Origin: a virus
Virus record (IMG/VR): IMGVR_UViG_3300023096_000002
Location: 1-64,000 of that record
DNA length: 64,000 nt
Reading direction: 5' to 3' (one strand)
The translations under genes were made by a program, and so were the position numbers. Shown here one piece after another: positions 1 to 64,000 of the stretch. Under the pieces are notes generated by a model, which was not told the origin of the DNA, did no database searches, and saw nothing but the letters and a program-made list of their open reading frames with translations. Positions within the stretch are counted from its first letter, which is position 1. Each line of letters opens with the position of its first letter.

Positions 1-480
1 GCAAAGGCTGCGTTCATGGACCCAGACAGTGGCATCGATATATTCCTTTCAAACCCTGCCGCCGGAGGAACCGGACTCAACCTTCAGGGAGAATGCGCCA
101 CTGCGATCTATTATAACAACTCATTCAACGCCGTCCATCGCTGGCAGTCGGAAGATCGCATTCACCGGATTGGTACATACAAGACCATCACTTATATCGA
201 TCTCGTTGCGAAAAGTTCCGTTGACATAAAGGTCCTTCAGAACCTGAAGAAGAAGCGCGACTTCCAGACTTTGGTGTTGGATGATATTCGTATCATGATG
301 GAGGAAGAGACCGAAGAGGAAATCATTGCTCGCGCCAAGGAATGGCTGGAGCTTGAGCGCAATCCTCCGGAAGACACTTGGGCGTCTAAGGATGAAGAAC
401 CCGACTGGCGTGCCGCGCTTGAACCCGCACCGAAACAAGTAGATGCTCGTGATGACATCTTTGATCCAAGGAACTGGTAA
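1..480 (+). CDS. SNF2-family helicase, C-terminal part (5' end outside window)
   Basis: The reading frame is open from base 1, so the gene starts upstream of the window. What remains is the end of the second RecA-like lobe of a superfamily 2 helicase. Motif V is seen as NPAAGGTGLNLQ, and motif VI as RWQSEDRIHRIGT with the two arginine fingers of the Q..R.HR.G signature. A long acidic, glutamate-rich tail follows (EEETEEE). Phage SNF2-like proteins of this kind usually act as DNA translocases in replication or recombination. The 14 nt between the visible stop and neighbouring features leave no room for a promoter: the next gene starts at the base after this stop. Confidence 0.9.
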   Translation, partial: AKAAFMDPDSGIDIFLSNPAAGGTGLNLQGECATAIYYNNSFNAVHRWQSEDRIHRIGTYKTITYIDLVAKSSVDIKVLQNLKKKRDFQTLVLDDIRIMMEEETEEEIIARAKEWLELERNPPEDTWASKDEEPDWRAALEPAPKQVDARDDIFDPRNW

Positions 481-762
481 ATGACTGACATCCTCATGAT
501 TGAAGGTGCTGACAAATTTCATGGTGCTCCCAAAGACTGGAAGCCTGAACATGGAACGTGCAGCACTTTGCCGACTAAGACAATATTGAACGACGGTCGT
601 TCCTGGGACGTAAGTGCTTGGGAAATTTCCGATGATGAGCGTGCCGCTATCGCCGCCGGAGCAGCCCTATTCCTTTGGGTCAGCGCTCCTTTTCATCCAG
701 TGGTCGCGATCACGGTTCAGAATGTGGACTACCGGGAAAAGCCCAAAGAGGAAGAAGCTTGA
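481..762 (+). CDS. Hypothetical small protein
   Basis: This 93-residue protein starts on the base after the helicase stop codon, so it is translationally coupled to it. No family is recognised. The centre has a short hydrophobic stretch (AAGAALFLWVSAPF) too weak to call a membrane segment, and the C-terminus is acidic and lysine-rich. It probably belongs to the same operon as the helicase. Confidence 0.75.
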   Translation: MTDILMIEGADKFHGAPKDWKPEHGTCSTLPTKTILNDGRSWDVSAWEISDDERAAIAAGAALFLWVSAPFHPVVAITVQNVDYREKPKEEEA

Positions 763-1052
763 TGGGAAATTACACCAAAAGGCAGAGAGCTATTTTGGCC
801 GTTCTCTCTGAATGGCAGTCGCATAGCAAGAGCGTCATCTCATTGGATGTGCTTCATAAGGAACTGGCTACCGAGCCTACGATGAACTGGACAAGGAATG
901 GCATCGCTAATACCATGCGTGACCTTATCCGGAAGCTGCCAGATGATGACTGCCTACTGCGGAGCAACGGTTTGCGCGGGCGCGGTCACAAGGTCGAATA
1001 TCTCTTCAACGGAAACATAGGGAACCTGCTCCGTGAACCAATTGCTGCATGA
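762..1052 (+). CDS. Hypothetical small basic protein
   Basis: The chosen ATG at 762 overlaps the previous stop (TGATG) and gives 96 residues starting MGNYTKRQRAILAVL. Longer in-frame starts lie inside the upstream gene and read poorly. The pattern of helices followed by a basic stretch (MNWTRNGIANTMRDLIRKL) resembles a winged-helix DNA-binding fold. That is inference only; no family was recognised. Confidence 0.75.
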   Translation: MGNYTKRQRAILAVLSEWQSHSKSVISLDVLHKELATEPTMNWTRNGIANTMRDLIRKLPDDDCLLRSNGLRGRGHKVEYLFNGNIGNLLREPIAA

Positions 1053-1362
1053 TTATGTCCGTAGCGGGCATTTCACCATGAGCCTCAGCGAGCGCCAGAT
1101 AGAAACGCTCCTGATCCTATATGAGCACGGCTATGGCGCGTGGCTGGCGGGCAAAGCCCTACCCAAGGCCAGCAGCGCGGGCGTTGTGCAGCTCATAAAG
1201 CTGGAACAGAAGGGGCTTATCGAGCGCCCTCAGCCTAACCGTGGTTGGATCGTAACAAAGGCTGGAGAACTCATAGGTCAACTGCTTCTTGAGGCTGGCT
1301 TCAAGGTCCCAGCGATATACGATAATTATCAAGGGAGTGAAGCCGTTGGCGCTGCCGAATAG
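1033..1362 (+). CDS. Small winged-helix-like protein
   Basis: 109 residues, overlapping the previous gene by 20 nt. An internal ATG at 1078 would give a 94-residue form that starts right at the helical domain (MSLSERQIETLLILYEHGYG). The sequence LIKLEQKGLIERPQPNRGWIV looks like the recognition helix and beta wing of MarR or phage winged-helix proteins. It is probably a small DNA-binding protein with unknown target. Confidence 0.65.
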   Translation: MNQLLHDYVRSGHFTMSLSERQIETLLILYEHGYGAWLAGKALPKASSAGVVQLIKLEQKGLIERPQPNRGWIVTKAGELIGQLLLEAGFKVPAIYDNYQGSEAVGAAE

Positions 1363-1867
1363 CCTTCTACCAGAAGTAGAGATCAATGACTGTGGCGGAC
1401 AAGTTACGGAACTGCTCAGCCAGATGATGACTAAGATGGTCATCCACGGTGTGCCGATGAGCGAAAATGAATGTGCAGCCGTCATGGCCGCTATGTTGAT
1501 CTCTTCGGCGAACCATGAAGCCAATAAACAGGATGGGCGCATCAGTCGCGAGTACGATCTAAACATCGGCCTAAGAGCACGTGACTCAGCAGGTTGGTAT
1601 TTAGCCCAAGAACACTTCAGTAAAGTGTGGTACGACTGTATCACGCGACAACAGCTTGTGCTAGTATCTTATGGACAGCTAGCAATCATGGATGGTCTAT
1701 GGTGCTATGGAGCTATCAGTTTTGAAAACTACCAGAAGCGTAAACCGTCCAACGTTACATATTTCCCCGTCGCCGAATTTCATATGGCTTTGGATGATAA
1801 GGGTGCGGAACGGTTTACTTTCACTGGTAAGTACATTGCGCCGCCTGGAGGTCCAGAACTTGCTTGA
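1337..1867 (+). CDS. Hypothetical protein
   Basis: About 176 residues if it starts at GTG 1337 (MKPLALPNSLLPEVEIND). An ATG at 1289 would add a basic N-terminus read out of frame over the previous gene. An AAGGGA stretch touches the GTG, which is closer than ideal, so the start is uncertain. Composition and codon use look genuine; no domain recognised. Confidence 0.6.
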   Translation: MKPLALPNSLLPEVEINDCGGQVTELLSQMMTKMVIHGVPMSENECAAVMAAMLISSANHEANKQDGRISREYDLNIGLRARDSAGWYLAQEHFSKVWYDCITRQQLVLVSYGQLAIMDGLWCYGAISFENYQKRKPSNVTYFPVAEFHMALDDKGAERFTFTGKYIAPPGGPELA

Positions 1868-2000
1868 AATTCTGCAGCCGTACATTGTGACTTGGGAACG
1901 TGCTAAACGCAATCGCCGCCCGCGTATGACTTGGCGGTTCACATATGGCGGCATCATGGCTGGCTTTACGGAGCCAGTTGGTATCAAATTATGGGTGTGA
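1860..2000 (+). CDS. Small hypothetical protein, TTG start
   Basis: 46 residues beginning LEILQPYIVTWERAKRNRRP after the initiator. It starts at TTG 1860, overlapping the previous stop by 8 nt. A perfect GGAGGT lies at 1847-1852, seven bases upstream, and decides the start. Its stop overlaps the ATG of the peptidase gene by 10 nt. Basic middle and weakly hydrophobic end; function unknown. A holin-like role beside the peptidase is possible but not supported by a clear membrane span. Confidence 0.55.
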   Translation: MLEILQPYIVTWERAKRNRRPRMTWRFTYGGIMAGFTEPVGIKLWV

Positions 2001-2617
2001 GCTGTATAGCTCATATTGTGTTCAAACTGATTTGCGTGGTTGGCGGAAACGACCCTGCACCTCAGGAACTCATATACGGAAGAGCAGTCGTGTCGGCACA
2101 AACCGATATGTTCTTTCATACTCCCATAGTCGGTCCTCTGGTCGCTTGGAAAGTTAATGCGAAGTCTCTTCCAGCGACCAGAGAACTGCCCGTTTTGGTG
2201 TCCTATGCTCCGCTCCCAAAAAGGGTGGATGGGTTCTTCAAACTGAACCCGAACTTGTTCAAATTGAAAGATGGCAACGAGCAAACCGCCTGTTTCAAGA
2301 AGAACAAGAAACTAGGACAACTGATGGCTACCGTCCGTCAACACTACGGCAAACCGCTGATAGTGGACAGTGGTTACAGGAGTCCTAAATATAACGCCGG
2401 AGTGAGCGGCGCAAAGAACAGCGCTCACATGAGATGCAACGCTGTTGATTTTCAAATTGCCGGAGTGAGCAAACAAGCTCTGGCATCGTACCTGCGAACT
2501 ATTCCAGGTGTAGGCGGTGTGGGATTGTATTGTAATTCCGATCCGGTGCATATGGACGTTGAGCGTCGCAGGGATTGGAACTGGAGCTGTAAAGCTTCAC
2601 TAGCAAAGGGAAAATGA
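1991..2617 (+). CDS. M15-family peptidase (peptidoglycan-cleaving)
   Basis: 208 residues from ATG 1991. The C-terminal half is a Peptidase_M15_3/YcbK-like domain: SGYRSPKYN (about 127-135) is followed by zinc-site residues His146 and Asp153 in SAHMRCNAVD, and by His187 in VHMDV. Such enzymes cleave peptide bonds of peptidoglycan stems. The N-terminus has a moderately hydrophobic run (about 5-18) that could be a weak signal or anchor. It lies apart from the muramidase-spanin cassette and faces it across a shared terminator. It may be a second lysin or a virion-associated wall enzyme. Confidence 0.8.
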   Translation: MGVSCIAHIVFKLICVVGGNDPAPQELIYGRAVVSAQTDMFFHTPIVGPLVAWKVNAKSLPATRELPVLVSYAPLPKRVDGFFKLNPNLFKLKDGNEQTACFKKNKKLGQLMATVRQHYGKPLIVDSGYRSPKYNAGVSGAKNSAHMRCNAVDFQIAGVSKQALASYLRTIPGVGGVGLYCNSDPVHMDVERRRDWNWSCKASLAKGK

Positions 2618-2618
2618 A

Positions 2619-2984
2619 ATGAACGACACTTTGAAAACTGCAATGAAGAATGTTGAACTTGAGCCTGCAATCGCTGCAGCGACTGTCGCTTCTGTTCAGG
2701 CGGATTACCGTCCGCCAGCATTCCGCATTCCGAATAGCGGCGCTGCAGGAATTGATCACGCCAACGTGACACATGGCACGGACATCAAAGCGGTTGCTGC
2801 TACGGATGATGCGATCATGCAGCTCGTCACGAAGCGTGACGCGGCGATGGCGGAAGCGCAGAAGCATATGGAAGCGGTTGCGTATCTCAACCATGAACTT
2901 ATGGTTGCGAATAACATCCGCGCCAGCCGCCATTTCGCCGCCAGCATGTTGGAGTTTGGCCTGAGTTTCAGCAAGGCAAAATAA
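2619..2984 (+). CDS. Hypothetical alanine-rich protein
   Basis: 121 residues starting one base after the peptidase stop. Predicted mostly helical, with an Ala/Glu/Lys-rich stretch (about 70-95). It ends directly at the terminator pair and is the last gene of the rightward block. No family recognised. Confidence 0.75.
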   Translation: MNDTLKTAMKNVELEPAIAAATVASVQADYRPPAFRIPNSGAAGIDHANVTHGTDIKAVAATDDAIMQLVTKRDAAMAEAQKHMEAVAYLNHELMVANNIRASRHFAASMLEFGLSFSKAK

Positions 2985-3016
2985 AGCCCGCCAGCGCGGT
3001 TTTGCGCTAACGGGCT
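2985..3016 (-). terminator. Leftward terminator hairpin
   Basis: AGCCCG and AGCGC pair with GCGCT and CGGGCT, giving an 11-bp stem with a small symmetric mismatch. On the minus strand the hairpin is followed by TTATTTTG, so it ends leftward transcription coming from the spanin genes. It starts one base after the stop of the last rightward gene. Confidence 0.7.
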
Positions 3017-3053
3017 ACCGGTATACCAGCCAATACCATGAACACGCTACAGA

Positions 3054-3087
3054 CCCGCTAGGCAAGCTCCCTAGCGGGTTTTATTTT
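3054..3087 (+). terminator. Rightward terminator hairpin
   Basis: CCCGCTAGG (3054-3062) pairs perfectly with CCTAGCGGG (3070-3078), followed by TTTTATTTT. This ends the rightward helicase-peptidase block. Its right arm overlaps the last codon of the leftward lipoprotein gene. Confidence 0.8.
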
Positions 3088-3379
3088 GCGCTGCTAGGGC
3101 GTCCCCATGCTGGCCGCATTCTGCAGGAGTGAGAAGGTCCGCCGCACAAAAGCGCACGATGGTCCTGTTGATCTTTGTCTGGTCCACAGGGGTCATCCCG
3201 ATAGCGCCAACGAGGTCAGTTCCCGTTACCGTTCTGAGATTTACCACAGTTGCGGGCGCGGTAGTCCCACACCCGACCAGCACGCTCGCAATCGTCATAA
3301 TCGAGTACAGCCTTGTTAGCTGCACTCCCAGCTTTCTGGTTTTGTCTTTCGACATCACGTAACGCATTGTCACCGCCAT
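3071..3379 (-). CDS. Probable outer-membrane spanin lipoprotein (Rz1-like)
   Basis: Up to 102 residues. A basic N-terminus and hydrophobic stretch run into a lipobox, LVGC followed by GTT, at about residues 34-37, so the mature protein would be an outer-membrane lipoprotein. In-frame starts exist at 3379, 3367 and 3355, and none has a strong ribosome site. The 5' part lies inside the upstream membrane-protein gene in another frame, the typical Rz/Rz1 overlap. The position after endolysin supports a spanin role in outer-membrane disruption. The mature part is not proline-rich as in lambda Rz1. Confidence 0.65.
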   Translation of the reverse strand: MAVTMRYVMSKDKTRKLGVQLTRLYSIMTIASVLVGCGTTAPATVVNLRTVTGTDLVGAIGMTPVDQTKINRTIVRFCAADLLTPAECGQHGDALAAQNKTR

Positions 3380-3455
3380 AGTTGTAGATGGACACTCCGA
3401 TGAACATCAGGACGGCAGCGATCGCGAGGAGGCCTACTATCCTGATGCTGCTCAT
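3216..3455 (-). CDS. Probable inner-membrane spanin (Rz-like)
   Basis: 79 residues with one N-terminal membrane helix (about 5-25, IVGLLAIAAVLMFIGVSIY), then a soluble helical part ending in a small Cys-containing motif (DYDDCERAGRVW ... ARNC). ATG 3455 overlaps the endolysin stop (ATGA). The lipoprotein gene starts inside it. The periplasmic part is shorter than in classical i-spanins, so another lysis-accessory role is possible. Confidence 0.6.
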   Translation of the reverse strand: MSSIRIVGLLAIAAVLMFIGVSIYNYGGDNALRDVERQNQKAGSAANKAVLDYDDCERAGRVWDYRARNCGKSQNGNGN

Positions 3456-4555
3456 GCGAGGTCTTCCGTTCCGTTGAATGAGCGATCCTTCTTATACCAG
3501 CCATAGGCGGCATAAGCGAGACCGCCGATTGCCAGCGTCGCACTGAGGACCGTGAGCCCTCCCGTGACGTAGTCAATGAACGGGCTACCGGCGAGACCGG
3601 CGACCTGTTGCACGGCTTCATCAATGGAGCCTTTGGCGGCTTGGATTGTAGCCGCTCCGCCAATACCGCTGATGAGACCATTCTTGACGGTCTTGTTTTC
3701 CAGGATGGGCTGAGTGCCGAGGTTTTCCTCCGGATTGCTTTTCAGCTTTTGGAGGCTAGCCATAGTCAGCTTGCCAGCAACGCCGTCGGCTTCAAGGCCA
3801 TTGGTCGTCTGATATGTCCGCAGAGCCTTTTCGGTGGAACCGCCGAAGTCACCGTCTACGACAAGTGAGAAGCCAGCTCGCACCAAAAGGTTTTGAAGTT
3901 CGCGGACTGCCGGACCTTTGCTACCGACGCGCAGCATTCCAGCCGAGGTCGGTGGAACATCCGCCATTGCCTTGCCGACGAGACTTTCATAGTTCGCCTT
4001 CATCTTGACGTCGTACTTATTCTTGGCGTAGTCCTTGCCATTGTAGATACGCGCCACGGCAGACCAGTCACCGCGCTTGAGGTGAGGGATGATACCGCTC
4101 TTGTCCAAGAACAACGCCATCGCCTGGAGCTGTCCAAGGAACCCGGACCGCACCTCTTTTTCAAAGGTCAGCGCACTGGCATAGCCGAGCCATTTCCAAT
4201 GCGCACCCATGACTTGACCAATACCCCATGAGCAAGAGCTGATGGCTGCAGTGACGTCAAGCTTTTTACCGCGTGCGAGCAGGGCATAACGGCCCGCTTG
4301 ATCCTTGGGGTTTTTGACGCCGCCGACCTTGGGGCTTGCGAGACCGAGACTTACCGCCTTGTCCCGCAGAGCTTCCTGGATAAGCTTGAAGAAGTAATGA
4401 CCCTCCCAGCGAATGAGAGGTTCATCACGACCGTCCACGATGGCGAAGACCTGTCCGTTGGTTTCAGTCAACATGAACGCCAGCAGCTTGTTGACGTCAA
4501 CGCCAATGTCGTGGGCAAGTTCACCGATAGTCCTGTTTTGTTCAGAATTGAACAT
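3452..4555 (-). CDS. Endolysin: muramidase + peptidoglycan-binding domain + C-terminal membrane segment
   Basis: 367 residues from ATG 4555; the longer upstream frame runs into the fibre gene and is not used. Residues about 1-195 resemble the DUF3380 N-acetylmuramidase family, with an early acidic TETNG segment in place of the usual ESG and the RWEGHYF signature. Residues about 205-270 are a PG_binding_1 repeat (RVGSKGPAVRELQNLL ... DGDFG). The last 60 residues hold a hydrophobic helix (GGLTVLSATLAIGGLAYAAY) followed by lysines. A C-terminal membrane span is unusual for an endolysin and could hold the enzyme at the membrane until holin action. Confidence 0.85.
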   Translation of the reverse strand: MFNSEQNRTIGELAHDIGVDVNKLLAFMLTETNGQVFAIVDGRDEPLIRWEGHYFFKLIQEALRDKAVSLGLASPKVGGVKNPKDQAGRYALLARGKKLDVTAAISSCSWGIGQVMGAHWKWLGYASALTFEKEVRSGFLGQLQAMALFLDKSGIIPHLKRGDWSAVARIYNGKDYAKNKYDVKMKANYESLVGKAMADVPPTSAGMLRVGSKGPAVRELQNLLVRAGFSLVVDGDFGGSTEKALRTYQTTNGLEADGVAGKLTMASLQKLKSNPEENLGTQPILENKTVKNGLISGIGGAATIQAAKGSIDEAVQQVAGLAGSPFIDYVTGGLTVLSATLAIGGLAYAAYGWYKKDRSFNGTEDLA

Positions 4556-4574
4556 ATGTCGTTCTTTCTTTGAG

Positions 4575-6737
4575 TTAAGCGAGGTCACCGGCGAGGTGCC
4601 AAGTATCCGTTGCGACTTTGGTGAGGACGAATGCTGCATAGCTCACGTTCCTGAGAGCCAGCGTGTCCGGAGTATTAACTGTCACGCCGCCAGCGGCGAC
4701 GAACGTTGTTTGTCCACTGGAGCTAATCCCAGTCAGTGTAGTGCCAATTGGGAAAGCGACAGTAGCGTTTGCCGGGATAGTGACCGTCTTGGCAGTTGCG
4801 CCACTCAGCATCACATACTTATCCCACCAAGCGAGAGCGATGGAAAAGACCCCGACTGTTGAAATATCCAGAGGCTCAACGAGGTCGTCAAGTCTCCAGG
4901 TAGCACCAGTGAAGCCGATTGCGAATGCGGCATTGTATGGAATAGCAGCGTTCGCAACGTAGCGCCGTCCATTCCGTGTTACAATATCACCAGCCAGATA
5001 GCGCCGCGTTTGGAACCATGCGCCGCGCACCTTACTCATCGGTGTCCAGTTTGCATTGTTGAACGGGTCTGGAGCGCCCGCTATGATGGCGACCTCAGCT
5101 TTGAAGAACTCGTGGACGTCACTACCGTTAACGTTCGCAAACCAGTACACGAGATCATCAATGAGGAACGCATTGGCCTGCCAGCGACCGCGATACTTGC
5201 TACGATCACCAATCAGGTCCCAAAGGTTGGGATTGAATGCGCCGGGAGTAGGAACGCCAGCCGCCTTCGCCCGCCATATGCCATATGTTCCGCTGACAGT
5301 GTCACCAGAAGCGAACGCGGCGACTTCGTAACCGGCATAGGCTTTGGTATTGTCATAGTCCCTGATCAGAAGGGTAGACCCACCGAAGCTGATGAGCCGC
5401 CAAGTCTGACCAGTAGTGCCAATGACAAATGCAGTGCCAGCAGGAATATCAGCATTCGCAGCATAGTATTTCCCGTCCGTGTATTGGATGACTGCATCCT
5501 GCGCATAGGCGACATCCGGTGTGAACGGCGGGGCGGCGCTGCCGGAAATCTCTTTCCAAGTAGCACCAGTCGTACCGATCGTGAATGCCGTCGTCAGCGG
5601 AATATCCGCATTGGCACGGTAGATGAGGTCATCCTTGACGACCAGCTGACCAGCAAGATACTGGACGTTGGTAAAGCCCGGACCGCGCGGCAGGTTGTTG
5701 GCGATGGACCAATCCCCTACGAACTTGTTCCGTTCGCCGCCGATGAGATACCACGGTCCGGCGGGCGCTGGCGAAAACGCTCCCGGTACGACCGGTACAT
5801 TGGTCCGATAGAGAAGCCCGTTCACCGTGACAACGGAATATTGAACGTAGCTCTTCGTCGCAGAGTGCTCCAAAATAACGGTCTGGGTAGTATCAACGAG
5901 ACGCCATGTCTGACCAGTAGTACCGATCACAAAGGCAGTGCCAGCCGGAATGTCATCATTCGCGGCGTAGACCTTACCCTGATATTGGATCACTGCATCC
6001 TTGAGGTAATTCTCGGATGGGTCGAACTCAGAGAAGTCACTTGCGGAAACTTCATACCAAGTCGCGCCAGTCGTGCCGATCGTGAACACCGTGCCAGCCG
6101 GGATAGACGCGTTCGGTGAATAAAGCTTTTTGGACTTGCGGACCAGATTGTTGACAACGTAGGTCCGGTTCTGCACCCATTCGCCGACATAGAGCTGGAA
6201 CGTTACCGCCTGCACCTTACGGAATACGCCATTCCGGCAATACATGAGATAGTCATCATTGGTGTTTGGAGCACCAATCTCGCTGTCGCAGAGGTAGGCC
6301 TGGATCAGTTGGAACAAACCAGCCTCACCGTCAATCAACAGTTTGCGGATCGTAGCGCCATCACAATAGATGATGGCAGCGCCGGTCTCTGTCCCTGGAC
6401 CTTCCGGAGAGATGCACAGTAGTTCACCAGTCTGGCTACCCGCGAAGTCCGCCACCCATGCGAGGAAGGCAGTTGCGAGATTGTTATATTCTGAACACTC
6501 CCAGAGGCCTTCCGGGTCCATCGTAGCCGCCAGATTTACCAGCTCCGATACGATGGCATTGACTTGACGATTTTCAACAGCGACGGAGCAGTCATTCGGT
6601 AGCGCCGTCATGTCGCAGTCTATGTTGAAAGGGACAGGCGGGACCAGCACTCCATCAACGTTAGGCGGATTGGTCGGCAGGTGAGTGTCAGGGTCTCTGA
6701 CAACTACACCGCCAGCGTTCGGGAAAATACCGGTCAT
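4575..6737 (-). CDS. Large tail fibre protein with repeated beta modules
   Basis: 720 residues. The N-terminal 100 residues resemble the next fibre gene (both begin M-GIFP-AG and carry a SE(L/I)-N ... CS ... NL pattern) and probably attach to the baseplate. From about 185 onward at least six modules of about 45-50 residues repeat the pattern Y..G.(V/L)....(K/R).Y.AN..IPA.TAF.IG.TG.TW. This resembles the sugar-binding CBM5/12 fold, so host-surface binding is likely. The last 85 residues form a separate module ending in W-LAGDL, shared with the collagen-like fibre at 31464-32669. Confidence 0.8.
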   Translation of the reverse strand: MTGIFPNAGGVVVRDPDTHLPTNPPNVDGVLVPPVPFNIDCDMTALPNDCSVAVENRQVNAIVSELVNLAATMDPEGLWECSEYNNLATAFLAWVADFAGSQTGELLCISPEGPGTETGAAIIYCDGATIRKLLIDGEAGLFQLIQAYLCDSEIGAPNTNDDYLMYCRNGVFRKVQAVTFQLYVGEWVQNRTYVVNNLVRKSKKLYSPNASIPAGTVFTIGTTGATWYEVSASDFSEFDPSENYLKDAVIQYQGKVYAANDDIPAGTAFVIGTTGQTWRLVDTTQTVILEHSATKSYVQYSVVTVNGLLYRTNVPVVPGAFSPAPAGPWYLIGGERNKFVGDWSIANNLPRGPGFTNVQYLAGQLVVKDDLIYRANADIPLTTAFTIGTTGATWKEISGSAAPPFTPDVAYAQDAVIQYTDGKYYAANADIPAGTAFVIGTTGQTWRLISFGGSTLLIRDYDNTKAYAGYEVAAFASGDTVSGTYGIWRAKAAGVPTPGAFNPNLWDLIGDRSKYRGRWQANAFLIDDLVYWFANVNGSDVHEFFKAEVAIIAGAPDPFNNANWTPMSKVRGAWFQTRRYLAGDIVTRNGRRYVANAAIPYNAAFAIGFTGATWRLDDLVEPLDISTVGVFSIALAWWDKYVMLSGATAKTVTIPANATVAFPIGTTLTGISSSGQTTFVAAGGVTVNTPDTLALRNVSYAAFVLTKVATDTWHLAGDLA

Positions 6738-6746
6738 GTTAGTTCC

Positions 6747-7673
6747 TTAAGAAATCTTGTGGATTTTCCAGATGCGGGTATTTTCAGTTCCGGGACCGAC
6801 TTCGTGACGGGAGACCCACACATTGGTTTCGTTCGGAACGTAGCACCCCTGAGAAGCTACGCGACTGCTACCAAAAGTCATAAACGAGTTAGGCGCGATC
6901 CGTTCGAAGGTCATCGCGCCGAACTGATGGATGGCGTAGCCGCCGCCCGGACCAGTGTCGTCAAGATAAACAGAGGAGACGGCGGCGTCGCCTTGATTGA
7001 AGGCGAAAGGTGCAAATTCAATACCGGGCGTCACGCCGTCACCGTTGTAAAAGCGGGCTTTCCAAGGGTTCTTGATATACAGCCCGTCGCAGTCCGCAAG
7101 GCTGAACATCAAGCTGTCCCGCGTGTCATTGTTCGGAAACAGAATTTCCTGCCCTGTGACGTAGCGCGGCGCACCCTGCGAGACGGCCGGGAGGTTAGCG
7201 ATGATGAGCTGCAACAAGGAATTGATAACGATCTTGCCTTGAGCTCCATCGAAGCAACCTGCGAGACTATCGTCAAGGTCCGGAGTGAGAACATCCGGCA
7301 GAGAGCAAAGCGTAGCCATTCGATTAAGAATGTCCTGGATCGGCATCTTGCCCTGAACGCCCGCCAAGCAAGCCATGACGAAGTCATCAGAGAGGTCGCC
7401 TGTCGGATGGATGACGCCGCGAGCGCACCAGTTGTTGATCTTCTGAAGAGTCTTCTTCAGATTATCTGTTGCGGAGCAATTGTAGTCATCGCCGAGCGCA
7501 TTCACGGCATTGCCGATTTCGCTGATGATGAAGTTCATTGCCACTGGATCAAAGCGCGGTGCGCAATTGTTCCGATAGAACAGCGCATCGCAACCGGGAA
7601 TAGTTTCAAGACCGGTGTCACCTCCGGTAGTGTTTGGAGCGCTGATGCCAGCGGATGGGAAAATACCGGCCAT
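6747..7673 (-). CDS. Tail fibre / receptor-binding protein
   Basis: 308 residues. The N-terminus (MAGIFPSAG) and the first 100 residues match the layout of the fibre encoded just downstream, suggesting a common attachment domain and a duplicated origin. The middle has two DDSLAGCFDGAQGK-like units. The C-terminus is glycine- and aromatic-rich, as in receptor-binding tips. It sits between the gp48-like baseplate gene and the large fibre gene, the usual place for fibres in Mu-type tail clusters. Confidence 0.7.
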   Translation of the reverse strand: MAGIFPSAGISAPNTTGGDTGLETIPGCDALFYRNNCAPRFDPVAMNFIISEIGNAVNALGDDYNCSATDNLKKTLQKINNWCARGVIHPTGDLSDDFVMACLAGVQGKMPIQDILNRMATLCSLPDVLTPDLDDSLAGCFDGAQGKIVINSLLQLIIANLPAVSQGAPRYVTGQEILFPNNDTRDSLMFSLADCDGLYIKNPWKARFYNGDGVTPGIEFAPFAFNQGDAAVSSVYLDDTGPGGGYAIHQFGAMTFERIAPNSFMTFGSSRVASQGCYVPNETNVWVSRHEVGPGTENTRIWKIHKIS

Positions 7674-7685
7674 AGAAAGTCCTCG

Positions 7686-8573
7686 TTATTGGAGTTTGAC
7701 GCAGATATTGCAGCAAGTCGGGAGCATGCTACGGACGATACAATGCGCCGCCAGTGTCATGGGATAAGCCCGGGAAGGTCCACCGGCACAAAGTCCTTTG
7801 CCGGGGGAGAGATAAGTGAGCACCGTTTTACTCGCAGCGAGCATGCTCTCGGGAGTGCGCGGGCAAGGTTCGCGAGTGACAACATTCACGACGTCCGCAG
7901 TCGGCCGCAAGATCAAGCATTTTGGGACACTCGGATTGGTCCCATAGGCAGGATCAATAACCAGCTCAGAATAGAGCGGCTCCAGAATGAAGTTGATCGC
8001 AGCGAGATTGAAAGTCACTCCATGCCGCAGTCGCCATAGAGCAGTGATCACGCCACGCTTATAGACGCGTTCCAATTCTACACCAAAAACGGGAGGGCAG
8101 GGCTCAATGCCACACTCTCCAATGATTTCATACGGTGTCATGGTGCCGAGAGCCGGATCACGGCAGTAACGATTGTAGCAATCGATCCAACCGAGCCGAT
8201 CTAGCCATTCATCCATGGTGTCGTATGCTGTGTGGGGCTGGCTTTCGCGTAGGGCGGGCCATAGTGCGCCCACGATAGCGTTATGAAGCTTCTTTGCGGA
8301 GTAAACCGCATGAGCTACCATGCTACCGCACGCATCACCTGGAAGGCTGCAATTTGGATCGGTAGCAGGCCGCGACGGTGCGCAAGCGGAATAGCATTGA
8401 ATGCCTTCCTCTTTAGCGCGATCCCAGAGCGGTCCATTCGGTAGGATGTTGATCAGATTGCAGGCCAAGCTGTCAACGGTTATTTCACAAATGTCCGGCG
8501 GGCAGCAACCGCTATCCGGAAGCTGCCCAATCGGAACGAGACCATCAACTCCAGGTATGAAGTCTGTGAACAT
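7686..8573 (-). CDS. Baseplate protein, Mu gp48-like (DUF2313)
   Basis: 295 residues. The segment LINILPNGPLWDRA (about 40-53) fits the start of DUF2313/Mu gp48 proteins, which link the baseplate wedge to the fibres. The gene order J-like protein, this gene, fibres matches Mu. It contains 19 cysteines, including CCPPDIC near the N-terminus and CCNIC near the C-terminus, far more than is usual for a baseplate protein. Confidence 0.75.
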   Translation of the reverse strand: MFTDFIPGVDGLVPIGQLPDSGCCPPDICEITVDSLACNLINILPNGPLWDRAKEEGIQCYSACAPSRPATDPNCSLPGDACGSMVAHAVYSAKKLHNAIVGALWPALRESQPHTAYDTMDEWLDRLGWIDCYNRYCRDPALGTMTPYEIIGECGIEPCPPVFGVELERVYKRGVITALWRLRHGVTFNLAAINFILEPLYSELVIDPAYGTNPSVPKCLILRPTADVVNVVTREPCPRTPESMLAASKTVLTYLSPGKGLCAGGPSRAYPMTLAAHCIVRSMLPTCCNICVKLQ

Positions 8574-8576
8574 TGA

Positions 8577-9764
8577 TTAAAGTCCAGTGCTGCCTGTCGG
8601 ATTTGTGAACTCGATCGTGTTGAGGCAGATGCGATAATCGCAGCGCGGCTCAACATCACCGCATGCAGTCAACGCGCTGTATTGATCCAGCGGCTTCAGC
8701 AGGACAGCATAGTTCGTCGTGTTCGCCAGAACCTGAGCGATGATGACATTGATATCCGCAAGCAACAGAGGATCGCTAGGGCAATTCCTGTCGACAAACT
8801 CCGTGATGCGATTGCGGATTTCATTTGCAGCGCCGGGAGTTGCGCAGGCGAGACCGTCAATGACGATATCGATTGGAGCTGGCTGAGCCCAGAACACTTT
8901 CCCGACCATGCCCCAAGGAGCCTGACCAGCGCCAATCCCTTGAATTACACCAAAAAGCCATTCGCTGATATCATCAGTGACATTCTGCGGAGGCAGACCA
9001 CAAGGGAAAGTACCTTCCATGAGCACATAGAGATTGACCGGCTTATTGCAATCAACTCCGCCCTGCCAAGGTTGCACGGCATTGTCATCGCAGCAGACGC
9101 CAGCCCGCTCACAAACGCGCGTCACGCACGGCCATTCACCAGCTTTTTGGAGCACCTGATCCAGTCCGATGCTTGGCTTGTAGCGCATGCGTTCCAGATA
9201 CCGGCTACGGAACGGTTCGCATTCCTCAGCGATCGTGCCGCCGCAGAAATTCGTACCGAACATGTTCACTACGGTATCTACGTTCGGCAGGATCGTGGTC
9301 AAGTTGCCTTTGGTAGTCCCAGGATTGTTACCAGCCGGACCGGGCTCTAGCGCTCGCACCTGGACAACGACCGCACCCGTAGCGCCAAGCGTCACCGGAA
9401 CAGTGTTGATGGAAAGGTATGTGCTAGCGCCGAATTTGAATTGCATGCTCTGCGTTAGCGCTGCATTCGGCTGACCAGTCACGCGGACGTAACCGCTGGC
9501 GAAGCTCGCCGGACGCGGATAAATGCCGTCCAATGCTGCCATCGCCGTGAGGTTCTCGCAGCAAGCGTAACGCGGATCATGTTCCCGCCAAGCCTGATCG
9601 CTCAAGCTGTAGAACTGCTCCATTGCTGCATAGTCATTAGCGACTACGTAAAATTCATTGCTCTCCGGGATGATGGGAGCGCCGCCCAAAACGTTGGCAG
9701 AGAATAGATTGGACAAGTTCTGGAATAGAACTTTCGGGCTCGGGCGTTCAATTTTGCAATTCAT
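8577..9764 (-). CDS. Baseplate wedge protein, gpJ/Mu gp47-like
   Basis: 395 residues from ATG 9764, which overlaps the previous stop (ATGA); a TTG at 9785 is a less likely start. Length, position and beta-rich central part (about 110-180) agree with the Baseplate_J family. The EECEPFRSRYLERM segment is typical of the helix after the core domain. Cysteines are frequent (CERAGVCC, CDYRIC). Together with the gp46- and gp48-like genes it forms the baseplate wedge. Confidence 0.85.
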   Translation of the reverse strand: MNCKIERPSPKVLFQNLSNLFSANVLGGAPIIPESNEFYVVANDYAAMEQFYSLSDQAWREHDPRYACCENLTAMAALDGIYPRPASFASGYVRVTGQPNAALTQSMQFKFGASTYLSINTVPVTLGATGAVVVQVRALEPGPAGNNPGTTKGNLTTILPNVDTVVNMFGTNFCGGTIAEECEPFRSRYLERMRYKPSIGLDQVLQKAGEWPCVTRVCERAGVCCDDNAVQPWQGGVDCNKPVNLYVLMEGTFPCGLPPQNVTDDISEWLFGVIQGIGAGQAPWGMVGKVFWAQPAPIDIVIDGLACATPGAANEIRNRITEFVDRNCPSDPLLLADINVIIAQVLANTTNYAVLLKPLDQYSALTACGDVEPRCDYRICLNTIEFTNPTGSTGL

Positions 9765-10318
9765 TTGGTTGTTTCCCAGACCCAAGAGTTCTCTAGGCGA
9801 CTGCCTGTCAGGCCGACCCGACTGGTAATCCCGTTTGTGCCGATGATCTCAATGTCTTGGGCTATGACGCCGCGACCGAGATATTTAACCGTCACGTTGA
9901 CTGCACTGGCAACTCCATATCTCACGAGCTTTGCCAGCGTTGCTTCCGTATAAATCTTGATGAGCTTTACCGTATCGCTTACGGATTTCTGAGGCGCAAT
10001 GTATCTGATCTGCGTTCCAGCAGCAAGGCCATCCTCACGGTAGCCATCGGTCCAGTGTCCGCCGCGCGCACCCGGACGATGACCGCAGAGCGTATCGTCC
10101 TTACGGCCATCAGTGAGCAACATATTGATAGCGAGACCAAGAACATAGTTGTCATTGCGAATTGTCCTGCCTTTGTTGGTCACGCCCTCAGGGATATATA
10201 GCACCAGTCCAGGAGTACCGCATTCACCGACGCAGCTCTCATCAACGCCGCATGCATTCGGCTGTGTAGTCCAGAAGATTTTCCGCCGACCATTGACCGG
10301 ACCATTGCACTGAACCAC
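9761..10318 (-). CDS. Baseplate protein, Mu gp46-like
   Basis: 185 residues. The stretch LAINMLLTDGRKDDTLCG followed by RGGHWTDGY (about 60-92) is the hallmark of the phage GP46 family, a wedge component that joins sheath and wedge. It lies between the spike-type protein and the J-like protein, as in Mu. The N-terminus has four cysteines in the first 33 residues. Confidence 0.85.
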   Translation of the reverse strand: MVQCNGPVNGRRKIFWTTQPNACGVDESCVGECGTPGLVLYIPEGVTNKGRTIRNDNYVLGLAINMLLTDGRKDDTLCGHRPGARGGHWTDGYREDGLAAGTQIRYIAPQKSVSDTVKLIKIYTEATLAKLVRYGVASAVNVTVKYLGRGVIAQDIEIIGTNGITSRVGLTGSRLENSWVWETTK

Positions 10319-10327
10319 TTTAGCCCC

Positions 10328-10849
10328 TTACTTTTCAAATGGAGGAATGACCACCGGCCCCGGACTAGGCTCAGGTCCGATAATGCTACCGCCGACGAGC
10401 AGATTTTTCTCAACGTAAAGATCACCGCGAACGTAAATCTTGCCGCCTTTGACTTCCAGATAGCCGCCATCACCAACGGCATATTCACCGTCCGTGAGCC
10501 ATGTGCGCTTTTTGTTGAACTCAAGCGCACGTTCCGGATCGGTAGGGTGCTGAACGCCGCCAGTGCCTTCATCCCATTTGCGCTGCTTGTCACGTGGAAT
10601 TGTGATAAGAGCGAACTTGAGATTGCTGTCACTGCCGGACATGAGCAGCAGGACTTCGGTGTTATGATTTTTCCCAAAGGACTGACCGAGGCCGAGATTG
10701 ACGACAACGGCCTCCTCATCTTGAGTGCCATTGCCGCGAACCTTGACAATTGCGCCAGTATCGAGATACTCAATTTCACCGAACACGTGACGTTCAGTGC
10801 CGTCCTGCATGTCCCGATTGCGTTCCTGGAAGTTGTTAAACGAAGTCAT
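10328..10849 (-). CDS. Baseplate spike/assembly protein, Mu gp45-like (gpV-type)
   Basis: 173 residues. An N-terminal OB-like part (FGEIEYLDTGAIVKVRG) is followed by a beta-rich region with repeated GGYLEVKGGKIYVRGDLYVEKN-type strands that suits a trimeric beta-helix spike. It ends in a proline-rich tip. The order hub, spike, gp46, J is that of Mu-type tails. It probably forms the membrane-piercing spike. Confidence 0.8.
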   Translation of the reverse strand: MTSFNNFQERNRDMQDGTERHVFGEIEYLDTGAIVKVRGNGTQDEEAVVVNLGLGQSFGKNHNTEVLLLMSGSDSNLKFALITIPRDKQRKWDEGTGGVQHPTDPERALEFNKKRTWLTDGEYAVGDGGYLEVKGGKIYVRGDLYVEKNLLVGGSIIGPEPSPGPVVIPPFEK

Positions 10850-10858
10850 AGCGTGCCC

Positions 10859-12103
10859 TTATGACGGAAGTTTCAACGGTGGAGTATTGATGGCGATGCC
10901 ACCAAGGAAGCCTTGCGGTTCTACCACGCTTGCAACTTCTGCGACAGGAGCAAACTGAAGATCAGATGCTTTCCACACATCCATTCCCGATATCCCTAGC
11001 TGAGCTCGCTTCTGCTTTCCGACGCCGCTGGAGGGGTCAACCTTTTCGATCCCATTAGCACCGGACTTTTCGCTAGGCGGTGGAGCGAGCACCAGCGTAG
11101 TTTTCAACGTCTTATCGTTCTCAACATGATAGGTGAGTTCAACGCATTCTAGGACGTCGAAAATACCTTCCGGTGGGATTTCAACATAGTGGGTCTGACC
11201 GATATCCCAAGGCTCACCACTCTTGGATTGGACATGGAACACATCGATTGAAACGCGAAGAGACTGTGACGTCCGTTTATCGCTCTCAAATTTTGCACGA
11301 CGTTCCAGCGCCTCAGGAGTAGCATCTCCATAATGTTGAATAACATACGGAATTTTGCTAGGGACATTCGAATTCTTTGCCCGTTTAGCAATCTCGAGAA
11401 CCGCCTGCTCACCCCAGAGTTCGGTTGAAGTCCGTTGACCCTTAACGAGTATGTCAGACTTTTCATGCTCTTCGGACTGGTCAGCGGAGAAGTAAATGAT
11501 GTTCTGACCAAGAACGAGGCTTTCGCCACTGTCGCCGACAGTGTCAGTGAAACGCAATTTTCCTTCTCTAGTCTCGTAGAAAAAATGGCCATTCTCGTTC
11601 CCTAGCCGTTGCATTTCCGTGACGACCATAGCGCCATCCCGGAATACGGTTCGGGCCAGTTTGACCTCTTCCGCTTGCCAGTCCAGCTCTACGTCAAAAT
11701 CCTTAATCAGCGCCTCAGCAACTTCCCGCGTGGAAGGCTTGATGAGCGTTCCGGTAGGATGTTGCTGAGAGCTGTCAATAAGATATTTGGTGCGCCCGCG
11801 TGCAGTGAGGCTAACAGTGTAGCTGTCCGGGCTAATGCTGCCTGTTGCCTCACTCCCGCTGAACTTGCCCTGACCCTTGCCAGTGCGGCGATCGAGACTA
11901 CCAAAAAAGGCGAGATGGCCGCCGACGTAGACAGTGACCTCCTTACCGCGCAACGCGTCAATCGCGACGGGCTCTTTCGGAGTGTAATTGAAGAAGATTT
12001 CACAGCTGAAGGAGCCAGTAAGATCGGACTTTTTGCGCGTTAATGTTGCGCTTGTCCATCCTAGCAATTCCTTGCCGCTAATGAAAATCCGGAACGGCTT
12101 CAT
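10859..12103 (-). CDS. Baseplate hub protein, gpD/Mu gp44-like
   Basis: 414 residues from ATG 12103, which shares a base with the upstream stop (TGATG) and has GAGGAA eight bases upstream. The N-terminal FRIFISGKELLGWTSATLTR and the mixed beta domains are typical of late-control protein D/gp44 hubs, which form the trimeric centre of the baseplate under the tube. The C-terminal 70 residues are low-complexity and may extend to the spike. Confidence 0.8.
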   Translation of the reverse strand: MKPFRIFISGKELLGWTSATLTRKKSDLTGSFSCEIFFNYTPKEPVAIDALRGKEVTVYVGGHLAFFGSLDRRTGKGQGKFSGSEATGSISPDSYTVSLTARGRTKYLIDSSQQHPTGTLIKPSTREVAEALIKDFDVELDWQAEEVKLARTVFRDGAMVVTEMQRLGNENGHFFYETREGKLRFTDTVGDSGESLVLGQNIIYFSADQSEEHEKSDILVKGQRTSTELWGEQAVLEIAKRAKNSNVPSKIPYVIQHYGDATPEALERRAKFESDKRTSQSLRVSIDVFHVQSKSGEPWDIGQTHYVEIPPEGIFDVLECVELTYHVENDKTLKTTLVLAPPPSEKSGANGIEKVDPSSGVGKQKRAQLGISGMDVWKASDLQFAPVAEVASVVEPQGFLGGIAINTPPLKLPS

Positions 12104-13287
12104 CAATTCCTCGCTGCGATAACTCTCGGACCGACCTGCCAAGGCCAGCCGCTCGGGTTGCGTTGTTCAATCTCCAGGAACCGGCTTCCATTACCGAAGA
12201 TTTCATGGGCTGCGACGAGGCTGCTCACGCTGCTCGGGAACTGATACTCGATGATCGCTGGGAGATTATAGGCACGGTCCAAAAGGGCTGTTTGAACCTC
12301 GCTGATGAACGTGGACAGTTTGAGATACAACTTATTGTCGCAAGCTGCCAGAGTGATGGCCTGTTCCTCGCGGAAGACCGTCATCACCATGTCATACTGC
12401 GCAAAGGCTGTTCCCATGTCCTTTGGTGCCTGTTCCAGCGCCGCTCTGGCTAGGTAGGCCGCGCCTAGTACCCGCGTCGCGGTTAAGACGGCCTCTACAG
12501 AGCCGATCCCAGTGGAACCTACGCGGTAGCTTTGCGTCGCTTGGTTGATCACCATGCGAAACTGCTCTACCTTCTCTTCAGAGGTTCCATACTTGTCCAC
12601 CACGGCCATCCCATCGCTCAGCGCACTGAACATCGTTTTGGGGTTGGCGAGCTGGACTGGATCATTCACCAAGTTTTCGAAACCGGCTTGGCTTCGATAG
12701 ACCTTGATGTTATTGTCATCTCTGGTAACGTTCGCAAAGGCTTCGCTAACGGAAAGGACAGCATCCCGGCTTGTGTCAATGACGGCAGAACGGTCATAAA
12801 ATGCTACCTGATCAGGTTTGTAGTTCTCATAGAAGCTGGCGCTCATAGCCTCAATGACGGGTGAAAGAACCAATCCGAGAATGCTGCCGACAAGGCTAAG
12901 TCCATTAGCCCAATCATTGGCCTCCACGAAGTCCATATCGAACTCAGTTACGCCAGCGCCTTCCGTTGGATTATCCGTGACGCGGAGTTGCTGGCAAGCA
13001 ACCATCAATATCCCGCGAGTAGGATGCACCAAAATACCTGGACCGGGTATCTCGACGGCTGCAATCAGAGCCGCACTGAGCAGGATATGATCGTTCTGCA
13101 TGAAGCGACCATGAACGCTGTATGTGCGGATTTTGCGACCAAGGTCAGCATAGGCCGTCGTTTCACCGAAAGGGAATTCCCCTTCAGCTCCACGACGGCC
13201 GTGCTGGCTAGTCACTTCCAATGCTTCAAAGGCGATGCCCTTGTAGCTGCATGGAAGATAGTTGTCCTGATAGCAGCCGTCGGCCAT
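12103..13287 (-). CDS. Tail/DNA-circularisation protein, Mu gp43-like
   Basis: 394 residues. The first 90 residues show the DNA_circ_N pattern: YKGIAFEAL, then GRRG, then EFPFGETTAYADLGRK and a Y-V-GRF strand. In Mu-type phages this protein sits between tape measure and hub and is a tail component despite the family name. The start is two bases from the tape-measure stop. Confidence 0.85.
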   Translation of the reverse strand: MADGCYQDNYLPCSYKGIAFEALEVTSQHGRRGAEGEFPFGETTAYADLGRKIRTYSVHGRFMQNDHILLSAALIAAVEIPGPGILVHPTRGILMVACQQLRVTDNPTEGAGVTEFDMDFVEANDWANGLSLVGSILGLVLSPVIEAMSASFYENYKPDQVAFYDRSAVIDTSRDAVLSVSEAFANVTRDDNNIKVYRSQAGFENLVNDPVQLANPKTMFSALSDGMAVVDKYGTSEEKVEQFRMVINQATQSYRVGSTGIGSVEAVLTATRVLGAAYLARAALEQAPKDMGTAFAQYDMVMTVFREEQAITLAACDNKLYLKLSTFISEVQTALLDRAYNLPAIIEYQFPSSVSSLVAAHEIFGNGSRFLEIEQRNPSGWPWQVGPRVIAARN

Positions 13288-15801
13288 TTATCCACCCGTC
13301 GCAAGGTTCGTGTTAACTCCGGTATTTGGTATCGGAGCGGTAGACTGGTTGACGTTCACATTGAGCGCACCCATTGCAGCCCGCATCGCTTCTCCGGCAG
13401 CTGAGCCGAAGCTACTTGCGATCCCCATGAGTTGCTCGGCGGCGGTGGTTCCGAACGTTGCGCTGGCTTGGGATATGTTCGTTGTCCCTGTCTCAAACGC
13501 GGCACGGATCGTTTCCGCACCAGTGCTCAAGTCCATGGTCAACTGCGAGGCTGTTCCCTGGAGCGCTTGTAGGTCCAGTGTTCGGCTTGACATATAGTCG
13601 CTGGAATTTGAGTAACCAGCGGCTTTCCCTTGCGCGAGCTGAGCTTCCAAGGCGGCGATTTGGTTCGTCGTCTGAGCAAGCTTAACGCTCATTTCCTGCA
13701 TGCCGGGGCTCAGTTGCTGAGCGGTAGCCATTCCCACGGTAGCGTTCCGTGCCTTAGCACGTTGCTCCGGGGTCATGTTCCCGTAGGCACTATCCTGATT
13801 GGAACCCTTGAGCATTGCGAGAGAAGCGATGCCAGCAAGCCGGGAAAGCATAGCAAGTAGGCCAGCCTTTCCGGTATTGCCAGCATTCGCGCCGCCCGCC
13901 GCACCAGCCGCCACGCCTGGACCGCCGAGAGCTACTGCAGCGGCCGTCAGGGCGGCAGCAGAGCCGTTCAACGCCACGGCGGCAGCAGGCAGGCCAAAAC
14001 CGAGCAAGCCCGCCCCTAGCTTCCCTAGGCCTATTGCGCCCGCTCCGGCAGCGCCGAGCAAGGCATAGTCCTGCACTTCCGCATTCGACTTCCCTTGCAG
14101 CAGATCAATGATCCGTTGCGCAGCTGAACCGACGCTATCCAGCACCGGAATAACCACGCCCGACATCTTGTCCGCGAGCAGTCCAAAAGCGGTGATGAGA
14201 ATATTGGAGGTCTCAGTCAGCTGAACATAGCTGGACTGTTGACTGATCCCATAAAGCTCTTCAGAAGACCGAGGTTGCTGATAGAACTTCTCAAACTTCT
14301 GCATATTTTCCGTGAACTGCAGAACCGTCTTGGCGATGAAGTCATCGGCGTTACGATTGCCCGAGAGCGGATCGAGTGCGCTGATGATCTGGGATGGCGA
14401 AGAGGTCGCAACATTGAGACCCTTCTTTTCAAGAAAGCCTCCGGGTCCAATGATATACTTTTGGAACCATTGTTGAGTGTTCTCGCGGAACAGCTCCTCA
14501 TCGACGACCTTGCCTTCTGTGATCGTGTAGGTTTTCTTTTTCCCTACGCGACCGCTCTCAACCATGCTGCTAGGTCCGCGTAGACCAGCATCCTCTTGAG
14601 CCTGCAACGCCTTTTTGGTTGTCTCACCAGCGAGGGTTTTCTGCGTCATGTTCGCTTGAACACCAGCCGTAGAAGCGCCTACGTCAGCCGCTTGGAGCAG
14701 CATGAAGAAGAACTGTTCTGGGCTCATGGTCTGAGCGGAAGTCTTGGCATACTTCAGGACTTGGAAAGCATCCTTGAAGTTGATCTGCGCACCTTCTGAT
14801 ACCTTAGCGGCAGTATAGGCGTCAATGTATTTCAGGACGCGAGGGTCCATTGCGCCGTCAGCACCAGTGAGATAGCCAGCCTGACCGAGACCTCGGAACA
14901 GTGTGGCGATACCGTCGATAGCCTGTTCCGCTGTTTGACCCTGTTGAACTGCAACCGTGACAGCGCGATCCAGGGTTTTGTCAAACTTCAACGCATCCAT
15001 TGGATTTTTGAAGTTCGTGGAAATTTCCGCGTACATGTCCTGACGTTGATCAGCGCGGATCAGCGGATTGGTCTTGGAGCTGGCAAACGCCTGATCGCTG
15101 AATGCCTGCTTTTGTTCCGGTGTCAGACGCTGTTGCTCGAACTTGTTTGCAGCAACGTCAAATCCCTTTGCGCCTTCTGCTACGGCCTGCTTTATAGAGT
15201 TCGCGAGCGTATGTCCTAGATCGACAATGAAGCTGCGGAACAAGCTGCGGAGCGGCTGGATATTGAGCCCCAAAAGGCCGTTCTGTGGGCCGGGACCTCG
15301 ACCGCGTGGATTGGCATTAGGTATCCGGATATTGTTATTCGGGATGTTCGCCTTCATCTTACCGAGGGCGATTGCAGCCATGTTCGCAGACCGAGCGACG
15401 CGGATAAGCTTGGTAACAAGGCTATCCAGATTGGAAAAGTTCATCTTACCGCTACCAGCGCCAATGATGTCTTTTATTCCACGGGAAGCGCTCTTGTATT
15501 GCGCCAGCGCCGCCGCCATGCCGCGCAACTGCCTAGCGTCCATGCCCTTGGCGCGTATGTTTATGTTGACATTTTTAGGGATTTTGCCAGCTTCTTTATT
15601 GTACTGGCGAAGGCTCCTAGTCACGTCACGAATGCGCTTGTCAACGTTGCCCTTGAGGTCGGGCATCTTGAAATTGGCAAGGGACTTCTGTGTAGCCTGA
15701 GCTTCCTTGCGCAACTGACGGAGAGCTGCGTTGATCTTGCTGATCTTCGCGCTGCTCTGATCGTTGAGCATAAGGGTCGCTTTTTCGACGAAGTTTACCA
15801 A
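13288..15801 (-). CDS. Tail tape measure protein
   Basis: 837 residues. The N-terminus is a long basic coiled coil (about 1-110, SKINAALRQLRKEAQATQKS). A hydrophobic Ala/Gly-rich region at about 580-650 may be membrane-active during injection, and helical segments follow. At the known spacing of about 0.15 nm per residue it predicts a tail near 120 nm. It lies directly after the frameshifted chaperone gene, the standard order in tailed phages. Confidence 0.9.
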   Translation of the reverse strand: MVNFVEKATLMLNDQSSAKISKINAALRQLRKEAQATQKSLANFKMPDLKGNVDKRIRDVTRSLRQYNKEAGKIPKNVNINIRAKGMDARQLRGMAAALAQYKSASRGIKDIIGAGSGKMNFSNLDSLVTKLIRVARSANMAAIALGKMKANIPNNNIRIPNANPRGRGPGPQNGLLGLNIQPLRSLFRSFIVDLGHTLANSIKQAVAEGAKGFDVAANKFEQQRLTPEQKQAFSDQAFASSKTNPLIRADQRQDMYAEISTNFKNPMDALKFDKTLDRAVTVAVQQGQTAEQAIDGIATLFRGLGQAGYLTGADGAMDPRVLKYIDAYTAAKVSEGAQINFKDAFQVLKYAKTSAQTMSPEQFFFMLLQAADVGASTAGVQANMTQKTLAGETTKKALQAQEDAGLRGPSSMVESGRVGKKKTYTITEGKVVDEELFRENTQQWFQKYIIGPGGFLEKKGLNVATSSPSQIISALDPLSGNRNADDFIAKTVLQFTENMQKFEKFYQQPRSSEELYGISQQSSYVQLTETSNILITAFGLLADKMSGVVIPVLDSVGSAAQRIIDLLQGKSNAEVQDYALLGAAGAGAIGLGKLGAGLLGFGLPAAAVALNGSAAALTAAAVALGGPGVAAGAAGGANAGNTGKAGLLAMLSRLAGIASLAMLKGSNQDSAYGNMTPEQRAKARNATVGMATAQQLSPGMQEMSVKLAQTTNQIAALEAQLAQGKAAGYSNSSDYMSSRTLDLQALQGTASQLTMDLSTGAETIRAAFETGTTNISQASATFGTTAAEQLMGIASSFGSAAGEAMRAAMGALNVNVNQSTAPIPNTGVNTNLATGG

Positions 15802-15808
15802 GCGACCC

Positions 15809-15991
15809 TCACTTTAATTTTGCTCCGGCGATGGCTGCGCGGAACCGTATGTCTTGATCGTTGATCTTGCGGAACTGTGCGATCCGCAAGGCCAGTTTTT
15901 TGATCGACAGGGTGGAGACGTCAGTGCTTCCATTTGAATAGAAGCGCATCTCCTCCACCGAACTGCAGACCTTTTTGGCTATTCTAAAAAA
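15809..15991 (-). CDS. Frameshift extension of the tail assembly chaperone (GT-type)
   Basis: This frame has no start of its own. It is entered by a -1 slip on the upstream gene and adds about 58 residues beginning RIAKKVCSSVEEM and ending in a basic tail (FRAAIAGAKLK). The minus-1 frame is open from before the slip site to the stop at 15809. In lambda-type tails the T part of G-T fusions recruits tube protein to the tape measure. The stop lies 7 bases before the tape-measure gene. Confidence 0.75.
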   Translation of the reverse strand, partial: FFRIAKKVCSSVEEMRFYSNGSTDVSTLSIKKLALRIAQFRKINDQDIRFRAAIAGAKLK

Positions 15992-16614
15992 CGTGGGCGG
16001 ACTTCTTCCATGATCGTATGGCCGTCTGCCATCGTGATCTGATCCATGGCCCATGAAGGCAGCGACTGGAGATTGATTTCCAGACCGACGGGCTTGGCGA
16101 GCAGGCGGATCATTGCCAGCGCCTGATCAGCGAACATCGGTTCTGCCATGATCTCTTCGACGTCACCAAAAGTGTTGGCTGAGAATTCCAGCTCTTTGAT
16201 AACGATATCCTCAGCACCGCTCTTCATGGTGATCGGCGTGCCGAGTTCATAAAGCAGGCTGGAGCTGACGCCGTCACCAGTACCGACGATCTTGCCGGGA
16301 GTACCTTGATCTTCGCCGAGAGCATCAATGAGCTTCTTGGCATATGGGATCGGCATCTGCGTGATCGCCTGCTCAGTGAGCTTGACAACCTCGCCGCTCT
16401 TTGTGAAGCATTTAACCTGAGTGAGCATGCGTGCGCGGCGATTATGGAGCTGCCATTGCGCATTGCCCTCAACTCCGAGAGCGTTTGTCTTGGATGCCGC
16501 CTCGACGAACTGCACGAAATTGATCGGCGTTACCGTCATGTAGTCAATTGACTTTTCGCCAATCAGAAACGGACGACCATCGATCTTGATGGTGTTTGAT
16601 TTGATCTCTGTCAT
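15979..16614 (-). CDS. Tail assembly chaperone (G-type)
   Basis: 211 residues from ATG 16614; a longer upstream frame overlaps a stem-loop and is not used. The protein is acidic at its end (MEEVRPRFLE). It sits between tube and tape-measure genes, where Mu gp41 and lambda gpG lie. A slippery heptamer near its stop allows a minority fusion product. Confidence 0.8.
   Translation of the reverse strand: MTEIKSNTIKIDGRPFLIGEKSIDYMTVTPINFVQFVEAASKTNALGVEGNAQWQLHNRRARMLTQVKCFTKSGEVVKLTEQAITQMPIPYAKKLIDALGEDQGTPGKIVGTGDGVSSSLLYELGTPITMKSGAEDIVIKELEFSANTFGDVEEIMAEPMFADQALAMIRLLAKPVGLEINLQSLPSWAMDQITMADGHTIMEEVRPRFLE
15985..15991 (-). promoter_or_regulatory. Programmed -1 ribosomal frameshift site T TTT TTA
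   Basis: In the zero frame the codons are CGT TTT TTA GAA TAG. The heptamer T TTT TTA fits the X XXY YYZ rule for -1 slippage, and the stop follows one codon later. After slippage reading continues AGA ATA GCC into the open frame. Conserved G/GT frameshifts before tape-measure genes are well known in long-tailed phages. Confidence 0.8.
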
Positions 16615-16654
16615 TCTGAAAATCCCTATGTGCCGGTGTGCCGGAGAAGCAACC

Positions 16655-16686
16655 GCGCCCTCACTCCCGGCACGGAATGAGGGCGC
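16655..16686 (-). repeat. Stem-loop between tail tube and chaperone genes
   Basis: GCGCCCTCA (16655-16663) pairs with TGAGGGCGC (16678-16686). There is no U-run after it on the minus strand, so it is more likely a leaky terminator, RNA-stability or processing element than a full stop. It would lower chaperone expression relative to tube protein. Confidence 0.55.
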
Positions 16687-16741
16687 AGGAGAACGCAACC
16701 AAACCGAGGTTCAGCTGCTTCTATCCCTACACTAGAAAGGC

Positions 16742-17152
16742 TTAGGCCGCAACCGCTCCGGCGGGCAAAAGCTCATCCAGCTGACGGAAAGTCAGTTCCA
16801 TTGCGACTTCGTGACCATCCGATTTATCATCGCCGAGCACGCCGCCGGACTTTCCGGTGTATACAAGACCGTTCTCCATTTCGACCTGAAGGTCTACTCC
16901 GGCGCAGCCTTGGTAGTAGCTCAACGGAATGCGCAGATCGCGGATAACGTTGATTTCGACGCCAGCGTTTGAAGCCGTGCGGCGGGTATATCCCTGCGTC
17001 ATGGCTTCATTCGTCCAGACGCAAAGTTTGAAAGTCGGCAACTCATCGGTTGCCAGCTTGTGAGAGTACGGACCGTATTTCTGTCCGTTGGAGCAATCGA
17101 AGAATGTCATGAGGATATTCTTGACGCCAACGATACCTTCGCAGCCTGCCAT
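16742..17152 (-). CDS. Tail tube protein
   Basis: 136 residues, directly after the sheath gene. Size, beta-rich composition and the position between sheath and assembly chaperone match contractile-tail tube proteins (Mu gpM/P2 gpFII type). Segments DLRIPLSYYQGCAGVDLQVEMENGLVY and EVAMELTFRQLDEL fit a tube beta-barrel. Both flanks carry stem-loops, as expected for a highly expressed gene. Confidence 0.75.
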   Translation of the reverse strand: MAGCEGIVGVKNILMTFFDCSNGQKYGPYSHKLATDELPTFKLCVWTNEAMTQGYTRRTASNAGVEINVIRDLRIPLSYYQGCAGVDLQVEMENGLVYTGKSGGVLGDDKSDGHEVAMELTFRQLDELLPAGAVAA

Positions 17153-17187
17153 GTTTCTGTTCCTTCAGAGTTTGCGGTTGGAGTTTG

Positions 17188-17208
17188 CGACCGGGATTAC
17201 CGGTCGCA
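17188..17208 (-). repeat. Stem-loop at the sheath-tube junction
   Basis: GCGACCGG (17188-17195) pairs with CCGGTCGC (17201-17208) around a 5-nt loop. The left side of the RNA hairpin includes the last sheath codons and its stop. No U-run follows. It may protect the sheath mRNA end. Confidence 0.5.
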
Positions 17209-18702
17209 GTTATCCAGGACCTTCGGTTGCATGTTGACACGGATGCGACCGATCCGCAGTGGCGGCTGGTAGCGGAAATCGACCCAGAGGAGGTTCGGAT
17301 CGCCTTGGCAGGCGGGAGCCACCTCAAAGTCAGTGCGGACCTTGATGTCCTGATCGATGTCATCGAACTCGCTGAAGATGACGCCGATGTTGTCCTTCGC
17401 CCATGCGCGGAGGTCGGCCAAAATCATGCGCGGGTTGGTCCCCTTGACACCTTGGCGGACGTCGGTGTTCTTGGTGAACAACGCCAGACCATTGTAGGTT
17501 TCCAACTGCTCAGCGATGGAGAGCGCAGTCGCGGCAGCAAGGCGGCGGCTGTTCGCATCACGGAACGTGGTATTGGCACGGCCGAGTTCATCGTAGAGGT
17601 AGTTCGTGACGTCGTTGTAAATCTGCGGATTTGTCAACGCGCCCGTACCACTTCCGGACGGACCGTAGGTGGCGAAGCCAGCAGCCTGGAGCTGGAGCCG
17701 CTCATCGTAAGTCCATGGCGAGGTGCAGGACTGCGGAATGAGGATGCAGCTCAGCACGCCGTTGTCAGAACCCTGCACGGAGGTTTCCGGATTGGTGCAG
17801 GCGATGCAGCCAGAACGGGCGGCATAGTCTGCAATGGTCAGGAACGGGAGGTCATAGCTGTCAACAGCATAGGCCAGCCGCACTAACTCCGGAGAATTGT
17901 CACCGGTAGCAAGGACCTGTCCGAGCGTCCCCGCGTCAAACACGTAGCCCTGTCCAAAGCACTGAGGCTTTTCGCAGCTCCATGCGTCACGGAAGTAATC
18001 CCGCAGGCCGTCCTGACCGGTGTCGTCATCACCGAGATAGACGCCGACATTGTAGCAGCATTCGCCGGCGAGCGGGATCAAGTCCAGAGCAGGCGGTGCA
18101 AGCGTTCCGGCCGTCGTGCGGACCGTGCTGACAGTGACGCCAGCCGGAGCATAGTTCTGACGACCAGCCCAGTTGTAGAGCGGGTTCAGATAGTTGCCGA
18201 TGGTGCCTTTCTGCTTCGCCGTGAACGTGACGCCGGTAGCGATAGCGGCGGCAGTGTACGGGAAGTCAGGCGAGACGTCAGCAACGATCTTGGCGGCGAT
18301 GTCAGCGACCGTGTCACCGGCATTGACTTCAACGTCTACGTTGTACTTGGCATTTCCAAGGAACAGCGTGAAGCGACCATCGCTGGTAGCAGGTCCGGTG
18401 ATCGTTGTCGTGTAGACGGCGATGACGCCAGCGGCGGGGTCGGCACGCGGGAGGGCGAACAGTGCGATGTTCTGACCGCATTCGCAGAACATGACGCGGA
18501 GCGCTTCTGTCAGAATGGAACCCTGACCAAAAAGCGTATTCAGGTCGCGCTCATTGGTCACGGCAATGATGACATCCTCGTCGGCAGTGCCCGCAGTAAG
18601 CATCTGACCTTCGACGAGAACGCGGCATTTGCCGTCGTAGAAATTGAGCGAAGTGTCAATGCAGAGCTGCACGAAACCGTTCGCAAGGATATCCTGAGCC
18701 AT
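17197..18702 (-). CDS. Contractile tail sheath protein
   Basis: 501 residues. The N-terminal insert contains beta domains (FTLFLGNAKYNVDVEVNAG). The C-terminal part has the sheath signature region: LYDELGRANTTFRDANSRRLAAATALSIAEQL, a GTNPRMI loop and a final strand set VDFRYQPPLRIGRIRVNMQP. This resembles Mu gpL-type sheaths. It defines the phage as a myovirus. It has 14 cysteines, with CEC, ECC and CIAC clusters. Confidence 0.88.
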   Translation of the reverse strand: MAQDILANGFVQLCIDTSLNFYDGKCRVLVEGQMLTAGTADEDVIIAVTNERDLNTLFGQGSILTEALRVMFCECGQNIALFALPRADPAAGVIAVYTTTITGPATSDGRFTLFLGNAKYNVDVEVNAGDTVADIAAKIVADVSPDFPYTAAAIATGVTFTAKQKGTIGNYLNPLYNWAGRQNYAPAGVTVSTVRTTAGTLAPPALDLIPLAGECCYNVGVYLGDDDTGQDGLRDYFRDAWSCEKPQCFGQGYVFDAGTLGQVLATGDNSPELVRLAYAVDSYDLPFLTIADYAARSGCIACTNPETSVQGSDNGVLSCILIPQSCTSPWTYDERLQLQAAGFATYGPSGSGTGALTNPQIYNDVTNYLYDELGRANTTFRDANSRRLAAATALSIAEQLETYNGLALFTKNTDVRQGVKGTNPRMILADLRAWAKDNIGVIFSEFDDIDQDIKVRTDFEVAPACQGDPNLLWVDFRYQPPLRIGRIRVNMQPKVLDNCDR

Positions 18703-18732
18703 AAAAGGGGCTTCCTTCGAGTTGGTGTGGAA

Positions 18733-18927
18733 TTATTCAGTCAGGGACTTGGCGGCAGGTTTCTTCGCCGCAGGTTCCTGCTCAATATCCTGATGGAAGT
18801 TGAGCAGACGTTCGATGTAAGCAGTGTGCTCGACATCAACATAGCGGTCCGTCGGGATCGGTTTGCCGCCGCGCGGAGCGGTAAAAGCAAGCCGACCGGG
18901 AACGGTCTTAACACGGATCATGGGCAT
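18733..18927 (-). CDS. Small protein, DUF2635-like
   Basis: 64 residues. RVKTVPGRLAFTAPRGGKPIPTD followed by YVDVEHTAYIERLL fits the pattern of DUF2635, which lies just upstream of the sheath gene in Mu-like tail clusters. It overlaps the upstream gene by 10 nt. Ends in a Lys/Ala tail. Confidence 0.65.
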   Translation of the reverse strand: MPMIRVKTVPGRLAFTAPRGGKPIPTDRYVDVEHTAYIERLLNFHQDIEQEPAAKKPAAKSLTE

Positions 18928-19514
18928 TTTGGAGGTTCCTCGCAGGTTGGCTCACAGCACACCGGAATTTTGATTTCGATCTTTTTCCGGAACTTTACGT
19001 CTTCGCTACCGATGAGATAGCCGTCAGCTGGCTCTCCGGTATATTGCTCAGTCAAGGCGGGGATTTCACACCAGCATACTTCATGCGTGATGCGGAATAC
19101 GACCATAACAGCAAGCTCGCTGCTATCGATCTCCATGCTCTTAATTGCGCATTTGAACCCGCTAGGACTTTTCCAATACTTGATCAACGTGATCATCTTA
19201 TCGCGTAGTGGATTGAAATCATAGTAGGCCCAAAAAGGTGATTGGGTATTATCAGCCCGATTGTATTTCCGCGTCTTGAACCAGAACTCAACGACAAAGT
19301 CTTCGGTGAAGTCAATGTCTTTGTTCGAGTTTGCGGACATGTTGAACGGGTTAACGTTCAAAGCCAGCATGCAGAGCGGCATTGTCGGGATGTTTTCTTT
19401 GGTGACTTCTGCCTCGCTCACTGGGAATACGCGACCCTCAATCTCCGGGAAGAACCTTGCGATTTCCTTAGCGAGAGCTGGCAGCGTAGCCAGAGGGGAG
19501 ATTTCAGTTTCCAA
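18918..19514 (-). CDS. Tail completion protein, Mu gp37-like (DUF1834)
   Basis: 198 residues. Gene order (neck protein, this, DUF2635, sheath) and the mixed alpha/beta N-terminus match Mu gp37-type proteins that cap the tail. The C-terminus is a cysteine cluster (VCCEPTCEEPPKCP) that could bind metal or form disulphides. Confidence 0.65.
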   Translation of the reverse strand: METEISPLATLPALAKEIARFFPEIEGRVFPVSEAEVTKENIPTMPLCMLALNVNPFNMSANSNKDIDFTEDFVVEFWFKTRKYNRADNTQSPFWAYYDFNPLRDKMITLIKYWKSPSGFKCAIKSMEIDSSELAVMVVFRITHEVCWCEIPALTEQYTGEPADGYLIGSEDVKFRKKIEIKIPVCCEPTCEEPPKCP

Positions 19515-19923
19515 GTTTCCACACCACCCAATGTTTCATCATCCGCCTGGACTGATCGATGCCTTGGCGCATGGCGGTATCACTCATTTTGCGACGGCGC
19601 ATTTTCTTTGTGCCTTCACGCAGGAACTTTGAGTAGAACATGTTTGTTCCAATCTCGGCTCTTGCGGCAGATGAAGTCTTACCAGCGCTCCGGTAGAGTG
19701 CTCCGGTATCCATTGCGGGATACTCAGCGGCGTTACGATTGACGGAAGCGCGAACTCTACGACCGCTTTTGCCGTGATAATACTCGCCAGTCTTTGGCGG
19801 GTTTTTCAGGCCTTCCCGGAGGATACGGTAGGAGTTGTTGGCGACGTCACGCATGAAGCTAGTTGTGGCGGACTTCACGCGAAAGGCTTTGAATGGACCC
19901 CAAGGCGTGAAGACCCAGCTCAT
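19504..19923 (-). CDS. Neck/tail terminator protein, HK97 gp10-like
   Basis: 139 residues. The segment MDTGALYRSAGKTSSAARAEIGTNMFYSKFLREGTKKM (about 70-108) shows the DTG.L..S and Y....EyGT features of the HK97-gp10/virion-morphogenesis family, which sits at the head-tail neck. ATG 19923 overlaps the upstream stop (ATGA). Confidence 0.75.
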   Translation of the reverse strand: MSWVFTPWGPFKAFRVKSATTSFMRDVANNSYRILREGLKNPPKTGEYYHGKSGRRVRASVNRNAAEYPAMDTGALYRSAGKTSSAARAEIGTNMFYSKFLREGTKKMRRRKMSDTAMRQGIDQSRRMMKHWVVWKLGN

Positions 19924-20366
19924 AACGTAACTCCATGAGGCAGCGGTGCAGAGATATCCATCTTGCGACCCTCCGGAGTGATGATGTTATCACCCTTTTC
20001 CAGCAGATGGCATTCGAACTTGAAGTACTCGCTGTTTTCATTTTCGTCAACAGCGGTAAGGATTTTGAACCAGCGCGGCGGGGACTTGAGCTGTTTTTCA
20101 TAAAGCCAAGCAAAGCTAGTTATGTCCATGTCCGCACGGTAGCGCATCACGATGATATGACTGCGCAAATTGGCGGGGTCCATGACCGCGTTACCCTCCG
20201 AGCTCCAGGTACTGGAACGCCGAGGTGTGATCATGGCCCATCCCTCATAAACGCCAGTCCGACTGAGGCTCATCTCGCCAGCGTTTACGATTACGTCATC
20301 CTGTGAACACACAACCAAACGGTGTTTAAATTTCTTCAGGACGCGGGTGTCAAGTGTCAGTCCCAT
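19920..20366 (-). CDS. Head-tail joining (head closure) protein
   Basis: 148 residues. The N-terminal half carries GVYEGWAMITPRRSS and a region around MRYRADMDITSFAWLYEKQ..SPPRWFKI that matches the phage head-tail joining family (SPP1 gp16-like, PF05521). GGAGG lies 6 bases before the ATG. It is the first gene after the only sizeable gap inside the head-tail block. Confidence 0.75.
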   Translation of the reverse strand: MGLTLDTRVLKKFKHRLVVCSQDDVIVNAGEMSLSRTGVYEGWAMITPRRSSTWSSEGNAVMDPANLRSHIIVMRYRADMDITSFAWLYEKQLKSPPRWFKILTAVDENENSEYFKFECHLLEKGDNIITPEGRKMDISAPLPHGVTL

Positions 20367-20536
20367 AGTGCCTCCGGAACTTCAAGAAAGTTCATAATTC
20401 AGTTTTGCGGCTAAATCCCAACTCTTTGGCAAATTCTATGACCATACCCTATCAAATCTTACAGCAATATAGATTAGGGTTTGTTTTTGAATTTGGACGC
20501 CGGAAACATTAGACAATCTGGCAAATGAACTGTTAT
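20367..20536. other. 170-bp gap inside the head-tail block
   Basis: AT-rich gap with no open frame worth calling. On the minus strand there are loose promoter-like words but none with good spacing. The strong GGAGG of the joining-protein gene is at its left end. It may hold a weak internal promoter. Confidence 0.4.
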
Positions 20537-21193
20537 TTATGCCGCCGGACGGTAGCGACGCCAGCTCTCAATTGCTCCGGAAGCCCATGCTCCATCGTTA
20601 GTACCGATGAGGCCAGTTTCCGTGGTGCCAAGTCTGTTGCGTACCGTGAGCAGCTCATCGCCGGGGTTGGAGACCGACCATGCAATGAACTTCAGCACGC
20701 CAGTGATGACGCCAGCGGGAATGTCCTTAACGTCCGCAATGCCGGTCCGGTAGAGCAGCTTCATGCCGAAGTTGACAGCGCCGCGCCCGCTCCCGCAGCA
20801 AGGGCTGATGTCCAACGCTTCGTGCATGGTGGGCATGGAGATGCGTCGCGTACCCGGAGGGATAGTGATCGTGGTATTGGCGGAAAGTTTGCCGGTGCCA
20901 TAAAGGCTGACAACTCCGTCGATACTCGGATAGGCCAAAACAGTGCGAGAGCGCTGGCGGAAATTGTTTGGATGAGCCTGACTTTCCGCATACTCCTGTA
21001 CGGTCGCTAATCCGAAGAAGAAGCGACCGCAGTAGAGTTCAGCAGTTTCAAATCCGGCCAGCCGATAAAGGCTGAGTTGCTCATCCGTGACATGCGGAGT
21101 GTCATCCGTTTTGGTATGTTGACGGATCAATTGAAGCGGAAGAACTTCTTCCAGATCAAGGTCCTTATACTGGACGATGGAAACCGAAGTCAT
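20537..21193 (-). CDS. Head-tail connector protein, gp6-like
   Basis: 218 residues. The N-terminal helix region LQLIRQHTKTDDTPHVTDEQLSLYRLAGFETAELYCGR fits the gp6/adaptor pattern (I..HLr.d...dd..l....aA...e.ytgr). The beta-rich C-terminal extension (VNFGMKLLYRTGIADVKDIPAGVITG) is also typical. It forms the adaptor ring below the portal. Confidence 0.7.
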   Translation of the reverse strand: MTSVSIVQYKDLDLEEVLPLQLIRQHTKTDDTPHVTDEQLSLYRLAGFETAELYCGRFFFGLATVQEYAESQAHPNNFRQRSRTVLAYPSIDGVVSLYGTGKLSANTTITIPPGTRRISMPTMHEALDISPCCGSGRGAVNFGMKLLYRTGIADVKDIPAGVITGVLKFIAWSVSNPGDELLTVRNRLGTTETGLIGTNDGAWASGAIESWRRYRPAA

Positions 21194-21207
21194 GGATGAG
21201 CCTCACT

Positions 21208-21930
21208 TTAGCACTTGCCGACGATGAAATCGTAGCAGGACTGATGGAAGTATTCATTGCAGTCGCAGTCCAATGTGGGCTGGCGCAACGTTAGGCGGTA
21301 GATGTCACCGACGCGCAAGGCCGGGGAGGCTTCGATCATCAGGCTGAGCTGATAATTGTGAGCATCGATCCGATTTTTGTTACGGTCGATTTTGATCGGT
21401 GGCGTGTACGCCTGCGCAGGGAAGTCAGGGCTGGAGCCGCCAAGATTGACCTGCAGGATGACTTCGCGGATGATCTGATTGGTTCCGTCGGATGTGACGA
21501 AGAAGAAGTTGTCATATCCGGTGAAGCCATTTTGCGGAATGTATGTGAACAATCCGGTTGGACCAAAAGTGATGTCGCCGTGGTCAGGACCGCTCAGCGG
21601 GAGCAGCGAATAAGTGAGCGGAACGCTGTCTGGCTGACTGGCATTCGCTGCGACATTCGCGGCCGAGATGGTCGTGTTGATATCAGTGGGGAAGCTGTAG
21701 TTCGTGTTCACCGGACCTTCCGGCGGCTCGCTACCAGTCTTCTTGTCAATTGACCACTGAGTAGTATTGGTCAGACCGCGACCGCCAATCGGAGCAGCCC
21801 AAGCCGCATAATTGACGACCATTTTATTGGTCTCATTTGGAGTGACTGTGGCTTCCGCGCAGCAGCAAATCCCGCAGGAGCCTCCGGCGCGATAAGTGTC
21901 ACGAGGGTCGGCAGTGAAATATAACATCAT
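21208..21930 (-). CDS. Ig/cadherin-like head or decoration protein
   Basis: 240 residues from the ATGATG at 21930, with AGG(T) upstream; the longer frame overlaps a stem-loop. Residues about 95-165 form a cadherin-like repeat of the Big_9/VCBS kind (PLTYSLLPLSGPDHG ... GLFTYIPQNGFTGYDNFFF). The N-terminus has CGICCC and the C-terminus four cysteines in CDC...C...C. Between capsid and connector genes, it is probably a surface decoration protein. Confidence 0.65.
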   Translation of the reverse strand: MMLYFTADPRDTYRAGGSCGICCCAEATVTPNETNKMVVNYAAWAAPIGGRGLTNTTQWSIDKKTGSEPPEGPVNTNYSFPTDINTTISAANVAANASQPDSVPLTYSLLPLSGPDHGDITFGPTGLFTYIPQNGFTGYDNFFFVTSDGTNQIIREVILQVNLGGSSPDFPAQAYTPPIKIDRNKNRIDAHNYQLSLMIEASPALRVGDIYRLTLRQPTLDCDCNEYFHQSCYDFIVGKC

Positions 21931-21958
21931 GACACCTATCAGGTCGGGAGGGGATTTA

Positions 21959-21989
21959 CTGGCGGATGGTAACGAGTCATCCGCCAGTA
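21959..21989. repeat. Perfect 11-bp inverted repeat
   Basis: ACTGGCGGATG pairs with CATCCGCCAGT around a 9-nt loop. It lies between the 32-residue Cys peptide gene and the decoration gene. It is followed by a T-run only on the plus strand, so for the leftward mRNA it is a stem-loop rather than a standard terminator. Confidence 0.6.
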
Positions 21990-22003
21990 ATGTTTTTAAA
22001 GCC

Positions 22004-22102
22004 TTATTCGGCGGGAGCTGGAGCCGGGCAAACAAAGCACGGCATGGAAACCAGCGCCTTTGCGGCATTCGGACCGCAAGCTGGTCGGCAAGTCATAGCC
22101 AT
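22004..22102 (-). CDS. Tiny cysteine-rich peptide (32 aa)
   Basis: The ATG at 22102 overlaps the upstream stop (TAATG). The peptide carries CRPAC and CFVC pairs and ends in a Pro/Ala tail. The paired cysteines suggest a zinc-binding or disulphide knuckle. The overlap, the codons and the stem-loop directly after it support a real gene, though at this size it stays tentative. Confidence 0.5.
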   Translation of the reverse strand: MAMTCRPACGPNAAKALVSMPCFVCPAPAPAE

Positions 22103-22752
22103 TACGACAATGTCCTCTTCGTGGGTTTCTGCTTCCCTTTGGGCTCATCGCCCGCATCGGTCTGGTTTTCCGGGGAAGTTTCGGAGGGAACCAGTGAGGC
22201 GTCAGCAGCTTGAACAGCCGCTGGCGTTTCCGTGCCGATTTCGCTTTCAGTCTTGACAGGCTCCGCGCCAAGGCTATGGAGAACAGTTTCAGGCTGTTGC
22301 TGAGCTGCCTTAGCCGCCGCCTCTGCAATTTCTTCTGGCGTAGGCTCTAGCAATAGGCTCTGGGGATCGATTGCAGCCCCGCCAGCGGCATCCTCGGGCG
22401 TGGGCGGGGTAAGGCTAGCCGCGCCCCCTTGCGCCTGCCCTGCGGGGTCCAGCGCCGGTGCATCTGCGGTTGCCTCCAGGAAGTCGATGCGCTCATTCCA
22501 TTCGTCAGCATGTTCCTGCCGGATCGTGGTGCCGTAGCCGAGATTGAACATGAGCACCGCATGTGGCTGATCGATCACTGCGATTGTGTCGCGCGTAGGC
22601 CAGCGGATGCGGATCGCTTCGCCCCATGAGGTTGGGCGGAAGTCGAACCATTTGAATTCACCGTCGGTGCCAGAAGAGCGCTTCGGCAAGACGGCGAATA
22701 ATCCCGAACTTGTCTCGAAAATTCCGTCCGACCGTTTGTTCAATTTTTCCAT
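22102..22752 (-). CDS. Hypothetical head-region protein with Ala/Pro/Glu-rich tail
   Basis: 216 residues. The first 110 look globular (GEFKWFDFRPTSWGEAIRIRWP). The rest is low-complexity and acidic, ending KGKQKPTKRTLS. It lies among head genes and may be a head-tail or capsid accessory. It overlaps the upstream frame by 95 nt, an unusually long overlap. Confidence 0.65.
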   Translation of the reverse strand: MEKLNKRSDGIFETSSGLFAVLPKRSSGTDGEFKWFDFRPTSWGEAIRIRWPTRDTIAVIDQPHAVLMFNLGYGTTIRQEHADEWNERIDFLEATADAPALDPAGQAQGGAASLTPPTPEDAAGGAAIDPQSLLLEPTPEEIAEAAAKAAQQQPETVLHSLGAEPVKTESEIGTETPAAVQAADASLVPSETSPENQTDAGDEPKGKQKPTKRTLS

Positions 22753-23083
22753 AACGTCTGATCCTTGCCTTTGCGAGCCGATCTTTGGCGGTATCAGTCT
22801 CTTGGATAACGCGAAAGTCTTGCGACCTATCGGCCAAAATGTTGAATTGATAATGAGTGCGGGTCTCGTGAAGCCTGATAGACATCGGCGTCAGGAATAA
22901 CGGTTTACCCTCATTCAAAACGGAGATCAGTTCAGTGGGGACAAACGGTGAAAAGTCGTCTTCTCCAGAGCGCTCCCAAATGCTGATCCGTGCGTCTTCC
23001 GTATTGCCGCTGGGAAGACGAACAGAAATGCGGACCTTATCACCAGCCCGCACTCCAGTTTTTTCAGCGATTACCCGCCTCAT
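22658..23083 (-). CDS. Hypothetical head-region protein
   Basis: 141 residues from ATG 23083. It has a beta-rich centre (GDKVRISVRLPSGNTEDARISIWERSGEDDFSPFVP) and a basic C-terminus. The last 95 nt overlap the next gene in another frame, so its end or the next gene's start may be misjudged. Function unknown. Confidence 0.6.
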   Translation of the reverse strand: MRRVIAEKTGVRAGDKVRISVRLPSGNTEDARISIWERSGEDDFSPFVPTELISVLNEGKPLFLTPMSIRLHETRTHYQFNILADRSQDFRVIQETDTAKDRLAKARIRRYGKIEQTVGRNFRDKFGIIRRLAEALFWHRR

Positions 23084-23087
23084 GGAC

Positions 23088-23489
23088 TTAGTGGGCGTGA
23101 GGCCCGTTAAGCACCATGACTGCACGAACGTTCGCGCCGCCCGAGATATGGCTCAGGCTGACGAACTCGTCCGGCACGCACGGGATGGTTCCGCTGCAGA
23201 CCGTGCCCGCCGGAGTGCCATTCGGGATGATGAACTGGAAGTCCGCACCGGGAGTGATGGGAGCTTGGCAGATCAGGATTTCATCCACGATGACGCCAGT
23301 GCCAGGAACGCAAGGATCGCCGGAAGAAGGCGGATGGCCCAAAACCTTGAAGATCGCGTCTGCAGTGAGGGTCGTGATAACTTCGAAAACGAAACCGAAG
23401 TTGTTGTGGTCCGTGACCTTACGCGTGAACGACGTGGTGCCGTTCCATGCGATCAGGGCAGTATTCTGAATTCCGGGATTGTTGTTCAT
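23088..23489 (-). CDS. Probable capsid decoration/stabilisation protein
   Basis: 133 residues, the first gene after the major capsid protein. Beta-rich, Gly/Thr/Pro-rich, with FQFIIPNGTPAGTVCSGTIPCVPDEFVSL. Position and size suit a capsid cement or head fibre-type protein; no family is certain. Confidence 0.6.
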   Translation of the reverse strand: MNNNPGIQNTALIAWNGTTSFTRKVTDHNNFGFVFEVITTLTADAIFKVLGHPPSSGDPCVPGTGVIVDEILICQAPITPGADFQFIIPNGTPAGTVCSGTIPCVPDEFVSLSHISGGANVRAVMVLNGPHAH

Positions 23490-23522
23490 TGAACAATGTC
23501 CTTGTGAGAATGATGACGGCTA

Positions 23523-23542
23523 ATGGGGCATTCGCGCCCCAT
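23523..23542 (-). repeat. Stem-loop after the capsid gene
   Basis: ATGGGGC (23523-23529) pairs with GCCCCAT (23536-23542) around 6 nt, 16 bases past the capsid stop. No U-run follows on the minus strand. It is likely an mRNA-end protector or weak terminator. Confidence 0.5.
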
Positions 23543-23557
23543 CAATTCAACCGGAGA

Positions 23558-24931
23558 TTAACCGGCCTGGAGGATACGTGCCGCTTCGCAGCAAGCGACG
23601 AACCCGCCATCTTCAGCGCCGAACTGGTACTTGACGCACCATGCGGAGCTGCCGCCAATGTACTGTTCCATGAACATCGGCTTCTTGTTGACAGTCATGT
23701 AGGCCATCGGCCAATTGCCAGCGGCGGCGATGAAGCTGCCGGCGACGAATGGGTCTTCCACGGAGCCGAGCGTATTGTCTTCCGTCGGATCTGGAAGGCA
23801 ATTGGAAATGCGCAGGCGGTTCGCGGCCGAAGTCGGGCTGAACGTGAGGTCGCCATCACCAAAGATGAAGCGGCCGTTCGCGTCGACGGCGGAGGCCAGA
23901 TAACCGAACGTGTTCTGGTGCATGATCGGAACCACATCACCATATTCGATCGGGGCAGTGGAGAGGAAGCGACGGAAGTCAACGTGGTTGAAAGAACCGC
24001 CAGCTGTCTTCAGCTTGGGGAAGCAATCCGACTTCAGCCAGCCCTTCGGCTCTTCGATACCGTTGCCGGTGATGTTGACACGGTTGCGGTTGATCCGGTG
24101 GGACCGCGCAGCCGCACGCATCATGAAGCCCAAAAGGTCGTAGTTGGCTTCATCGAGAACCTTCCGCTGGAAGCAGAAGACGCCGCGGAAGTCGAAGGTC
24201 TTTCCGTTGTTGTAAACGATGTTCCCTTCCGGACCGAGTTCAGCATCGCACTTGGCGTCGCAATCATAGCTGCCGATGGCGCCATAATCCTTGACCTGCG
24301 GATACATGAACTTGCTCTTCGATACGGTGACCTGACCGTAGAGGTCGAGCAGGCTGGCGCATTCGATCGTGCAGTCCACTTCGATGCCGAGCATTTCCGG
24401 GCTGAAGAAAGCAACGTCCAGGCTGGCAGCGTCGAAGGCCTTCTTCTCGCCGTCCGTGAAGGACTTGACGATACGAGCGCGGGTTTCCTTGCCGCCTTCA
24501 GCGACGAGCTTCCGGCAAGCCGAACGGTAATCGTCCATCTTGACCAGATTGTCGTTGTCGACGCGGAAGTCCGTTTCTTCGCCGCCCTTGAAGACGTGAA
24601 TGCGCTTCTGGAGTTCGATGGCCGCTTTACGGTCATGTTCCTTCAGGGAGGCTTCGTTCTGGAATGCCGGAGCGTCCAGTTCCTTCTTCAGCATTTCCAT
24701 CGAAGCAGTCAGTTCCTGGACAGCCGCAACAGTTTCGGCATATTCAGCAGCGTGCTTCTTGACAGCTTCGGAAAGTTCCTTGCTGGTGTTTTCAACGCCG
24801 TTGAACTGATTGGTCAGTGTCTTGTACTGATCATCAGCAGCGTCGCGAGCCTTCTTGGCGGCGGCAGCGATGTCATTCATTTCGCCGAGCATCTTTTCGA
24901 TGCCAAGCTCTTCTGCGGTTTTCGTGTTCAT
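23558..24931 (-). CDS. Major capsid protein, HK97 fold
   Basis: 457 residues. Residues about 1-110 are a coiled coil that fits the delta (scaffolding) domain removed by the prohead protease. The core contains SKSKFMYPQVKDYGAIGSYDCDAKC, the long-helix region LDEANYDLLGFMMRAAARSHRINRNRV, and the GNGIEEPKGWL motif seen just before the axial domain in HK97-type capsids. The order portal, protease, capsid confirms it. It has 11 cysteines. Confidence 0.9.
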   Translation of the reverse strand: MNTKTAEELGIEKMLGEMNDIAAAAKKARDAADDQYKTLTNQFNGVENTSKELSEAVKKHAAEYAETVAAVQELTASMEMLKKELDAPAFQNEASLKEHDRKAAIELQKRIHVFKGGEETDFRVDNDNLVKMDDYRSACRKLVAEGGKETRARIVKSFTDGEKKAFDAASLDVAFFSPEMLGIEVDCTIECASLLDLYGQVTVSKSKFMYPQVKDYGAIGSYDCDAKCDAELGPEGNIVYNNGKTFDFRGVFCFQRKVLDEANYDLLGFMMRAAARSHRINRNRVNITGNGIEEPKGWLKSDCFPKLKTAGGSFNHVDFRRFLSTAPIEYGDVVPIMHQNTFGYLASAVDANGRFIFGDGDLTFSPTSAANRLRISNCLPDPTEDNTLGSVEDPFVAGSFIAAAGNWPMAYMTVNKKPMFMEQYIGGSSAWCVKYQFGAEDGGFVACCEAARILQAG

Positions 24932-24956
24932 GTCAAAACCCTTGGTTGACGAATTA

Positions 24957-25775
24957 TCAGGTGAAGGCTTTTTTCAAAGCCTCGATGTGGGACTGCATTG
25001 CAGACATACTCTCCTTTGCCACCAAGGGCGTGGGCGTCGTCTTCTCCTCAACTTCCGGAGTTAAAGGAGACTTGCCGAACAGGTGAACGGCTGATTTGAC
25101 CTCCAGGGTGATCAGCCGTGCAGCGTTTCGGTTTTCAACCAGACCAGTAGCGATCAGGCGCTTTTCAAATTCAGCCAACGTAGCTGGCGGAACTTCGAGA
25201 TTGATATCGTCAATGGTCTCAGCATCCTTGCGGTTGAGCTCATTGACGGCGGACTTGACGAACTCCATGGTGCATTCCGTGTTCCCAGGGAACGGCACGA
25301 TGGAGACTTCAAATAGATCGCCACGCTGGATTTCAAGGTAAGTAAGATCCTTGTCATCCTTCTTGTAGCTGTAATCCTGGATCATGAACCCAACAGAGAA
25401 GTTCATGCCGCCGCTGGACTTCGTCGCCTCGTAGCAATCCTTTGCATACGTGATGTTGAGGTTCAGCTGAGCTTCAATCCAAAGCCCGCCTTTGCGGTAT
25501 TCCAGCTTCTCGATCGCGCCGCCAACCTTGTTCCAGTTGTGACCGATGAGCAGCTTGATACCCTTTGGACCTTGCAGACCGCGATCCTTGATAGCATCTG
25601 CGAATGCGCCGTTGAGGACGATATCGCGATATGTGTCAAGACCGGGAGTGCTGGCCCATCCGGCAACGAAGCCTTCCGGTTTGCCGTCGCCGATAGCCTT
25701 CAACTCGAGCTCAGTAGCAGGAGTGAAGAACATATCCAGCGTGAACTTCTTAGCCTTTAGCTGGCTGACCGTCAT
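24957..25775 (-). CDS. Prohead protease, HK97 family
   Basis: 272 residues. The active-site region shows GHNW with His79 and MNFSVGF with Ser127. A conserved EVSIVPFPGN strand follows (about 156-165), as in U35 serine proteases. The C-terminal 100 residues are charged and may be a self-cleaved scaffold-like tail. The start overlaps the portal stop by 4 nt. It trims the capsid N-terminal domain during maturation. Confidence 0.88.
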   Translation of the reverse strand: MTVSQLKAKKFTLDMFFTPATELELKAIGDGKPEGFVAGWASTPGLDTYRDIVLNGAFADAIKDRGLQGPKGIKLLIGHNWNKVGGAIEKLEYRKGGLWIEAQLNLNITYAKDCYEATKSSGGMNFSVGFMIQDYSYKKDDKDLTYLEIQRGDLFEVSIVPFPGNTECTMEFVKSAVNELNRKDAETIDDINLEVPPATLAEFEKRLIATGLVENRNAARLITLEVKSAVHLFGKSPLTPEVEEKTTPTPLVAKESMSAMQSHIEALKKAFT

Positions 25776-27058
25776 GTCGTTTCGTCCTTCTTCTCCGGCG
25801 CTGGTGTCGTGTTGCTCGTTTCCGGCTCCGGAGGACCGCCCTCTTTCGGGAAGCCGATCTGCTCACGCTTTTCAGGTCCGGTAAGGAACGTGACAGGCGT
25901 GAGCTTCAAGGCACGATCCGCACGAGTTTGTGCGAGCGCTTCGATACTGTCATAGTCAAACCGAATGCGGCATCCGGGCGGGCATATGGCAGTGGTGAGG
26001 CCTGCCGCGATTGGATCGAGGTAGGCTGGGATGATGGTGTCCTCGTACAGGGATTGTCGCGAGGCGTTGTAGTTCCCGGCGAACTTGGCAGCGTCCGATG
26101 AACCGATACCGCCGAGAGCGATAGGAATACCAAAAGCTGAGTAGATCATGCGGGTCATATCGTCAAGCGGGACCTTTGAGTGGATGTCACTCATGCCGTT
26201 ATCCAGCGTGTCAACCTTGACCGAAGTATTGGTGAGCAGGAGGACGTTACCGGATTTCTCCGCGCCGACCTCACGATCATCAAACTCCCCCTTGAGTTCT
26301 TCCTCTTGGGGGCCAGTCAACGTCTTTTCCGCAGAGACGATGTATTTCAAGTTCGCGTGACCAGATGCAGTGTCATGCGCCCGTTGGAGCAGCATGGTAA
26401 TGATCTGTGATGGCAAGCCCAAAGCCTGGAGTGGGCTACTGTTCTTGCCTTCAATGTTCACGATCATGCTCAGGGGATTTAGCCCCGGCGTGACGTATTC
26501 GTAGGCGAAGGCGGCGGAGAACTCGTTCTTACGTCCTGGGTCGACCTGACGCCGCGTTTGTAAGCGTTCGAAGTTTTCTCCGGTCCCGTACTCGTATCGA
26601 TCGATTGCACCACTTTGTCCGACAACGGTTTTGAGATATCGCGCGGCAAGCGGGTAGAGTGCTCCGACGTCATTTCGTATGTCCCTTCCGACTTTGACAG
26701 CCCAACGTCCATAGCACGCTTTATTGATCGCGAGCCAGTACTTGAACTGGGCGGCATCCATGGTGTCGCATGGATTATCCAATACCTTCTGGATGGCTTT
26801 GAGAGTGGAGGCGGATGGTGCCGGTACTCCCTTCTCACCCGTCGCCTCGACATACCAGCGCACGCCTTGACAGCTGAGACCGATCTTGTTGATGCAACGG
26901 CTGACAATAGGATGCTTCATCGCTTCGTCAGCAATGATGAACTCCTGATAGCTGAGCACCGGACGAGTGCCAGTCATAATGAACCCGCCCATAAGGCGCT
27001 TGGTTGGATCACTGACCAGACGATTGACGGCGGCTGCTGCTTTACGGAACCAAGCCAT
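25772..27058 (-). CDS. Portal protein, HK97 family
   Basis: 428 residues. HPIVSRCINKIGLSCQGVRWYV (about 49-70) and the PLDDMTRMIYSAFGIPIALGGIGSSDAAKFAGNY region (about 312-345) are typical of the Phage_portal family (PF04860): helix, SFGIP-like loop, then the crown. The C-terminus is Pro/Glu-rich. It shares one base with the terminase stop. Confidence 0.9.
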   Translation of the reverse strand: MAWFRKAAAAVNRLVSDPTKRLMGGFIMTGTRPVLSYQEFIIADEAMKHPIVSRCINKIGLSCQGVRWYVEATGEKGVPAPSASTLKAIQKVLDNPCDTMDAAQFKYWLAINKACYGRWAVKVGRDIRNDVGALYPLAARYLKTVVGQSGAIDRYEYGTGENFERLQTRRQVDPGRKNEFSAAFAYEYVTPGLNPLSMIVNIEGKNSSPLQALGLPSQIITMLLQRAHDTASGHANLKYIVSAEKTLTGPQEEELKGEFDDREVGAEKSGNVLLLTNTSVKVDTLDNGMSDIHSKVPLDDMTRMIYSAFGIPIALGGIGSSDAAKFAGNYNASRQSLYEDTIIPAYLDPIAAGLTTAICPPGCRIRFDYDSIEALAQTRADRALKLTPVTFLTGPEKREQIGFPKEGGPPEPETSNTTPAPEKKDETT

Positions 27059-28263
27059 CAGAGCTGTATCCTTTTCATTCCGACCGCGTTGTTTTGACGA
27101 AGGTCTTCAGTTGCGTATCGGACAGCATCCCAGCCGTGGTTGTCCATGTCTTCAAGGACCGGCAAGGGTTTCTGACTTAGTGGGTCAACCTTCCAGCTAT
27201 AGAGCCGCGCTTCCTCCTGCATGTGGACGCATTCAGGGTCGATGACGATCTCATAGCCTTGCAGCCAGTTCACGCCTGATTTCACGCTGCCCGGACCTTT
27301 AACTGAGCCTCTGACGTTGAACCGCCTCTTATTGAGGAAGTCGATTGTCATTGGCTGCGAGCTGTCAGCGGTGATTGGGTAGCGCCGCACTTCACTGACT
27401 TCATCCATTGCGGATGGCATGTCGTCAAGCGGGATGTGACCGAACATTTCCTGCGCGATGTAAATCTGGCGTGTTCTCTCGAGCACGTAGAGTTTCACCA
27501 AAGCGCTAGGGTCTCGGCTGAAACCAAAGTCCATGCCGAACCGTGGCATGTCATATTCGCTGGTGTTGAGACGGCCGACGCGCCAATTGGTGAAGACGCG
27601 GCTTTCGTTCATCTCATCGTAGTCACCCAACCAGACATGCTTAAAGCGCTTCAGATTGGAACGCTTCATACGCTCCATGTCGGAGGCCATTTCGCCGTGA
27701 TAGAACCAAGGATTATCCTCGATACCGACACGCTGGATGTAAGCATCCTCCGGCGGGAAAGCCCCACGGAAGAAGTCGTCGATTGGGTCTTCAGGACTTA
27801 CCGGGTTCCACGTACACCATATCTCGGAGCCGGGTTTACGGATGGTCGGGACGAGAAGCTCCCATGAACGTGCCTTCACGTTACGAGCTTCTTCGATCCA
27901 AAATATGTCAATATCGTCCAGCGATTTGATGCTGTCGATGTTGCGTTCAAGACCGACGAACGTGAAGCGACTGTCCAAGCGCCGATGGACGATCTCGTTG
28001 TGCGTGACGTTGTAGTCACGCTGCAACCCTAGCTCTTTGATACGGCCTTCAATGGTAGACTTAGCGGAGTCACGAATTGAGTTCTGGAACTGACGTCCGC
28101 AGACAATACGTGTCGGCTTTTGGCTGGAGATGACACTCAGGGCAAGACTTACTGACCGCGACTTAGCGGAACCGCGCCCGCCGAACAGCGCCTTGTAACG
28201 ATAGGGCTGGAAGAGCGGACCGAATTTCTCGCCCAACGAAAGTTGGACAACCCGGTCCGCCAT
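27058..28263 (-). CDS. Terminase large subunit
   Basis: 401 residues, PBSX/Terminase_3 type. The ATPase domain has Walker A GGRGSAKS (28-35) and Walker B IDIFWIEEA (about 118-126), then the WCTWNP coupling motif. The nuclease domain begins with GMDFGFSRDPSA (about 243-254), with further acidic residues at DPECVHMQEE and a final DNHGWDAVRYA. It packages DNA with the small subunit, which is unusually far upstream (about 5 kb). Confidence 0.92.
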   Translation of the reverse strand: MADRVVQLSLGEKFGPLFQPYRYKALFGGRGSAKSRSVSLALSVISSQKPTRIVCGRQFQNSIRDSAKSTIEGRIKELGLQRDYNVTHNEIVHRRLDSRFTFVGLERNIDSIKSLDDIDIFWIEEARNVKARSWELLVPTIRKPGSEIWCTWNPVSPEDPIDDFFRGAFPPEDAYIQRVGIEDNPWFYHGEMASDMERMKRSNLKRFKHVWLGDYDEMNESRVFTNWRVGRLNTSEYDMPRFGMDFGFSRDPSALVKLYVLERTRQIYIAQEMFGHIPLDDMPSAMDEVSEVRRYPITADSSQPMTIDFLNKRRFNVRGSVKGPGSVKSGVNWLQGYEIVIDPECVHMQEEARLYSWKVDPLSQKPLPVLEDMDNHGWDAVRYATEDLRQNNAVGMKRIQL

Positions 28264-28266
28264 TTA

Positions 28267-28455
28267 TCAGACCTTGGTACGGGTGGAGGCAGTGCGGTTC
28301 GGACTGGAAGCAACTGGACCAGTTGGCGAACCTTTGATTGACTGACTGTCAACAGTCTTTATGCCGGTGGGCTGAGTGCCTTGGTTCAGATTGCGGCGAC
28401 CTTGTGAATTGCCGCTTGCCTGAACTCGAGCTTTGCCGCAGGATGAGCAAGCCAT
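28267..28455 (-). CDS. Small CxxC protein
   Basis: 62 residues. AAGGAGA lies 8 bases before ATG 28455 and decides the start. The N-terminus MACSSCGKA is a zinc-knuckle type motif common in tiny phage proteins next to terminase. The rest is polar, disordered and Ser/Thr/Gly-rich. The stop is three bases before the terminase ATG. Confidence 0.7.
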   Translation of the reverse strand: MACSSCGKARVQASGNSQGRRNLNQGTQPTGIKTVDSQSIKGSPTGPVASSPNRTASTRTKV

Positions 28456-28475
28456 GTCGTTCTCCTTGACGTGGA

Positions 28476-28757
28476 TCAGTTGAACAGGTAACAGGAGGTC
28501 CACGCCAAAAAGCCTCCCAAAAGAAACCCAAAAGTTACTCCGCGATACCAAAAGCAGATGGGGCAGTCGTTCCAGAACATGCCTGCGAACAAAATCCATC
28601 TGGAATTGTGCGGAAGTTCGTAACCGAACAGAAAGAATATAAATGTCCGGTCTACAATGCGCTCTACAGCCGCCCGCCGCCTATACCATATACGGGCTTT
28701 GCGCACGCGCTCGGTCTGGCGTGCTCGATCATTTGGGAGCATTGGCTTTAGCCGCAT
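28476..28757 (-). CDS. Small membrane protein, holin candidate
   Basis: Up to 93 residues (ATG 28757, or 88 from 28742). A very basic N-terminus is followed by two hydrophobic segments, about 38-60 and 70-90 (GVTFGFLLGGFLAWTSCYLF). The topology would suit a class II holin, but genes of lysis lie 25 kb away, so another membrane role is equally possible. Confidence 0.55.
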   Translation of the reverse strand: MRLKPMLPNDRARQTERVRKARIWYRRRAAVERIVDRTFIFFLFGYELPHNSRWILFAGMFWNDCPICFWYRGVTFGFLLGGFLAWTSCYLFN

Positions 28758-28983
28758 GATTGATCATTGCAGTCAGTCGTGCGCCTTTGAGCTTGAGCAT
28801 TGCCAGCTTTTTCTTGAGCAGGTTCATCTCACTCTCTTTGGCACGACGCTGAGCCCGCGTGATGTCAGTGCGCAGGGGAGTTGAAACTTCCCGCTCGGCA
28901 TTCTCGAGAGCTTCATTCAGACGCATGGCCGCATCGGCCGCATCCTTTTCCATCTCAAGCGTCTTCAATTGCGTGTTAAGCAT
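28729..28983 (-). CDS. Small coiled-coil protein
   Basis: 84 residues, almost wholly helical and charged (KTLEMEKDAADAAMRLNEALENAERE ... MNLLKKKLAMLKLKG). Its end overlaps the membrane-protein frame. Function unknown; could pair with the neighbouring small membrane proteins. Confidence 0.6.
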   Translation of the reverse strand: MLNTQLKTLEMEKDAADAAMRLNEALENAEREVSTPLRTDITRAQRRAKESEMNLLKKKLAMLKLKGARLTAMINHAAKANAPK

Positions 28984-29012
28984 CAGAGTTTTCCCTTCCG
29001 AATGCGGTTTGA

Positions 29013-29189
29013 TCAGTGGTCAGATTGCTTTGGGCGCAACCTGTTTTGTTCGCGAATGGCGCGGCGAATGATCAGCTCCAGACTGTGACTGGCGTTCTCT
29101 ATCTCGATGCGACCCTTTGTCACGACAGCCAGCGCTAACTTGCGGTCCGTGTCATCCGGGTTAAATATCCGTGATAGGAAGTTTGGCAC
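29013..29189 (-). CDS. Small hypothetical protein, GTG start
   Basis: 58 residues. The GTG at 29189 overlaps the upstream stop (TAGTG), with AGGGAG about 8 bases before it. LALAVVTKGRIEIENASHSLELIIRRAIREQ is amphipathic helix-like. No family recognised. Confidence 0.55.
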   Translation of the reverse strand: MPNFLSRIFNPDDTDRKLALAVVTKGRIEIENASHSLELIIRRAIREQNRLRPKQSDH

Positions 29190-29425
29190 TAATCCGCTCC
29201 CTTGCCCCGTAAGTAATCGGTGAGTGACTTTAAAGAAGTCAGCAACCGTTCTTGTACGAGGGCGCTTTCCTGACCCAACTTGATCAGGGTGTCCGTGAGA
29301 GTTTGTATCCGCCCATCCTGCTTGTAGATCACGTAACCCATCGCAAGTAATGCAATTCCGACGAGACCTTGATCCAGCAGCAATGACGAGATGCGCTCTG
29401 CTATTCCCAGAGTTTGAGGTTCCAT
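29189..29425 (-). CDS. Small single-span membrane protein with coiled coil
   Basis: 78 residues from ATG 29425. One membrane helix (about 20-36, GLVGIALLAMGYVIYK) is followed by a polar coiled coil (QTLTDTLIKLGQESALVQERLLTSLKSL). This topology matches i-spanins or holin partners. Together with the two small genes downstream it might be a second set of membrane functions near the fibre genes. Confidence 0.6.
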   Translation of the reverse strand: MEPQTLGIAERISSLLLDQGLVGIALLAMGYVIYKQDGRIQTLTDTLIKLGQESALVQERLLTSLKSLTDYLRGKGAD

Positions 29426-29546
29426 TGAAGTCCGCCATGATCTCAACCTCTGGGAGTGTTACGCCCTTACTCAAGCATAACACACCAACGGGGTAATAGT
29501 TGCATTCTGACCGTCAAGACATCGCCTAATCGGTAAGTCCGTTGGT

Positions 29547-30479
29547 TTACGGATTGCTTACGCTGTCCGTTGTCGCGATGCCGTAGAACGATCCGCCGGT
29601 AGCGATGCCGCTGACAGTGCAGCCAGTCCAGCCGCCAGCCGGGAGAGTGCTAAAGAAAAGTCCAGTGCTGAAGCCGCCAGAGAGGAACGAACTACGATCA
29701 CGCGCCCATTTAAGGACAGGTTGTGATCCGGAGAACATCGCAGCGGCAGTCCAGGTGATACCGTCTACCGATTTCAGACCAGTCGTGAGCGTTTGCGGTG
29801 ACACGAGATAGTCATTGTCGATAGTATTCTGAGCAGGAGAATTGGACGGCACGCCAGTCGCGCGCTCAGTCCAAGTTATCCCGTCAGGGGAAGTCATGAC
29901 TGACGATCCGGTGCGAGAAGCCAAAACAAATTGACTGTCGCTTTCAGACCACATCACGCCATTGCCTCCGGTGGAGGTCGTAGCAGCCGTAGTCCATGTG
30001 ACACCGCCATCATCAGAACGGGCGGCAGTGCTCGGGCCGACGACTACGATGCGATCCAAGGACGGCGAGTAAGCAGCGGAGTTCCACGAGACGGCAGCAA
30101 TGGTACGCGTTGTCCACGTGATACCGTCTGGTGAAGTGTAGCAGGTGGATGGCCCAAAAGCTACGAACTGATTTTGGGTGGGTATCCATATGAGAGCATG
30201 GAAAATACCCGGGATGGCAACGTTCGTCCAAGTGACGCCGTAGTCATCGGAATAAGCTGCTTGCAGCGTATTGTACGATCCAATGACAAAGCGCGTCAAA
30301 GCACCGGAATACGCAACTGCGAGGGATTGCGGAACCGGCTTAGGCAGGATTTGAACCCAGCCGTTCGCAATGTCACCAGTGCAACGGTAGAAGTTTTCAG
30401 TTCCTACTGCGACCGCTTTGAAAGCTGGAGCGGGTGGGCCGTGGCGGCGATGAATTCTACGACGCGCCACGTTCACCAT
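29547..30479 (-). CDS. Beta-propeller tail protein with Asp-box repeats (copy 1)
   Basis: 310 residues. Five Asp-box (BNR) motifs of the form S.DG.TWT occur at about 45-residue spacing (SDDYGVTW, SPDGITW, SDDGGVTW, SPDGITW, SVDGITW), predicting a six- or seven-bladed propeller as in sialidases and phage receptor-binding proteins. A basic N-terminal tail (RRRIHRRHGPP) may attach to the particle. It is a diverged tandem copy of the upstream gene. Confidence 0.75.
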   Translation of the reverse strand: MVNVARRRIHRRHGPPAPAFKAVAVGTENFYRCTGDIANGWVQILPKPVPQSLAVAYSGALTRFVIGSYNTLQAAYSDDYGVTWTNVAIPGIFHALIWIPTQNQFVAFGPSTCYTSPDGITWTTRTIAAVSWNSAAYSPSLDRIVVVGPSTAARSDDGGVTWTTAATTSTGGNGVMWSESDSQFVLASRTGSSVMTSPDGITWTERATGVPSNSPAQNTIDNDYLVSPQTLTTGLKSVDGITWTAAAMFSGSQPVLKWARDRSSFLSGGFSTGLFFSTLPAGGWTGCTVSGIATGGSFYGIATTDSVSNP

Positions 30480-30489
30480 TGCAAGCTCC

Positions 30490-31464
30490 TTAGTCCGGGT
30501 TCAAAGTCTGGTCCGTGTGACCAAGCGCATACCAGTTGGCGACGTTTGGAATTGAAGACGTCCAACCACTGGAGTTATCATCAGGAGCCCAGAAGGTTCC
30601 TGCGCCGAAGTATCCGGCATAGAACACGCCGCGATCACCAAGCCATTGGGTTGTCACTGCGAGACCGGCAGGCATGTTGCCAGCGCTCCACACTTTGCCA
30701 TCCGTCGAGCGAGCACCAAAAGTCCCAGCTTGGTGTGGTCCAGCATGAGCAAAACCAGTCCGCTCATTTGTCGCAATGTAGTTATAGCTCGCCGGACCAA
30801 CGCCAATCACCCACGTGATCCCATCCAAGCTGTAGAGGAGACCGTTCGTGCCGCGACTGCCGATGTTGAACAGACCGTTCTTTGCAGACCAATCACAGCC
30901 GACGGCATTGGAAGCCGTTGTCGTAACGGCTGTCCACGTTACGCCCTTGTCATCGGAATACTTGGCGCTGGCTCCGCCGACTGCAACGATGCGACCGTCC
31001 CCGGAGCCGAGGGTAGGGGAGAACCCCATGGAGTTAGCCACAAAGCCAAGAGCAGTTTTGGCGGTCCACGTAATGCCGTCCGGTGAAGTGTAAACAGCGC
31101 CGGTGCTTGTCAATGCATAGAACAGATTATGCATCGCCACGAACTTCAGATAATAAGCAGCGAACGGGACCGCGATAGTAGTGAAGGTCACGTTGTCGTC
31201 ATCAGAATAAGCTATCTGATTAGCCGCATAATTCGCAACGATGAACCGACGCAGTGGACCGGAATAGGCAATACCGATCACACTGGAGAATGGCGTACCT
31301 GCGATGTTGACCCAACCACCCGGACCACCGAGCTTAGGATCATCCTCGCAGCGCCACCAGCCAGCGGTGTCGGAAATTGCCAGTGCCTTAAACCGCGCCG
31401 GAAAGGCGTTTCCACTCCGCTTGCGCGTGTAGATGCCTTTCCGCATGTTCATCATTGACGGCAT
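30490..31464 (-). CDS. Beta-propeller tail protein with Asp-box repeats (copy 2)
   Basis: 324 residues. It carries SDDDNVTF, SPDGITW, SDDKGVTW, SLDGITW and STDGKVW motifs. It has the same layout as the next gene: basic N-terminus, FKALA/FKAVA strand, IAYSGPL.RF/VAYSGALTRF. Its start overlaps the stop of the collagen-like fibre by one base. The trio probably makes one adsorption structure. Confidence 0.75.
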   Translation of the reverse strand: MPSMMNMRKGIYTRKRSGNAFPARFKALAISDTAGWWRCEDDPKLGGPGGWVNIAGTPFSSVIGIAYSGPLRRFIVANYAANQIAYSDDDNVTFTTIAVPFAAYYLKFVAMHNLFYALTSTGAVYTSPDGITWTAKTALGFVANSMGFSPTLGSGDGRIVAVGGASAKYSDDKGVTWTAVTTTASNAVGCDWSAKNGLFNIGSRGTNGLLYSLDGITWVIGVGPASYNYIATNERTGFAHAGPHQAGTFGARSTDGKVWSAGNMPAGLAVTTQWLGDRGVFYAGYFGAGTFWAPDDNSSGWTSSIPNVANWYALGHTDQTLNPD

Positions 31465-32669
31465 TAGACCGGCTCCATGTTTCCTGCCAAGTCCCAGATA
31501 TCCGTTCCGACCTTAGTCAGGATGGCAGACGAGAATGCAGCGAGCACAAACGTCTGAGTGGAGGGCTTGTTGATTGTCACGCCAGCGCCTGGAGTGATTG
31601 TCAGATTGCCAGTGTTCGCGTTGATGAACGCAATCGTGGTTCCTTGCGGGAAGGCCAGTGTCGCGTTCGGTGGGACCGTCAGCGTCTTCGCGCTAGCGTT
31701 CGTCATGCGGATGTACTTATTGGTATCCGCAAGCGCGATGGTCTTGGCCGTGGTGGCGTCGACAACGATCGTAACTTCCGGGACAACCAAAAGGCCAGCC
31801 GCATCAGCCGTGAGCTGATTACCGGTGACAGCACTGAGTTTTACATCAGCAGTCAGAGGAGTACCAGCTTCACCAGTGCCGCCTAGATTGATCGTAGCGG
31901 TGTCAGTAATTTCCAGTGGCGGAGCGGGATCGCCCTGCGGACCCTCCGGTCCAGTTGGTCCAGTCGCACCAGTGTTACCGATGAGACCTTGTGGACCCTG
32001 TGGACCTTGCGGGCCGTCTGGACCCTGCGGACCAGCGGGACCATCTGGACCTTGCGGACCGGCAATACCTTGCGGACCTTGAGCACCATCCGCACCAGCC
32101 GGACCAGCCGGACCCTGCGGTCCAGTCGCGCCGGTAGCACCAGCAGGACCAGTCGGACCGACCGGACCTTCAACGCCAGTGAAGAACCCAAAATCCTGCC
32201 AAGTCGGGGTCGGCATGACAGGCTGAAACTGGATGATGTGACGTTCCATGTCACCAGCAAGGGACGGCGGAACGTTCTGGTCAGCACGCAAGTCACCTTC
32301 AGGATTTACGACGTAAACCCATTCAATGCCAGCGGCTTCAATCGCTGCGATCTTGGCATCAGTCAGGTCGCCGTATTCATCCGGAACCAGACCGCCGCCC
32401 GTCGCGCCCTGCGGACCCTGAGCGCCATCAGCGCCGTTGAGCCCGTCAGCTCCAGCAGGACCGACCGGACCGGCAGGACCTTGTGGACCGGCAGGACCTA
32501 CAGCACCCTGCGGACCAGTTGCGCCCTGCGGACCTTGAGCACCGGCAGGACCCTGCGGACCTTGAGGGCCAACTCCACCGCCGCCGCCAGCCATTACAGG
32601 AGCAGCGTTGGTTGGGAGGTCTTGCGCAACGTTAGGAGCGCACGCGTCAATGCATTGTTCATCAGCCAT
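31464..32669 (-). CDS. Collagen-like tail fibre protein
   Basis: 401 residues. Two collagen-like G-X-Y stretches (about 33-92 and 168-250) flank a globular module ([20 protein letters not shown]). The triple-helical stalks would make a long trimeric fibre. The C-terminal 95 residues (from [12 protein letters not shown] to [10 protein letters not shown]) match the end module of the large fibre at 4575-6737. The N-terminus has CIDAC. Confidence 0.8.
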
Positions 32670-32728
32670 CTCCGGGCTCCTTTGCGAATTTTAAAACTCT
32701 CCGGAAAGAGCTTGAAAATTAGCAAAAT

Positions 32729-32756
32729 CCCCAGGAAATCGTGAGAAATCCTGGGG
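32729..32756 (-). terminator. Intrinsic terminator upstream of the fibre genes
   Basis: CCCCAGGA (32729-32736) pairs with TCCTGGGG (32749-32756). On the minus strand it is followed by ATTTTGCTAATTTT. It lies inside the presumed late operon, after the packaging genes and before the collagen-like fibre, so read-through or a new promoter is needed downstream. Confidence 0.65.
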
Positions 32757-32779
32757 AATAATGAGAAATAATTGGTGCC

Positions 32780-32818
32780 GCCGGAAGCTATAGAACGACA
32801 TGAACCTTCGCTTCCGGC
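32780..32818. repeat. Second inverted repeat in the same gap
   Basis: GCCGGAAGC (32780-32788) pairs with GCTTCCGGC (32810-32818) around a 21-nt loop. No U-run follows. Together with the terminator it makes a structured 180-bp gap. Confidence 0.5.
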
Positions 32819-32853
32819 AGCTGATCACTCAGGGAGGGAACCCCGGAGCGAAC

Positions 32854-32931
32854 CTATTCACCGAAGATGTAAACAAATCCGGTTAAACCGAGCGCCGCGA
32901 GGACTAGATACTGACATACGAACCATGTCAT
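32854..32931 (-). CDS. 25-residue single-span membrane peptide
   Basis: The ATG at 32931 overlaps the stop of the HU-like gene (ATGA). The peptide is nearly all hydrophobic (FVCQYLVLAALGLTGFVYIF) with an acidic end. The overlap and the clean membrane span suggest a true small gene, but it has no known relative. Confidence 0.5.
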   Translation of the reverse strand: MTWFVCQYLVLAALGLTGFVYIFGE

Positions 32932-33242
32932 GCGCCCAAACTCCTCGGGACAGTATAATTGTTGGCGGACCGTTGCTCTTCGTCACGTTCATCACCGAAC
33001 CAAAAGGGGTTGAGGATAGTTCGCAACTTAGCATCCTGCTCAAAGTCAACGTACTTGCGCTCAGGGATATCCTCGTAGATACCCTTGATTATGTTCAAGC
33101 GACTTTGAGCGCAGACCGTCCGGACCGTAAACGTTCCAAGACCGTAGACGCGACTTGTTCCAGTTGTAGCCAATTCAAGCTGCACCTGATCCCATGTCTT
33201 CTTGCTGTTCCCAGCGAAATTTGCACGCCGTGGAGCAGCCAT
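32928..33242 (-). CDS. HU/IHF-like protein
   Basis: 104 residues. The stretch GLGTFTVRTVCAQSRLNIIKG followed by IPERKYVDFEQDAKLRTIL follows the HU consensus (G.GtF.vr...aR...NP.Tge.i.Ip....v.F.ag..Lk..l). However, the usual ARxGRNPxTG arm is changed (AQSRLNIIKG), lacking the proline. It lies right after terminase small subunit, so it may bend DNA at the packaging site. Confidence 0.65.
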   Translation of the reverse strand: MAAPRRANFAGNSKKTWDQVQLELATTGTSRVYGLGTFTVRTVCAQSRLNIIKGIYEDIPERKYVDFEQDAKLRTILNPFWFGDERDEEQRSANNYTVPRSLGA

Positions 33243-33799
33243 TATGCGTCCTCAGTCTTGACCTGTTCAACGAACTCAGCAACGGGGTCCGCTTCCGGCT
33301 TCGGCAGGACGGTCCCAGTCGGCAGCAAGGTGAACTGAACGATCGTGTTCCCAAGGGCAGCGCCTCCAGGACCAGTGTGCTCATTGACCAGCTTTTCGTT
33401 GTAGTCCGGATTGATGCGGGCCGCGATCCATTTCCGGGTGTCAATGCGGAGGGCCGCACGACGAATGCTGGAGGTCTTGATCATTGGACCGTTGACACCC
33501 ATAGTGATGTCATCAGTGCAATCATCCGCAATCTCAATCATCTCGTCAACATAGCTCTCAACGCGAGCCATCTTGGCGATCTTGTATTTCTCCTTGAAAT
33601 CCGGATACTTGTGCAGCCAAGCGTAGATCGTGTTCTTGGTCGCAGGCATTCCCGGATAACGCATAGCCTGATCCATTGTCAGACCAGCCGCAATCAGCTC
33701 ACAGAACTTGTCGCCGAGCTCAACGCTCCAGGAGGCATACTGTTCTGGATTATCAATAAAGGACTGCACGTGATCCGGCAGTTCATTTTCGTCAGACAC
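33242..33799 (-). CDS. Terminase small subunit
   Basis: 185 residues from GTG 33799, chosen because AAGGAG lies six bases upstream; an in-frame start at 33883 or 33877 would add a basic N-terminus. CELIAAGLTMDQAMRYPGMPATKNTIYAWLHKYPDFKEKY is an HTH of the kind seen in phage small terminases, followed by EMIEIADDCTDD and the RIDTRKWIAARINP helix. It recognises DNA for packaging. Confidence 0.82.
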   Translation of the reverse strand: MSDENELPDHVQSFIDNPEQYASWSVELGDKFCELIAAGLTMDQAMRYPGMPATKNTIYAWLHKYPDFKEKYKIAKMARVESYVDEMIEIADDCTDDITMGVNGPMIKTSSIRRAALRIDTRKWIAARINPDYNEKLVNEHTGPGGAALGNTIVQFTLLPTGTVLPKPEADPVAEFVEQVKTEDA

Positions 33800-34271
33800 G
33801 GCGTACTCCTTTCTGAAATTGTCGCGCTTGCAGCCATCTGTTGATGAGCCATGCGCGTGCCTTTTCTCTTTAAGCATTCTCACGGATGCGACAGAACCGA
33901 AGGTGCCGAGCTGAGGAGTGTATCAGCGCTCTGGTGGATTTCGTCTCGGGGAAGCCAAGGTTAAGCTGTGCACGCTTTGACCGAGACTTGGGATCAACAG
34001 GTCAGGAGATCAACCCCGCACTGAACGATCTTACCCCGAGGAGTGTTGGGCGGCGAGGCTTGGAGGATCTCGAGCCGCCCGAAATGAGATCGCCCCGGAA
34101 GGCGAGACCATAAGGAACTCTTCCGGGGCGATCGTTGAGAGCTCAATCAGGTCTCGAGATGCGCGGCACTTCATCTCAGGGAGTTCCCGAGAAGAGTGCT
34201 GCACTGCGTGGACTTAAACCTTAACCCGGAGGGGGTTTTATCCAGCGAAACCAATGACGTATGCCCTACCC
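33800..34271 (-). promoter_or_regulatory. Structured non-coding leader between NusG-like gene and terminase
   Basis: About 470 nt with no credible gene. Inverted repeats on the leftward RNA: 34088-34100 with 34121-34133 (13 bp, GATCGCCCCGGAA); 34048-34054 with 34074-34080 (GGGCGGC); 34156-34161 with 34172-34177 (GAGATG); 33943-33949 with 33981-33987 (GTCTCGG), enclosing AAGC...GCTT; and AACCC/GGGTT at 34223-34237. GATCAAC occurs twice near 34000. It could be an antitermination leader, a packaging site, or a structured 5' UTR. Confidence 0.6.
34088..34133 (-). repeat. 13-bp perfect hairpin in the late leader
   Basis: GATCGCCCCGGAA and TTCCGGGGCGATC enclose a 20-nt loop. On the minus strand TCATTTC follows, a poor U-run. 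It is the strongest structure in the leader and could act as a conditional terminator. Confidence 0.6.
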
Positions 34272-34916
34272 TCATGCATACGCGACTTGCGAGGCGATTG
34301 CAAGAGGTTTCTTCGGCGCCATCGTCAGAAAACTTAACGGGACTTTGAGCGGCAAATCCTTCCCAAAAAGGCTGACCTGGACGGTAGCGAGGACTCCATC
34401 AATAGCCAAGACCGGAACCTCATTCCCCTTCCATTCACCGCGAACAATCATCACGCGACTGCCCTTCTTGATCGACTTGTCGATGATTGGCGCGTGAGGC
34501 ATGAGGTCGTTTTCAAGGATACGGAGCTCCGTGATAAGCGCTTCCGGAATGCGCACCGGGACGTCATGATTGCAGAGCACATTATAATATCCGCGCTGCC
34601 CGCGTATGTGATACCATTGCTGATCCGTACCGAGCATCTTGACGAAGATGTATCCTCCCAGCATCGGCCTGCGCACGACGACTTCTTGCTCTTTCGGCGG
34701 GAGTTTGCGCCTCCCTCGCGGGCGCGTAATATATTGGTCCATCGGGCAGTAGGCGACGATCTCCAGGGATGGGTCCTGTTGCGTCATCATCTCACCCAAA
34801 AGGTTGATTGCTTGGGTGACCTCCACCTGGAGCTTACCAAAAGTGGAGACGCAGAACCATTGCGGAGTTGCGTGTATGGGGTATAATCCGGTATTAATCC
34901 AGCTGAGTGTGCTCAC
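34272..34916 (-). CDS. NusG/RfaH-like transcription factor
   Basis: 214 residues. GTG 34916 overlaps the nuclease stop and has GGAGGG eight bases upstream. Residues about 18-130 fit the NGN domain: QWFCVSTFGKLQVEV, a long loop, RRPMLGGYIFVKM, then the GYYNVLCNHDVPVRIP segment. Residues about 150-205 are a KOW domain (KKGSRVMIVRGEWKGNEVPVLAI). NusG-type proteins bind RNA polymerase to aid elongation, and RfaH-like paralogues act only on operons with a recruiting element. Here it heads the virion operon and precedes a structured leader, suggesting late antitermination. Confidence 0.85.
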   Translation of the reverse strand: MSTLSWINTGLYPIHATPQWFCVSTFGKLQVEVTQAINLLGEMMTQQDPSLEIVAYCPMDQYITRPRGRRKLPPKEQEVVVRRPMLGGYIFVKMLGTDQQWYHIRGQRGYYNVLCNHDVPVRIPEALITELRILENDLMPHAPIIDKSIKKGSRVMIVRGEWKGNEVPVLAIDGVLATVQVSLFGKDLPLKVPLSFLTMAPKKPLAIASQVAYA

Positions 34917-35359
34917 TTTAGTGTCCCTCCAAAAGCGTTGATGATCAGTCTCTGCAAGTCTTCATTGATATGCTCGGGTCCGAACTTGAAGCAGGAGTTC
35001 AGTTCGAAGCCCAATTCCCAGTCCTCGTCGCTGAGGCGCTTACCATCGAAGGCGTAGCTATCCCAGATATTTTCTGGACCCGGACGCTTTACACCTGTGA
35101 TCACCCATGATACTCCACCGGCGCGGGCGAACTTATAATGCCATACGATCTGAGATGGGCGCACTTCTTCCGGGAATATACGACCTTTGCGAACCTTTCC
35201 GACCTTGTACTCCAACGGGAGCAGGCGATGGCTGGATGGGCACATGAGCTGAACGTCGGGATAACCGATACCGCTGCCTATTCCGGGTTCGTAGAGTTCG
35301 CTCCAGCCTTGCCATGCTTTGAGAGTGAACCGTTTGTAGACGGTTTCTGGGCGTGCCAT
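34913..35359 (-). CDS. PD-(D/E)XK nuclease-like protein (VRR-NUC/resolvase type)
   Basis: 148 residues from ATG 35359, with CAGGA nine bases upstream. GIGYPDVQLMCPSSHRLLPLEYKVGK supplies the PD...ExK catalytic pattern, and EEVRPSQIVWHYKFARAGG resembles the Q-containing helix and following strand of VRR-NUC and resolvase-like nucleases. It is translationally coupled to the NusG-like gene. Possible roles are resolving DNA junctions before packaging or attacking host DNA. Confidence 0.75.
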   Translation of the reverse strand: MARPETVYKRFTLKAWQGWSELYEPGIGSGIGYPDVQLMCPSSHRLLPLEYKVGKVRKGRIFPEEVRPSQIVWHYKFARAGGVSWVITGVKRPGPENIWDSYAFDGKRLSDEDWELGFELNSCFKFGPEHINEDLQRLIINAFGGTLK

Positions 35360-35400
35360 GATATTCCTGTGCCGTGGGATCGCATTCGAGTTCGCTCTTG

Positions 35401-35429
35401 CGAATAGCATATTTGCGATGTGAATGCAA
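35401..35429 (-). promoter_or_regulatory. Leftward promoter for the nuclease-NusG operon
   Basis: Read on the minus strand: TTGCAT (35429-35424), 17-nt spacer, TATTCG (35406-35401). It lies about 40 bases before the nuclease ATG. Sigma70-like spacing; score moderate. Its -35 box is 9 bases from that of the rightward promoter. Confidence 0.5.
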
Positions 35430-35438
35430 GGTTATTCG

Positions 35439-35467
35439 TTGTCCTGGGTTCTTGGTTGTGGTATGGT
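35439..35467 (+). promoter_or_regulatory. Rightward promoter for a small RNA
   Basis: TTGTCC (35439-35444), 17-nt spacer, TATGGT (35462-35467), followed by GGGAGCA. Initiation would be near 35474. It is back-to-back with the leftward promoter. Confidence 0.5.
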
Positions 35468-35473
35468 GGGAGC

Positions 35474-35647
35474 AATACGTTGATCAGAGCCTCGCCCGAT
35501 TGGGACGCAAGGCCAGTGTCCTAGAACCGGTAATAGCCGTGCAGCGTATTCGAGGGGACGAGCGGTCTCAATCGTGAGAGCCAGCCGCGCAAGGAAGTCC
35601 GGCATACCCCGAGAGTAGCCATTCTCTCGGGGCTTTATCCGTTTTTC
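35474..35647 (+). ncRNA. Candidate small RNA with own promoter and terminator
   Basis: About 170 nt between a good promoter and an intrinsic terminator, with no credible reading frame. It contains GGTCTC...GAGAGCC and other small stems. It is the only rightward transcription unit in the middle of the window and lies head to head with the NusG-like operon. It resembles no tRNA: no T-loop GTTCGA was found. Confidence 0.45.
35607..35647 (+). terminator. Terminator of the small-RNA unit
   Basis: CCCCGAGAG (35607-35615) pairs with CTCTCGGGG (35624-35632), then CTTTATCCGTTTTTC. A perfect 9-bp stem with a U-rich end on the plus strand. Confidence 0.7.
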
Positions 35648-36167
35648 TTGGTACAATTGCCGTGGGTTTAGAAGCATCAACGACGGTCGGTGGGATTTGG
35701 ATCGCGTCGCTGTGGTGATTGCTCATGGTAGAGGTGTCGTGGTCCTGGGTTCTTGGGGCAAAGTCGGTTTGTAATTGGTGATGGTCCGTGGATCGTTTTA
35801 ATCGGTAAAATTCGGTCGCGCTTAGGGAGGGGGAGGGGCGATCGCCCTACGAGGTCGCCGCCGTCAGTCAGGGGGGGTGCATGGTTAACAAATCGTTCAG
35901 TCAAATGGTTAATGAGAGGTGTGCGTTAACCATATCTCTTAATGAACTGTTAACTATCAGGGGGCTTGAGTATCATTTAGCTAAAACTTTACACAACTGT
36001 TAGCTGTTCATTAACCTTGAACTATACTGCAGGATGCTATTGAAGTAGTTTGAACTACTTGAACAATACTTATCAACACTGCTATCCCATTGTAAACGTT
36101 AGGTTATTTGTCCGTTGACGTTGGCATATGCTGCATAACATGCATTATGGAACTATTTGATAAAGTT
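35648..36167. other. AT-rich gene-free region with inverted repeats
   Basis: No supported gene. GTTAAC/TTAACC words recur at least six times between 35880 and 36020. TTAATGAAC (35939-35947) is inverted at 36006-36014. A palindrome AAGTAGTT-TG-AACTACTT lies at 36043-36060. The word GTCCTGGGTTCTTGG at 35441-35455 recurs near 35741. The layout suits operators or an origin. Confidence 0.5.
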
Positions 36168-36464
36168 TTAATCTAATTTTAATGGTTGAACAGTGTTACT
36201 CCAGCCATGCAAGCTCACTGTCAGGCGGTAGTTTCCGGGTGCTATGAGGGTACGGTCCATGGACTGGTGCGCTCTGGCGGGCTTCTGTGTGCCTTGTAGG
36301 GGTGATCGGAAGGCTTGCTGGACAGGGGATTGGCGACGGTCCTCGCGCAAAGAATAATTACCGTTTCTCGTTGAGAGCAGTGGTTGTTTACACGCTACAG
36401 GTTGCATGCCTTCGTTAGCATTGACTAATAGATAACCAAAAAAGGCGATATCTTCTGCGGACAT
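36168..36464 (-). CDS. Doubtful hypothetical protein
   Basis: A 98-residue frame without a ribosome site. The C-terminal part (DRTLIAPGNYRLTVSLHGW) reads like protein, the middle less so. It lies in a gene-poor region and may not be expressed. Confidence 0.3.
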   Translation of the reverse strand: MSAEDIAFFGYLLVNANEGMQPVACKQPLLSTRNGNYSLREDRRQSPVQQAFRSPLQGTQKPARAHQSMDRTLIAPGNYRLTVSLHGWSNTVQPLKLD

Positions 36465-36517
36465 GGTTGTATTTGCCGCATGGCTGCAACCGTTCAGGTT
36501 TTATTTATATTACTACC

Positions 36518-36652
36518 TTACTTACCTCCCCCGTGAAGGAATTTATTATAATTAGATATTTCTATACTTTGGGTAAGGTTAAACCCAATAAAAACTTTGA
36601 ACGCGTGTACTTGGCACTGAGTACTTGCAACTAACAGTATACTTGAGAGCAT
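36518..36652 (-). CDS. Small secreted peptide candidate
   Basis: 44 residues from ATG 36652. The N-terminus MLSSILLVASTQCQVHA looks like a signal peptide with a cleavage site after VHA, giving a mature peptide of about 27 residues. The ribosome site is weak (GGGG at -12). It belongs to a local group of small exported proteins. Confidence 0.4.
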   Translation of the reverse strand: MLSSILLVASTQCQVHAFKVFIGFNLTQSIEISNYNKFLHGGGK

Positions 36653-36859
36653 GATTTTAGCCCCAACTCTCGCCTTTTTTGGACCCAAGGACCACGGACA
36701 ATGAACCCATAACCCAAAACCCCAAACCATACCCCTAACCACAAAGCAAAACGCGCTAGGGAGCCCATTAAAGCCCCGCCAGCGCGTTCCACATACCCTA
36801 CCCTAGTAGCCCCTTACCCAACGCCAAAGAACGCGCCAGCGGCCTCCTATGGCAGCGTC

Positions 36860-37075
36860 CTAATATTCACCAACAATCATGTATACCGCACTACAAAACC
36901 TCCCGTCATGCCAGTCCAGCGCTACACCATTCCAGCAATACTGTTCGCTTAGGCCATAGGCAAAGGACCGCGCTCCCTCGCTCCGGTATAGTTCAACCGT
37001 GCTCCAAGCCCCGCCAGCATATGAGCAAGCGACTGCTAATGTAATTGCACACCATTTTACTAGTCTATTAGTCAT
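36860..37075 (-). CDS. Small periplasmic or membrane-anchored protein
   Basis: 71 residues. A lysine-containing N-terminus is followed by a hydrophobic run (about 9-23, CAITLAVACSYAGGA), then a short Cys-containing mature part (YCWNG ... RFCSAVY). GGGG lies six bases before the ATG. Export and a disulphide are likely; function unknown, perhaps superinfection exclusion. Confidence 0.6.
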   Translation of the reverse strand: MTNRLVKWCAITLAVACSYAGGAWSTVELYRSEGARSFAYGLSEQYCWNGVALDWHDGRFCSAVYMIVGEY

Positions 37076-37145
37076 AATTTACCCCAAAGTTAAAACGAGT
37101 TTAAAATTTTACACACAACCGTGAGCAAGTGAACCCTAATACAAC

Positions 37146-37520
37146 CTATACGTCATCACCCCATTGCCGCCGGACCGCCCTCAGCCTCTCCGTTTGCAGC
37201 GCCTTCCGCTCCTTCGGTAACCACACTTTGCTAATGAATATAGTTAACTTCTCGTTAACATCAATTTCCGCATCACAATCGCAGGCCTGCAACTGTTCAA
37301 GCAAAGGTTGCAGCATATCCTCCCGTGCAACCGTTATCACTGGGTTAACCCATTTAACGTCCACTCCCAAGGTATAGCCCGCCAGCGTTACCGCTTTCTT
37401 AATACGTTGCGTTCCGCTCCGCCGCGTTGCGCCGGGTTCATGCCGCCTACCGCTCATGGGCATGCGGGCAATCTTGTCGCTCCTAACCCGACGGGTGGAG
37501 TTTTCACTACGCTTTGTCAT
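37146..37520 (-). CDS. Hypothetical basic protein
   Basis: 124 residues with a very basic N-terminal third (TKRSENSTRRVRSDKIARMPMSGRR), then a mixed alpha/beta domain (INEKLTIFISKVWLPKERKAL). ATG overlaps the upstream stop by 14 nt, with GGGAAG upstream. The basic tail suggests nucleic-acid contact. Confidence 0.65.
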   Translation of the reverse strand: MTKRSENSTRRVRSDKIARMPMSGRRHEPGATRRSGTQRIKKAVTLAGYTLGVDVKWVNPVITVAREDMLQPLLEQLQACDCDAEIDVNEKLTIFISKVWLPKERKALQTERLRAVRRQWGDDV

Positions 37521-37707
37521 TTCTATACTTCCCGTTCATTATTTTATGCACCGCTTTATTGTACTGACTGCGACTTATATTGCCGTTGCGGTATTCCGTA
37601 GTTAGCTCCGCATGAGTTTTACATCGCTCAAGTATCGCTGCATACTCTTCAACTGTCGCATCATTTACTTGCTGTTTCTTTTTCACAGTAACCCTCTTCA
37701 ACGCCAA
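37507..37707 (-). CDS. Small basic helical protein
   Basis: 66 residues, Lys/Glu-rich and helical (VEEYAAILERCKTHAELTTEYRNGNISRSQYNKAVHKIM). A stem-loop lies just before its start. No family recognised. Confidence 0.65.
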   Translation of the reverse strand: MALKRVTVKKKQQVNDATVEEYAAILERCKTHAELTTEYRNGNISRSQYNKAVHKIMNGKYRNDKA

Positions 37708-37708
37708 T

Positions 37709-37734
37709 AGCGGGCCAGTATAAACCAGCCCGCT
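37709..37734. repeat. Stem-loop before a small gene
   Basis: AGCGGGC (37709-37715) pairs with GCCCGCT (37728-37734). No U-run on either side. It uses the GCCCGC word seen in other repeats of this region. Confidence 0.45.
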
Positions 37735-37756
37735 CCCAACAACAACACGCTACACT

Positions 37757-37963
37757 TCAACGGTATGCTTCACTCCGCAAGCAAGTCAACAACCGCCAAT
37801 CCGCCGGTATGACCGCGCCCTTGAACGCTGCAGTACAATCATCACCGCTCCCGGCAATATATACTTCACCTGTCCAAGTAACGGCAAACAAGTCAACATT
37901 GGTATGCAACGGGGTCGCCCCGACCAGCCCTGCCATGAGCGCGATAGTTAAAGTTTTAATCAT
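37757..37963 (-). CDS. Small secreted protein
   Basis: 68 residues from ATG 37963 with GGAG eight bases upstream. MIKTLTIALMAGLVGATPLH is a clear signal peptide. The mature part has two cysteines (DDC, LTC) likely to form a disulphide. Probably periplasmic; role unknown. Confidence 0.65.
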   Translation of the reverse strand: MIKTLTIALMAGLVGATPLHTNVDLFAVTWTGEVYIAGSGDDCTAAFKGAVIPADWRLLTCLRSEAYR

Positions 37964-38231
37964 TGGTAATGCTCCAGCTAAAATGCCGCTCGCCTTTTGG
38001 TCCAAGCGTGTAACCCCTGTTATACCCCTGCTCCCGCACGAACGCCTTAGCTTCCGCCACGGTTGCACACTCCGGACTTGCATACAAATCCGCGTATGGT
38101 GCCGACGGGTGGCTTTCCAGACCGTAATACCCCGCAACCTCCGCAAGCCATGCCCTATAGCTGGCGTCCGTTACCGGCTCCGGCGGGCGCTTTGGGTAGG
38201 CGTCCACATACCGCACAAAAGCCTTAACCAT
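37956..38231 (-). CDS. Hypothetical protein
   Basis: 91 residues from ATG 38231, overlapping the upstream stop by 8 nt. AYRAWLAEVAGYYGLESHP and TVAEAKAFVREQGY suggest a small alpha/beta fold. Overlaps the secreted protein gene by 8 nt. Confidence 0.65.
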   Translation of the reverse strand: MVKAFVRYVDAYPKRPPEPVTDASYRAWLAEVAGYYGLESHPSAPYADLYASPECATVAEAKAFVREQGYNRGYTLGPKGERHFSWSITND

Positions 38232-38445
38232 TGATTTGTGCCTTTTCAACTTCGCTCAGCGCCAGCATGTCCGGCGCTTGCAATTCAACAATATACTTAA
38301 CTCCGGGGTTTTCACCTTGCGGGACAAATCCCAGCGCAGGCAATTCGCACAAATATTCAAAAGCGGCGTCCGCGTCGGCAAACGGACCAATATAGGCGGT
38401 TTCAAGGTTAAGCTTGCCGTGCTCGCGGAAAATGACCATATGCAT
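38224..38445 (-). CDS. Hypothetical small protein
   Basis: 73 residues with AAGGA nine bases before the ATG. GPFADADAAFEYLCELPALGF resembles the ferredoxin-like helix-strand pattern of small phage proteins. No function known. Confidence 0.65.
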   Translation of the reverse strand: MHMVIFREHGKLNLETAYIGPFADADAAFEYLCELPALGFVPQGENPGVKYIVELQAPDMLALSEVEKAQING

Positions 38446-38463
38446 TTTAACTAATCCTTTTGG

Positions 38464-38691
38464 TTAATTGTCAATCGCCGCCAGCTGTTTTAGCAAGTCG
38501 GCACGTTCAGCCATGACGGCCTCATGGCGCGTGGTATTGTTCGCCAAATGGCGGGTCAGCATTTCGCGGGCAATGTCAATGGGGTTCGCCATGCCGCTAC
38601 GAAACAGGAAAATGACCACGGCCTTTTCATGGCCTATAAGCTCGCGCTTAATTACGGTTTCAACCTCAGCCTTAATATTAATCGCGCTCAT
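38464..38691 (-). CDS. Hypothetical helical protein
   Basis: 75 residues; AAGGAGG seven bases before the ATG. Mostly helical, with a C-terminal RHEAVMAERADLLKQLAAID. The start overlaps the preceding tiny gene's stop (TAATG). Confidence 0.7.
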   Translation of the reverse strand: MSAINIKAEVETVIKRELIGHEKAVVIFLFRSGMANPIDIAREMLTRHLANNTTRHEAVMAERADLLKQLAAIDN

Positions 38692-38780
38692 TATTTTGCC
38701 TCCTTGCGGCGTTTCAGCTCAGCAACCGCTTCCGGGGTCGCCATTTTAAGCAATACGTGGAGCGGCATGTTGGTCAGCAT
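38691..38780 (-). CDS. 29-residue peptide
   Basis: Starts at ATG 38780 in a TAATG overlap with the gene before and ends in a TAATG overlap with the gene after. GGGAG lies eight bases upstream. It reads MLTNMPLHVLLKMATPEAV and ends in Lys/Arg. Coupling on both sides supports it. Similar short leader-like peptides occur in phage early operons. Confidence 0.5.
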   Translation of the reverse strand: MLTNMPLHVLLKMATPEAVAELKRRKEAK

Positions 38781-39010
38781 TAGTTCAGCTCCCAACGTGC
38801 CCAAAGTGCATCCTGTATGTCAAGCGGCAAACTTTCAAACAATGCCGTCTGCTCCGGCTCATTGCCTGCCAGTGAGGCAAAGCGGTTTGCCAGCCATTCA
38901 ATACTAGGAGTGTTGTCGCTTGTGGGCTTGCGCACAAAAGGACCGTGAGCGGCAGGGCGGGCCAGACCCGCGACATTTGCATCATGAACGTAGTTAGGGA
39001 CTTTAGCCAT
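38780..39010 (-). CDS. Hypothetical protein
   Basis: 76 residues. The C-terminal part (SIEWLANRFASLAGNEPEQTALFESLPLDIQDALWARW) is helical. Weak ribosome site. First gene after a 490-bp repeat-rich gap. Confidence 0.6.
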   Translation of the reverse strand: MAKVPNYVHDANVAGLARPAAHGPFVRKPTSDNTPSIEWLANRFASLAGNEPEQTALFESLPLDIQDALWARWELN

Positions 39011-39497
39011 ATCAGTGAACCCAGCGGCCTAATGCCGTGAGAGCAATATGCGCCTGATCCGTTAAGAAAACAATAACAAACTCATCGCAATTGTATATAT
39101 CGTTGACTTATTCAGCATAGCCCCTATTCCCGCCATACAAGCCCGCCAGCGGACGTTTGGGTTTTCCGGTACTACCACCCGAAACTTCCCGCCGTCGCGA
39201 TCTCGGTATTTTTTGGTTGTAAATGCCTTCCAAGTCCTGCAACCTATGGGACGTTATGCCCGTATCCCGCCATACAAGCCCAAGGGCGCGTTCCTCCTGT
39301 TTTCCATACCGTAGGCCATCCACACCCGACGAAGTCCGCTGGCGGGCTCCTGTATAGCCTGTTTTCCGGCGGGAGTGCGCCTGTATACCGCTGGCGGCAC
39401 GGCTTGCCCTACCAAAGCCCGGTATGCGCCGCGCCACAAACGGCAAAAGGCGGGCTACAGGAGCCCGCCTAAGCGTTTTAAAGGTATGGTTGGCGGT
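39011..39497. repeat. Repeat-rich gene-free region
   Basis: No gene supported. CCCGCCATACAAGCCC occurs at 39129-39144 and 39266-39281. An inverted relative (CCGCTGGCGGGCTCCTGTATAGCC) is at 39336-39359, and another partial copy is near 39390. CTGTTTTCC also recurs. The copies at 39129 and 40439 stay alike for about 85 bp, so this is a dispersed element, not a chance word. Confidence 0.6.
39441..39470 (-). terminator. Terminator of the DUF2786-like gene
   Basis: AGGCGGGCT (39448-39456) pairs with AGCCCGCCT (39462-39470). On the minus strand TTTTGCCG follows. A perfect 9-bp stem. Confidence 0.7.
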
Positions 39498-40238
39498 TTA
39501 TGCCGCGCTATCTGCAATGCGCGCCTGCCCTGCCGTCTGGCCCGCTACTTGCTTTTCCAGCTTTACGTTTGCGGCCGCATCCTTGTGGCGGTTTCCGCCA
39601 GCGCCAATCTTGCCGCTCTTTGCCGTGCCAAGGTTCAGGGTCGCAAGGTAGGCCTGCAACTCATCCACTTTGGTCAGGGCCATTTCACCCTTTTTGCCTT
39701 TTTGTTCCAAGTCGTGCGCCATGCGCTCCGCTACCAGCTTCGTCAGGCGGAAGCTCAGGGCATGGCTTACTTTCCGCGTATGCCGCTTGGCATTCATGTC
39801 GCCGTCGGTTGCAAAAAGCTTGGCTCCTGCAGCCTTGCATTGTGCGACGATGAACGGATACATTTCACCGGCGGTAATGCGGGCACTTTCGCGGCCTACA
39901 AAGTCAAAGCGTACACCCGTCGGGGTTGTGGTCATCATGCAGGACGCGCCGTAGTAATTCGCAATCGCGTTAATCAGGTACTTCTTCCACGTTACCGGGT
40001 TCTTGTTCGTGGCCCATGCTGGCGTCTGGCCCATTGGGTCTTCCTTGTCGCGTAGTTCCCAATGCTGCAGTTGGTATTTCGCCATCAGCTCCATCGCCTT
40101 TGTCATAAAGGCTTCGGCTTCGTGTTCGTTGTCAGTGCCCGTTGCCTTGGCGAGCAGGGCGGCGATCTTTGCCTTCATGCCTTCGTCGGCGACAGGAGCG
40201 GCATTTTCGGTCGTGGCAGTTGCGTTCTTTACGGTCAT
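39498..40238 (-). CDS. DUF2786-domain protein
   Basis: 246 residues. KIAALLAKATGTDNEHEAEAFMTKAMELMAKYQL (about 24-57) fits DUF2786, a helical motif often seen in phage and actinobacterial proteins. A mixed domain follows with FDFVGRESARITAGEMYPFIVAQ, as in the companion domain of that family. The C-terminus is Gly/Ala/Lys-rich. AAGGGG precedes the ATG. Function of the family is unknown; single-gene unit with own promoter and terminator. Confidence 0.78.
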   Translation of the reverse strand: MTVKNATATTENAAPVADEGMKAKIAALLAKATGTDNEHEAEAFMTKAMELMAKYQLQHWELRDKEDPMGQTPAWATNKNPVTWKKYLINAIANYYGASCMMTTTPTGVRFDFVGRESARITAGEMYPFIVAQCKAAGAKLFATDGDMNAKRHTRKVSHALSFRLTKLVAERMAHDLEQKGKKGEMALTKVDELQAYLATLNLGTAKSGKIGAGGNRHKDAAANVKLEKQVAGQTAGQARIADSAA

Positions 40239-40291
40239 TACAAAACCCCTTTTGGTGTGACCCCAGACCGTGATTGGCTGGTGTGACTATT

Positions 40292-40319
40292 ACTGTAGGA
40301 ATATATTCGGGCCGTGCAA
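40292..40319 (-). promoter_or_regulatory. Promoter candidate for the DUF2786-like gene
   Basis: Minus strand: TTGCAC (40319-40314), 16-nt spacer, TACAGT (40297-40292), about 55 bases before the ATG. Moderate match. Confidence 0.4.
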
Positions 40320-40813
40320 CCGAATTCTCCGGTGCTGACGAGAATAATGATTTAATAAAATGCCGCATGATCCCGCCCTATATATAATGTGTAGGGATTT
40401 CCCGGCGCATGCTGCCCAAAAGGCCGACAGGGCCATATCCCGCCATACAAGCCCGTACACGGAGATCTCCGGTTTCCGGTACTCCTACCCGAAAAATCCG
40501 CTATCGCCGATCTACTTGTTTTCATTGGGATATTAGCCTCAGCTGATATTGCTCGGCGGCAGTATGGTTCACGGACCGTTAAACCTGCCGATTTGTCCGT
40601 TAACCAAGGACCGCGAGCCTTTGATTAAAATGCAACATTCCTGATCCAAGCCATTTGATTAAAATGCCACTGAGTTCAGTTTTACTCTCAATTACCTAAA
40701 ACTTTAATGAACCGCACTTAGTTCAAATTTGAAGTGCATTTTACTAAAGTTTTATGGACCGCACTTTAATAAAATGCGATCCACATTTAATTAAAATTTG
40801 AACTAATCTACGA
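40320..40813. repeat. AT-rich iteron-like region, possible origin or control region
   Basis: No gene. TTTGATTAAAATGC occurs at 40620-40633 and 40654-40667, with variants at 40350-40363, 40764-40777 and 40786-40799 and an inverted one at 40736-40749. TTTAATGAACCGCACTT near 40703 and TTTTATGGACCGCACTT near 40751 are a second pair. CCCGCCATACAAGCCCG at 40439-40455 starts the third copy of the dispersed element. Confidence 0.55.
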
Positions 40814-41053
40814 TCATGTCGGAGGCGGAATGATCGTGATGGCGTCGTCGCCAGTCATGACGGTTTCCTCCGACGGCATCATCGCGCAATCCTCGTAAGC
40901 CTTCGCGAGTGCGCCGACAACATAGGCTGAGCCCTGCATTACCATCGCCGCTGATCGATCAGAATGATAGAACGATTTAAATCCATCCTCAAGAGCGACT
41001 TGAGATTGCTTTAGGCTCATCGCCATCGAGAAGAGGAATGTTCTGCTAGGCAT
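40814..41053 (-). CDS. Hypothetical protein
   Basis: 79 residues; ATG overlaps the upstream stop (TGATG). Helical centre (SDRSAAMVMQGSAYVVGALAKAYEDC) and a Pro/Thr end. Last gene before the AT-rich region. Confidence 0.65.
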   Translation of the reverse strand: MPSRTFLFSMAMSLKQSQVALEDGFKSFYHSDRSAAMVMQGSAYVVGALAKAYEDCAMMPSEETVMTGDDAITIIPPPT

Positions 41054-41238
41054 CAGAAACCATCCCCGAGTTTCGCCATCAGATCGGCAAGCTTCAGCTC
41101 ATCATCGTAGCTTTCCATGTCGCAGAGGCAATCGACATACGCCACCCAGATGTCACTGTTGAGCCTGTTAGCCAGCTCCTCAGGCCACGCCTCCCGGAGC
41201 ATCGCCACGGTATTCCCTGCAATTTTCACATCTGCCAT
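41053..41238 (-). CDS. Small acidic protein
   Basis: 61 residues from ATG 41238 with AGGAGA eight bases upstream, which rules out the longer frame that runs into the repeats. Acidic, helical (YDDELKLADLMAKLGDGF). Its upstream region is the ACCGGTC repeat array, a likely control site for it. Confidence 0.7.
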   Translation of the reverse strand: MADVKIAGNTVAMLREAWPEELANRLNSDIWVAYVDCLCDMESYDDELKLADLMAKLGDGF

Positions 41239-41260
41239 TTGTTCTCTCCTGTGTGATATT

Positions 41261-41396
41261 GGACCGGTCATTGGACCGGTCGTTCAACCAAGCCGGTCAT
41301 TGGACCGGTCATCATATCGGACCGGTCACTCCGAGGAAGCTGGACCGGTCGTCGCTGGGACCTTTCTACCCCACCGGTCATAATCCCGACCGGTCA
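41261..41396. repeat. Array of eight ACCGGTC-type repeats
   Basis: Copies of (G)GACCGGTC(A/G) start at 41261, 41273, 41302, 41319 and 41342, with close variants at 41290, 41371 and 41387. The first five spacings are 12, 17, 12, 17 and 23. ACCGGT is a palindrome, so each is a possible dimer site. The array lies upstream of the 61-residue gene and overlaps the 3' end of the gene at 41326-41853. Confidence 0.8.
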
Positions 41397-41853
41397 CCGC
41401 CCAAAAATCCTCGTAATTTTTTGGGCTCTTTTTCATTAGCTCATTTTCATAATTGACGATGTCATTGAGGCATGCCGTGGCGTTATCAAGGATGCGCTCA
41501 TGTCCATCTATGTCACGCCAAACGTGAGCCGTGAAGAACCCGCCATTGTCTCGGCTGTCACCCTGACGAGTACTCATATGAATAGCATACTCTTCACGAG
41601 TGCGCGGCTTCCGTGGGAAAATCTGTTCTTCGACGACCGGACCATTCTTAGCGAAGAACTCCGCACGGACATTCCCCTGCTTGTCGTCATCCTTGAACAC
41701 CAGCTCTACGACGTACTTTGTGTTCTTGTCAAGCACCAGTTCATTGTAGTGCGCATCGGCCAGCTTTTCCGCATAGCTGCCGGTGATCACGGTGTTCGTG
41801 GTATTGCCATAGTTGTTCACGCTGACAACGCTGTATCGGATTTTAAGTGTCAT
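41326..41853 (-). CDS. Hypothetical protein
   Basis: 175 residues. First part beta-rich (KIRYSVVSVNNYGNTTNTVI, KYVVELVFKDDDKQGN), end basic. Its last 25 codons are built from the repeat array. Start overlaps the upstream stop by 11 nt. Confidence 0.7.
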   Translation of the reverse strand: MTLKIRYSVVSVNNYGNTTNTVITGSYAEKLADAHYNELVLDKNTKYVVELVFKDDDKQGNVRAEFFAKNGPVVEEQIFPRKPRTREEYAIHMSTRQGDSRDNGGFFTAHVWRDIDGHERILDNATACLNDIVNYENELMKKSPKNYEDFWAVTGRDYDRWGRKVPATTGPASSE

Positions 41854-42103
41854 TCTTCTTCAACTCCTCTGCGCACTGTTCTCTGGTCGGGAAGACAACG
41901 CCCTCGCCGAACCGCCATTCAAAAATGCAGCAATCACCGCTGTCGGTGATCATAACCTTGCTGACCATGCCGCACTGCCCGCCGACGCTCTCGGTGATCC
42001 GCTTGGCTTCCTTCACGCACTTTTCCGCTTCGTCGTTGCGCAGCTCATATTCATAGTGCTCGCCGTACCAAACGACGAGATTGCATGGTCCGAGTGTGCT
42101 CAT
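41843..42103 (-). CDS. Hypothetical protein with cysteine pairs
   Basis: 86 residues from ATG 42103, one base after the upstream stop. Acidic, with six cysteines (GPCN, KCV, QCG, DCCIFEW, QCAEE). Possibly metal-binding. Unknown function. Confidence 0.65.
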   Translation of the reverse strand: MSTLGPCNLVVWYGEHYEYELRNDEAEKCVKEAKRITESVGGQCGMVSKVMITDSGDCCIFEWRFGEGVVFPTREQCAEELKKNDT

Positions 42104-42104
42104 T

Positions 42105-42311
42105 TCAATATTCCCACTTTCCACCATCATCGCCGTCGATATCTTCATCAGCGTGATAGTTCGAGTCCGTTAAAACTTCCGGCCGGTACTTCGCCATTTC
42201 GGTGTCATGGCAAACGTCACAGGACCGGCACAATTCAATGCCGCGTGCATCATAGTTCCAGGAGGACTCCTGACCGCTACCGCATGGGCATGGATGACTA
42301 CGATAACCCAT
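42105..42311 (-). CDS. Zinc-ribbon-like small protein
   Basis: 68 residues; AAGGAGA precedes ATG 42311. CPCGSGQESSWNYDARGIELCRSCDVCH provides a C-x-C...C-x2-C-x2-C pattern, then KYRPEVLTD. This layout is common in phage small proteins of unknown function. Acidic tail. Confidence 0.75.
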   Translation of the reverse strand: MGYRSHPCPCGSGQESSWNYDARGIELCRSCDVCHDTEMAKYRPEVLTDSNYHADEDIDGDDGGKWEY

Positions 42312-42312
42312 A

Positions 42313-42552
42313 TCAATTCTCCTTGGGCAAGTCGTTGCGATCAAAGGCAATCTTCTCGCCTTTAACCATGATCACCAGAGGCACCGGAGACCACTTCTTC
42401 GGGTTCGTGCTGCCGTTCTGTTCGAGCTGCGTCCAGTCCTCGTAAATGCGCCGGTAGCAGGTCTCGCCCTCACGCTTTACAAGGTATGCACTTTCAACCC
42501 TGCCGTACACCATACGACGACCGCGCTGTGGGCTTTTCTTGAGGAACTTCAT
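42313..42552 (-). CDS. Hypothetical protein
   Basis: 79 residues from ATG 42552 (AAGGGG upstream). Basic N-terminus, then beta-rich (VESAYLVKREGETCYRRIYEDW). It is the first gene after a terminator and carries the TATATT..GGGAGCA promoter-like motif upstream. Confidence 0.65.
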   Translation of the reverse strand: MKFLKKSPQRGRRMVYGRVESAYLVKREGETCYRRIYEDWTQLEQNGSTNPKKWSPVPLVIMVKGEKIAFDRNDLPKEN

Positions 42553-42573
42553 TGCCTTAACCCCTTGTGGAAC

Positions 42574-42588
42574 TGCTCCCACAATATA
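42574..42588 (-). promoter_or_regulatory. TATATT-GT-GGGAGCA promoter-like motif
   Basis: Minus strand. A -10-like TATATT followed by GTGGGAGCA, similar to motifs at 52711-52724 (minus) and 35462-35474 (plus). No good -35 at standard spacing, so it may be a phage-type or extended element. Confidence 0.35.
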
Positions 42589-42590
42589 GG

Positions 42591-42622
42591 AAACCCCGGA
42601 CAATGCAATGCACGATCCGGGG
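42591..42622 (-). terminator. Terminator hairpin
   Basis: CCCCGGA (42594-42600) pairs with TCCGGGG (42616-42622), then TTTCC on the minus strand. Ends the gene cluster to its right. Confidence 0.55.
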
Positions 42623-42633
42623 AGTGTTGAGGG

Positions 42634-43035
42634 TTAGCGCGGGTTCTTTGGATGCCCTATCGGATACAGCTCAGTGTCATCCGGATTGGGGTCGACGAAC
42701 CGTCTCCCAGCCAGCCCTTGAGCTATGAGATGCTTTTCCAGTGGCAATGGCGGCGTCATACCGCCCTCCATCATCTTCTGCCAGCCGCCGATCGCTTCGT
42801 TGCTGTTTTCACCGTAGATGTATTCAATAACCTTACGATAAAGTTCCGGCTCAGGTTCTAGCTGCGGACTGGGATAGACGCCATAGAACGCCATGCCGAT
42901 CCGCTCGATCATGCCAGCCTCACCAGTGAGCAGGGCAGCGACGACGCGTGCTCCAAGCTCAGCGGTTTCACCTTTCATATCATGCAACGCATCGAACAAT
43001 TTTGTTGCGTCAACTTCAAAGGTGACCTTATGCAT
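42634..43035 (-). CDS. Hypothetical protein
   Basis: 133 residues from ATG 43035, overlapping the upstream stop by 8 nt; GGAG upstream. Helical N-terminus (KVTFEVDATKLFDALHDMKGETAELG) and a Pro-rich end. No known family. Confidence 0.7.
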   Translation of the reverse strand: MHKVTFEVDATKLFDALHDMKGETAELGARVVAALLTGEAGMIERIGMAFYGVYPSPQLEPEPELYRKVIEYIYGENSNEAIGGWQKMMEGGMTPPLPLEKHLIAQGLAGRRFVDPNPDDTELYPIGHPKNPR

Positions 43036-43720
43036 CGCCGCGCTCCAATGCTGCATAGTAGACCTTGCCCTGAACTTCCGCAGCCGCTGGAGTTTCGAAC
43101 GGTCCATTGCGCTTGCCGCTATCGTCGATCCAATACCAGCCGTCAGAGCCTAGCTCGATCAGATCAGCAAAGCCCTGCTCCGGCTCCAGCTTGACAGGTA
43201 TCGGATTTATCCGCAAGTGATCCAGGTTCGGCAATGTCTTATCCGGATCAGTAGTGATTGACTTGGTGAGCTGATCATAAACCAACTCACGCTTTTTGGC
43301 GATGATCTCATGCACCAAATCCACGATGCTGGCGATCTCCTCTTCGCCGTCCGCGATGCTGACACCGCCGCCATCCCGGCTCAGGCGATCGACGAGCGGA
43401 TAATAACCCTGCTGATCCGGGTCCATCATATTGGATAATTCATGTGTCCGCAGAGCGTCAAAAATTTCCCGCCACAAAGGTGTCGCATTTGACCGGAAGT
43501 TTTCCTGCAGGGCGTTGTCACTGATCGGGCGTGGCTTCTTCGGCTCCAGCCTCCGCTCCACCTGATCAAGGATCGCCTGCATATCGCTCAGATCGCTCAT
43601 GCCCAAAGGATGGAAGATTTGCAGCATCATGTTCGGGCCGACCGTATACGGATGAGTACCCTCCTTCTTCCGCTGGTATTCCACTCCAAGGTCAAACGCC
43701 TTGCATTCATCGTTCGTCAT
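43028..43720 (-). CDS. Hypothetical protein
   Basis: 230 residues from ATG 43720 (GGGAAAA upstream). Mostly helical and acidic, ending in a small W-rich domain (GSDGWYWIDDSGKRNGPFETPAAAE) that resembles a GYF/GNxGPF-type display module. Function unknown. Confidence 0.7.
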   Translation of the reverse strand: MTNDECKAFDLGVEYQRKKEGTHPYTVGPNMMLQIFHPLGMSDLSDMQAILDQVERRLEPKKPRPISDNALQENFRSNATPLWREIFDALRTHELSNMMDPDQQGYYPLVDRLSRDGGGVSIADGEEEIASIVDLVHEIIAKKRELVYDQLTKSITTDPDKTLPNLDHLRINPIPVKLEPEQGFADLIELGSDGWYWIDDSGKRNGPFETPAAAEVQGKVYYAALERGDA

Positions 43721-43730
43721 CTTTTTCCCG

Positions 43731-43976
43731 TCACGTTGTAACACGGTAAGTCCTTTCGTACATATCCTTGAAGTCAGGGTATTCTGCTTCAATCTTCGCA
43801 AGCACTTCAAGCCGAGCCCTCCGCATATAATCACGGACAGGGCTCGGTTTACTTTCCGCAGTCGCCGCCTGCATCCGCTTGGTGATATAATACTTCCGCC
43901 AAGCGTTATCGCGCTGCTCATTGTTTTTGGTGTCGCGCTCCTTGAGGTACGCGTCCACCATTTCTTTATCGTCCAT
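43731..43976 (-). CDS. Small basic helical protein (paralogue A)
   Basis: 81 residues from ATG 43976. Basic and helical. The C-terminus IEAEYPDFKDMYERTYR resembles MEAEFPEFKRIYDEMERIR of the gene upstream, so the two are probably diverged duplicates. Confidence 0.65.
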   Translation of the reverse strand: MDDKEMVDAYLKERDTKNNEQRDNAWRKYYITKRMQAATAESKPSPVRDYMRRARLEVLAKIEAEYPDFKDMYERTYRVTT

Positions 43977-44190
43977 TCCGGATACGCTCCATTTCATCGT
44001 AAATGCGCTTGAACTCCGGAAACTCCGCTTCCATAGCCTCAGCGCGCCGCAGATAGGACGCTTGGCTCATGGCAGTGAACTCAGGCGTCCAGGATGAATT
44101 ACCGACTTTCATACGGAACCTGAACCGTCGATAATTCCGAAAGGCCGCTTGTTTCAGCTTCAAGCTGTCATCTTCATCGGACACCGTCAT
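43966..44190 (-). CDS. Small basic helical protein (paralogue B)
   Basis: 74 residues, ATG overlapping the upstream stop by 17 nt. Arg/Phe-rich (FRNYRRFRFRMKVG). Shares its C-terminal helix pattern with paralogue A. Unknown function. Confidence 0.65.
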   Translation of the reverse strand: MTVSDEDDSLKLKQAAFRNYRRFRFRMKVGNSSWTPEFTAMSQASYLRRAEAMEAEFPEFKRIYDEMERIRNGR

Positions 44191-44566
44191 ACCCCTCCGG
44201 ATAGGGAATGCAACGAATGGTCACATCGGCAATGCCGCGCTCCACATCGCGCTCCGTCAACAGTCTGGCGTCAGCGTGCGCCTTCGCCTTGGACCACGAT
44301 TTAAGGTCGCTGGTAACGTTCCATTCACCCTTGCGAGTGAACACGCAAACCCAAACGCCTTGATCCCAATGCGCTGGTCTTGCACCTTCCTCCATAGGAA
44401 CCTCAATCACGGTCGGCCACTTCACATGCCGCTGATCGTGCTCCTTGAACCGCTCCACAAAGCGCATGATCTCGTGCTCGTGGTTGAAGCAGCTCACAAA
44501 GCTCCAGTCGCCATACTGTTCATACATGACCGCCTTAAAGGTCGTGCCGTTTCCCCCAAGGACCAT
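44174..44566 (-). CDS. Hypothetical protein
   Basis: 130 residues from ATG 44566, three bases after the upstream stop. Alternating beta strands (FKAVMYEQYGDWSFVSCFNHE) and a C-terminal IRCIPYPEG. No domain recognised. Confidence 0.7.
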   Translation of the reverse strand: MVLGGNGTTFKAVMYEQYGDWSFVSCFNHEHEIMRFVERFKEHDQRHVKWPTVIEVPMEEGARPAHWDQGVWVCVFTRKGEWNVTSDLKSWSKAKAHADARLLTERDVERGIADVTIRCIPYPEGYDGVR

Positions 44567-44568
44567 GA

Positions 44569-44775
44569 TCAAAACTCCGTTATAAGGAAGGGCCAATCAA
44601 CTTCCATGAACACGTTGCTCATGACAGTGCCGCCCGGAACATAGGCATAAATCTTATCATCGCGGCAAACCAAGTGATGATTGATTATATCAATAGAAAT
44701 CCCACCTTCTGCGTGGAGCTCGCCGCCCTTGCCTAGCAGGCGAACGTGAATAGTCTTCTTCGTTACTTCGACCAC
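44569..44775 (-). CDS. Small beta-rich protein, GTG start
   Basis: 68 residues from GTG 44775, with AGGGG six bases upstream. A start at ATG 44883 would add a Cys/Arg-rich tail that looks unnatural and overlap the upstream gene by 32 nt. Sequence is beta-rich (KTIHVRLLGKGGELHAEGGISIDI). Confidence 0.6.
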   Translation of the reverse strand: MVEVTKKTIHVRLLGKGGELHAEGGISIDIINHHLVCRDDKIYAYVPGGTVMSNVFMEVDWPFLITEF

Positions 44776-44851
44776 GATAATCCCCTTTTCTGTCAGTTGT
44801 AGAACCGACGCCGTGCCGCGCTGCCGTGCTTGGCTCAGGCGGCGTGTACTC

Positions 44852-45097
44852 TTACAAGTGCATACTACGGAACAATTTGGCATTATACAACCTCAACTCC
44901 TCCATATGCGTCATCCAATAATGTACGGACCATGAAGCCTCAGAAGCCAAGTCCCAACCGAGGTATGAGATATCCGCAGCCTCGTCGAACCAGACACAAT
45001 CACCGCCCATGATCTCCTGCTTGGTGACGAAGCTCAGTCCCTGCCGGTATTCAAAAACCGGTTCCGTCCGCGCCATCAAATTGACCAGTCCAGTCAT
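44852..45097 (-). CDS. Hypothetical Trp-rich protein
   Basis: 81 residues from ATG 45097, in a TAATG overlap with the upstream stop. GGDCVWFDEAADISYLGWDLASEASWSVHYWMTHMEELRLYN is aromatic-rich. An in-frame ATG at 45259 with its own GGAG would read through the upstream gene; the coupled start is preferred. Confidence 0.6.
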   Translation of the reverse strand: MTGLVNLMARTEPVFEYRQGLSFVTKQEIMGGDCVWFDEAADISYLGWDLASEASWSVHYWMTHMEELRLYNAKLFRSMHL

Positions 45098-45333
45098 TAC
45101 TTTTTGGGCCGTCCAATTCCATCTTTCGGCTTCATATGGACGCCAACTCTGAACCTCAGCCGACCGCGAGGAGTACCCTTCCGGAAGCTTCTGATGTATC
45201 CGTCTTTGACGACCCACACTGTCAAGTTCGAAGGAAAGCCAACGCCTTTCGTTTTCCATATTATCTCCATCTGCTCCTTCAAACTAAGTGGCGGCAAACG
45301 TCTACGCCAACGGACGTAAATGCGGCCCGCCAC
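45097..45333 (-). CDS. Small basic protein
   Basis: 78 residues from GTG 45333, or 57 from ATG 45270, where AAGGAG is only three bases upstream. Basic end (KPKDGIGRPKK) and a beta-like core (NLTVWVVKDGYIRSFRKG) suggest nucleic-acid or ribosome contact. Start uncertain. Confidence 0.55.
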   Translation of the reverse strand: MAGRIYVRWRRRLPPLSLKEQMEIIWKTKGVGFPSNLTVWVVKDGYIRSFRKGTPRGRLRFRVGVHMKPKDGIGRPKK

Positions 45334-45336
45334 GCG

Positions 45337-45684
45337 CTACAGCTCGTAGTAGGCGGGCAAGTACCGGCTACGGCCATGATAGCTGTGTATGGCCGTGTGC
45401 AACGGTCCTAGCACTGGTGCAGGGGCTGCTGGTGCCGTTGGCTTGCCCGCATAGGCTGGACCCTTTTTCTTGGTAGGCCATGCACGTTTATTGACTTTGA
45501 CTGGCACATCATAATGATGTATCATCATGCGGAGCTGACCTTCCGTATGCGCCGGGAATTCAACCCGCACAACCTCAAGAAGCTCAATCGCCGTAAGGTG
45601 AGTGTTCGCTCTAGCGATCGCGAGGATGCGCTGGTTCTTGATGCTCTTCGGCTGCAGATGCCGGAACCTACCTCGACCGCTCAT
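45337..45684 (-). CDS. Basic protein, possible DNA-binding
   Basis: 115 residues from ATG 45684 in an ATGA overlap. Residues about 10-50 (SIKNQRILAIARANTHLTAIELLEVVRVEFPAHTEGQLRMMIHHYDV) look like a small helical HTH. The Pro/Ala/Lys linker and Tyr-rich end follow. Confidence 0.6.
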   Translation of the reverse strand: MSGRGRFRHLQPKSIKNQRILAIARANTHLTAIELLEVVRVEFPAHTEGQLRMMIHHYDVPVKVNKRAWPTKKKGPAYAGKPTAPAAPAPVLGPLHTAIHSYHGRSRYLPAYYEL

Positions 45685-46346
45685 CGGGTCACCATCGCGC
45701 CGATAGTGCAAGCGACGCTCAGAGCGCTGAAGAACACCGAAGTCAGAATGAGCAGGATGGTGCGATCGTTGGCGGCGCGGAACCATTCCTTGAAACGCTC
45801 GGTGACCCCCTTTTCATTTGGCAGGATGACGATCTTACGCCCCTCCTCCATCGCCACTATCTGTTCCCGCTGGATCGACCGCTTGCTTTCCAGCACCTTG
45901 AGAACTTGCTCGTCGCCTGTCCCTATCACTTCGATGATCTGTATTGGCACTCCGCCTTCAGCGCGGTAAAACCGGTTCAGCGTATCCTTCTGCATCGGAG
46001 TGACTGGCCTACGCCAACGGTTATCGTTCAGCCAGTTTTCAATATGCACCAGCTTCAGATAATTGGCAGCGACGTTGCCTTCATCACGCGGCAGGTTCGC
46101 ACCGAACTGGATTGCCGGAACAATGCGATCGAGGAGCTCCTGCCAGCCGTATCCGTCGCCAGCGTATTCTTCCAGCCCGAGCTCACGGTCCAACATGCCG
46201 GAGTGCAGGCACTCTACCTCAACTTCCCAATCGACGATCGGGTCCGGATGATGCCCAAAACGGTAGAGCGTTTTTGGGTCAATCACCGACTCACTGCTCT
46301 GGCGAGCACCTGCCATGAAGTCTTTCATCTCATCATCAAATGTCAT
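45681..46346 (-). CDS. Hypothetical tail-anchored membrane protein
   Basis: 221 residues from ATG 46346 (AAGGGG upstream). A large acidic cytosolic part ends in one membrane helix (about 196-216, ILLILTSVFFSALSVACTI). The C-terminal anchor suggests an inner-membrane early protein, perhaps in host takeover or exclusion. Confidence 0.65.
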   Translation of the reverse strand: MTFDDEMKDFMAGARQSSESVIDPKTLYRFGHHPDPIVDWEVEVECLHSGMLDRELGLEEYAGDGYGWQELLDRIVPAIQFGANLPRDEGNVAANYLKLVHIENWLNDNRWRRPVTPMQKDTLNRFYRAEGGVPIQIIEVIGTGDEQVLKVLESKRSIQREQIVAMEEGRKIVILPNEKGVTERFKEWFRAANDRTILLILTSVFFSALSVACTIGAMVTR

Positions 46347-46731
46347 AAGAATACTTCCCCTTGAAATAATAGGGACCGCTAATGATCCCTGTGATGTTGA
46401 TAATATCATGCACATCAAGGACGCCCTTATCATAGAGCGTCCTCAACAGTTTCTTGTTCATGAGCGAGGCGGTGATATGCGTGAACATATCCTCCTCAGT
46501 CCAACGATAGGGCCAGCCGTTCGCCGCCTCAAAGCGTAGGAAATCTTCTTCAATTTCCATGACAGGCTCTTCAGATTTGACAATCACCGTCCGCATAATT
46601 GGATTATACTTATTCAGGAAGCTCTGAGCCTCCTTCAACAATGTGTTAGCTTCCGCAGGGGTCGCCAGCTTCAAAATCTGGAAGCATAGCTCTCTGATGA
46701 TAGGAACGGCTTCCTCAAGCTCTCTGGCCAT
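46336..46731 (-). CDS. Hypothetical protein
   Basis: 131 residues from ATG 46731, overlapping the upstream stop by 17 nt. Helical N-terminal half (ARELEEAVPIIRELCFQILKLATPAEANTLLKEAQSF), then MNKKLLRTLYDKGVLDVHDIINITG, which resembles small winged-helix-like folds. Confidence 0.65.
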   Translation of the reverse strand: MARELEEAVPIIRELCFQILKLATPAEANTLLKEAQSFLNKYNPIMRTVIVKSEEPVMEIEEDFLRFEAANGWPYRWTEEDMFTHITASLMNKKLLRTLYDKGVLDVHDIINITGIISGPYYFKGKYSYDI

Positions 46732-46903
46732 CTTCAGCCTCCACTTGATCAAGCTCAAGGTCCGAGATGCAGCCAGTGCGATCCCAGACCACCGAAACCC
46801 CCGGCACGCCCTTTTCAGTGGCGTACAGTTCATCAATGCTGCCAACCCATGTCTTGTCAGACTTGAGCTGAACGCGATCTCCGTCTTCAAGCTCTTTGCT
46901 CAT
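46715..46903 (-). CDS. Small SH3/KOW-like protein
   Basis: 62 residues from ATG 46903, with AGGAGG nine bases upstream. GDRVQLKSDKTWVGSIDEL ... GVSVVWDRTGCISDLELDQVE has the strand order of SH3-like barrels found in many tiny phage proteins. Role unknown. Confidence 0.65.
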   Translation of the reverse strand: MSKELEDGDRVQLKSDKTWVGSIDELYATEKGVPGVSVVWDRTGCISDLELDQVEAEDGQRA

Positions 46904-47069
46904 CGGCCCACCTCCTGCGGATCGTGGTCGTAATACGATCGATCCAGTTTGCAAATTCCCATTCCGTCATCTTTTCGACGCCTTTAATATGCGCGTCAAG
47001 GAAAATGCCACCGCCACCGAGCTCTTCCTGCGTCTCCAGGATCGCGTTCAAATACTGGCGCTTATTCAA
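46887..47069 (-). CDS. Small hypothetical protein, TTG start
   Basis: 60 residues from TTG 47069, with GGAGG seven bases upstream deciding the start. Helical, Trp-containing (KMTEWEFANWIDRITTTIRRRW). Overlaps both neighbours. Confidence 0.6.
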   Translation of the reverse strand: MNKRQYLNAILETQEELGGGGIFLDAHIKGVEKMTEWEFANWIDRITTTIRRRWADEQRA

Positions 47070-47454
47070 CGGACTTCCTCCGCAGCTCGTCGCGCTCCTC
47101 GGTAGTATCCGGATCGCGTGTGCAGAGATTGTTCGGGACCAAGAACGGGCGATCTGGATGCGCGTCATACTCGCTGACTATGAACCACTTGTCATGAATG
47201 CCCATAACGCGACCCCACCCTGCCGAGCGACCGTAGTGACCATCCCAATGGATGATATCGTTCGTGACGATAAGGTGACTGCTCACTTCAACCGACAGCT
47301 CGGGAGCGTTTACGGCGACTGTGACCAATGGCTTTTCACCATACCGCCCCTTGAGCACGACGACGCCAGCTTCATCCATTGCCTGATGAACCGTGAAGCT
47401 CAAGCGAACGACTTCGCCTTTGCGCACTTGGTTCATTTTCATTTTAGTATTCAC
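47062..47454 (-). CDS. Hypothetical SH3-like protein
   Basis: 130 residues from GTG 47454 (AGGGG eight bases upstream); TTG 47460 and ATG 47442 are alternatives. Beta-rich with WGRVMGIHDKWFIVSEYDAHPDRPFLVPNNL. No catalytic motif. Confidence 0.6.
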   Translation of the reverse strand: MNTKMKMNQVRKGEVVRLSFTVHQAMDEAGVVVLKGRYGEKPLVTVAVNAPELSVEVSSHLIVTNDIIHWDGHYGRSAGWGRVMGIHDKWFIVSEYDAHPDRPFLVPNNLCTRDPDTTEERDELRRKSVE

Positions 47455-47456
47455 AG

Positions 47457-47756
47457 TCAATTCCCCTTTACCATTGCAGCGATTTCATCGTACAGCGCGA
47501 TCCGCTCAAAGTGCAAAGTGCGGATCGTATCGTCGTCCATGTCTTTCAACTTGTCAGCCCACATTTCCGCTTCTTCGCCGAACATTGCGAGGTCATTTTC
47601 GCTCTCGCAATACTGTTCACAGAAATAATATGTCGCTTCCGACACAATCTTCGGCGGCGTCTGGAGCAATCTCAACAGAACGCCAGTGTCAAGGCCGAGG
47701 CCGGAATTGGTGCATGCGAACATGCCAGCGAGAATTGTTTTGTTGAGCGGTGCCAT
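47457..47756 (-). CDS. Hypothetical acidic protein
   Basis: 99 residues from ATG 47756 in a TGATG overlap. Acidic and helical with ENDLAMFGEEAEMWADKLKDMDDDTIRTLHFER. Early-type phage protein of unknown role. Confidence 0.65.
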   Translation of the reverse strand: MAPLNKTILAGMFACTNSGLGLDTGVLLRLLQTPPKIVSEATYYFCEQYCESENDLAMFGEEAEMWADKLKDMDDDTIRTLHFERIALYDEIAAMVKGN

Positions 47757-47986
47757 CACACAGCCCTCCGTGCGATCTCAGCTTCGATCATGATGAGCAG
47801 CTGACGGGTTGCGATGACTGCACGCGCCTCAGTCATCTTGAGATTGCGAGTGCGCTTGCCGAGGAACTTTGCCGCTTGGCTGGTCTCATCGCTATCTGCG
47901 AGCAGGCGCCTGGAACGATCCAGGACGGTGGTCAGCTCAGTGATGCTCATAGCGCGGATGCGCATTTCAGGTGTAGAGGCGTTCAT
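47756..47986 (-). CDS. Hypothetical helical protein
   Basis: 76 residues; ATG in an ATGA overlap. Entirely helical and basic (RRLLADSDETSQAAKFLGKRTRNLKM). Unknown function. Confidence 0.65.
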   Translation of the reverse strand: MNASTPEMRIRAMSITELTTVLDRSRRLLADSDETSQAAKFLGKRTRNLKMTEARAVIATRQLLIMIEAEIARRAV

Positions 47987-48177
47987 TGTTCAAGCTCCCG
48001 TGCAGCGCTGTTCGCCATCATGGCAATCAGCTCATCAACTTTTGCAAGACTAAAGCCGGGCTTGAAAGTCATGGTGCGACTGACGCGACCATTATCGAAG
48101 CTGAACTCAAAGCGGCCACCATTCTTGGACAAATCCTGAATGATAGCCTCCATTGTTTTCACGTAATCTCGCTTCAT
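47983..48177 (-). CDS. Hypothetical small protein
   Basis: 64 residues with AAGGGG six bases before the ATG. GGRFEFSFDNGRVSRTMTFKPGFSLAKVDELI shows two strands followed by a helix. First gene after a stem-loop gap. Confidence 0.65.
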   Translation of the reverse strand: MKRDYVKTMEAIIQDLSKNGGRFEFSFDNGRVSRTMTFKPGFSLAKVDELIAMMANSAARELEQ

Positions 48178-48198
48178 TGCAAACCCCTTTGCGTTGTA

Positions 48199-48229
48199 GT
48201 CCAGGAGCCAACCTTAACAGCTCCTGGAC
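48199..48229 (-). terminator. Stem-loop, possible terminator
   Basis: GTCCAGGAGC (48199-48208) pairs perfectly with GCTCCTGGAC (48220-48229). The U-run is missing, so termination may be weak. Confidence 0.45.
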
Positions 48230-48242
48230 CTATTACAAGGAC

Positions 48243-48770
48243 TTATACTTCAACTCCTGGAATACCTTCCAGGTCCCTGTGACCTTCAACAACTTCGTCT
48301 TCGTCCACCTGCACGCTGACCCGCACAAGGTCAGTCCCCAACACTTCATCTTCCCGGAGCTGCGGCGCAAGGTCAATCTGCGGCGTATTGTCCGTCTGGA
48401 TTTGCACCAACTGTTTCGGTTCAAACTGCTCCGGACCTTCGTTCGCCTGAAACTGGACGGTGAAGTGCAGCCAATGCCAGCCCGCGCTCGCATAGCTCGG
48501 GGTATGTCGAATGAACCGTCCGCGTACAAGCCCGCGCGGCGCTGGCGTCCGTAGCTTACCAAAGCCATCGGTGTACTGCGGCGGCTGATAGCAGACTATG
48601 ATTTCCATTTCTGGCTCATAGTTGGCAGGGTCCCACATTTTGCTGGAATGCACGCGACCTTGAAGCTGCGGCACGCCATTGCTCTCAAGATAGTTCCAGT
48701 CAATATGCAGACGGTCAGCGGCTTCCACTGCGCTGACGAAGATGAATTTCATTCGTTCAATAGTTTTCAT
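48243..48770 (-). CDS. Hypothetical protein
   Basis: 175 residues. Beta-rich first part with W and Y (GWHWLHFTVQFQANEG) and a very acidic C-terminus (REDEVLGTDLVRVSVQVDEDEVVEG). Coupled to the small upstream gene by an ATGA-type overlap. Confidence 0.7.
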   Translation of the reverse strand: MKTIERMKFIFVSAVEAADRLHIDWNYLESNGVPQLQGRVHSSKMWDPANYEPEMEIIVCYQPPQYTDGFGKLRTPAPRGLVRGRFIRHTPSYASAGWHWLHFTVQFQANEGPEQFEPKQLVQIQTDNTPQIDLAPQLREDEVLGTDLVRVSVQVDEDEVVEGHRDLEGIPGVEV

Positions 48771-48919
48771 TGGACCTCATCCTTGTTCTTTTCAAAGTAT
48801 TCCTTGAGCTTCAAGAACACCGAGCGCTCAAGATAAATCTGACTACGGCCAGTCGTCAGCTTGACTTGGAAACTTTCAATTTCCGCATAAACGCCATCGC
48901 CGAGATATTCCTTGTTCAT
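48767..48919 (-). CDS. Small conserved-type phage protein (50 aa)
   Basis: The ATG at 48919 and the stop at 48767 both lie in overlaps with neighbours (ATGA, AATGA). YLGDGVYAEIESFQVKLTT followed by IYLERSVFLKLKEYFEK matches the layout of a tiny protein often found in phage early regions (LGDGVYA...L....Y..L..Y). Function unknown. Confidence 0.65.
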   Translation of the reverse strand: MNKEYLGDGVYAEIESFQVKLTTGRSQIYLERSVFLKLKEYFEKNKDEVQ

Positions 48920-49134
48920 AAATCCAACCCCTCTATCTTCCCTTTGTTGACCATCTCCATTGTCAGTTCATGACCGTGCGTTAGTCCACTGATGTAGACT
49001 GCCAGCACCGCTCCGTTCAAGCCAGCTCCCGGTCTACGCAGCAATGCATCACGGATGATGTCCTGCGCGATACCGCCCAAAACGGTCTTTTGTTTTTGGG
49101 TCAATTTGATATCGCGCAGGGCGTTTTTGAGCAT
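48916..49134 (-). CDS. Hypothetical small protein
   Basis: 72 residues, helical (LTQKQKTVLGGIAQDIIRDALLRRPGAGLNG). ATG overlaps the upstream stop (TAATG). Confidence 0.65.
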   Translation of the reverse strand: MLKNALRDIKLTQKQKTVLGGIAQDIIRDALLRRPGAGLNGAVLAVYISGLTHGHELTMEMVNKGKIEGLDL

Positions 49135-49298
49135 TAGAGTTCCACCGCATGTTTGATGTGCCTTGCATGAACCTGACTGTCAGCAGGAATATGAACAATG
49201 ATTTCTTTGTCCTCCGGCCGAACCGTATTGATCACAAGTACCACGGACCAAACGACCGTCCCATCCGACAGCTCGCTCTTCACAGTGTGAACCTGCAT
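49134..49298 (-). CDS. Hypothetical small protein (54 aa)
   Basis: Starts and ends in TAATG overlaps. Beta-rich (TVVWSVVLVINTVRPEDKEIIVHIP) with a His-containing tail. Coupling on both sides supports it. Confidence 0.6.
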   Translation of the reverse strand: MQVHTVKSELSDGTVVWSVVLVINTVRPEDKEIIVHIPADSQVHARHIKHAVEL

Positions 49299-49486
49299 TA
49301 GCCTTCCTCGAAGCGGATAGTCATCGTGAGGTCACAAAGCACGGAAGACGGATCAGTCTCCAACGCCTCACGAATGATATTTGCCAGCGCCATCCCAAGA
49401 ACGTCAGGAGTGAACCCTTCTGGCAACTCAGCCTCAGCGCCGCCGAACCCGCCTGCGCTCATCACAGAAACAAGCATCTTCTTCAT
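49298..49486 (-). CDS. Hypothetical small protein
   Basis: 62 residues with a glycine-rich start (MSAGGFGGAEAELPEGFTP) and a helix-strand end. ATGA overlap with the upstream gene. Confidence 0.6.
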   Translation of the reverse strand: MKKMLVSVMSAGGFGGAEAELPEGFTPDVLGMALANIIREALETDPSSVLCDLTMTIRFEEG

Positions 49487-49806
49487 CGCTCACACCATGC
49501 GTTAATGTGATCCGCCAGCATCATGCCAGCGGTATCAATTTTCCATTCATAGCCGAACAGGCCACGACCATTGTGCAATTGTCCATCATCGCCAATCGGG
49601 CCGAGCGTTCTCGGATGAACCTTGACGCAAATCACTTTGCCGAAGTGATCCGGAACATTCCGCTGACGACCATCCCAGAACCGACCGGCAGCGCGGACAG
49701 CTTCCTTAGCATCATCCGCAGTATAGATGATGTCAGTGGAGTGTACTCCGCCATCGTGATTGCGATATTCGTAGATCGCTTCGTAAATGCTGACCAAGCC
49801 GTTCAT
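49483..49806 (-). CDS. Hypothetical protein
   Basis: 107 residues, mixed alpha/beta (AIYEYRNHDGGVHSTDIIYTADDAKEAVRAAGRFWDG). Unknown family. ATGA overlap at its start. Confidence 0.65.
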   Translation of the reverse strand: MNGLVSIYEAIYEYRNHDGGVHSTDIIYTADDAKEAVRAAGRFWDGRQRNVPDHFGKVICVKVHPRTLGPIGDDGQLHNGRGLFGYEWKIDTAGMMLADHINAWCER

Positions 49807-50345
49807 TTGATAATACCAAAATGCTTGGAAAGAGTGCGGACGCGGCGGACCATGATCTGGCGGAGCGTCTCAGTGCTTTCGCTGCTCGTGTGTCCGGGCG
49901 CTCCATGCAGCTCTATGATCGTGGCATTCAGGTTTTCCTGATAAGCCCCCGTCGCTTCCAGCACATCCACGACTTTATCGACGAAGCTCGGCGGATACAT
50001 ATCATTCATGGCAAAGTCGCGCTCAGCACCTTTGAAGATATCCAGCGCACGCATCATCCACTGAGCTTCAGGATGAAACTCGCTCTTGCCGTAATGGATG
50101 AACCTAGGGATAACTTCCCGCGTGCTAATCTCGCCACGGTAGTTCACGTAGTCAAAGCGGTAGGCCGGTAGCAAAGCCAAGCCTAGCCCGTTTGCAGGCG
50201 CAATAGGAGCGTCTGTAGGCGCCGTGGTAGCCTCTTCCGCCTTAGCTGGTGTGCTGGTAGCGCCGCTAGCCTGCGCTACTGCCAGCCCCTTTAAAAGCGC
50301 GGGGTGTGCGCTCAGTTCTTCAAGTGACTTTAGTTTGTCAGACAT
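49803..50345 (-). CDS. Protein with C-terminal YRGE/WYL-like domain
   Basis: 180 residues from ATG 50345. An N-terminal helix and Ala/Pro linker lead to FDYVNYRGEISTREVIPRFIHYGKSEFHPEAQWMMRALDIFKGAERDFAM (about 73-125). That motif is frequent in phage proteins and resembles the Sm-like WYL ligand-binding fold. It may sense a small molecule or nucleic acid. C-terminus helical and basic. Confidence 0.7.
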   Translation of the reverse strand: MSDKLKSLEELSAHPALLKGLAVAQASGATSTPAKAEEATTAPTDAPIAPANGLGLALLPAYRFDYVNYRGEISTREVIPRFIHYGKSEFHPEAQWMMRALDIFKGAERDFAMNDMYPPSFVDKVVDVLEATGAYQENLNATIIELHGAPGHTSSESTETLRQIMVRRVRTLSKHFGIIK

Positions 50346-50372
50346 CGGAAAGTTCCCTTTTCCTATGTGAAA

Positions 50373-50395
50373 GAGCCCGGCTGTTAACCGGGCTC
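50373..50395 (-). terminator. Terminator of the DUF932-like gene
   Basis: GAGCCCGG (50373-50380) pairs with CCGGGCTC (50388-50395). On the minus strand TTTCAC follows. Placed 9 bases past the stop. Confidence 0.6.
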
Positions 50396-50403
50396 CGTTT
50401 GAA

Positions 50404-51375
50404 TTATGCGGCCAAAGCGTAGTCCGCCATTTCAAGAAGCTGGCGCTTGACGTCCAGTTTGATCTGACCCGTCTTGCCCATCCAGCTATTGTAGAGGCGA
50501 ACGTCCTGGGACTTGCCAGCAACGTGGTCAGCCCAATGCGTTACGCCATTGAGCACGCCCCATCCGTTCCCCGGCGTCGCGCCCGGAGCATTGACCACAC
50601 TCGCAAGAACGTTGCCGAGTGTCTTGTTCTGAAGGCTCGGGTTCGTGAGCAGTGTCAGCACCTGAGCCTTCTCATGGCTTTCCGCGACCTGGAAGTTCTT
50701 CGCGAGGAACGTCATGGTGTCGATCGCATTCAGCTTCAGCTTTTGGAGTGCGATAGCTTCCTCCTCGTGGAGGGCGATCTGTTCCTGTGCGAGCTGGATG
50801 GTCTCCTTCGCCTTGCTCACGTCAAACGGCTTGGCGTGCGACTGGCGATATTCCGGGTTGTTGGCCTGACTAAGCGCCATCGCCAAAGTGTTCGCGCAGA
50901 CCACGCGGACGGCCGTCGTGCGGGCAGAGTTGCTGACGCCGCTTTCATGCGGAACGATGAGCAGGATGTAGCCGTTGACCTGATCACGGCCGTTGAGAGT
51001 GAAGCCCTTCTTGATGTTGGCCAATCCCCAGACGACGCGCCCGCCATGCAGCGCACCGGCAGTTTCAAGTGTCGCGCCGCCTGTCTCGGTATACTCCCGG
51101 AAAAACTCCATCGCATCCTTGTTCTGGAAGGGCTGCCAATCCTTGCCGACGACCGAGAAGATGGAATTGTCCGTGTCACGCATCAGCGCCATTTTGTTCG
51201 GGATCATGATCTTTTCATCACCGGCTTCCACGAACAACGGACGCTTGACAACGCCCCAATCGAGACCGGCAGCTACCAGCATCTCATCAACTGTGACACT
51301 GCCGACGACTTTATTGCCGAGACCGTGCCAAGGAGTTTCACCGGCAAAAGCCATTGTTTCCACTGCGTGAGCCAT
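50404..51375 (-). CDS. DUF932 family protein
   Basis: 323 residues from ATG 51375 with GAGGGA upstream. ETPWHGLGNKV (about 13-23), FSVVGKDWQPFQNKDAMEFF, and VRVVCANTLAMAL are hallmarks of DUF932 (LGT_TIGR03299-like), common in large phages and plasmids; function unknown. It forms a single-gene unit with its own promoter and terminator, pointing to strong or early expression. Confidence 0.85.
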   Translation of the reverse strand: MAHAVETMAFAGETPWHGLGNKVVGSVTVDEMLVAAGLDWGVVKRPLFVEAGDEKIMIPNKMALMRDTDNSIFSVVGKDWQPFQNKDAMEFFREYTETGGATLETAGALHGGRVVWGLANIKKGFTLNGRDQVNGYILLIVPHESGVSNSARTTAVRVVCANTLAMALSQANNPEYRQSHAKPFDVSKAKETIQLAQEQIALHEEEAIALQKLKLNAIDTMTFLAKNFQVAESHEKAQVLTLLTNPSLQNKTLGNVLASVVNAPGATPGNGWGVLNGVTHWADHVAGKSQDVRLYNSWMGKTGQIKLDVKRQLLEMADYALAA

Positions 51376-51436
51376 TTCCAAATCCCTCTATTTAAACCGA
51401 AGCAGAATTGCTTTAAACTCACTCTAATGGAGCACA

Positions 51437-51466
51437 GTTATAAAGCAAGAGCAAAACGCTCAGCAA
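51437..51466 (-). promoter_or_regulatory. Promoter of the DUF932-like gene
   Basis: Minus strand TTGCTG (51466-51461), 18-nt spacer, TATAAC (51442-51437), about 60 bases before the ATG. Good sigma70-like match. Confidence 0.55.
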
Positions 51467-51471
51467 TTGGA

Positions 51472-51702
51472 TTATTCCGTCATATCGTTAGGAACTTCCT
51501 CATGATCCTTTGGCGGTTCACCAAAATGCAGGGCAGTCATTTCCTTTTCAAGGAAGCAACCGTGAGCTCCATGTTCCTTGCGGCAGACTATACCGATCGT
51601 GCGTTTTTGGCGATCGTCGTAAACAGCTCCGATCAGATGGCCGTATTTGAATTTCTTCTTACCTTCACCGTCGGTGAATTTCCACCAAACAATCGCATCC
51701 AT
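51472..51702 (-). CDS. Hypothetical small basic protein
   Basis: 76 residues; AAGGAAT precedes the ATG. IVWWKFTDGEGKKKFKYGHLIGAVYDD suggests a small beta barrel. Stands between a terminator and the DUF932 promoter. Confidence 0.65.
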   Translation of the reverse strand: MDAIVWWKFTDGEGKKKFKYGHLIGAVYDDRQKRTIGIVCRKEHGAHGCFLEKEMTALHFGEPPKDHEEVPNDMTE

Positions 51703-51725
51703 AGCATATTCCTTATGCTGGTATC

Positions 51726-51763
51726 AAAAAGCCCTGAGTGCGAGGGGGCTTGCACTCAGGGCT
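51726..51763 (-). terminator. Strong terminator
   Basis: AGCCCTGAGTGC (51730-51741) pairs perfectly with GCACTCAGGGCT (51752-51763), with TTTTTGAT after it on the minus strand. A 12-bp stem; the clearest terminator in the window. Confidence 0.85.
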
Positions 51764-51791
51764 CTCACATAACCGAAAGGGGTTTGAACGG

Positions 51792-52634
51792 TTATGCGGT
51801 AGCGGTAGTCGTTTCAGCAGCAGCCTTGGCAGCGGCGGCTTCATCAGCTGCCTTCTTGTCGGCAGCGGCCTTTTCGTCAGCAGCCTTCTTTTCAGCCTTG
51901 GCCTTGTCAGCAGCAGCCTTGGCTTCGGCCGCAGCCTTCACTTCGGCAGCGAGCTTGACGTCTTCGACGGCGCGGGCAGCAAGCGTTTCCTTGACAAAGG
52001 CAGCGCGGGTGGCTTCGTCGCCGATGACTTCCAGGATGTTCTTGTTGACGCGGTAGTCCTTGTCCAGGTCGCGCAGACGACCGCCCTTGGCGAGGTAGTC
52101 TTCCGTCGAGATGCCCGGATTTTCCTTGATGACGCGCATCGAGTTGAAGCCGCGAGCCGGATTGCCTCGTTCAGCCGGGGGACGACGCGGAGCGCCTTCA
52201 CGTGGAGCAACGACCCAGAAGCGCTTGCCGTAAATGCCCATCGGACCGGACGGCGCCTTGTCTTCCTTGTCCTTCTTGACGCGGGCCTTCTTCTCCGGCT
52301 TCACAGCGCCGGCGAGGTCGGATGCGGTCTGCGCTTCCGGCGTGCCGAATGCGGCGTCCAGGGCAGCAAAGAGTTTCGTGGCGGCGATGGCCTTGTCCTT
52401 GCCGAGGTCCTTGGCCTTCAGCGCCTTGGCGTCGTTGTCAACAGCCTTGGAGGCGAGATTGTAGAGCGTGATGTAATGCGGATCGATGTTGATGGCGGTC
52501 GATGCGACCAGCTCTTCGACGGTGTTGATGATTACATCGCCGCCCTTTTCCGTGTTGTGCGCCGTGGCGTCTTCTTCCGTCTGGTGAGCTGCGAGCTGTC
52601 CTGCGACAAAAGTGAGGTAATGCTTGGAGGTCAT
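51792..52634 (-). CDS. Hypothetical Ala/Lys-rich protein
   Basis: 280 residues from ATG 52634. The N-terminal 110 residues are helical. The centre is basic with PMGIYGKRFWVVAPREGAPRRPP. The last 70 residues are an Ala/Lys/Glu heptad-like coiled coil. The layout resembles a nucleoid- or DNA-associated protein. Terminated by a very strong hairpin, so probably abundant. Confidence 0.7.
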   Translation of the reverse strand: MTSKHYLTFVAGQLAAHQTEEDATAHNTEKGGDVIINTVEELVASTAINIDPHYITLYNLASKAVDNDAKALKAKDLGKDKAIAATKLFAALDAAFGTPEAQTASDLAGAVKPEKKARVKKDKEDKAPSGPMGIYGKRFWVVAPREGAPRRPPAERGNPARGFNSMRVIKENPGISTEDYLAKGGRLRDLDKDYRVNKNILEVIGDEATRAAFVKETLAARAVEDVKLAAEVKAAAEAKAAADKAKAEKKAADEKAAADKKAADEAAAAKAAAETTTATA

Positions 52635-52710
52635 GCCGGTATTCCCTTTGTTTGGATTGGCTTGGATGCGCTGCCGTTGCTTGGTTTGCACCAATGACTA
52701 GAGCTTAAAC

Positions 52711-52724
52711 TGCTCCCATATATA
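52711..52724 (-). promoter_or_regulatory. TATATAT-GGGAGCA promoter-like motif
   Basis: Minus strand, about 80 bases before the ATG of the Ala/Lys-rich gene, in a 137-bp gap. Shares GGGAGCA after the -10-like box with two other sites. No clear -35. Confidence 0.35.
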
Positions 52725-52771
52725 ATGCAAGGACCGCGTACCGGAATTCTTGCATTATGGCAATTAATTCT

Positions 52772-53257
52772 TCAACGATTGTCTTTGGGCTTCGTCCGAC
52801 CAAAAATGTAGTCGGGGCGGCGGGCGGCGTTCGGTGGACATACAGCCAAGATGCGCCATCCTTCGTCAAGGCGTTTCTGAACGTCCTGTGTGCAGCAATC
52901 GTCTTCCCATTCCACCTCGTTGACGAACATGAGCATGTTGTCCGCAACGGTTATCTGGATGAGCCTTCCGGCTTGGTAATCCAGCGGTCCGCCACGATCC
53001 ATCAGGTCGCCACGATCACGCATTTTGGTGAGCATCGTTCCGTCGACACCTTCAATGTCGAACTGTGTGACGCCAGCCCTTGTGAGGTTCGCAACCTCCT
53101 CCATGCTCATGCGCATTCTGGGAACGCTATAGCGATCAAGCGATCCGTCTTTGTTGAGATTACCCTTAGCGAGCGGCCAGTTATCCAGGAACACTACCTT
53201 CTGCTCATCTGTGAGCACGTTGTAGTCAAAGTTATAGTTTATGGAACAGATCAGCAT
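52772..53257 (-). CDS. Hypothetical protein
   Basis: 161 residues from ATG 53257 (TGATG overlap). N-terminus INYNFDYNVLTDEQKVVFLDNWP; later EVEWEDDCCTQDVQKRLDEGWRILAVCPPNA, a pattern like phage proteins with a single-sheet alpha/beta fold. Unknown function. Confidence 0.65.
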   Translation of the reverse strand: MLICSINYNFDYNVLTDEQKVVFLDNWPLAKGNLNKDGSLDRYSVPRMRMSMEEVANLTRAGVTQFDIEGVDGTMLTKMRDRGDLMDRGGPLDYQAGRLIQITVADNMLMFVNEVEWEDDCCTQDVQKRLDEGWRILAVCPPNAARRPDYIFGRTKPKDNR

Positions 53258-53463
53258 CAAAGCGGCTCCTTCAGCCAGTAGCATTTGTCAACTTCATTGT
53301 AGCGCATGAGCTGCGGATGCAGTTTCATGACATTCGAAAAGTCTTTGCTGACTATCTGTTCGCTTACGCCGAACTTCTTGACAACGTGCTTACGATTAAT
53401 GAAGCCGTATATTTGAATAAGTTCAATGATCCAACCCATGCGCAGGTTTTCGAAATATCGCAT
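53257..53463 (-). CDS. Small HTH DNA-binding protein
   Basis: 68 residues. IIELIQIYGFINRKHVVKKFGVSEQIVSKDFSNVM (about 12-46) is a DeoR-type helix-turn-helix (recognition helix in SEQIVSKDF), with a wing-like RYNEVDKCYWL. AAGGAAA precedes the ATG. It is a plausible regulator and a candidate reader of the ACCGGTC or palindromic sites. Confidence 0.7.
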   Translation of the reverse strand: MRYFENLRMGWIIELIQIYGFINRKHVVKKFGVSEQIVSKDFSNVMKLHPQLMRYNEVDKCYWLKEPL

Positions 53464-53687
53464 CAGGTATTTTCCTTGAAAGGTGGAGCATGGTCATACT
53501 CACGCCAGCATTGATCCACGAGTGCCGCATCCTCATGCGACAAGTCTACATATCCGTTACCGACGACGAAGCCGGTCCGGAAGGAATGTTCGATCAATCC
53601 TTTGATCATTTTCTTTTGACCACTCGGGCTGGCATACTTCAACGCCGTAATGTGATCGTCCAGGATTTCGTCTAAGCTATCCGCCAA
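53463..53687 (-). CDS. Hypothetical protein
   Basis: 74 residues from TTG 53687, with AGAAGG four bases upstream; ATG 53702 is an alternative without a ribosome site. Acidic and helical. Coupled (TGATG) to the HTH gene. Confidence 0.55.
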   Translation of the reverse strand: MADSLDEILDDHITALKYASPSGQKKMIKGLIEHSFRTGFVVGNGYVDLSHEDAALVDQCWREYDHAPPFKENT

Positions 53688-53982
53688 GTGACCTTCTCCC
53701 ATGTATGCGGACGATCTGTTCCTCGAACAGTGCCAGCGCTTCTGTCTTGCTTTCCGCCCAATTGGTGATGCGCGTGAAGAAGGCTTCCTCCTCCATTGTA
53801 GTGATCCCCAAAAGGCTCATTATTTTGGGCCATGTCTCGCAGGTGACCCATTCATCTGGATCAACGTCAAAGAGCTGGCGTGCATGCCCGACGATATCCG
53901 TGCGCAGGTTTTGATTGCAAAACAGCGGACTGTTTTTGCAAGCGTCCAGGAGCGCGTAGCAGTTGGCTTTTGTTGATGTCAT
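53677..53982 (-). CDS. Hypothetical protein
   Basis: 101 residues from ATG 53982 (AAAGGGG upstream). Helical (MTSTKANCYALLDACKNSPLF ... NWAESKTEALALFEEQIVRI). Unknown function. Confidence 0.65.
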   Translation of the reverse strand: MTSTKANCYALLDACKNSPLFCNQNLRTDIVGHARQLFDVDPDEWVTCETWPKIMSLLGITTMEEEAFFTRITNWAESKTEALALFEEQIVRIHGRRSLGG

Positions 53983-54034
53983 GGTAAACCCCTTTCCCGG
54001 TCCACACTGGCATGGACCTGGATCAAAAGCAAGC

Positions 54035-54337
54035 CTAGCGACGCTCCTTAATGCCAAGGAACTTCACCAAGTCCTCGCGATACGCTTCCCGGCCGAACTC
54101 ATGGCAGCGAAGAACGAGAGCTATGGCACTGTCCAGGTTAGACCAGCCATGTACCGATTGTCTGTCAAAATGAACGGTCGTGTAGCAGCCCGCGCCAGCC
54201 CGCGCCCGTAGCTCAGCACGGTTAGCATCGGCCCTAGCGGCGCTATTATGGTTGACATAATACTCAACTTTGACGCCAATAACGATCGTTTCCTGCTGGC
54301 ACTGCTCGCGGTCTATTCCGTTGATGTTGATGTCCAT
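54035..54337 (-). CDS. Hypothetical protein
   Basis: 100 residues starting one base after the MazG-like stop. VKVEYYVNHNSAARADANRAELRARAG and DSAIALVLRCHEFGREAYREDLVKFLGI suggest an alpha/beta fold. No family. Confidence 0.65.
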   Translation of the reverse strand: MDININGIDREQCQQETIVIGVKVEYYVNHNSAARADANRAELRARAGAGCYTTVHFDRQSVHGWSNLDSAIALVLRCHEFGREAYREDLVKFLGIKERR

Positions 54338-54338
54338 G

Positions 54339-55016
54339 CTACACCTTCACATCAAATCCGTACTTGACGGATGTTTTGTTGAACTTGTCCCGGATGCAGT
54401 CACCCAAATCCAGACCGATTTTGTTGGCGATGTTGAACAGGACAACGCCGCAATCCCCGAGCTCATCCTTCAAGCCCTGCTTGATTTCAGCCTCGGTCTT
54501 GCCGTCCGTTTTCAGCCCGAGCTCGATCCGGCGCAGGCGTTTGACGTTGCCGCAGAACTCACCGAACTCTTCGTTGAACTCCACGATGTTATCGCGCAAG
54601 GTCCATTGTCCTTTGGCCCAGAGATTGTCGCGGTCCGCGCAGGCCGACTGCACCGTCTTGAACGTGAGGTCGTAGGAAGGCGGCAAATCTGGAGTCCCTA
54701 CTTCAACCGCCTGATTTTGAAGAGAGTATGGATTGCACCAAGCAGCGAGGTTTTGGTACGACAATCCACGCTCTTTCGGGAGCAAGTAATTGTCAAGGAA
54801 TGGTGCGGCGTCACGGATCGCATCAAGGACATCATCCATTTCACGAAGCAGCCACGCGGCGTTGCTTTCGCGATCCTTGACCGGTACAGTCGGATCATGA
54901 CTGTCGAAACCAAAACGGTATGATTTACCAAGGGCGGTGAGCACCTCAGCAAACTCCTCCGTTAGGCGACCCATGACCTGCTTTTCGTCATGTCGATTGA
55001 TGAATTTTTCGTGCAT
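54339..55016 (-). CDS. MazG-like nucleotide pyrophosphohydrolase
   Basis: 225 residues. The C-terminal half (about 140-225) has the MazG pattern: EFNEEFGEFCGN, then DELGDCGVVLFNIANKIGLDLGDCIRDKFNKTSVKYG. The N-terminal half (RLTEEFAEVLTALGK ... WLLREMDDVLDAI) looks like a second copy of the same helical unit, so it may be an internal duplication forming one four-helix bundle pair. Phage MazG enzymes hydrolyse nucleoside triphosphates or lower ppGpp. AAGGAA lies upstream. Confidence 0.75.
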   Translation of the reverse strand: MHEKFINRHDEKQVMGRLTEEFAEVLTALGKSYRFGFDSHDPTVPVKDRESNAAWLLREMDDVLDAIRDAAPFLDNYLLPKERGLSYQNLAAWCNPYSLQNQAVEVGTPDLPPSYDLTFKTVQSACADRDNLWAKGQWTLRDNIVEFNEEFGEFCGNVKRLRRIELGLKTDGKTEAEIKQGLKDELGDCGVVLFNIANKIGLDLGDCIRDKFNKTSVKYGFDVKV

Positions 55017-55419
55017 CAGCAGCGGCTTTCCTTTTTGCGTTCATCTCAATGATGAACTGTTCCTGAAATTCGTTCAGCTTTTCCCGAGACCATTCCTTCT
55101 GGAGAAACCAGAGCGCGACGGTCTCTTGAATGATCTTACTGTGGACAATTCCGTCTTCGCCGACCTCAACACCCCGAACGGTGATGTTGCGACCTGTCCT
55201 GAAGTTGCGGCGCATGGTGACGCCCTCCGTACGGAGGAAGCCAAGGTTCGTAGCGACAACGAACAGACTTACGCCATCGGTCATCAATTCAGGGCAGCGA
55301 CTATCGCACCGGTCAGCGATGACGGAAGCTGTGACCGGTCGTCCTAGACCGGTCATCACCTGGACGATATGAATGCGCAGTTGTCCGTTGCGATCCCGCT
55401 TGACCTTTTGGGCGTTCAT
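54988..55419 (-). CDS. Winged-helix-like protein
   Basis: 143 residues. RIHIVQVMTGLGRPVTASVIADRC ... LFVVATNLGFLRTEGVTMRRNFRTGRNITVRG looks like a winged helix. Charged helical C-terminus. Three ACCGGTC words lie inside its coding sequence, so it could be self-regulated. Confidence 0.6.
   Translation of the reverse strand: MNAQKVKRDRNGQLRIHIVQVMTGLGRPVTASVIADRCDSRCPELMTDGVSLFVVATNLGFLRTEGVTMRRNFRTGRNITVRGVEVGEDGIVHSKIIQETVALWFLQKEWSREKLNEFQEQFIIEMNAKRKAAADARKIHQST
55307..55355. repeat. Cluster of three ACCGGTC words inside a gene
   Basis: CACCGGTCA near 55307, GACCGGTCG at 55333-55341 and GACCGGTCA at 55347-55355, the same word as the array at 41261-41396. Spacing of the last two is 14. Confidence 0.6.
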
Positions 55420-55607
55420 CGTAATCGGCTCCGCTGCTCTTTCTGGATGGCCTTTAGCTTTTGTTTCATCTCGGCACGTTCACGAACTGTCATGTCCCTC
55501 CAGTTGCGCTCAAGCTCTACTTCGTATTCACGCTCATCGTTCTCGAGCTGCCGGTCAGTGAACAAATGGTAGTGCGGCAAATCCTTATGCGGTATGACGT
55601 CGGTCAT
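55416..55607 (-). CDS. Small charged helical protein
   Basis: 63 residues, helical and charged (RQLENDEREYEVELERNWRDMTVRERAEMKQKLKAIQ). ATGA overlaps on both sides. Confidence 0.65.
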   Translation of the reverse strand: MTDVIPHKDLPHYHLFTDRQLENDEREYEVELERNWRDMTVRERAEMKQKLKAIQKEQRSRLR

Positions 55608-55813
55608 AACTTACCTTTCTCCAGTGACGCCTTAATGGCCTTGAAACTTTCCATCAGGTCAACCAGTTTGCGAGCGCCGCTCTCGCTGACGGTCATCAAA
55701 GCGCTGAGACCAAAAGCGATATTGTTGTCGCAGTTTTCCATGATGAAGTCATATGAAGCCTTGTCCAATTCGACAACGGCATAGGGCGGATTGTTTGAGT
55801 TCTTTTCGGTCAT
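55604..55813 (-). CDS. Hypothetical small protein
   Basis: 69 residues (VVELDKASYDFIMENCDNNIAFGLSALMTV ... FKAIKASLEKGKL). Coupled by ATGA overlaps. No family. Confidence 0.65.
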   Translation of the reverse strand: MTEKNSNNPPYAVVELDKASYDFIMENCDNNIAFGLSALMTVSESGARKLVDLMESFKAIKASLEKGKL

Positions 55814-56031
55814 GCTGGATACTTCTTCTCCAACTTTACGGTCAATTTTTCGATGCTATCGGCATAGGACAAAATCACTTCATCGGCATTCTTATAGCCA
55901 GTGTGCTTGCGATCATCATCGCGCATCCTAGCGACGTCCAGAGCGAGCTGGTATGCCTGGAGCTTCATGGCTTTAACCGTGCCATTATGCTCCGCTAGAA
56001 CGTCTTCAGGTATCCCTGCAATCAATTTCAC
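55810..56031 (-). CDS. Hypothetical small protein, GTG start
   Basis: 73 residues from GTG 56031, with GGAGG five to six bases upstream. Helical (MKLQAYQLALDVARMRDDDRKHTGYKNADEVILSYADSIEKL). Confidence 0.65.
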   Translation of the reverse strand: MKLIAGIPEDVLAEHNGTVKAMKLQAYQLALDVARMRDDDRKHTGYKNADEVILSYADSIEKLTVKLEKKYPA

Positions 56032-56032
56032 G

Positions 56033-56305
56033 TTAGCCTCCTAGTGAACCACGGACCGCCCGCGCACCCGTTAGGTACGCTTTCCAGCTTGCGTCGGTGT
56101 TGGGAATGTTGAGCAGCTTGGCTGCAATGCGAATGCCGATCCAACCGTCATGGACGGTGACGCCTTCCCGCTCTACGCGATGCCAAAGGCGATCGGCAGT
56201 TTCAAGTTCGAACTTTGCGGTGAGATTATTGTCTGGGTAGGTTTCGATGAAGTGATTTAGACCTTTAATATACGCTTGCTTTGCAGCGGTGAAACGGCTG
56301 TTCAT
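56033..56305 (-). CDS. Hypothetical protein, first gene of the leftward ladder
   Basis: 90 residues from ATG 56305, with GGGGG upstream. Helical with Trp/Arg (TADRLWHRVEREGVTVHDGWIGIRIAAKLLNIP). Its promoter lies at 56336-56364. Confidence 0.65.
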   Translation of the reverse strand: MNSRFTAAKQAYIKGLNHFIETYPDNNLTAKFELETADRLWHRVEREGVTVHDGWIGIRIAAKLLNIPNTDASWKAYLTGARAVRGSLGG

Positions 56306-56335
56306 GAAACCCCCAGATGATAAAGTACAGGCTGC

Positions 56336-56364
56336 AAAGTACCTGTTATTTAAAGCCGACGCAA
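56336..56364 (-). promoter_or_regulatory. Leftward early promoter candidate
   Basis: Minus strand TTGCGT (56364-56359), 17-nt spacer, TACTTT (56341-56336), 31 bases before the ATG of the first ladder gene. Confidence 0.45.
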
Positions 56365-56470
56365 GAGCTAATTTAGAACTCACGTCAGCTGATATCCTCA
56401 ACGGATCGAACCGACTAAGTATTTGTTTTTGTTAGAGGAATTAAATAACTGTTCATAACTTATTTTTGTC

Positions 56471-56499
56471 TTTGCCTTTACCCCAAAGCAGCGTATAAG
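56471..56499 (+). promoter_or_regulatory. Rightward early promoter candidate
   Basis: TTTGCC (56471-56476), 17-nt spacer, TATAAG (56494-56499), about 65 bases before the first rightward ATG. Confidence 0.5.
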
Positions 56500-56563
56500 G
56501 TGCAACTTGAGCCAAAATGTGGACGGAAGGCCCGCCACAAGCTCATCAAAGGAAAACCCCAAC

Positions 56564-57427
56564 ATGGTTAAATCTCTTACCGCTGCTTCCAAGGCTGAAC
56601 CCAAGGAAGTTGTCGTAACCGAACAAGATGCGAACGCTCTCGCATTGGCAGCTGAAGCGGAACTTTTCGACACTGGTGCTTCCACCGGCTTTGAAAACGT
56701 TACCGCCAAAGACCTGCTCATTCCGCGCATCACCATTCTGCAGGGCTTGAGCCCTCAGGTCACACGCGGCAAGCCGGAATTCAATCCGGACCTGCGTCCA
56801 GGCATGATCTATGACGTCGGCCTGACGGAAGTCTTCGAAGAAGCCATCCACGTTATTCCGGTTCACTTCTTCAAGCAGTGGCTTGAATGGGCTCCCCGGA
56901 ACACTGGCAAGGGTCTCGTCGCTGTTCATGACAACGGCAGCATCCTGGATCAGACGGAAAAGGACGCCAAGAACAAGGACGTCCTGCCGAACGGGAACTA
57001 CGTTTCCGAAACTGCGCAATTCTATGTCCTCAACCTGTCGGCACGGAACCGCAAGTCGTTCATCGCCATGACCAGCACGCAGCTCAAGAAGAGCCGGAGC
57101 TGGCTCACTCGCGCCCAGAACGTCATGATCCCTCGCGCTGATGGCACAGAGTTCCAGGCTCCGCTGTTCTACCATTCTTACATCCTCTCCACCGTGCCGG
57201 AAAGCAATGCCGAAGGCGCATGGGATGGCTGGAAGATCGAGACCGGTCCGAAGCTCACCGAGCTTGACAACTGGAAGCACATTCACAAGCTCATCCTCGA
57301 GTTCCGCGAAAGCATCGACAAGGGCGAGGTCCAGTCGGACAAGTCGTCGCTTGAAGATGAAGTTTCCGGCGGTCGTGGCGGCGGCGGTCGCAGCGAAGGT
57401 CAGGCTGATACCGGGCAGGCAATGTAA
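56564..57427 (+). CDS. Conserved-type phage protein, possible ssDNA-binding role
   Basis: 287 residues from ATG 56564 (AAAGGAAAA upstream). The core (LLIPRITILQGLSPQVTRGKPEFNPDLRPGMIYD, later FYVLNLSARNRKSFIAMTSTQLKKSRSWLTRAQN) is of a type seen in phage replication clusters. The end is glycine-rich and then acidic/polar, as in single-strand-binding proteins. First gene of the replication block. The binding role is inference from tail composition and position only. Confidence 0.6.
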   Translation: MVKSLTAASKAEPKEVVVTEQDANALALAAEAELFDTGASTGFENVTAKDLLIPRITILQGLSPQVTRGKPEFNPDLRPGMIYDVGLTEVFEEAIHVIPVHFFKQWLEWAPRNTGKGLVAVHDNGSILDQTEKDAKNKDVLPNGNYVSETAQFYVLNLSARNRKSFIAMTSTQLKKSRSWLTRAQNVMIPRADGTEFQAPLFYHSYILSTVPESNAEGAWDGWKIETGPKLTELDNWKHIHKLILEFRESIDKGEVQSDKSSLEDEVSGGRGGGGRSEGQADTGQAM

Positions 57428-58077
57428 TGAGCCTGATCCCCGGACAAGCCTCAGACGAAGAGCTGTTCGATGGTGCGGGAGCTTCGGCTTCCGCACCAGT
57501 CATCGAGCGGCTGGTCGCCATGTGCAAGGAATGCGCCGAGCTTGAGGAAACTATTGAGAGCCTCAACGAAGCGCTGAAAGCCAATAGCGGCCGTTATCAT
57601 CACCTGAAAACCAAGGCGCTCGTTGAGCTCATGGCGGAAGCTCAGGTGCCTGAATTTACCCATCTCGATCCCATGAGCAATCTTCCTGGGGTTAAGGTCA
57701 AGATCGCAGACTTCGTTTCCGGTAGCTTGCCGAAGGAAGAATACGATCGCGAGATTGCCATCCAGAAGCTGGTGGAAGCTGGCGGCGAAAAGCTGCTCAC
57801 TGCGACCATCACAATGGACTTCCCCAAGTCTCTCCGCGATAAAGCTCTCGCCCTTTTTGGTGAACTCTTCAAGCAGTGGGACACGGAAGCCGACGTCGAA
57901 TTCAAGGAAGGCGTCCACGCGGCGACCCTCCAGGCGTTCGTCAGGGAAAAGCTCCGCAAGGGTGAAGAAGTTCCCTTCGAGGAGCTCGGCATTCATGTCG
58001 GGAAGGTCGCAAAAATCACACCAATCGGCAAGGATGGCAAGCGCCTGCGCAAGTCAACCTCTGCTACCGAGGAGTAA
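57427..58077 (+). CDS. Conserved-type phage protein
   Basis: 216 residues, start overlapping the previous stop (TAATG). N-terminal coiled coil (about 25-70), then a domain with GVKVKIADFVSGSLPKEEYDREIAIQKLVEAGG and VHAATLQAFVREKLRKGEEVPFEELGIHVGKVAKI. This last motif recurs in phage replication regions but has no known function. Pairs with the preceding gene. Confidence 0.65.
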   Translation: MSLIPGQASDEELFDGAGASASAPVIERLVAMCKECAELEETIESLNEALKANSGRYHHLKTKALVELMAEAQVPEFTHLDPMSNLPGVKVKIADFVSGSLPKEEYDREIAIQKLVEAGGEKLLTATITMDFPKSLRDKALALFGELFKQWDTEADVEFKEGVHAATLQAFVREKLRKGEEVPFEELGIHVGKVAKITPIGKDGKRLRKSTSATEE

Positions 58078-58082
58078 TCAGC

Positions 58083-58766
58083 TTGGAAGAACGACATAAA
58101 GAGCTGATGGAACGCCAACGGATTGACCGCTTCCTGCAGAACATGTTCGAAGTGGTCAATCAGTTTGGCAACATCAAGCGGTATAGCCGCGATCATTTGA
58201 TCAAGCCTGAAAACGATCTGGAGCACACCGGCTTCATGGTCATCTGGGCTTTGTTCGTCGGTCGCAAACTGCGCAACGAAGGCATCGGCATTGACATGGA
58301 AGTGTTGCTCACACGCGCCACGGTCCATGACCTTGAGGAAAGCCTCACTGGTGACATCGCTCGTCCGACAAAGCACGCAAATGCTCGGGTCAGCGCCGCC
58401 TTCAAGGAAGTGGAACTCGCAGCCGTTACGCACTTGGAAAACTTTCTCGGCGTTAACTTCATGTACGACTGGGAGAGTGCCAAAAGCAATGACCGAGAAG
58501 GCTGGATTATCAAGCTCGGGGACATGGCGGCAGTCGTCTACAAGACCATGATCGAAGTTTCGATGTATGGCAATAAGGGCTTTCTCCGCGTTGCGGAGGA
58601 GGTCAAAGTTGAGCTGCTCAAGTTGACCGGCTTCCTGAAGCAGAACGGCTTCCCGGAACTGCACTGGATACCGGAAGAACTGAGCGAGGTTCTTCACCGC
58701 GTTCACTACGGGGAAATTCAACACGGCGGTTTCTTCCGTGCTTTCGGGGAGCATCGTTATGGTTGA
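58083..58766 (+). CDS. HD-domain 5'-nucleotidase, YfbR-like
   Basis: 227 residues from TTG 58083, with GAGGAG eight bases upstream; ATG 58107 is an alternative. The HD motif is complete: His48 in LEHTGF, His82-Asp83 in ATVHDLEE, and the LTGDIARPTKHAN segment with Asp91 that is typical of YfbR-type dNMP phosphatases. It dephosphorylates deoxynucleoside monophosphates, feeding the deoxyribosyltransferase and ThyX-like genes beside it. Confidence 0.82.
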   Translation: MEERHKELMERQRIDRFLQNMFEVVNQFGNIKRYSRDHLIKPENDLEHTGFMVIWALFVGRKLRNEGIGIDMEVLLTRATVHDLEESLTGDIARPTKHANARVSAAFKEVELAAVTHLENFLGVNFMYDWESAKSNDREGWIIKLGDMAAVVYKTMIEVSMYGNKGFLRVAEEVKVELLKLTGFLKQNGFPELHWIPEELSEVLHRVHYGEIQHGGFFRAFGEHRYG

Positions 58767-59907
58767 TATCTTTTGCCACGGCGCGGAGATGCATGTCGTC
58801 GTCCGTGACCGGCCGCACACGACCAAAATACTGAGAGCTTGGAAGCATTCCAGGCCGAACGATGAGACCAAGTCCATTGAAACCATCGCTGCGATTGACG
58901 TACCGGTGAACGAAATGGACGACTTCATCCTGGAAATCTATGCGCCCATCATCGTCAGGGAAGTACTTTTTGGGCTCCGTGATCATGTTGCGTGGGCGCG
59001 TACCAGCCGCGTGGATGACCTTACTCAGTGGCCGATTTATCAGCCAAGTCTGTTCGGCTATGAAGCGGACATTCAGCAACTGATGGTCCAGATGAAGCGG
59101 GATATGGTCGACGGCAATCCGCAGGACGACTTCCGCATGAACCTGCCATTGTGCTACATGACGCACTTCACCATGAAGATTACCCCGCGCACTCTCCTCA
59201 AGGTCATGGGCACACTGACCAAGGAAATTGCGCTGGCACCAGACACTCTCATCCGCAACATGTGGCGCGACTTGAAGAACCTTTTCAAGAGTGCCATTGC
59301 CGGTGGACCTTGGCAGGCTATCGGCGAAGTTGATGGCTTTGGCAGTGTTCCACTGGTGAACCGTGCCGGTATTGATCCAGTAGACCAGCCATCGGGTTTT
59401 CTCATTGGCGGTATGGTTGCAGCGCGGCTTGGGGCCGTACCATTGGCCTTACGCGCGCAACTTGTGCGCCACAGGCCCGTCAGTATACGGGATGACTTGG
59501 TGCAATACCTGACCGCCAAGGGTATTACCCGATCCATCCGGAATACCCTTAATGTCGAGGTCGCGATGACGCAGGAAATGGCTACCAGCCTTGTTATCAA
59601 GCGCAATTGCTGGATCAGTCAAGATGACCTTTGGGCTCCAGTGCTCAAAGCTCTCAATTCAGCTATCGGCGGCGGGCATAAAGTAGCCGGTCCGATACTG
59701 CCCTGCAACGGCCGGAACGATTGCCCTATTGAACGCGACAACGTGTTGCGCTTTGAAGGCAAAGACCCCGCTCCGCCCTGCCCGATCTGGATGAAGATGA
59801 AGGGTCAACACTACACTTCACCGCAGATTGATCCGGCATATGCCTTCTCCAAGCGACGCCAAAATCCTGGATGGTGGCAAAACCGGATCGTCGACAGCGA
59901 AGTCTAA
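58759..59907 (+). CDS. ThyX-like protein (divergent)
   Basis: 382 residues from ATG 58759, overlapping the previous gene by 8 nt. Two features recall flavin-dependent thymidylate synthases: YMTHFTMKITPRTLLKVMGTL and RAQLVRHRPVSIRDDLVQY, the latter close to the RHRx7S motif but with Leu at the Ser position. FGLRDHVAWARTSRVDD may be a related half. The C-terminus has a CNGRNDCP loop. It could be an inactive or altered ThyX homologue; another fold is possible. Confidence 0.45.
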   Translation: MVDIFCHGAEMHVVVRDRPHTTKILRAWKHSRPNDETKSIETIAAIDVPVNEMDDFILEIYAPIIVREVLFGLRDHVAWARTSRVDDLTQWPIYQPSLFGYEADIQQLMVQMKRDMVDGNPQDDFRMNLPLCYMTHFTMKITPRTLLKVMGTLTKEIALAPDTLIRNMWRDLKNLFKSAIAGGPWQAIGEVDGFGSVPLVNRAGIDPVDQPSGFLIGGMVAARLGAVPLALRAQLVRHRPVSIRDDLVQYLTAKGITRSIRNTLNVEVAMTQEMATSLVIKRNCWISQDDLWAPVLKALNSAIGGGHKVAGPILPCNGRNDCPIERDNVLRFEGKDPAPPCPIWMKMKGQHYTSPQIDPAYAFSKRRQNPGWWQNRIVDSEV

Positions 59908-59932
59908 TCCCCTTTTGGTAAGGAACTATCAG

Positions 59933-60457
59933 ATGAGTACTGCTGACTACAAATACGACGTCTATATGGCTGGCCCGTTCTTCACGCCGGAACAAAAAGC
60001 CACTATGGATCGCCTCAAAGCCATCCTCCTGCAGGAAGAACTACGGGTTTGTGATCCACGGGAACTGAACCCCGTACTTACGGACATGACTGATGAGCAA
60101 CGAAAGGCGTTCAGCAAGAAGGATATCTTCGACGCCAACGTTGTCGGTCTGCTCCGTAGCTGGTGCGTGATCGCCTGCATCGATGACCGGGACACCGGCA
60201 CGAGCTGGGAGCTTGGATACGCCTACTGCCTCATGACACATCGTGACGGCGGGCGCGGTCCAATCATCACCGTCAGCGCGAACGGCTACGGCTGCAACGT
60301 GATGTTGAGCGAAGCCGCCGACGGACACTTCCCCACCCTTGAAGCTCTCGATCGTCGCATCATCCGTTTGGCGCGGCAGATCAAGGATCAGACGGACGGC
60401 GGTGTTCTCAAGGACAGCGGCTTCTATGATGGAGCGTTGGCCGATGCAGTCGAGTGA
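59933..60457 (+). CDS. Nucleoside 2-deoxyribosyltransferase-like protein
   Basis: 174 residues from ATG 59933 (AAGGAA upstream). DVYMAGPFFTPEQ is the N-terminal loop, DIFDANVVGLLRSWCVIACIDDRDTGTSWELGYAY contains the conserved Asp and catalytic Glu93 of PF05014 enzymes. They exchange or remove bases on deoxynucleosides (or monophosphates), fitting a salvage or modified-base role. Confidence 0.8.
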   Translation: MSTADYKYDVYMAGPFFTPEQKATMDRLKAILLQEELRVCDPRELNPVLTDMTDEQRKAFSKKDIFDANVVGLLRSWCVIACIDDRDTGTSWELGYAYCLMTHRDGGRGPIITVSANGYGCNVMLSEAADGHFPTLEALDRRIIRLARQIKDQTDGGVLKDSGFYDGALADAVE

Positions 60458-60662
60458 AGAATGGAAAGTTATCACCGTAGATAACTTCGCCCGCGAGAGC
60501 CATGCTGACCGTCTAATCTTTCAGAACGTTCATAGCGAGGAGTTTGCTAAGTTCATTGCTGATCAGCTTCAGGCTAAGTTCGGTGGTGAGCAGGCTTGGG
60601 ATTTCTACACTCAACGCACGATGAGCGCTCGTCTGTGGCGCGGCATGGAGGACTTGATTTGA
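60444..60662 (+). CDS. Hypothetical small protein
   Basis: 72 residues from ATG 60444, overlapping the previous gene by 14 nt; ATG 60429 would add five. Acidic, helical (EEFAKFIADQLQAKFGGEQAWDF). Unknown. Confidence 0.6.
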   Translation: MQSSEEWKVITVDNFARESHADRLIFQNVHSEEFAKFIADQLQAKFGGEQAWDFYTQRTMSARLWRGMEDLI

Positions 60663-61132
60663 CACACGCCCGCGTCGTAATCCTTCTCGACCTTGAAGGA
60701 ACGGTCTGCAACAATGGCCATCGCGTGGAGCTGTATCAGGCTCAGGAGTGGGATGAGTATGCAGCGTTCTGCAAGAATGATATCCCGTACACGGACGTCA
60801 TGGACCTGCTGAACAATCTCTGCGAAGATACTGACAATGTTGACGTCATTGTTATCAGCGATCGCAGCGATGAATATCTCATGGCGACCATTGATTGGTT
60901 TGTCAAGTGGGGCGAGTTCGATGTGAAGAACTTTTACATGCGCTCCCGCTATGACATGCCCAAGACCAAGGAGCCTATCCTCAAGCTGGAACTATTTGAG
61001 AAAATGAAGGTGGCGGAAGGTTATCCGGCTGGCACCGTCTTCATCGCCCTGGACGACAAGGATGACGTCTGTGAGGCATATCGTAACGCTGGCATTTCAT
61101 GCTGGCAAGTTCGGAATGGAGTAATATCATGA
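60659..61132 (+). CDS. HAD-family phosphatase, PNK 3'-phosphatase-like
   Basis: 157 residues from TTG 60659, with GGAGG seven bases upstream deciding the start. HAD motifs: I LLDLEGTV (Asp11, but Glu13 where Asp is normal), II VISDRSD (Ser67), III around KTKEPILK, IV IALDDKDD. The layout resembles the phosphatase half of T4 polynucleotide kinase, which repairs 3' ends. The Asp-to-Glu change at the acid/base position is unusual and may slow or alter catalysis. Confidence 0.75.
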   Translation: MTHARVVILLDLEGTVCNNGHRVELYQAQEWDEYAAFCKNDIPYTDVMDLLNNLCEDTDNVDVIVISDRSDEYLMATIDWFVKWGEFDVKNFYMRSRYDMPKTKEPILKLELFEKMKVAEGYPAGTVFIALDDKDDVCEAYRNAGISCWQVRNGVIS

Positions 61133-61848
61133 ATAAGAACGGTCAACAGGTTTGGATCGTTACCGGCTCATCGAGTGGTCTCGGAGCGGCAATCTCCGAT
61201 GTACTGACTAAAGCGTGCGGTTTCCACGTTGAAAAATGGGACCTGGACAACGGCATGGACGTCACCAAAGCGGAAGATGTCTATATGTTCATGGATGCTT
61301 ACGTGGAGCACGGCGTCAAGATCGATGGCATTGTGAATTGCGCTGGCATCGCGAAGTTGGCATGGTTCAAGGACATCACTCAGGAAGACTACGACGCGGT
61401 CTTTGATGTCAATTGCCGGTCTATCTTCAACATGGTTCAATCGGCCATCTTCAACGGAGTGTTCGACTACCGCCCGACGGTCGTCAACGTCATCAGTACG
61501 GCCAGTCGGTTGCCGATGACAAACAGCTTCACCTATTGCGCGTCCAAGGCGGCGGCGGAAATGATGACCCGCCAGATGGCACGGGAGCTCATCAAGACCC
61601 ACGGCATCACCGTTTTTGGTATCGCTCCGAACAAGCTCAAGAAGACCGGCATGACCGATCAAATCGATGAGCGAGTGCAGGAATTGCGCGGCTGGTCGGC
61701 TGAGGAAGCCAAGGGCTATCAGGAAGCGGGCAACGGGAACCTGGAATATACCGACCCGAACTCCGTCGCTGCCGTGCTCGGCTTCATGCTCAGCAAGCCA
61801 GAGTTCCACAAGTTCCAGAACGGCGCTATCATCCCGATGGGCGTCTGA
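61129..61848 (+). CDS. Short-chain dehydrogenase/reductase
   Basis: 239 residues from ATG 61129 (ATGA overlap). The Rossmann motif TGSSSGLG (12-19), NCAG (70-73), a catalytic Ser near 123-126, Tyr136 and Lys140 in YCASK are all present, so it should be an active NAD(P)-dependent oxidoreductase. An SDR within a phage nucleotide block is unusual; substrate unknown, possibly a sugar or a modified base precursor. Confidence 0.88.
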   Translation: MNKNGQQVWIVTGSSSGLGAAISDVLTKACGFHVEKWDLDNGMDVTKAEDVYMFMDAYVEHGVKIDGIVNCAGIAKLAWFKDITQEDYDAVFDVNCRSIFNMVQSAIFNGVFDYRPTVVNVISTASRLPMTNSFTYCASKAAAEMMTRQMARELIKTHGITVFGIAPNKLKKTGMTDQIDERVQELRGWSAEEAKGYQEAGNGNLEYTDPNSVAAVLGFMLSKPEFHKFQNGAIIPMGV

Positions 61849-61877
61849 ACTACACCAAAAGCTGAAAGGGACTACTT

Positions 61878-62378
61878 ATGAAATTGGATCAATTGTGCGT
61901 GTACTGCGGAACTGAAGATGACGCAGACGACGCAAAGGTCACTCTCGGATTGCAGGATGCGGTCTGGGTTCGTGACGAAGTCCTTGGCTATGTGTCCGTC
62001 AAGGATCGTGCCGGTAACTGGACCACCGGCATCAGCGAAGGTATCCTCCAGTTCAATTATGATACTGGCATGGAATACGAGCTGCTGACCTACACCAGCG
62101 GACCTAACTGGCATGACCTGCATAACCTCAATCAGGAACGTGCTCGCGTCGGCCACGTAGGCTATCACCTGGAAGACGGCGAAGAGTTCCCGGAGCGTTG
62201 GCAGGAGCTGATGGTGCAGGAAATGTTCACCAGCCGTCACTCCAATCCGAAGGTGCTGGAAGCCAAGCGCAACTATCACTACCGGATTTACGATACGGTC
62301 GATACCCTTGGTTACTATTCCAAGGTCATTCGCCGTCTCGGCCCGGACACTTCCTACCCATCGCCACTGAGGGGCTGA
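61878..62378 (+). CDS. VOC/glyoxalase-like protein
   Basis: 166 residues; AAAGGGA before the ATG. KLDQLCVYC at the start and LQFNYDTGMEYELLTYTSGPNW with VGHVGYHLEDGEEFPERW resemble the paired beta-alpha-beta units and metal-site His/Glu of the vicinal oxygen chelate fold. Probably a metal-dependent enzyme or binding protein; assignment moderate. Confidence 0.5.
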   Translation: MKLDQLCVYCGTEDDADDAKVTLGLQDAVWVRDEVLGYVSVKDRAGNWTTGISEGILQFNYDTGMEYELLTYTSGPNWHDLHNLNQERARVGHVGYHLEDGEEFPERWQELMVQEMFTSRHSNPKVLEAKRNYHYRIYDTVDTLGYYSKVIRRLGPDTSYPSPLRG

Positions 62379-62379
62379 C

Positions 62380-62775
62380 ATGACCAGCAAGATAAACGAG
62401 AAGTTCAAGGAAGTTCCAGGTCCTGGAAACCGTGCAGAAAATGCCGGGGACATCCTGATCAATGGTGGCGTAACGTTCCAGGAGCGTCACAAGGTTTACG
62501 GGAACAACTTCCTCAAGGTCGGCGATATGTGCGTCGCCATGTTCCCGGAAGGCTTGACACTCAAGACCGCTGAAGACTTCATCAGGTTCGAGCTGTTCAT
62601 GATGAAGACCGTGAAATTCAGCCGGTATGCGGAAAACTTCAGCAAGGGCGGTCATCAGGACAGCATTCACGATGACATGGTTTACAGCGCCATGCTCGAG
62701 TTCGTTGATGGCGTTCTCAAGAATGGCATGAGCTATGTCATCACTCCGGTAGCTGATCCTGGAGCCATGAAATAA
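62380..62775 (+). CDS. DUF6378-like phage protein
   Basis: 131 residues. ERHKVYGNNFLKVGDMCVAMFPEGL, then ELFMMKTVKFSRYA and DSIHDDMVYSAMLEF follow the R...YG ... K..R ... D...D...Y pattern of DUF6378, often near nucleotide-metabolism genes; it is an all-helical fold that may relate to MazG-type enzymes. Stop and next start overlap by one base. Confidence 0.65.
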   Translation: MTSKINEKFKEVPGPGNRAENAGDILINGGVTFQERHKVYGNNFLKVGDMCVAMFPEGLTLKTAEDFIRFELFMMKTVKFSRYAENFSKGGHQDSIHDDMVYSAMLEFVDGVLKNGMSYVITPVADPGAMK

Positions 62776-63314
62776 TGCTCACTCTCATCTATGACACGGA
62801 AACCACTGACTTGATGAAGAACATGGGAATGCCGATCTCGGCGCAGCCCCATATCATCGAGTATTTTGGCCTGTCGGTTGATGAGAGTAGTGCAGAGCTG
62901 GCTGAGGTGGGAAGCCTCGGCCAGCTGATCAAGCCACCAAAAGCGGTGACTGACTTCACTACCAATCTGACCGGCATCAGCAATCCGATGCTCTGGGACA
63001 AGAAGAACTTTGAGTTCTATGCGCCCATGATCAAGGACCATATCGAAAAGCATGATCGCGTTGTAGCTCACAATGCGGCCTATGATAAAGACATTATCAA
63101 CACTGAGATGACACGTATCGGCATGACGGTCAATTGGCCGGAAGTCATCTGCACCGTTGAAATGACCCTGTGGATTAAGGGCTTCCGCTTGAAGCTCGGC
63201 GGTCTACACATCGAGCTTTTTGGTGAAGACTTTGCCAATAAGCACCGCGCTGAGCCGGACGTCCGCGCTCTATACCGCTGCTATGTGGAACTACGCAAGA
63301 GGGATTGGATATGA
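62775..63314 (+). CDS. DnaQ-type 3'-5' exonuclease
   Basis: 179 residues. ExoI YDTETTD (Asp7, Glu9), ExoII VVAHNAAYDKDI, ExoIII HRAEPDVRAL (His and Asp): a DEDDh exonuclease like the polymerase III epsilon subunit. Two genes before the DnaE-like gene, it is likely the proofreading partner. Confidence 0.85.
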   Translation: MLTLIYDTETTDLMKNMGMPISAQPHIIEYFGLSVDESSAELAEVGSLGQLIKPPKAVTDFTTNLTGISNPMLWDKKNFEFYAPMIKDHIEKHDRVVAHNAAYDKDIINTEMTRIGMTVNWPEVICTVEMTLWIKGFRLKLGGLHIELFGEDFANKHRAEPDVRALYRCYVELRKRDWI

Positions 63315-63670
63315 AGAAGGCAGGCACTCCACTCGCCAAACTCCTTGAAGAGTGCAAAGAAACCTGCCTCAAGGATGACGTGAAACGGTTCTATTTCATC
63401 ATGCCGGTCGGTATGATTTCTGAGCGAATGGATCGTGCCTTCGGTTTCAGCCAGTCCGGTGGCGTCGGTGTGATTTGTGCTCGCGGCTTGCGGCAGATGA
63501 CATATGCCAAGCCATTGGACATGTCCATCGTGTTCGTCAATCAAGAAGATGATCCGGCGCAAACCTTTGCCGGTCTAAGGAATATTCGCGTTCACATTTT
63601 CAATGAGTGCTCCACTACATGCGCTCAGAAATGGGAACTGGCTTATCGGCGCATAGGTGACCTCACATGA
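63311..63670 (+). CDS. Hypothetical protein between exonuclease and DnaE
   Basis: 119 residues from ATG 63311; overlaps both neighbours by ATGA. VKRFYFIMPVGMISERMDRAFGFSQSGGVGVICARGLRQM and RNIRVHIFNECS suggest an alpha/beta fold. Perhaps a replisome accessory; no family. Confidence 0.65.
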   Translation: MKKAGTPLAKLLEECKETCLKDDVKRFYFIMPVGMISERMDRAFGFSQSGGVGVICARGLRQMTYAKPLDMSIVFVNQEDDPAQTFAGLRNIRVHIFNECSTTCAQKWELAYRRIGDLT

Positions 63671-64000
63671 AAATTATGACCGGATACAGCTTCCGCCACT
63701 CTAGCGGACATCTCGTAGACGTTATCAAGCGACTGATGGAAGTTAAGTATCCGGTCGCGCCCATCAGTGACTTCTGCAGCACCTTCGGTTATGTCCGCTG
63801 GAAGAAGCTTTGCGACAAGGCCAAACTGCGGCCGATGTACGGAGTAACCATTCCGGTGACTGCGAGCATGGAAGCCAAGAAGCCGGTGACTGCAGAGTGG
63901 ACGTTCTTCGCCAAGGACAATCTGATCGGCATGAACAACATCCTGGAAATGGCAACAAATCAGTTCCGCTACACTCCGTTGATCAGCTACAAGCAAGCCA
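63667..64000 (+). CDS. DNA polymerase III alpha (DnaE)-like, PHP domain, cut by window end
   Basis: 111 residues visible. The N-terminus HSSGHLVDVIKRLMEVKYPVAP, then ISDFCSTFGYVRWKKLCDKAKLRPMYGVTIPV and WTFFAKDNLIGMNNILEMATNQF follow the PHP domain of C-family polymerases. The usual first HxH is replaced here (RHSSGH), and DHG is replaced by STF, so metal-dependent PHP activity is probably lost. The polymerase body lies beyond the window. Confidence 0.8.
   Translation, partial: MKIMTGYSFRHSSGHLVDVIKRLMEVKYPVAPISDFCSTFGYVRWKKLCDKAKLRPMYGVTIPVTASMEAKKPVTAEWTFFAKDNLIGMNNILEMATNQFRYTPLISYKQA

What the first reader, a model, noticed from the sequence alone, without database searches (positions are those of the whole stretch)
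34272..34916. Phage-encoded NusG/RfaH-like factor at the head of the virion operon
The sequence shows an NGN-like domain and a KOW domain in a gene that opens the leftward operon of about 32 kb. RfaH-type paralogues are known to be operon-specific. A phage copy placed upstream of a structured leader and an internal terminator (32729-32756) suggests a late-gene antitermination system unlike lambda Q or N. That link is inference.
Basis: partly seen in the sequence, partly recalled or inferred. Interest (0 to 1): 0.75.

Follow-up and report, generated by a model that had tools for sequence, protein, structure and literature searches.

The report
Phage NusG gene beside late genes
This virus carries its own version of NusG, a protein that keeps RNA polymerase going, right beside its virion genes; unrelated phages put it in the same place, often with a conserved RNA and a transcription stop signal, which suggests a little-studied way for phages to switch on late genes.

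Summary
The gene at 34272-34916(-) is a genuine NusG-superfamily protein: NGN above Pfam's cut-off, confident AlphaFold2 model with NGN and KOW barrel, PDB matches all NusG/RfaH/Spt5. It is not RfaH, LoaP, UpxY or housekeeping NusG by curated cut-offs. It is the second gene of its unit; a 388-nt structured leader separates it from terS. Two sister phages lack gene and leader together and carry a sigma70-like promoter before terS that the window lacks.

The position recurs. All ten named phage records whose flanks I checked, plus one viral contig, carry phage NusG just before the terminase genes, across three terminase families. In rhizobial phages the leader holds a covarying RNA absent from Rfam. 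A search by that motif alone returned a NusG gene 94-161 nt upstream in 112 of 115 evaluable loci, a terminator downstream in 97 of 111, and terminase next in 79 of 80.

Best reading: an operon-specific NusG paralogue that lets RNA polymerase read into the virion genes, LoaP-like in mechanism, Q-like in position. For the window itself this is inference: its leader lacks the rhizobial RNA and a standard terminator. The protein family is already annotated 'antiterminator'; its system context is the new part.

The parts
34272..34916 (-). Phage NusG paralogue (NGN + KOW), 214 aa, GTG start
33884..34271 (-). Noncoding structured leader between nusG and terS, 388 nt
   Evidence: RNA fold z=-3.55, 1 of 100 shuffles as stable; absent in sister phages G001/G002
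34088..34133 (-). Perfect 14-bp inverted repeat (GATCGCCCCGGAAG / CTTCCGGGGCGATC) in the leader; no U-tract after it
34913..35410 (-). Gene before nusG, its stop overlapping the nusG start; in sister phages it abuts terS directly. Looks like a PD-(D/E)XK nuclease by eye only
   Evidence: no Pfam match
35436..35455 (-). 20-nt direct repeat copy 1 ahead of the unit (candidate promoter or operator element)
   Evidence: 2 copies in window, 0.01 expected; function inferred
35737..35756 (-). 20-nt direct repeat copy 2
33242..33883 (-). Small terminase subunit, first gene after the leader
   Evidence: PF20901 3.9e-26, phrog_1482 4.3e-29
32729..32756 (-).
   Evidence: sequence; not listed by scans
27058..28263 (-). 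Large terminase subunit of the virion operon (Terminase_3)
   Evidence: PF04466 3e-34

Best explanation
The gene encodes an operon-specific NusG paralogue. It is made from the short unit that begins near 35.4 kb. It is loaded onto host RNA polymerase as the polymerase transcribes the structured leader between nusG and terS, and it lets that polymerase read through the leader and later stop or pause sites of the roughly 30-kb leftward virion operon. Shown: NusG-superfamily protein; structured leader directly downstream; gene and leader present or absent together among sister phages; same gene position before terminase in diverse phages; in rhizobial phages, near-obligate linkage to a conserved RNA and an intrinsic terminator. 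Inferred: that the protein binds the leader, that it antiterminates, and that the window's leader (which lacks the rhizobial RNA) plays the same part.
For: Fold and family. Sister phages G001/G002 (TerL 67/63% identical): upstream gene to terS is 42/58 nt, with no nusG and no leader; each has TTG-N20-TATARY ending 26-28 nt before terS, the window has none anywhere. Recurrent position: Synechococcus Yong-L2-223/Ssp-JY38, Nostoc Nsp-JY10, Agrobacterium Rivra, Mesorhizobium P1, Sinorhizobium phi3/phi2LM21, Rhizobium PPF1, Microcystis yong2, Bradyrhizobium ppBjS10J-1, viral contig L055, across three TerL families. Leader RNA: 112/115 evaluable motif loci have NusG 94-161 nt upstream; 39 two-sided compensatory cells against 12.4 shuffled; terminator within 90 nt in 97/111 against 55/2220 control; terminase next in 79/80 (92). 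Precedent: LoaP needs a leader RNA hairpin and reads through an intrinsic terminator (PMC12691694).
Against: The window leader has no match to the rhizobial RNA and no standard intrinsic terminator. The 32.7-kb terminator is weak. The window protein has no close relative in IMG/VR and sits on a long, unplaced branch, so covariation in its leader could not be tested. Sister phages do without the gene. The 112 loci are mostly related rhizobial prophages, not independent events. No transcription data exist here.
Confidence: 0.65

Rival explanations
1. General elongation or anti-Rho factor: the phage NusG competes with host NusG on all RNA polymerase, weakens NusG-Rho termination and so shields phage DNA at large. 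The leader is unrelated or only a UTR.
For: The protein belongs to no operon-specific subfamily by cut-off; the window leader has no recognisable terminator or shared RNA; the Synechococcus phage gap (123 nt) is not unusually structured (z=0.20).
Against: Constant placement before terminase in diverse phages and near-obligate linkage to one RNA element plus terminator in rhizobial phages are not expected of a general factor.
Confidence: 0.17
2. RfaH-like coupling as the main role: the protein is recruited at a DNA pause element and mainly brings ribosomes to late mRNA, antitermination being secondary.
For: RfaH is the best-scoring NCBIfam model for the window protein (44 bits).
Against: Far below the RfaH cut-off of 144.5; no ops-like site on the coding strand of the leader; KOW modelled as a barrel, not RfaH's helical hairpin, though AF2 may not show fold switching.
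Confidence: 0.08
3. Passenger: nusG was acquired next to terS by chance in this phage and the structured leader serves another purpose, such as a processing site, small RNA or packaging signal near terS.
For: Sister phages thrive without it and seem to use a promoter before terS; the leader sits next to terS, where packaging sites can lie (general knowledge).
Against: The same position in diverse phages with three terminase families makes chance placement unlikely; the window has lost or lacks the sister-type promoter.
Confidence: 0.1

Closest known systems
LoaP (Bacillus NusG paralogue) with the dfn leader (PMC12691694)
   Same: NusG paralogue acting on a long operon; leader with an RNA hairpin and an intrinsic terminator, an anatomy met in the rhizobial phages and only partly in the window
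   Different: Phage late operon instead of antibiotic operons; different RNA element; window protein far below the LoaP cut-off (34.2 vs 125 bits)
PHROG 6386 'transcription antiterminator' and GenBank 'NusG' genes of rhizobial phages
   Same: Same protein family and same place before terminase
   Different: The window protein is a long-branch member; its leader lacks the rhizobial RNA
RfaH
   Same: NusG paralogue, fold match to RfaH bound to polymerase
   Different: Below cut-off; no ops-like site in the leader; KOW modelled as a barrel
Lambda Q and the GTA antiterminator GafZ (PMC11150451)
   Same: Regulator gene at the early/late boundary (Q); long virion operon as target
   Different: Q and GafZ load at promoter DNA and are not NusG proteins; this is an NGN-KOW protein followed by a structured leader

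Membership tests
NusG/Spt5 superfamily | NGN domain | tested here: met
   PF02357 40.5 bits vs cut-off 22.2; fold
NusG/Spt5 superfamily | KOW domain | tested here: met
   Sequence match below cut-off (12.7 vs 22.3 bits); five-stranded barrel in the model
NusG/Spt5 superfamily | Binding to the RNA polymerase clamp | not testable with these tools
   Conserved NGN positions such as W19, P83, Y88 are kept; no binding assay
PHROG 6386 phage antiterminators | Profile match | tested here: met
   4.4e-18; Synechococcus, rhizobial, Microcystis, Bradyrhizobium and L055 proteins match too
RfaH | RfaH family score over the curated cut-off | tested here: not met
   44 vs 144.5 bits
RfaH | ops element in the target leader | tested here: not met
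   No match with up to 2 mismatches on the minus strand of 33884-34271; a phage-specific element could differ
RfaH | KOW that switches between helix and barrel | tested here: inconclusive
   Barrel in the AF2 model; AF2 may miss a second fold
LoaP | LoaP family score over the curated cut-off | tested here: not met
   34.2 vs 125 bits
LoaP | Leader with RNA hairpin plus intrinsic terminator | tested here: inconclusive
   Window: structured leader, no standard terminator. Rhizobial relatives: RNA element plus terminator in 97 of 111
UpxY | UpxY family score over the curated cut-off | tested here: not met
   35 vs 100 bits
Lambda Q-type antiterminators | Regulator gene immediately upstream of the late genes | tested here: met
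   Gene order nusG-leader-terS
Lambda Q-type antiterminators | Homology to or fold of Q | tested here: not met
   Fold matches listed are NusG/RfaH/Spt5
Rhizobial phage NusG leader RNA (described here) | Match to covariance model R1 in the leader | tested here: not met
   Best score near the gene 1.1 bits, E=2.8, filters off

The most novel reading that the evidence does not exclude
Phages have repeatedly recruited NusG paralogues as late-gene switches addressed by a leader RNA: a third kind of phage antitermination beside N/nut and Q/QBE, mobile as a nusG-leader cassette between packaging modules, of which the window carries a divergent version with its own leader RNA.
Probability: 0.5. Interest if true: 0.78.

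Novelty: new variant of a known kind. Interest (0 to 1): 0.62.

Why it matters
Late-gene control is known for few phage groups. A NusG paralogue with a dedicated leader RNA would give a testable mechanism for many rhizobial prophages and some cyanophages, extend LoaP-style RNA-addressed NusG action to viruses, and turn a bare database label ('transcription antiterminator') into a system with a named RNA, terminator and target operon.

Tried and rejected
Rfam on the window and on eight NusG-phage loci: nothing. Rhizobial RNA model in the window: only a weak hit at 39382-39491(+), E=0.029, on the other strand and far from the gene, taken as chance. Several 'phage' records with NusG (MT837051, Microcystis 'phage' MaAM05, Salmonella contig AFYI01000006) are bacterial nusG loci by their neighbours and were set aside; other unannotated fragments and Listeria or Acinetobacter records were not followed. 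Two megaphage NusGs (LR745206, LR756501) group with cellular NusG; their gene context was not examined. ops-like sites exceed chance in the window (33 vs 17.9) but none lies in the leader on the coding strand. A tree could not place the window protein (branch 2.93). No TTGACA/TATAAT-like consensus was visible in the conserved rhizobial gaps. A late promoter like that of the sister phages was sought in the window and not found; weak promoter-like hits inside nusG and terS were not pursued.

Full report
WHAT IS THERE. The window is bases 1-64000 of a 70,893-base virus record. ORF 34272-34916 on the minus strand (214 aa, GTG) matches the Pfam NGN model above its cut-off; KOW scores below its cut-off. 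It matches PHROG 6386, 'transcription antiterminator'. An AlphaFold2 model built with 36 sequences has mean pLDDT 87.9, an NGN fold and a five-stranded KOW barrel. Foldseek against the PDB lists NusG, RfaH and Spt5 chains, best E 1.9e-12, among them NusG of the lambda N antitermination complex (6gov) and RfaH bound to polymerase (8phk). Against NCBIfam it scores far below the cut-offs for RfaH, NusG, UpxY and LoaP, so it is a NusG-superfamily member of no named subfamily. It is the only NGN match in its genome record.

GENE ORDER. The gene is not the first of its unit. ORF 34913-35410 precedes it and its stop overlaps the nusG start. Upstream of that, a simple codon-usage call finds almost nothing coding up to 38.2 kb, and this stretch holds two copies of a 20-nt repeat (35436-35455, 35737-35756) where 0.01 matches are expected. 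Downstream comes a 388-nt gap with RNA folding z=-3.55 and 1 of 100 shuffles as stable, with a perfect 14-bp inverted repeat, then terS, further virion genes, terL and portal.

THE SISTER PHAGES. Two long contigs have the closest terminases: G001 (75,899 bases, TerL 67%) and G002 (75,275 bases, TerL 63%). Neither has an NGN match anywhere. In both, the homologue of the gene upstream of window nusG (38-45% identical) lies directly before terS, with 42 and 58 nt between. So nusG and the long structured leader are present together or absent together. Both sister gaps contain TTG-N20-TATARY ending 26-28 nt before the terS start; the window has no such match. From the shuffle rates in those calls, a match in so short a stretch would be expected well under once in a thousand for each phage (my estimate). 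Read together: the sister phages seem to start late transcription at a promoter before terS, and the window phage has nusG plus leader there instead. The direction of change (gain or loss) is not known.

THE POSITION RECURS. Searches from several phage NusGs gave these named phages whose neighbours I then read: Synechococcus phages Yong-L2-223 and Ssp-JY38, where nusG is the first gene of the rightward virion operon; Nostoc phage Nsp-JY10; Agrobacterium Rivra; Mesorhizobium vB_MseS-P1; Sinorhizobium phi3LM21 and phi2LM21; Rhizobium PPF1; Microcystis vB_MweS-yong2; Bradyrhizobium ppBjS10J-1. That is ten records and nine distinct phages, the two Synechococcus records having identical NusG. Viral contig L055 shows the same. 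In every one the gene lies just before the terminase genes; for Rivra, PPF1 and yong2 this uses the start of the record as the continuation of its end. Their large terminases belong to at least three Pfam groups: GpA, TerL_ATPase and Terminase_3. The relatives 7-7-1 and Milano have no NGN match. Records with a bacterial secE-nusG-rplK order were excluded, and a few unannotated hits were not followed.

A CONSERVED LEADER RNA. The gaps of the rhizobial-type phages share an element first seen. I scanned the collections with its 3' part alone (TCARGGNNNGTGCKAMAGCTATG), a pattern that contains nothing of NusG: 100 viral stretches and 26 genome contigs, 24 of the latter Rhizobiales. Of 126 places, 112 have a NusG ORF ending 94-161 nt upstream on the same strand. 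Of the other 14, 11 have too little upstream sequence held, and three look like chance (L108, Prevotella L205, Megamonas L216), giving 112 of 115 evaluable. Within 90 nt downstream 97 of 111 have an intrinsic-terminator-like hairpin, against 55 of 2220 random stretches of the same loci. Where at least 2 kb downstream is held, 79 of 80 encode TerS or TerL. On 46 non-redundant leaders two stems covary: 39 cells changed on both sides against 12.4 in shuffles, 0 of 500 shuffles as high, 96% of cells paired against 24-58% for slid structures. Related sequences can inflate the shuffle control, as the tool warns; the slide control points the same way. Rfam has no such family. The same RNA accompanies both GpA-type and TerL_ATPase-type terminases, so nusG plus leader appears to travel with different packaging modules (inference). 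No promoter-like consensus is visible between nusG and the element, so the leader is probably reached by transcription from upstream (inference).

THE WINDOW'S OWN LEADER. It does not match the rhizobial RNA model, even with filters off, and neither do the Synechococcus, Microcystis, Bradyrhizobium or L055 loci. It has no standard intrinsic terminator. So the window shares the protein family and the gene position with these phages, and has a structured leader of its own, but the RNA-plus-terminator part of the argument is borrowed from relatives.

MECHANISM. Most likely the protein is an operon-specific elongation factor loaded over the leader that carries RNA polymerase into the virion operon. 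The best precedent is LoaP, which needs a leader RNA hairpin and overcomes an intrinsic terminator by antagonising NusA (PMC12691694). The position recalls lambda Q (general knowledge). GafZ of the Caulobacter gene transfer agent is another virion-operon antiterminator in alphaproteobacteria (PMC11150451), but Q and GafZ load at promoter DNA and are not NusG proteins. I give 0.65 to late-operon antitermination by this protein, 0.17 to a general elongation or anti-Rho role, 0.10 to a passenger gene and 0.08 to RfaH-like coupling as the main role.

NOVELTY. The protein family is annotated already (PHROG 6386; several GenBank records). A 2025 paper notes the antiterminator gene in all phiLM21-like prophages, at the end of the early region with an HNH gene (PMC12429752). 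A 2020 paper mentions rfaH-like genes on prophages (PMC7593976). The held library has no paper with 'phage-encoded NusG' or 'phage NusG', but most subscription papers are not held. What I did not find described is the recurrent pre-terminase position, the leader RNA, and the sister-phage contrast. Hence 'new variant of a known kind'.

Noticed in passing
G000 63668-66984 (L103:3668-6984), partly beyond the window: DNA polymerase III alpha split over two adjacent ORFs: the first carries PHP plus the start of the alpha NTPase domain, the second continues at the next profile position. Split gene, frameshift or intervening element not resolved.
   Followed up: partly
window 35410-38220: Almost 3 kb with little coding signal between early genes and the virion unit, holding two 20-nt direct repeats and a 16-nt imperfect inverted repeat at 35939-36014; possible control region or origin.
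   Followed up: partly
window 56507-58077 (+): Two genes like gp34 and gp33 of phage Pam3 (PF23977, PF23984).
   Followed up: partly
window 31464-32669 (-): Collagen-like repeat protein matching tail fibre families.
   Followed up: no
window 60596-61848 (+): Polynucleotide kinase-like gene followed by a FabG-like reductase gene.
   Followed up: no
window 4575-6737 (-): 720-aa protein of the virion operon with a carbohydrate-binding module 5/12 match.
   Followed up: no
window 32928-33242 (-): Weak HU/IHF-like DNA-binding protein gene right after terS, below Pfam's cut-off; similar proteins follow terS in G002.
   Followed up: no
L091 (Nostoc phage Nsp-JY10): Its NusG, leader RNA and terminator are of the rhizobial type, so the stated cyanobacterial host may deserve a second look.
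   Followed up: no
L007, L099, L100: Records in the phage collection that look bacterial by their ribosomal or secE-nusG-rplK gene order.
   Followed up: partly
L161, L187, L189, L157, L106: A few leaders keep the RNA element but seem to lack the terminator right after it.
   Followed up: no
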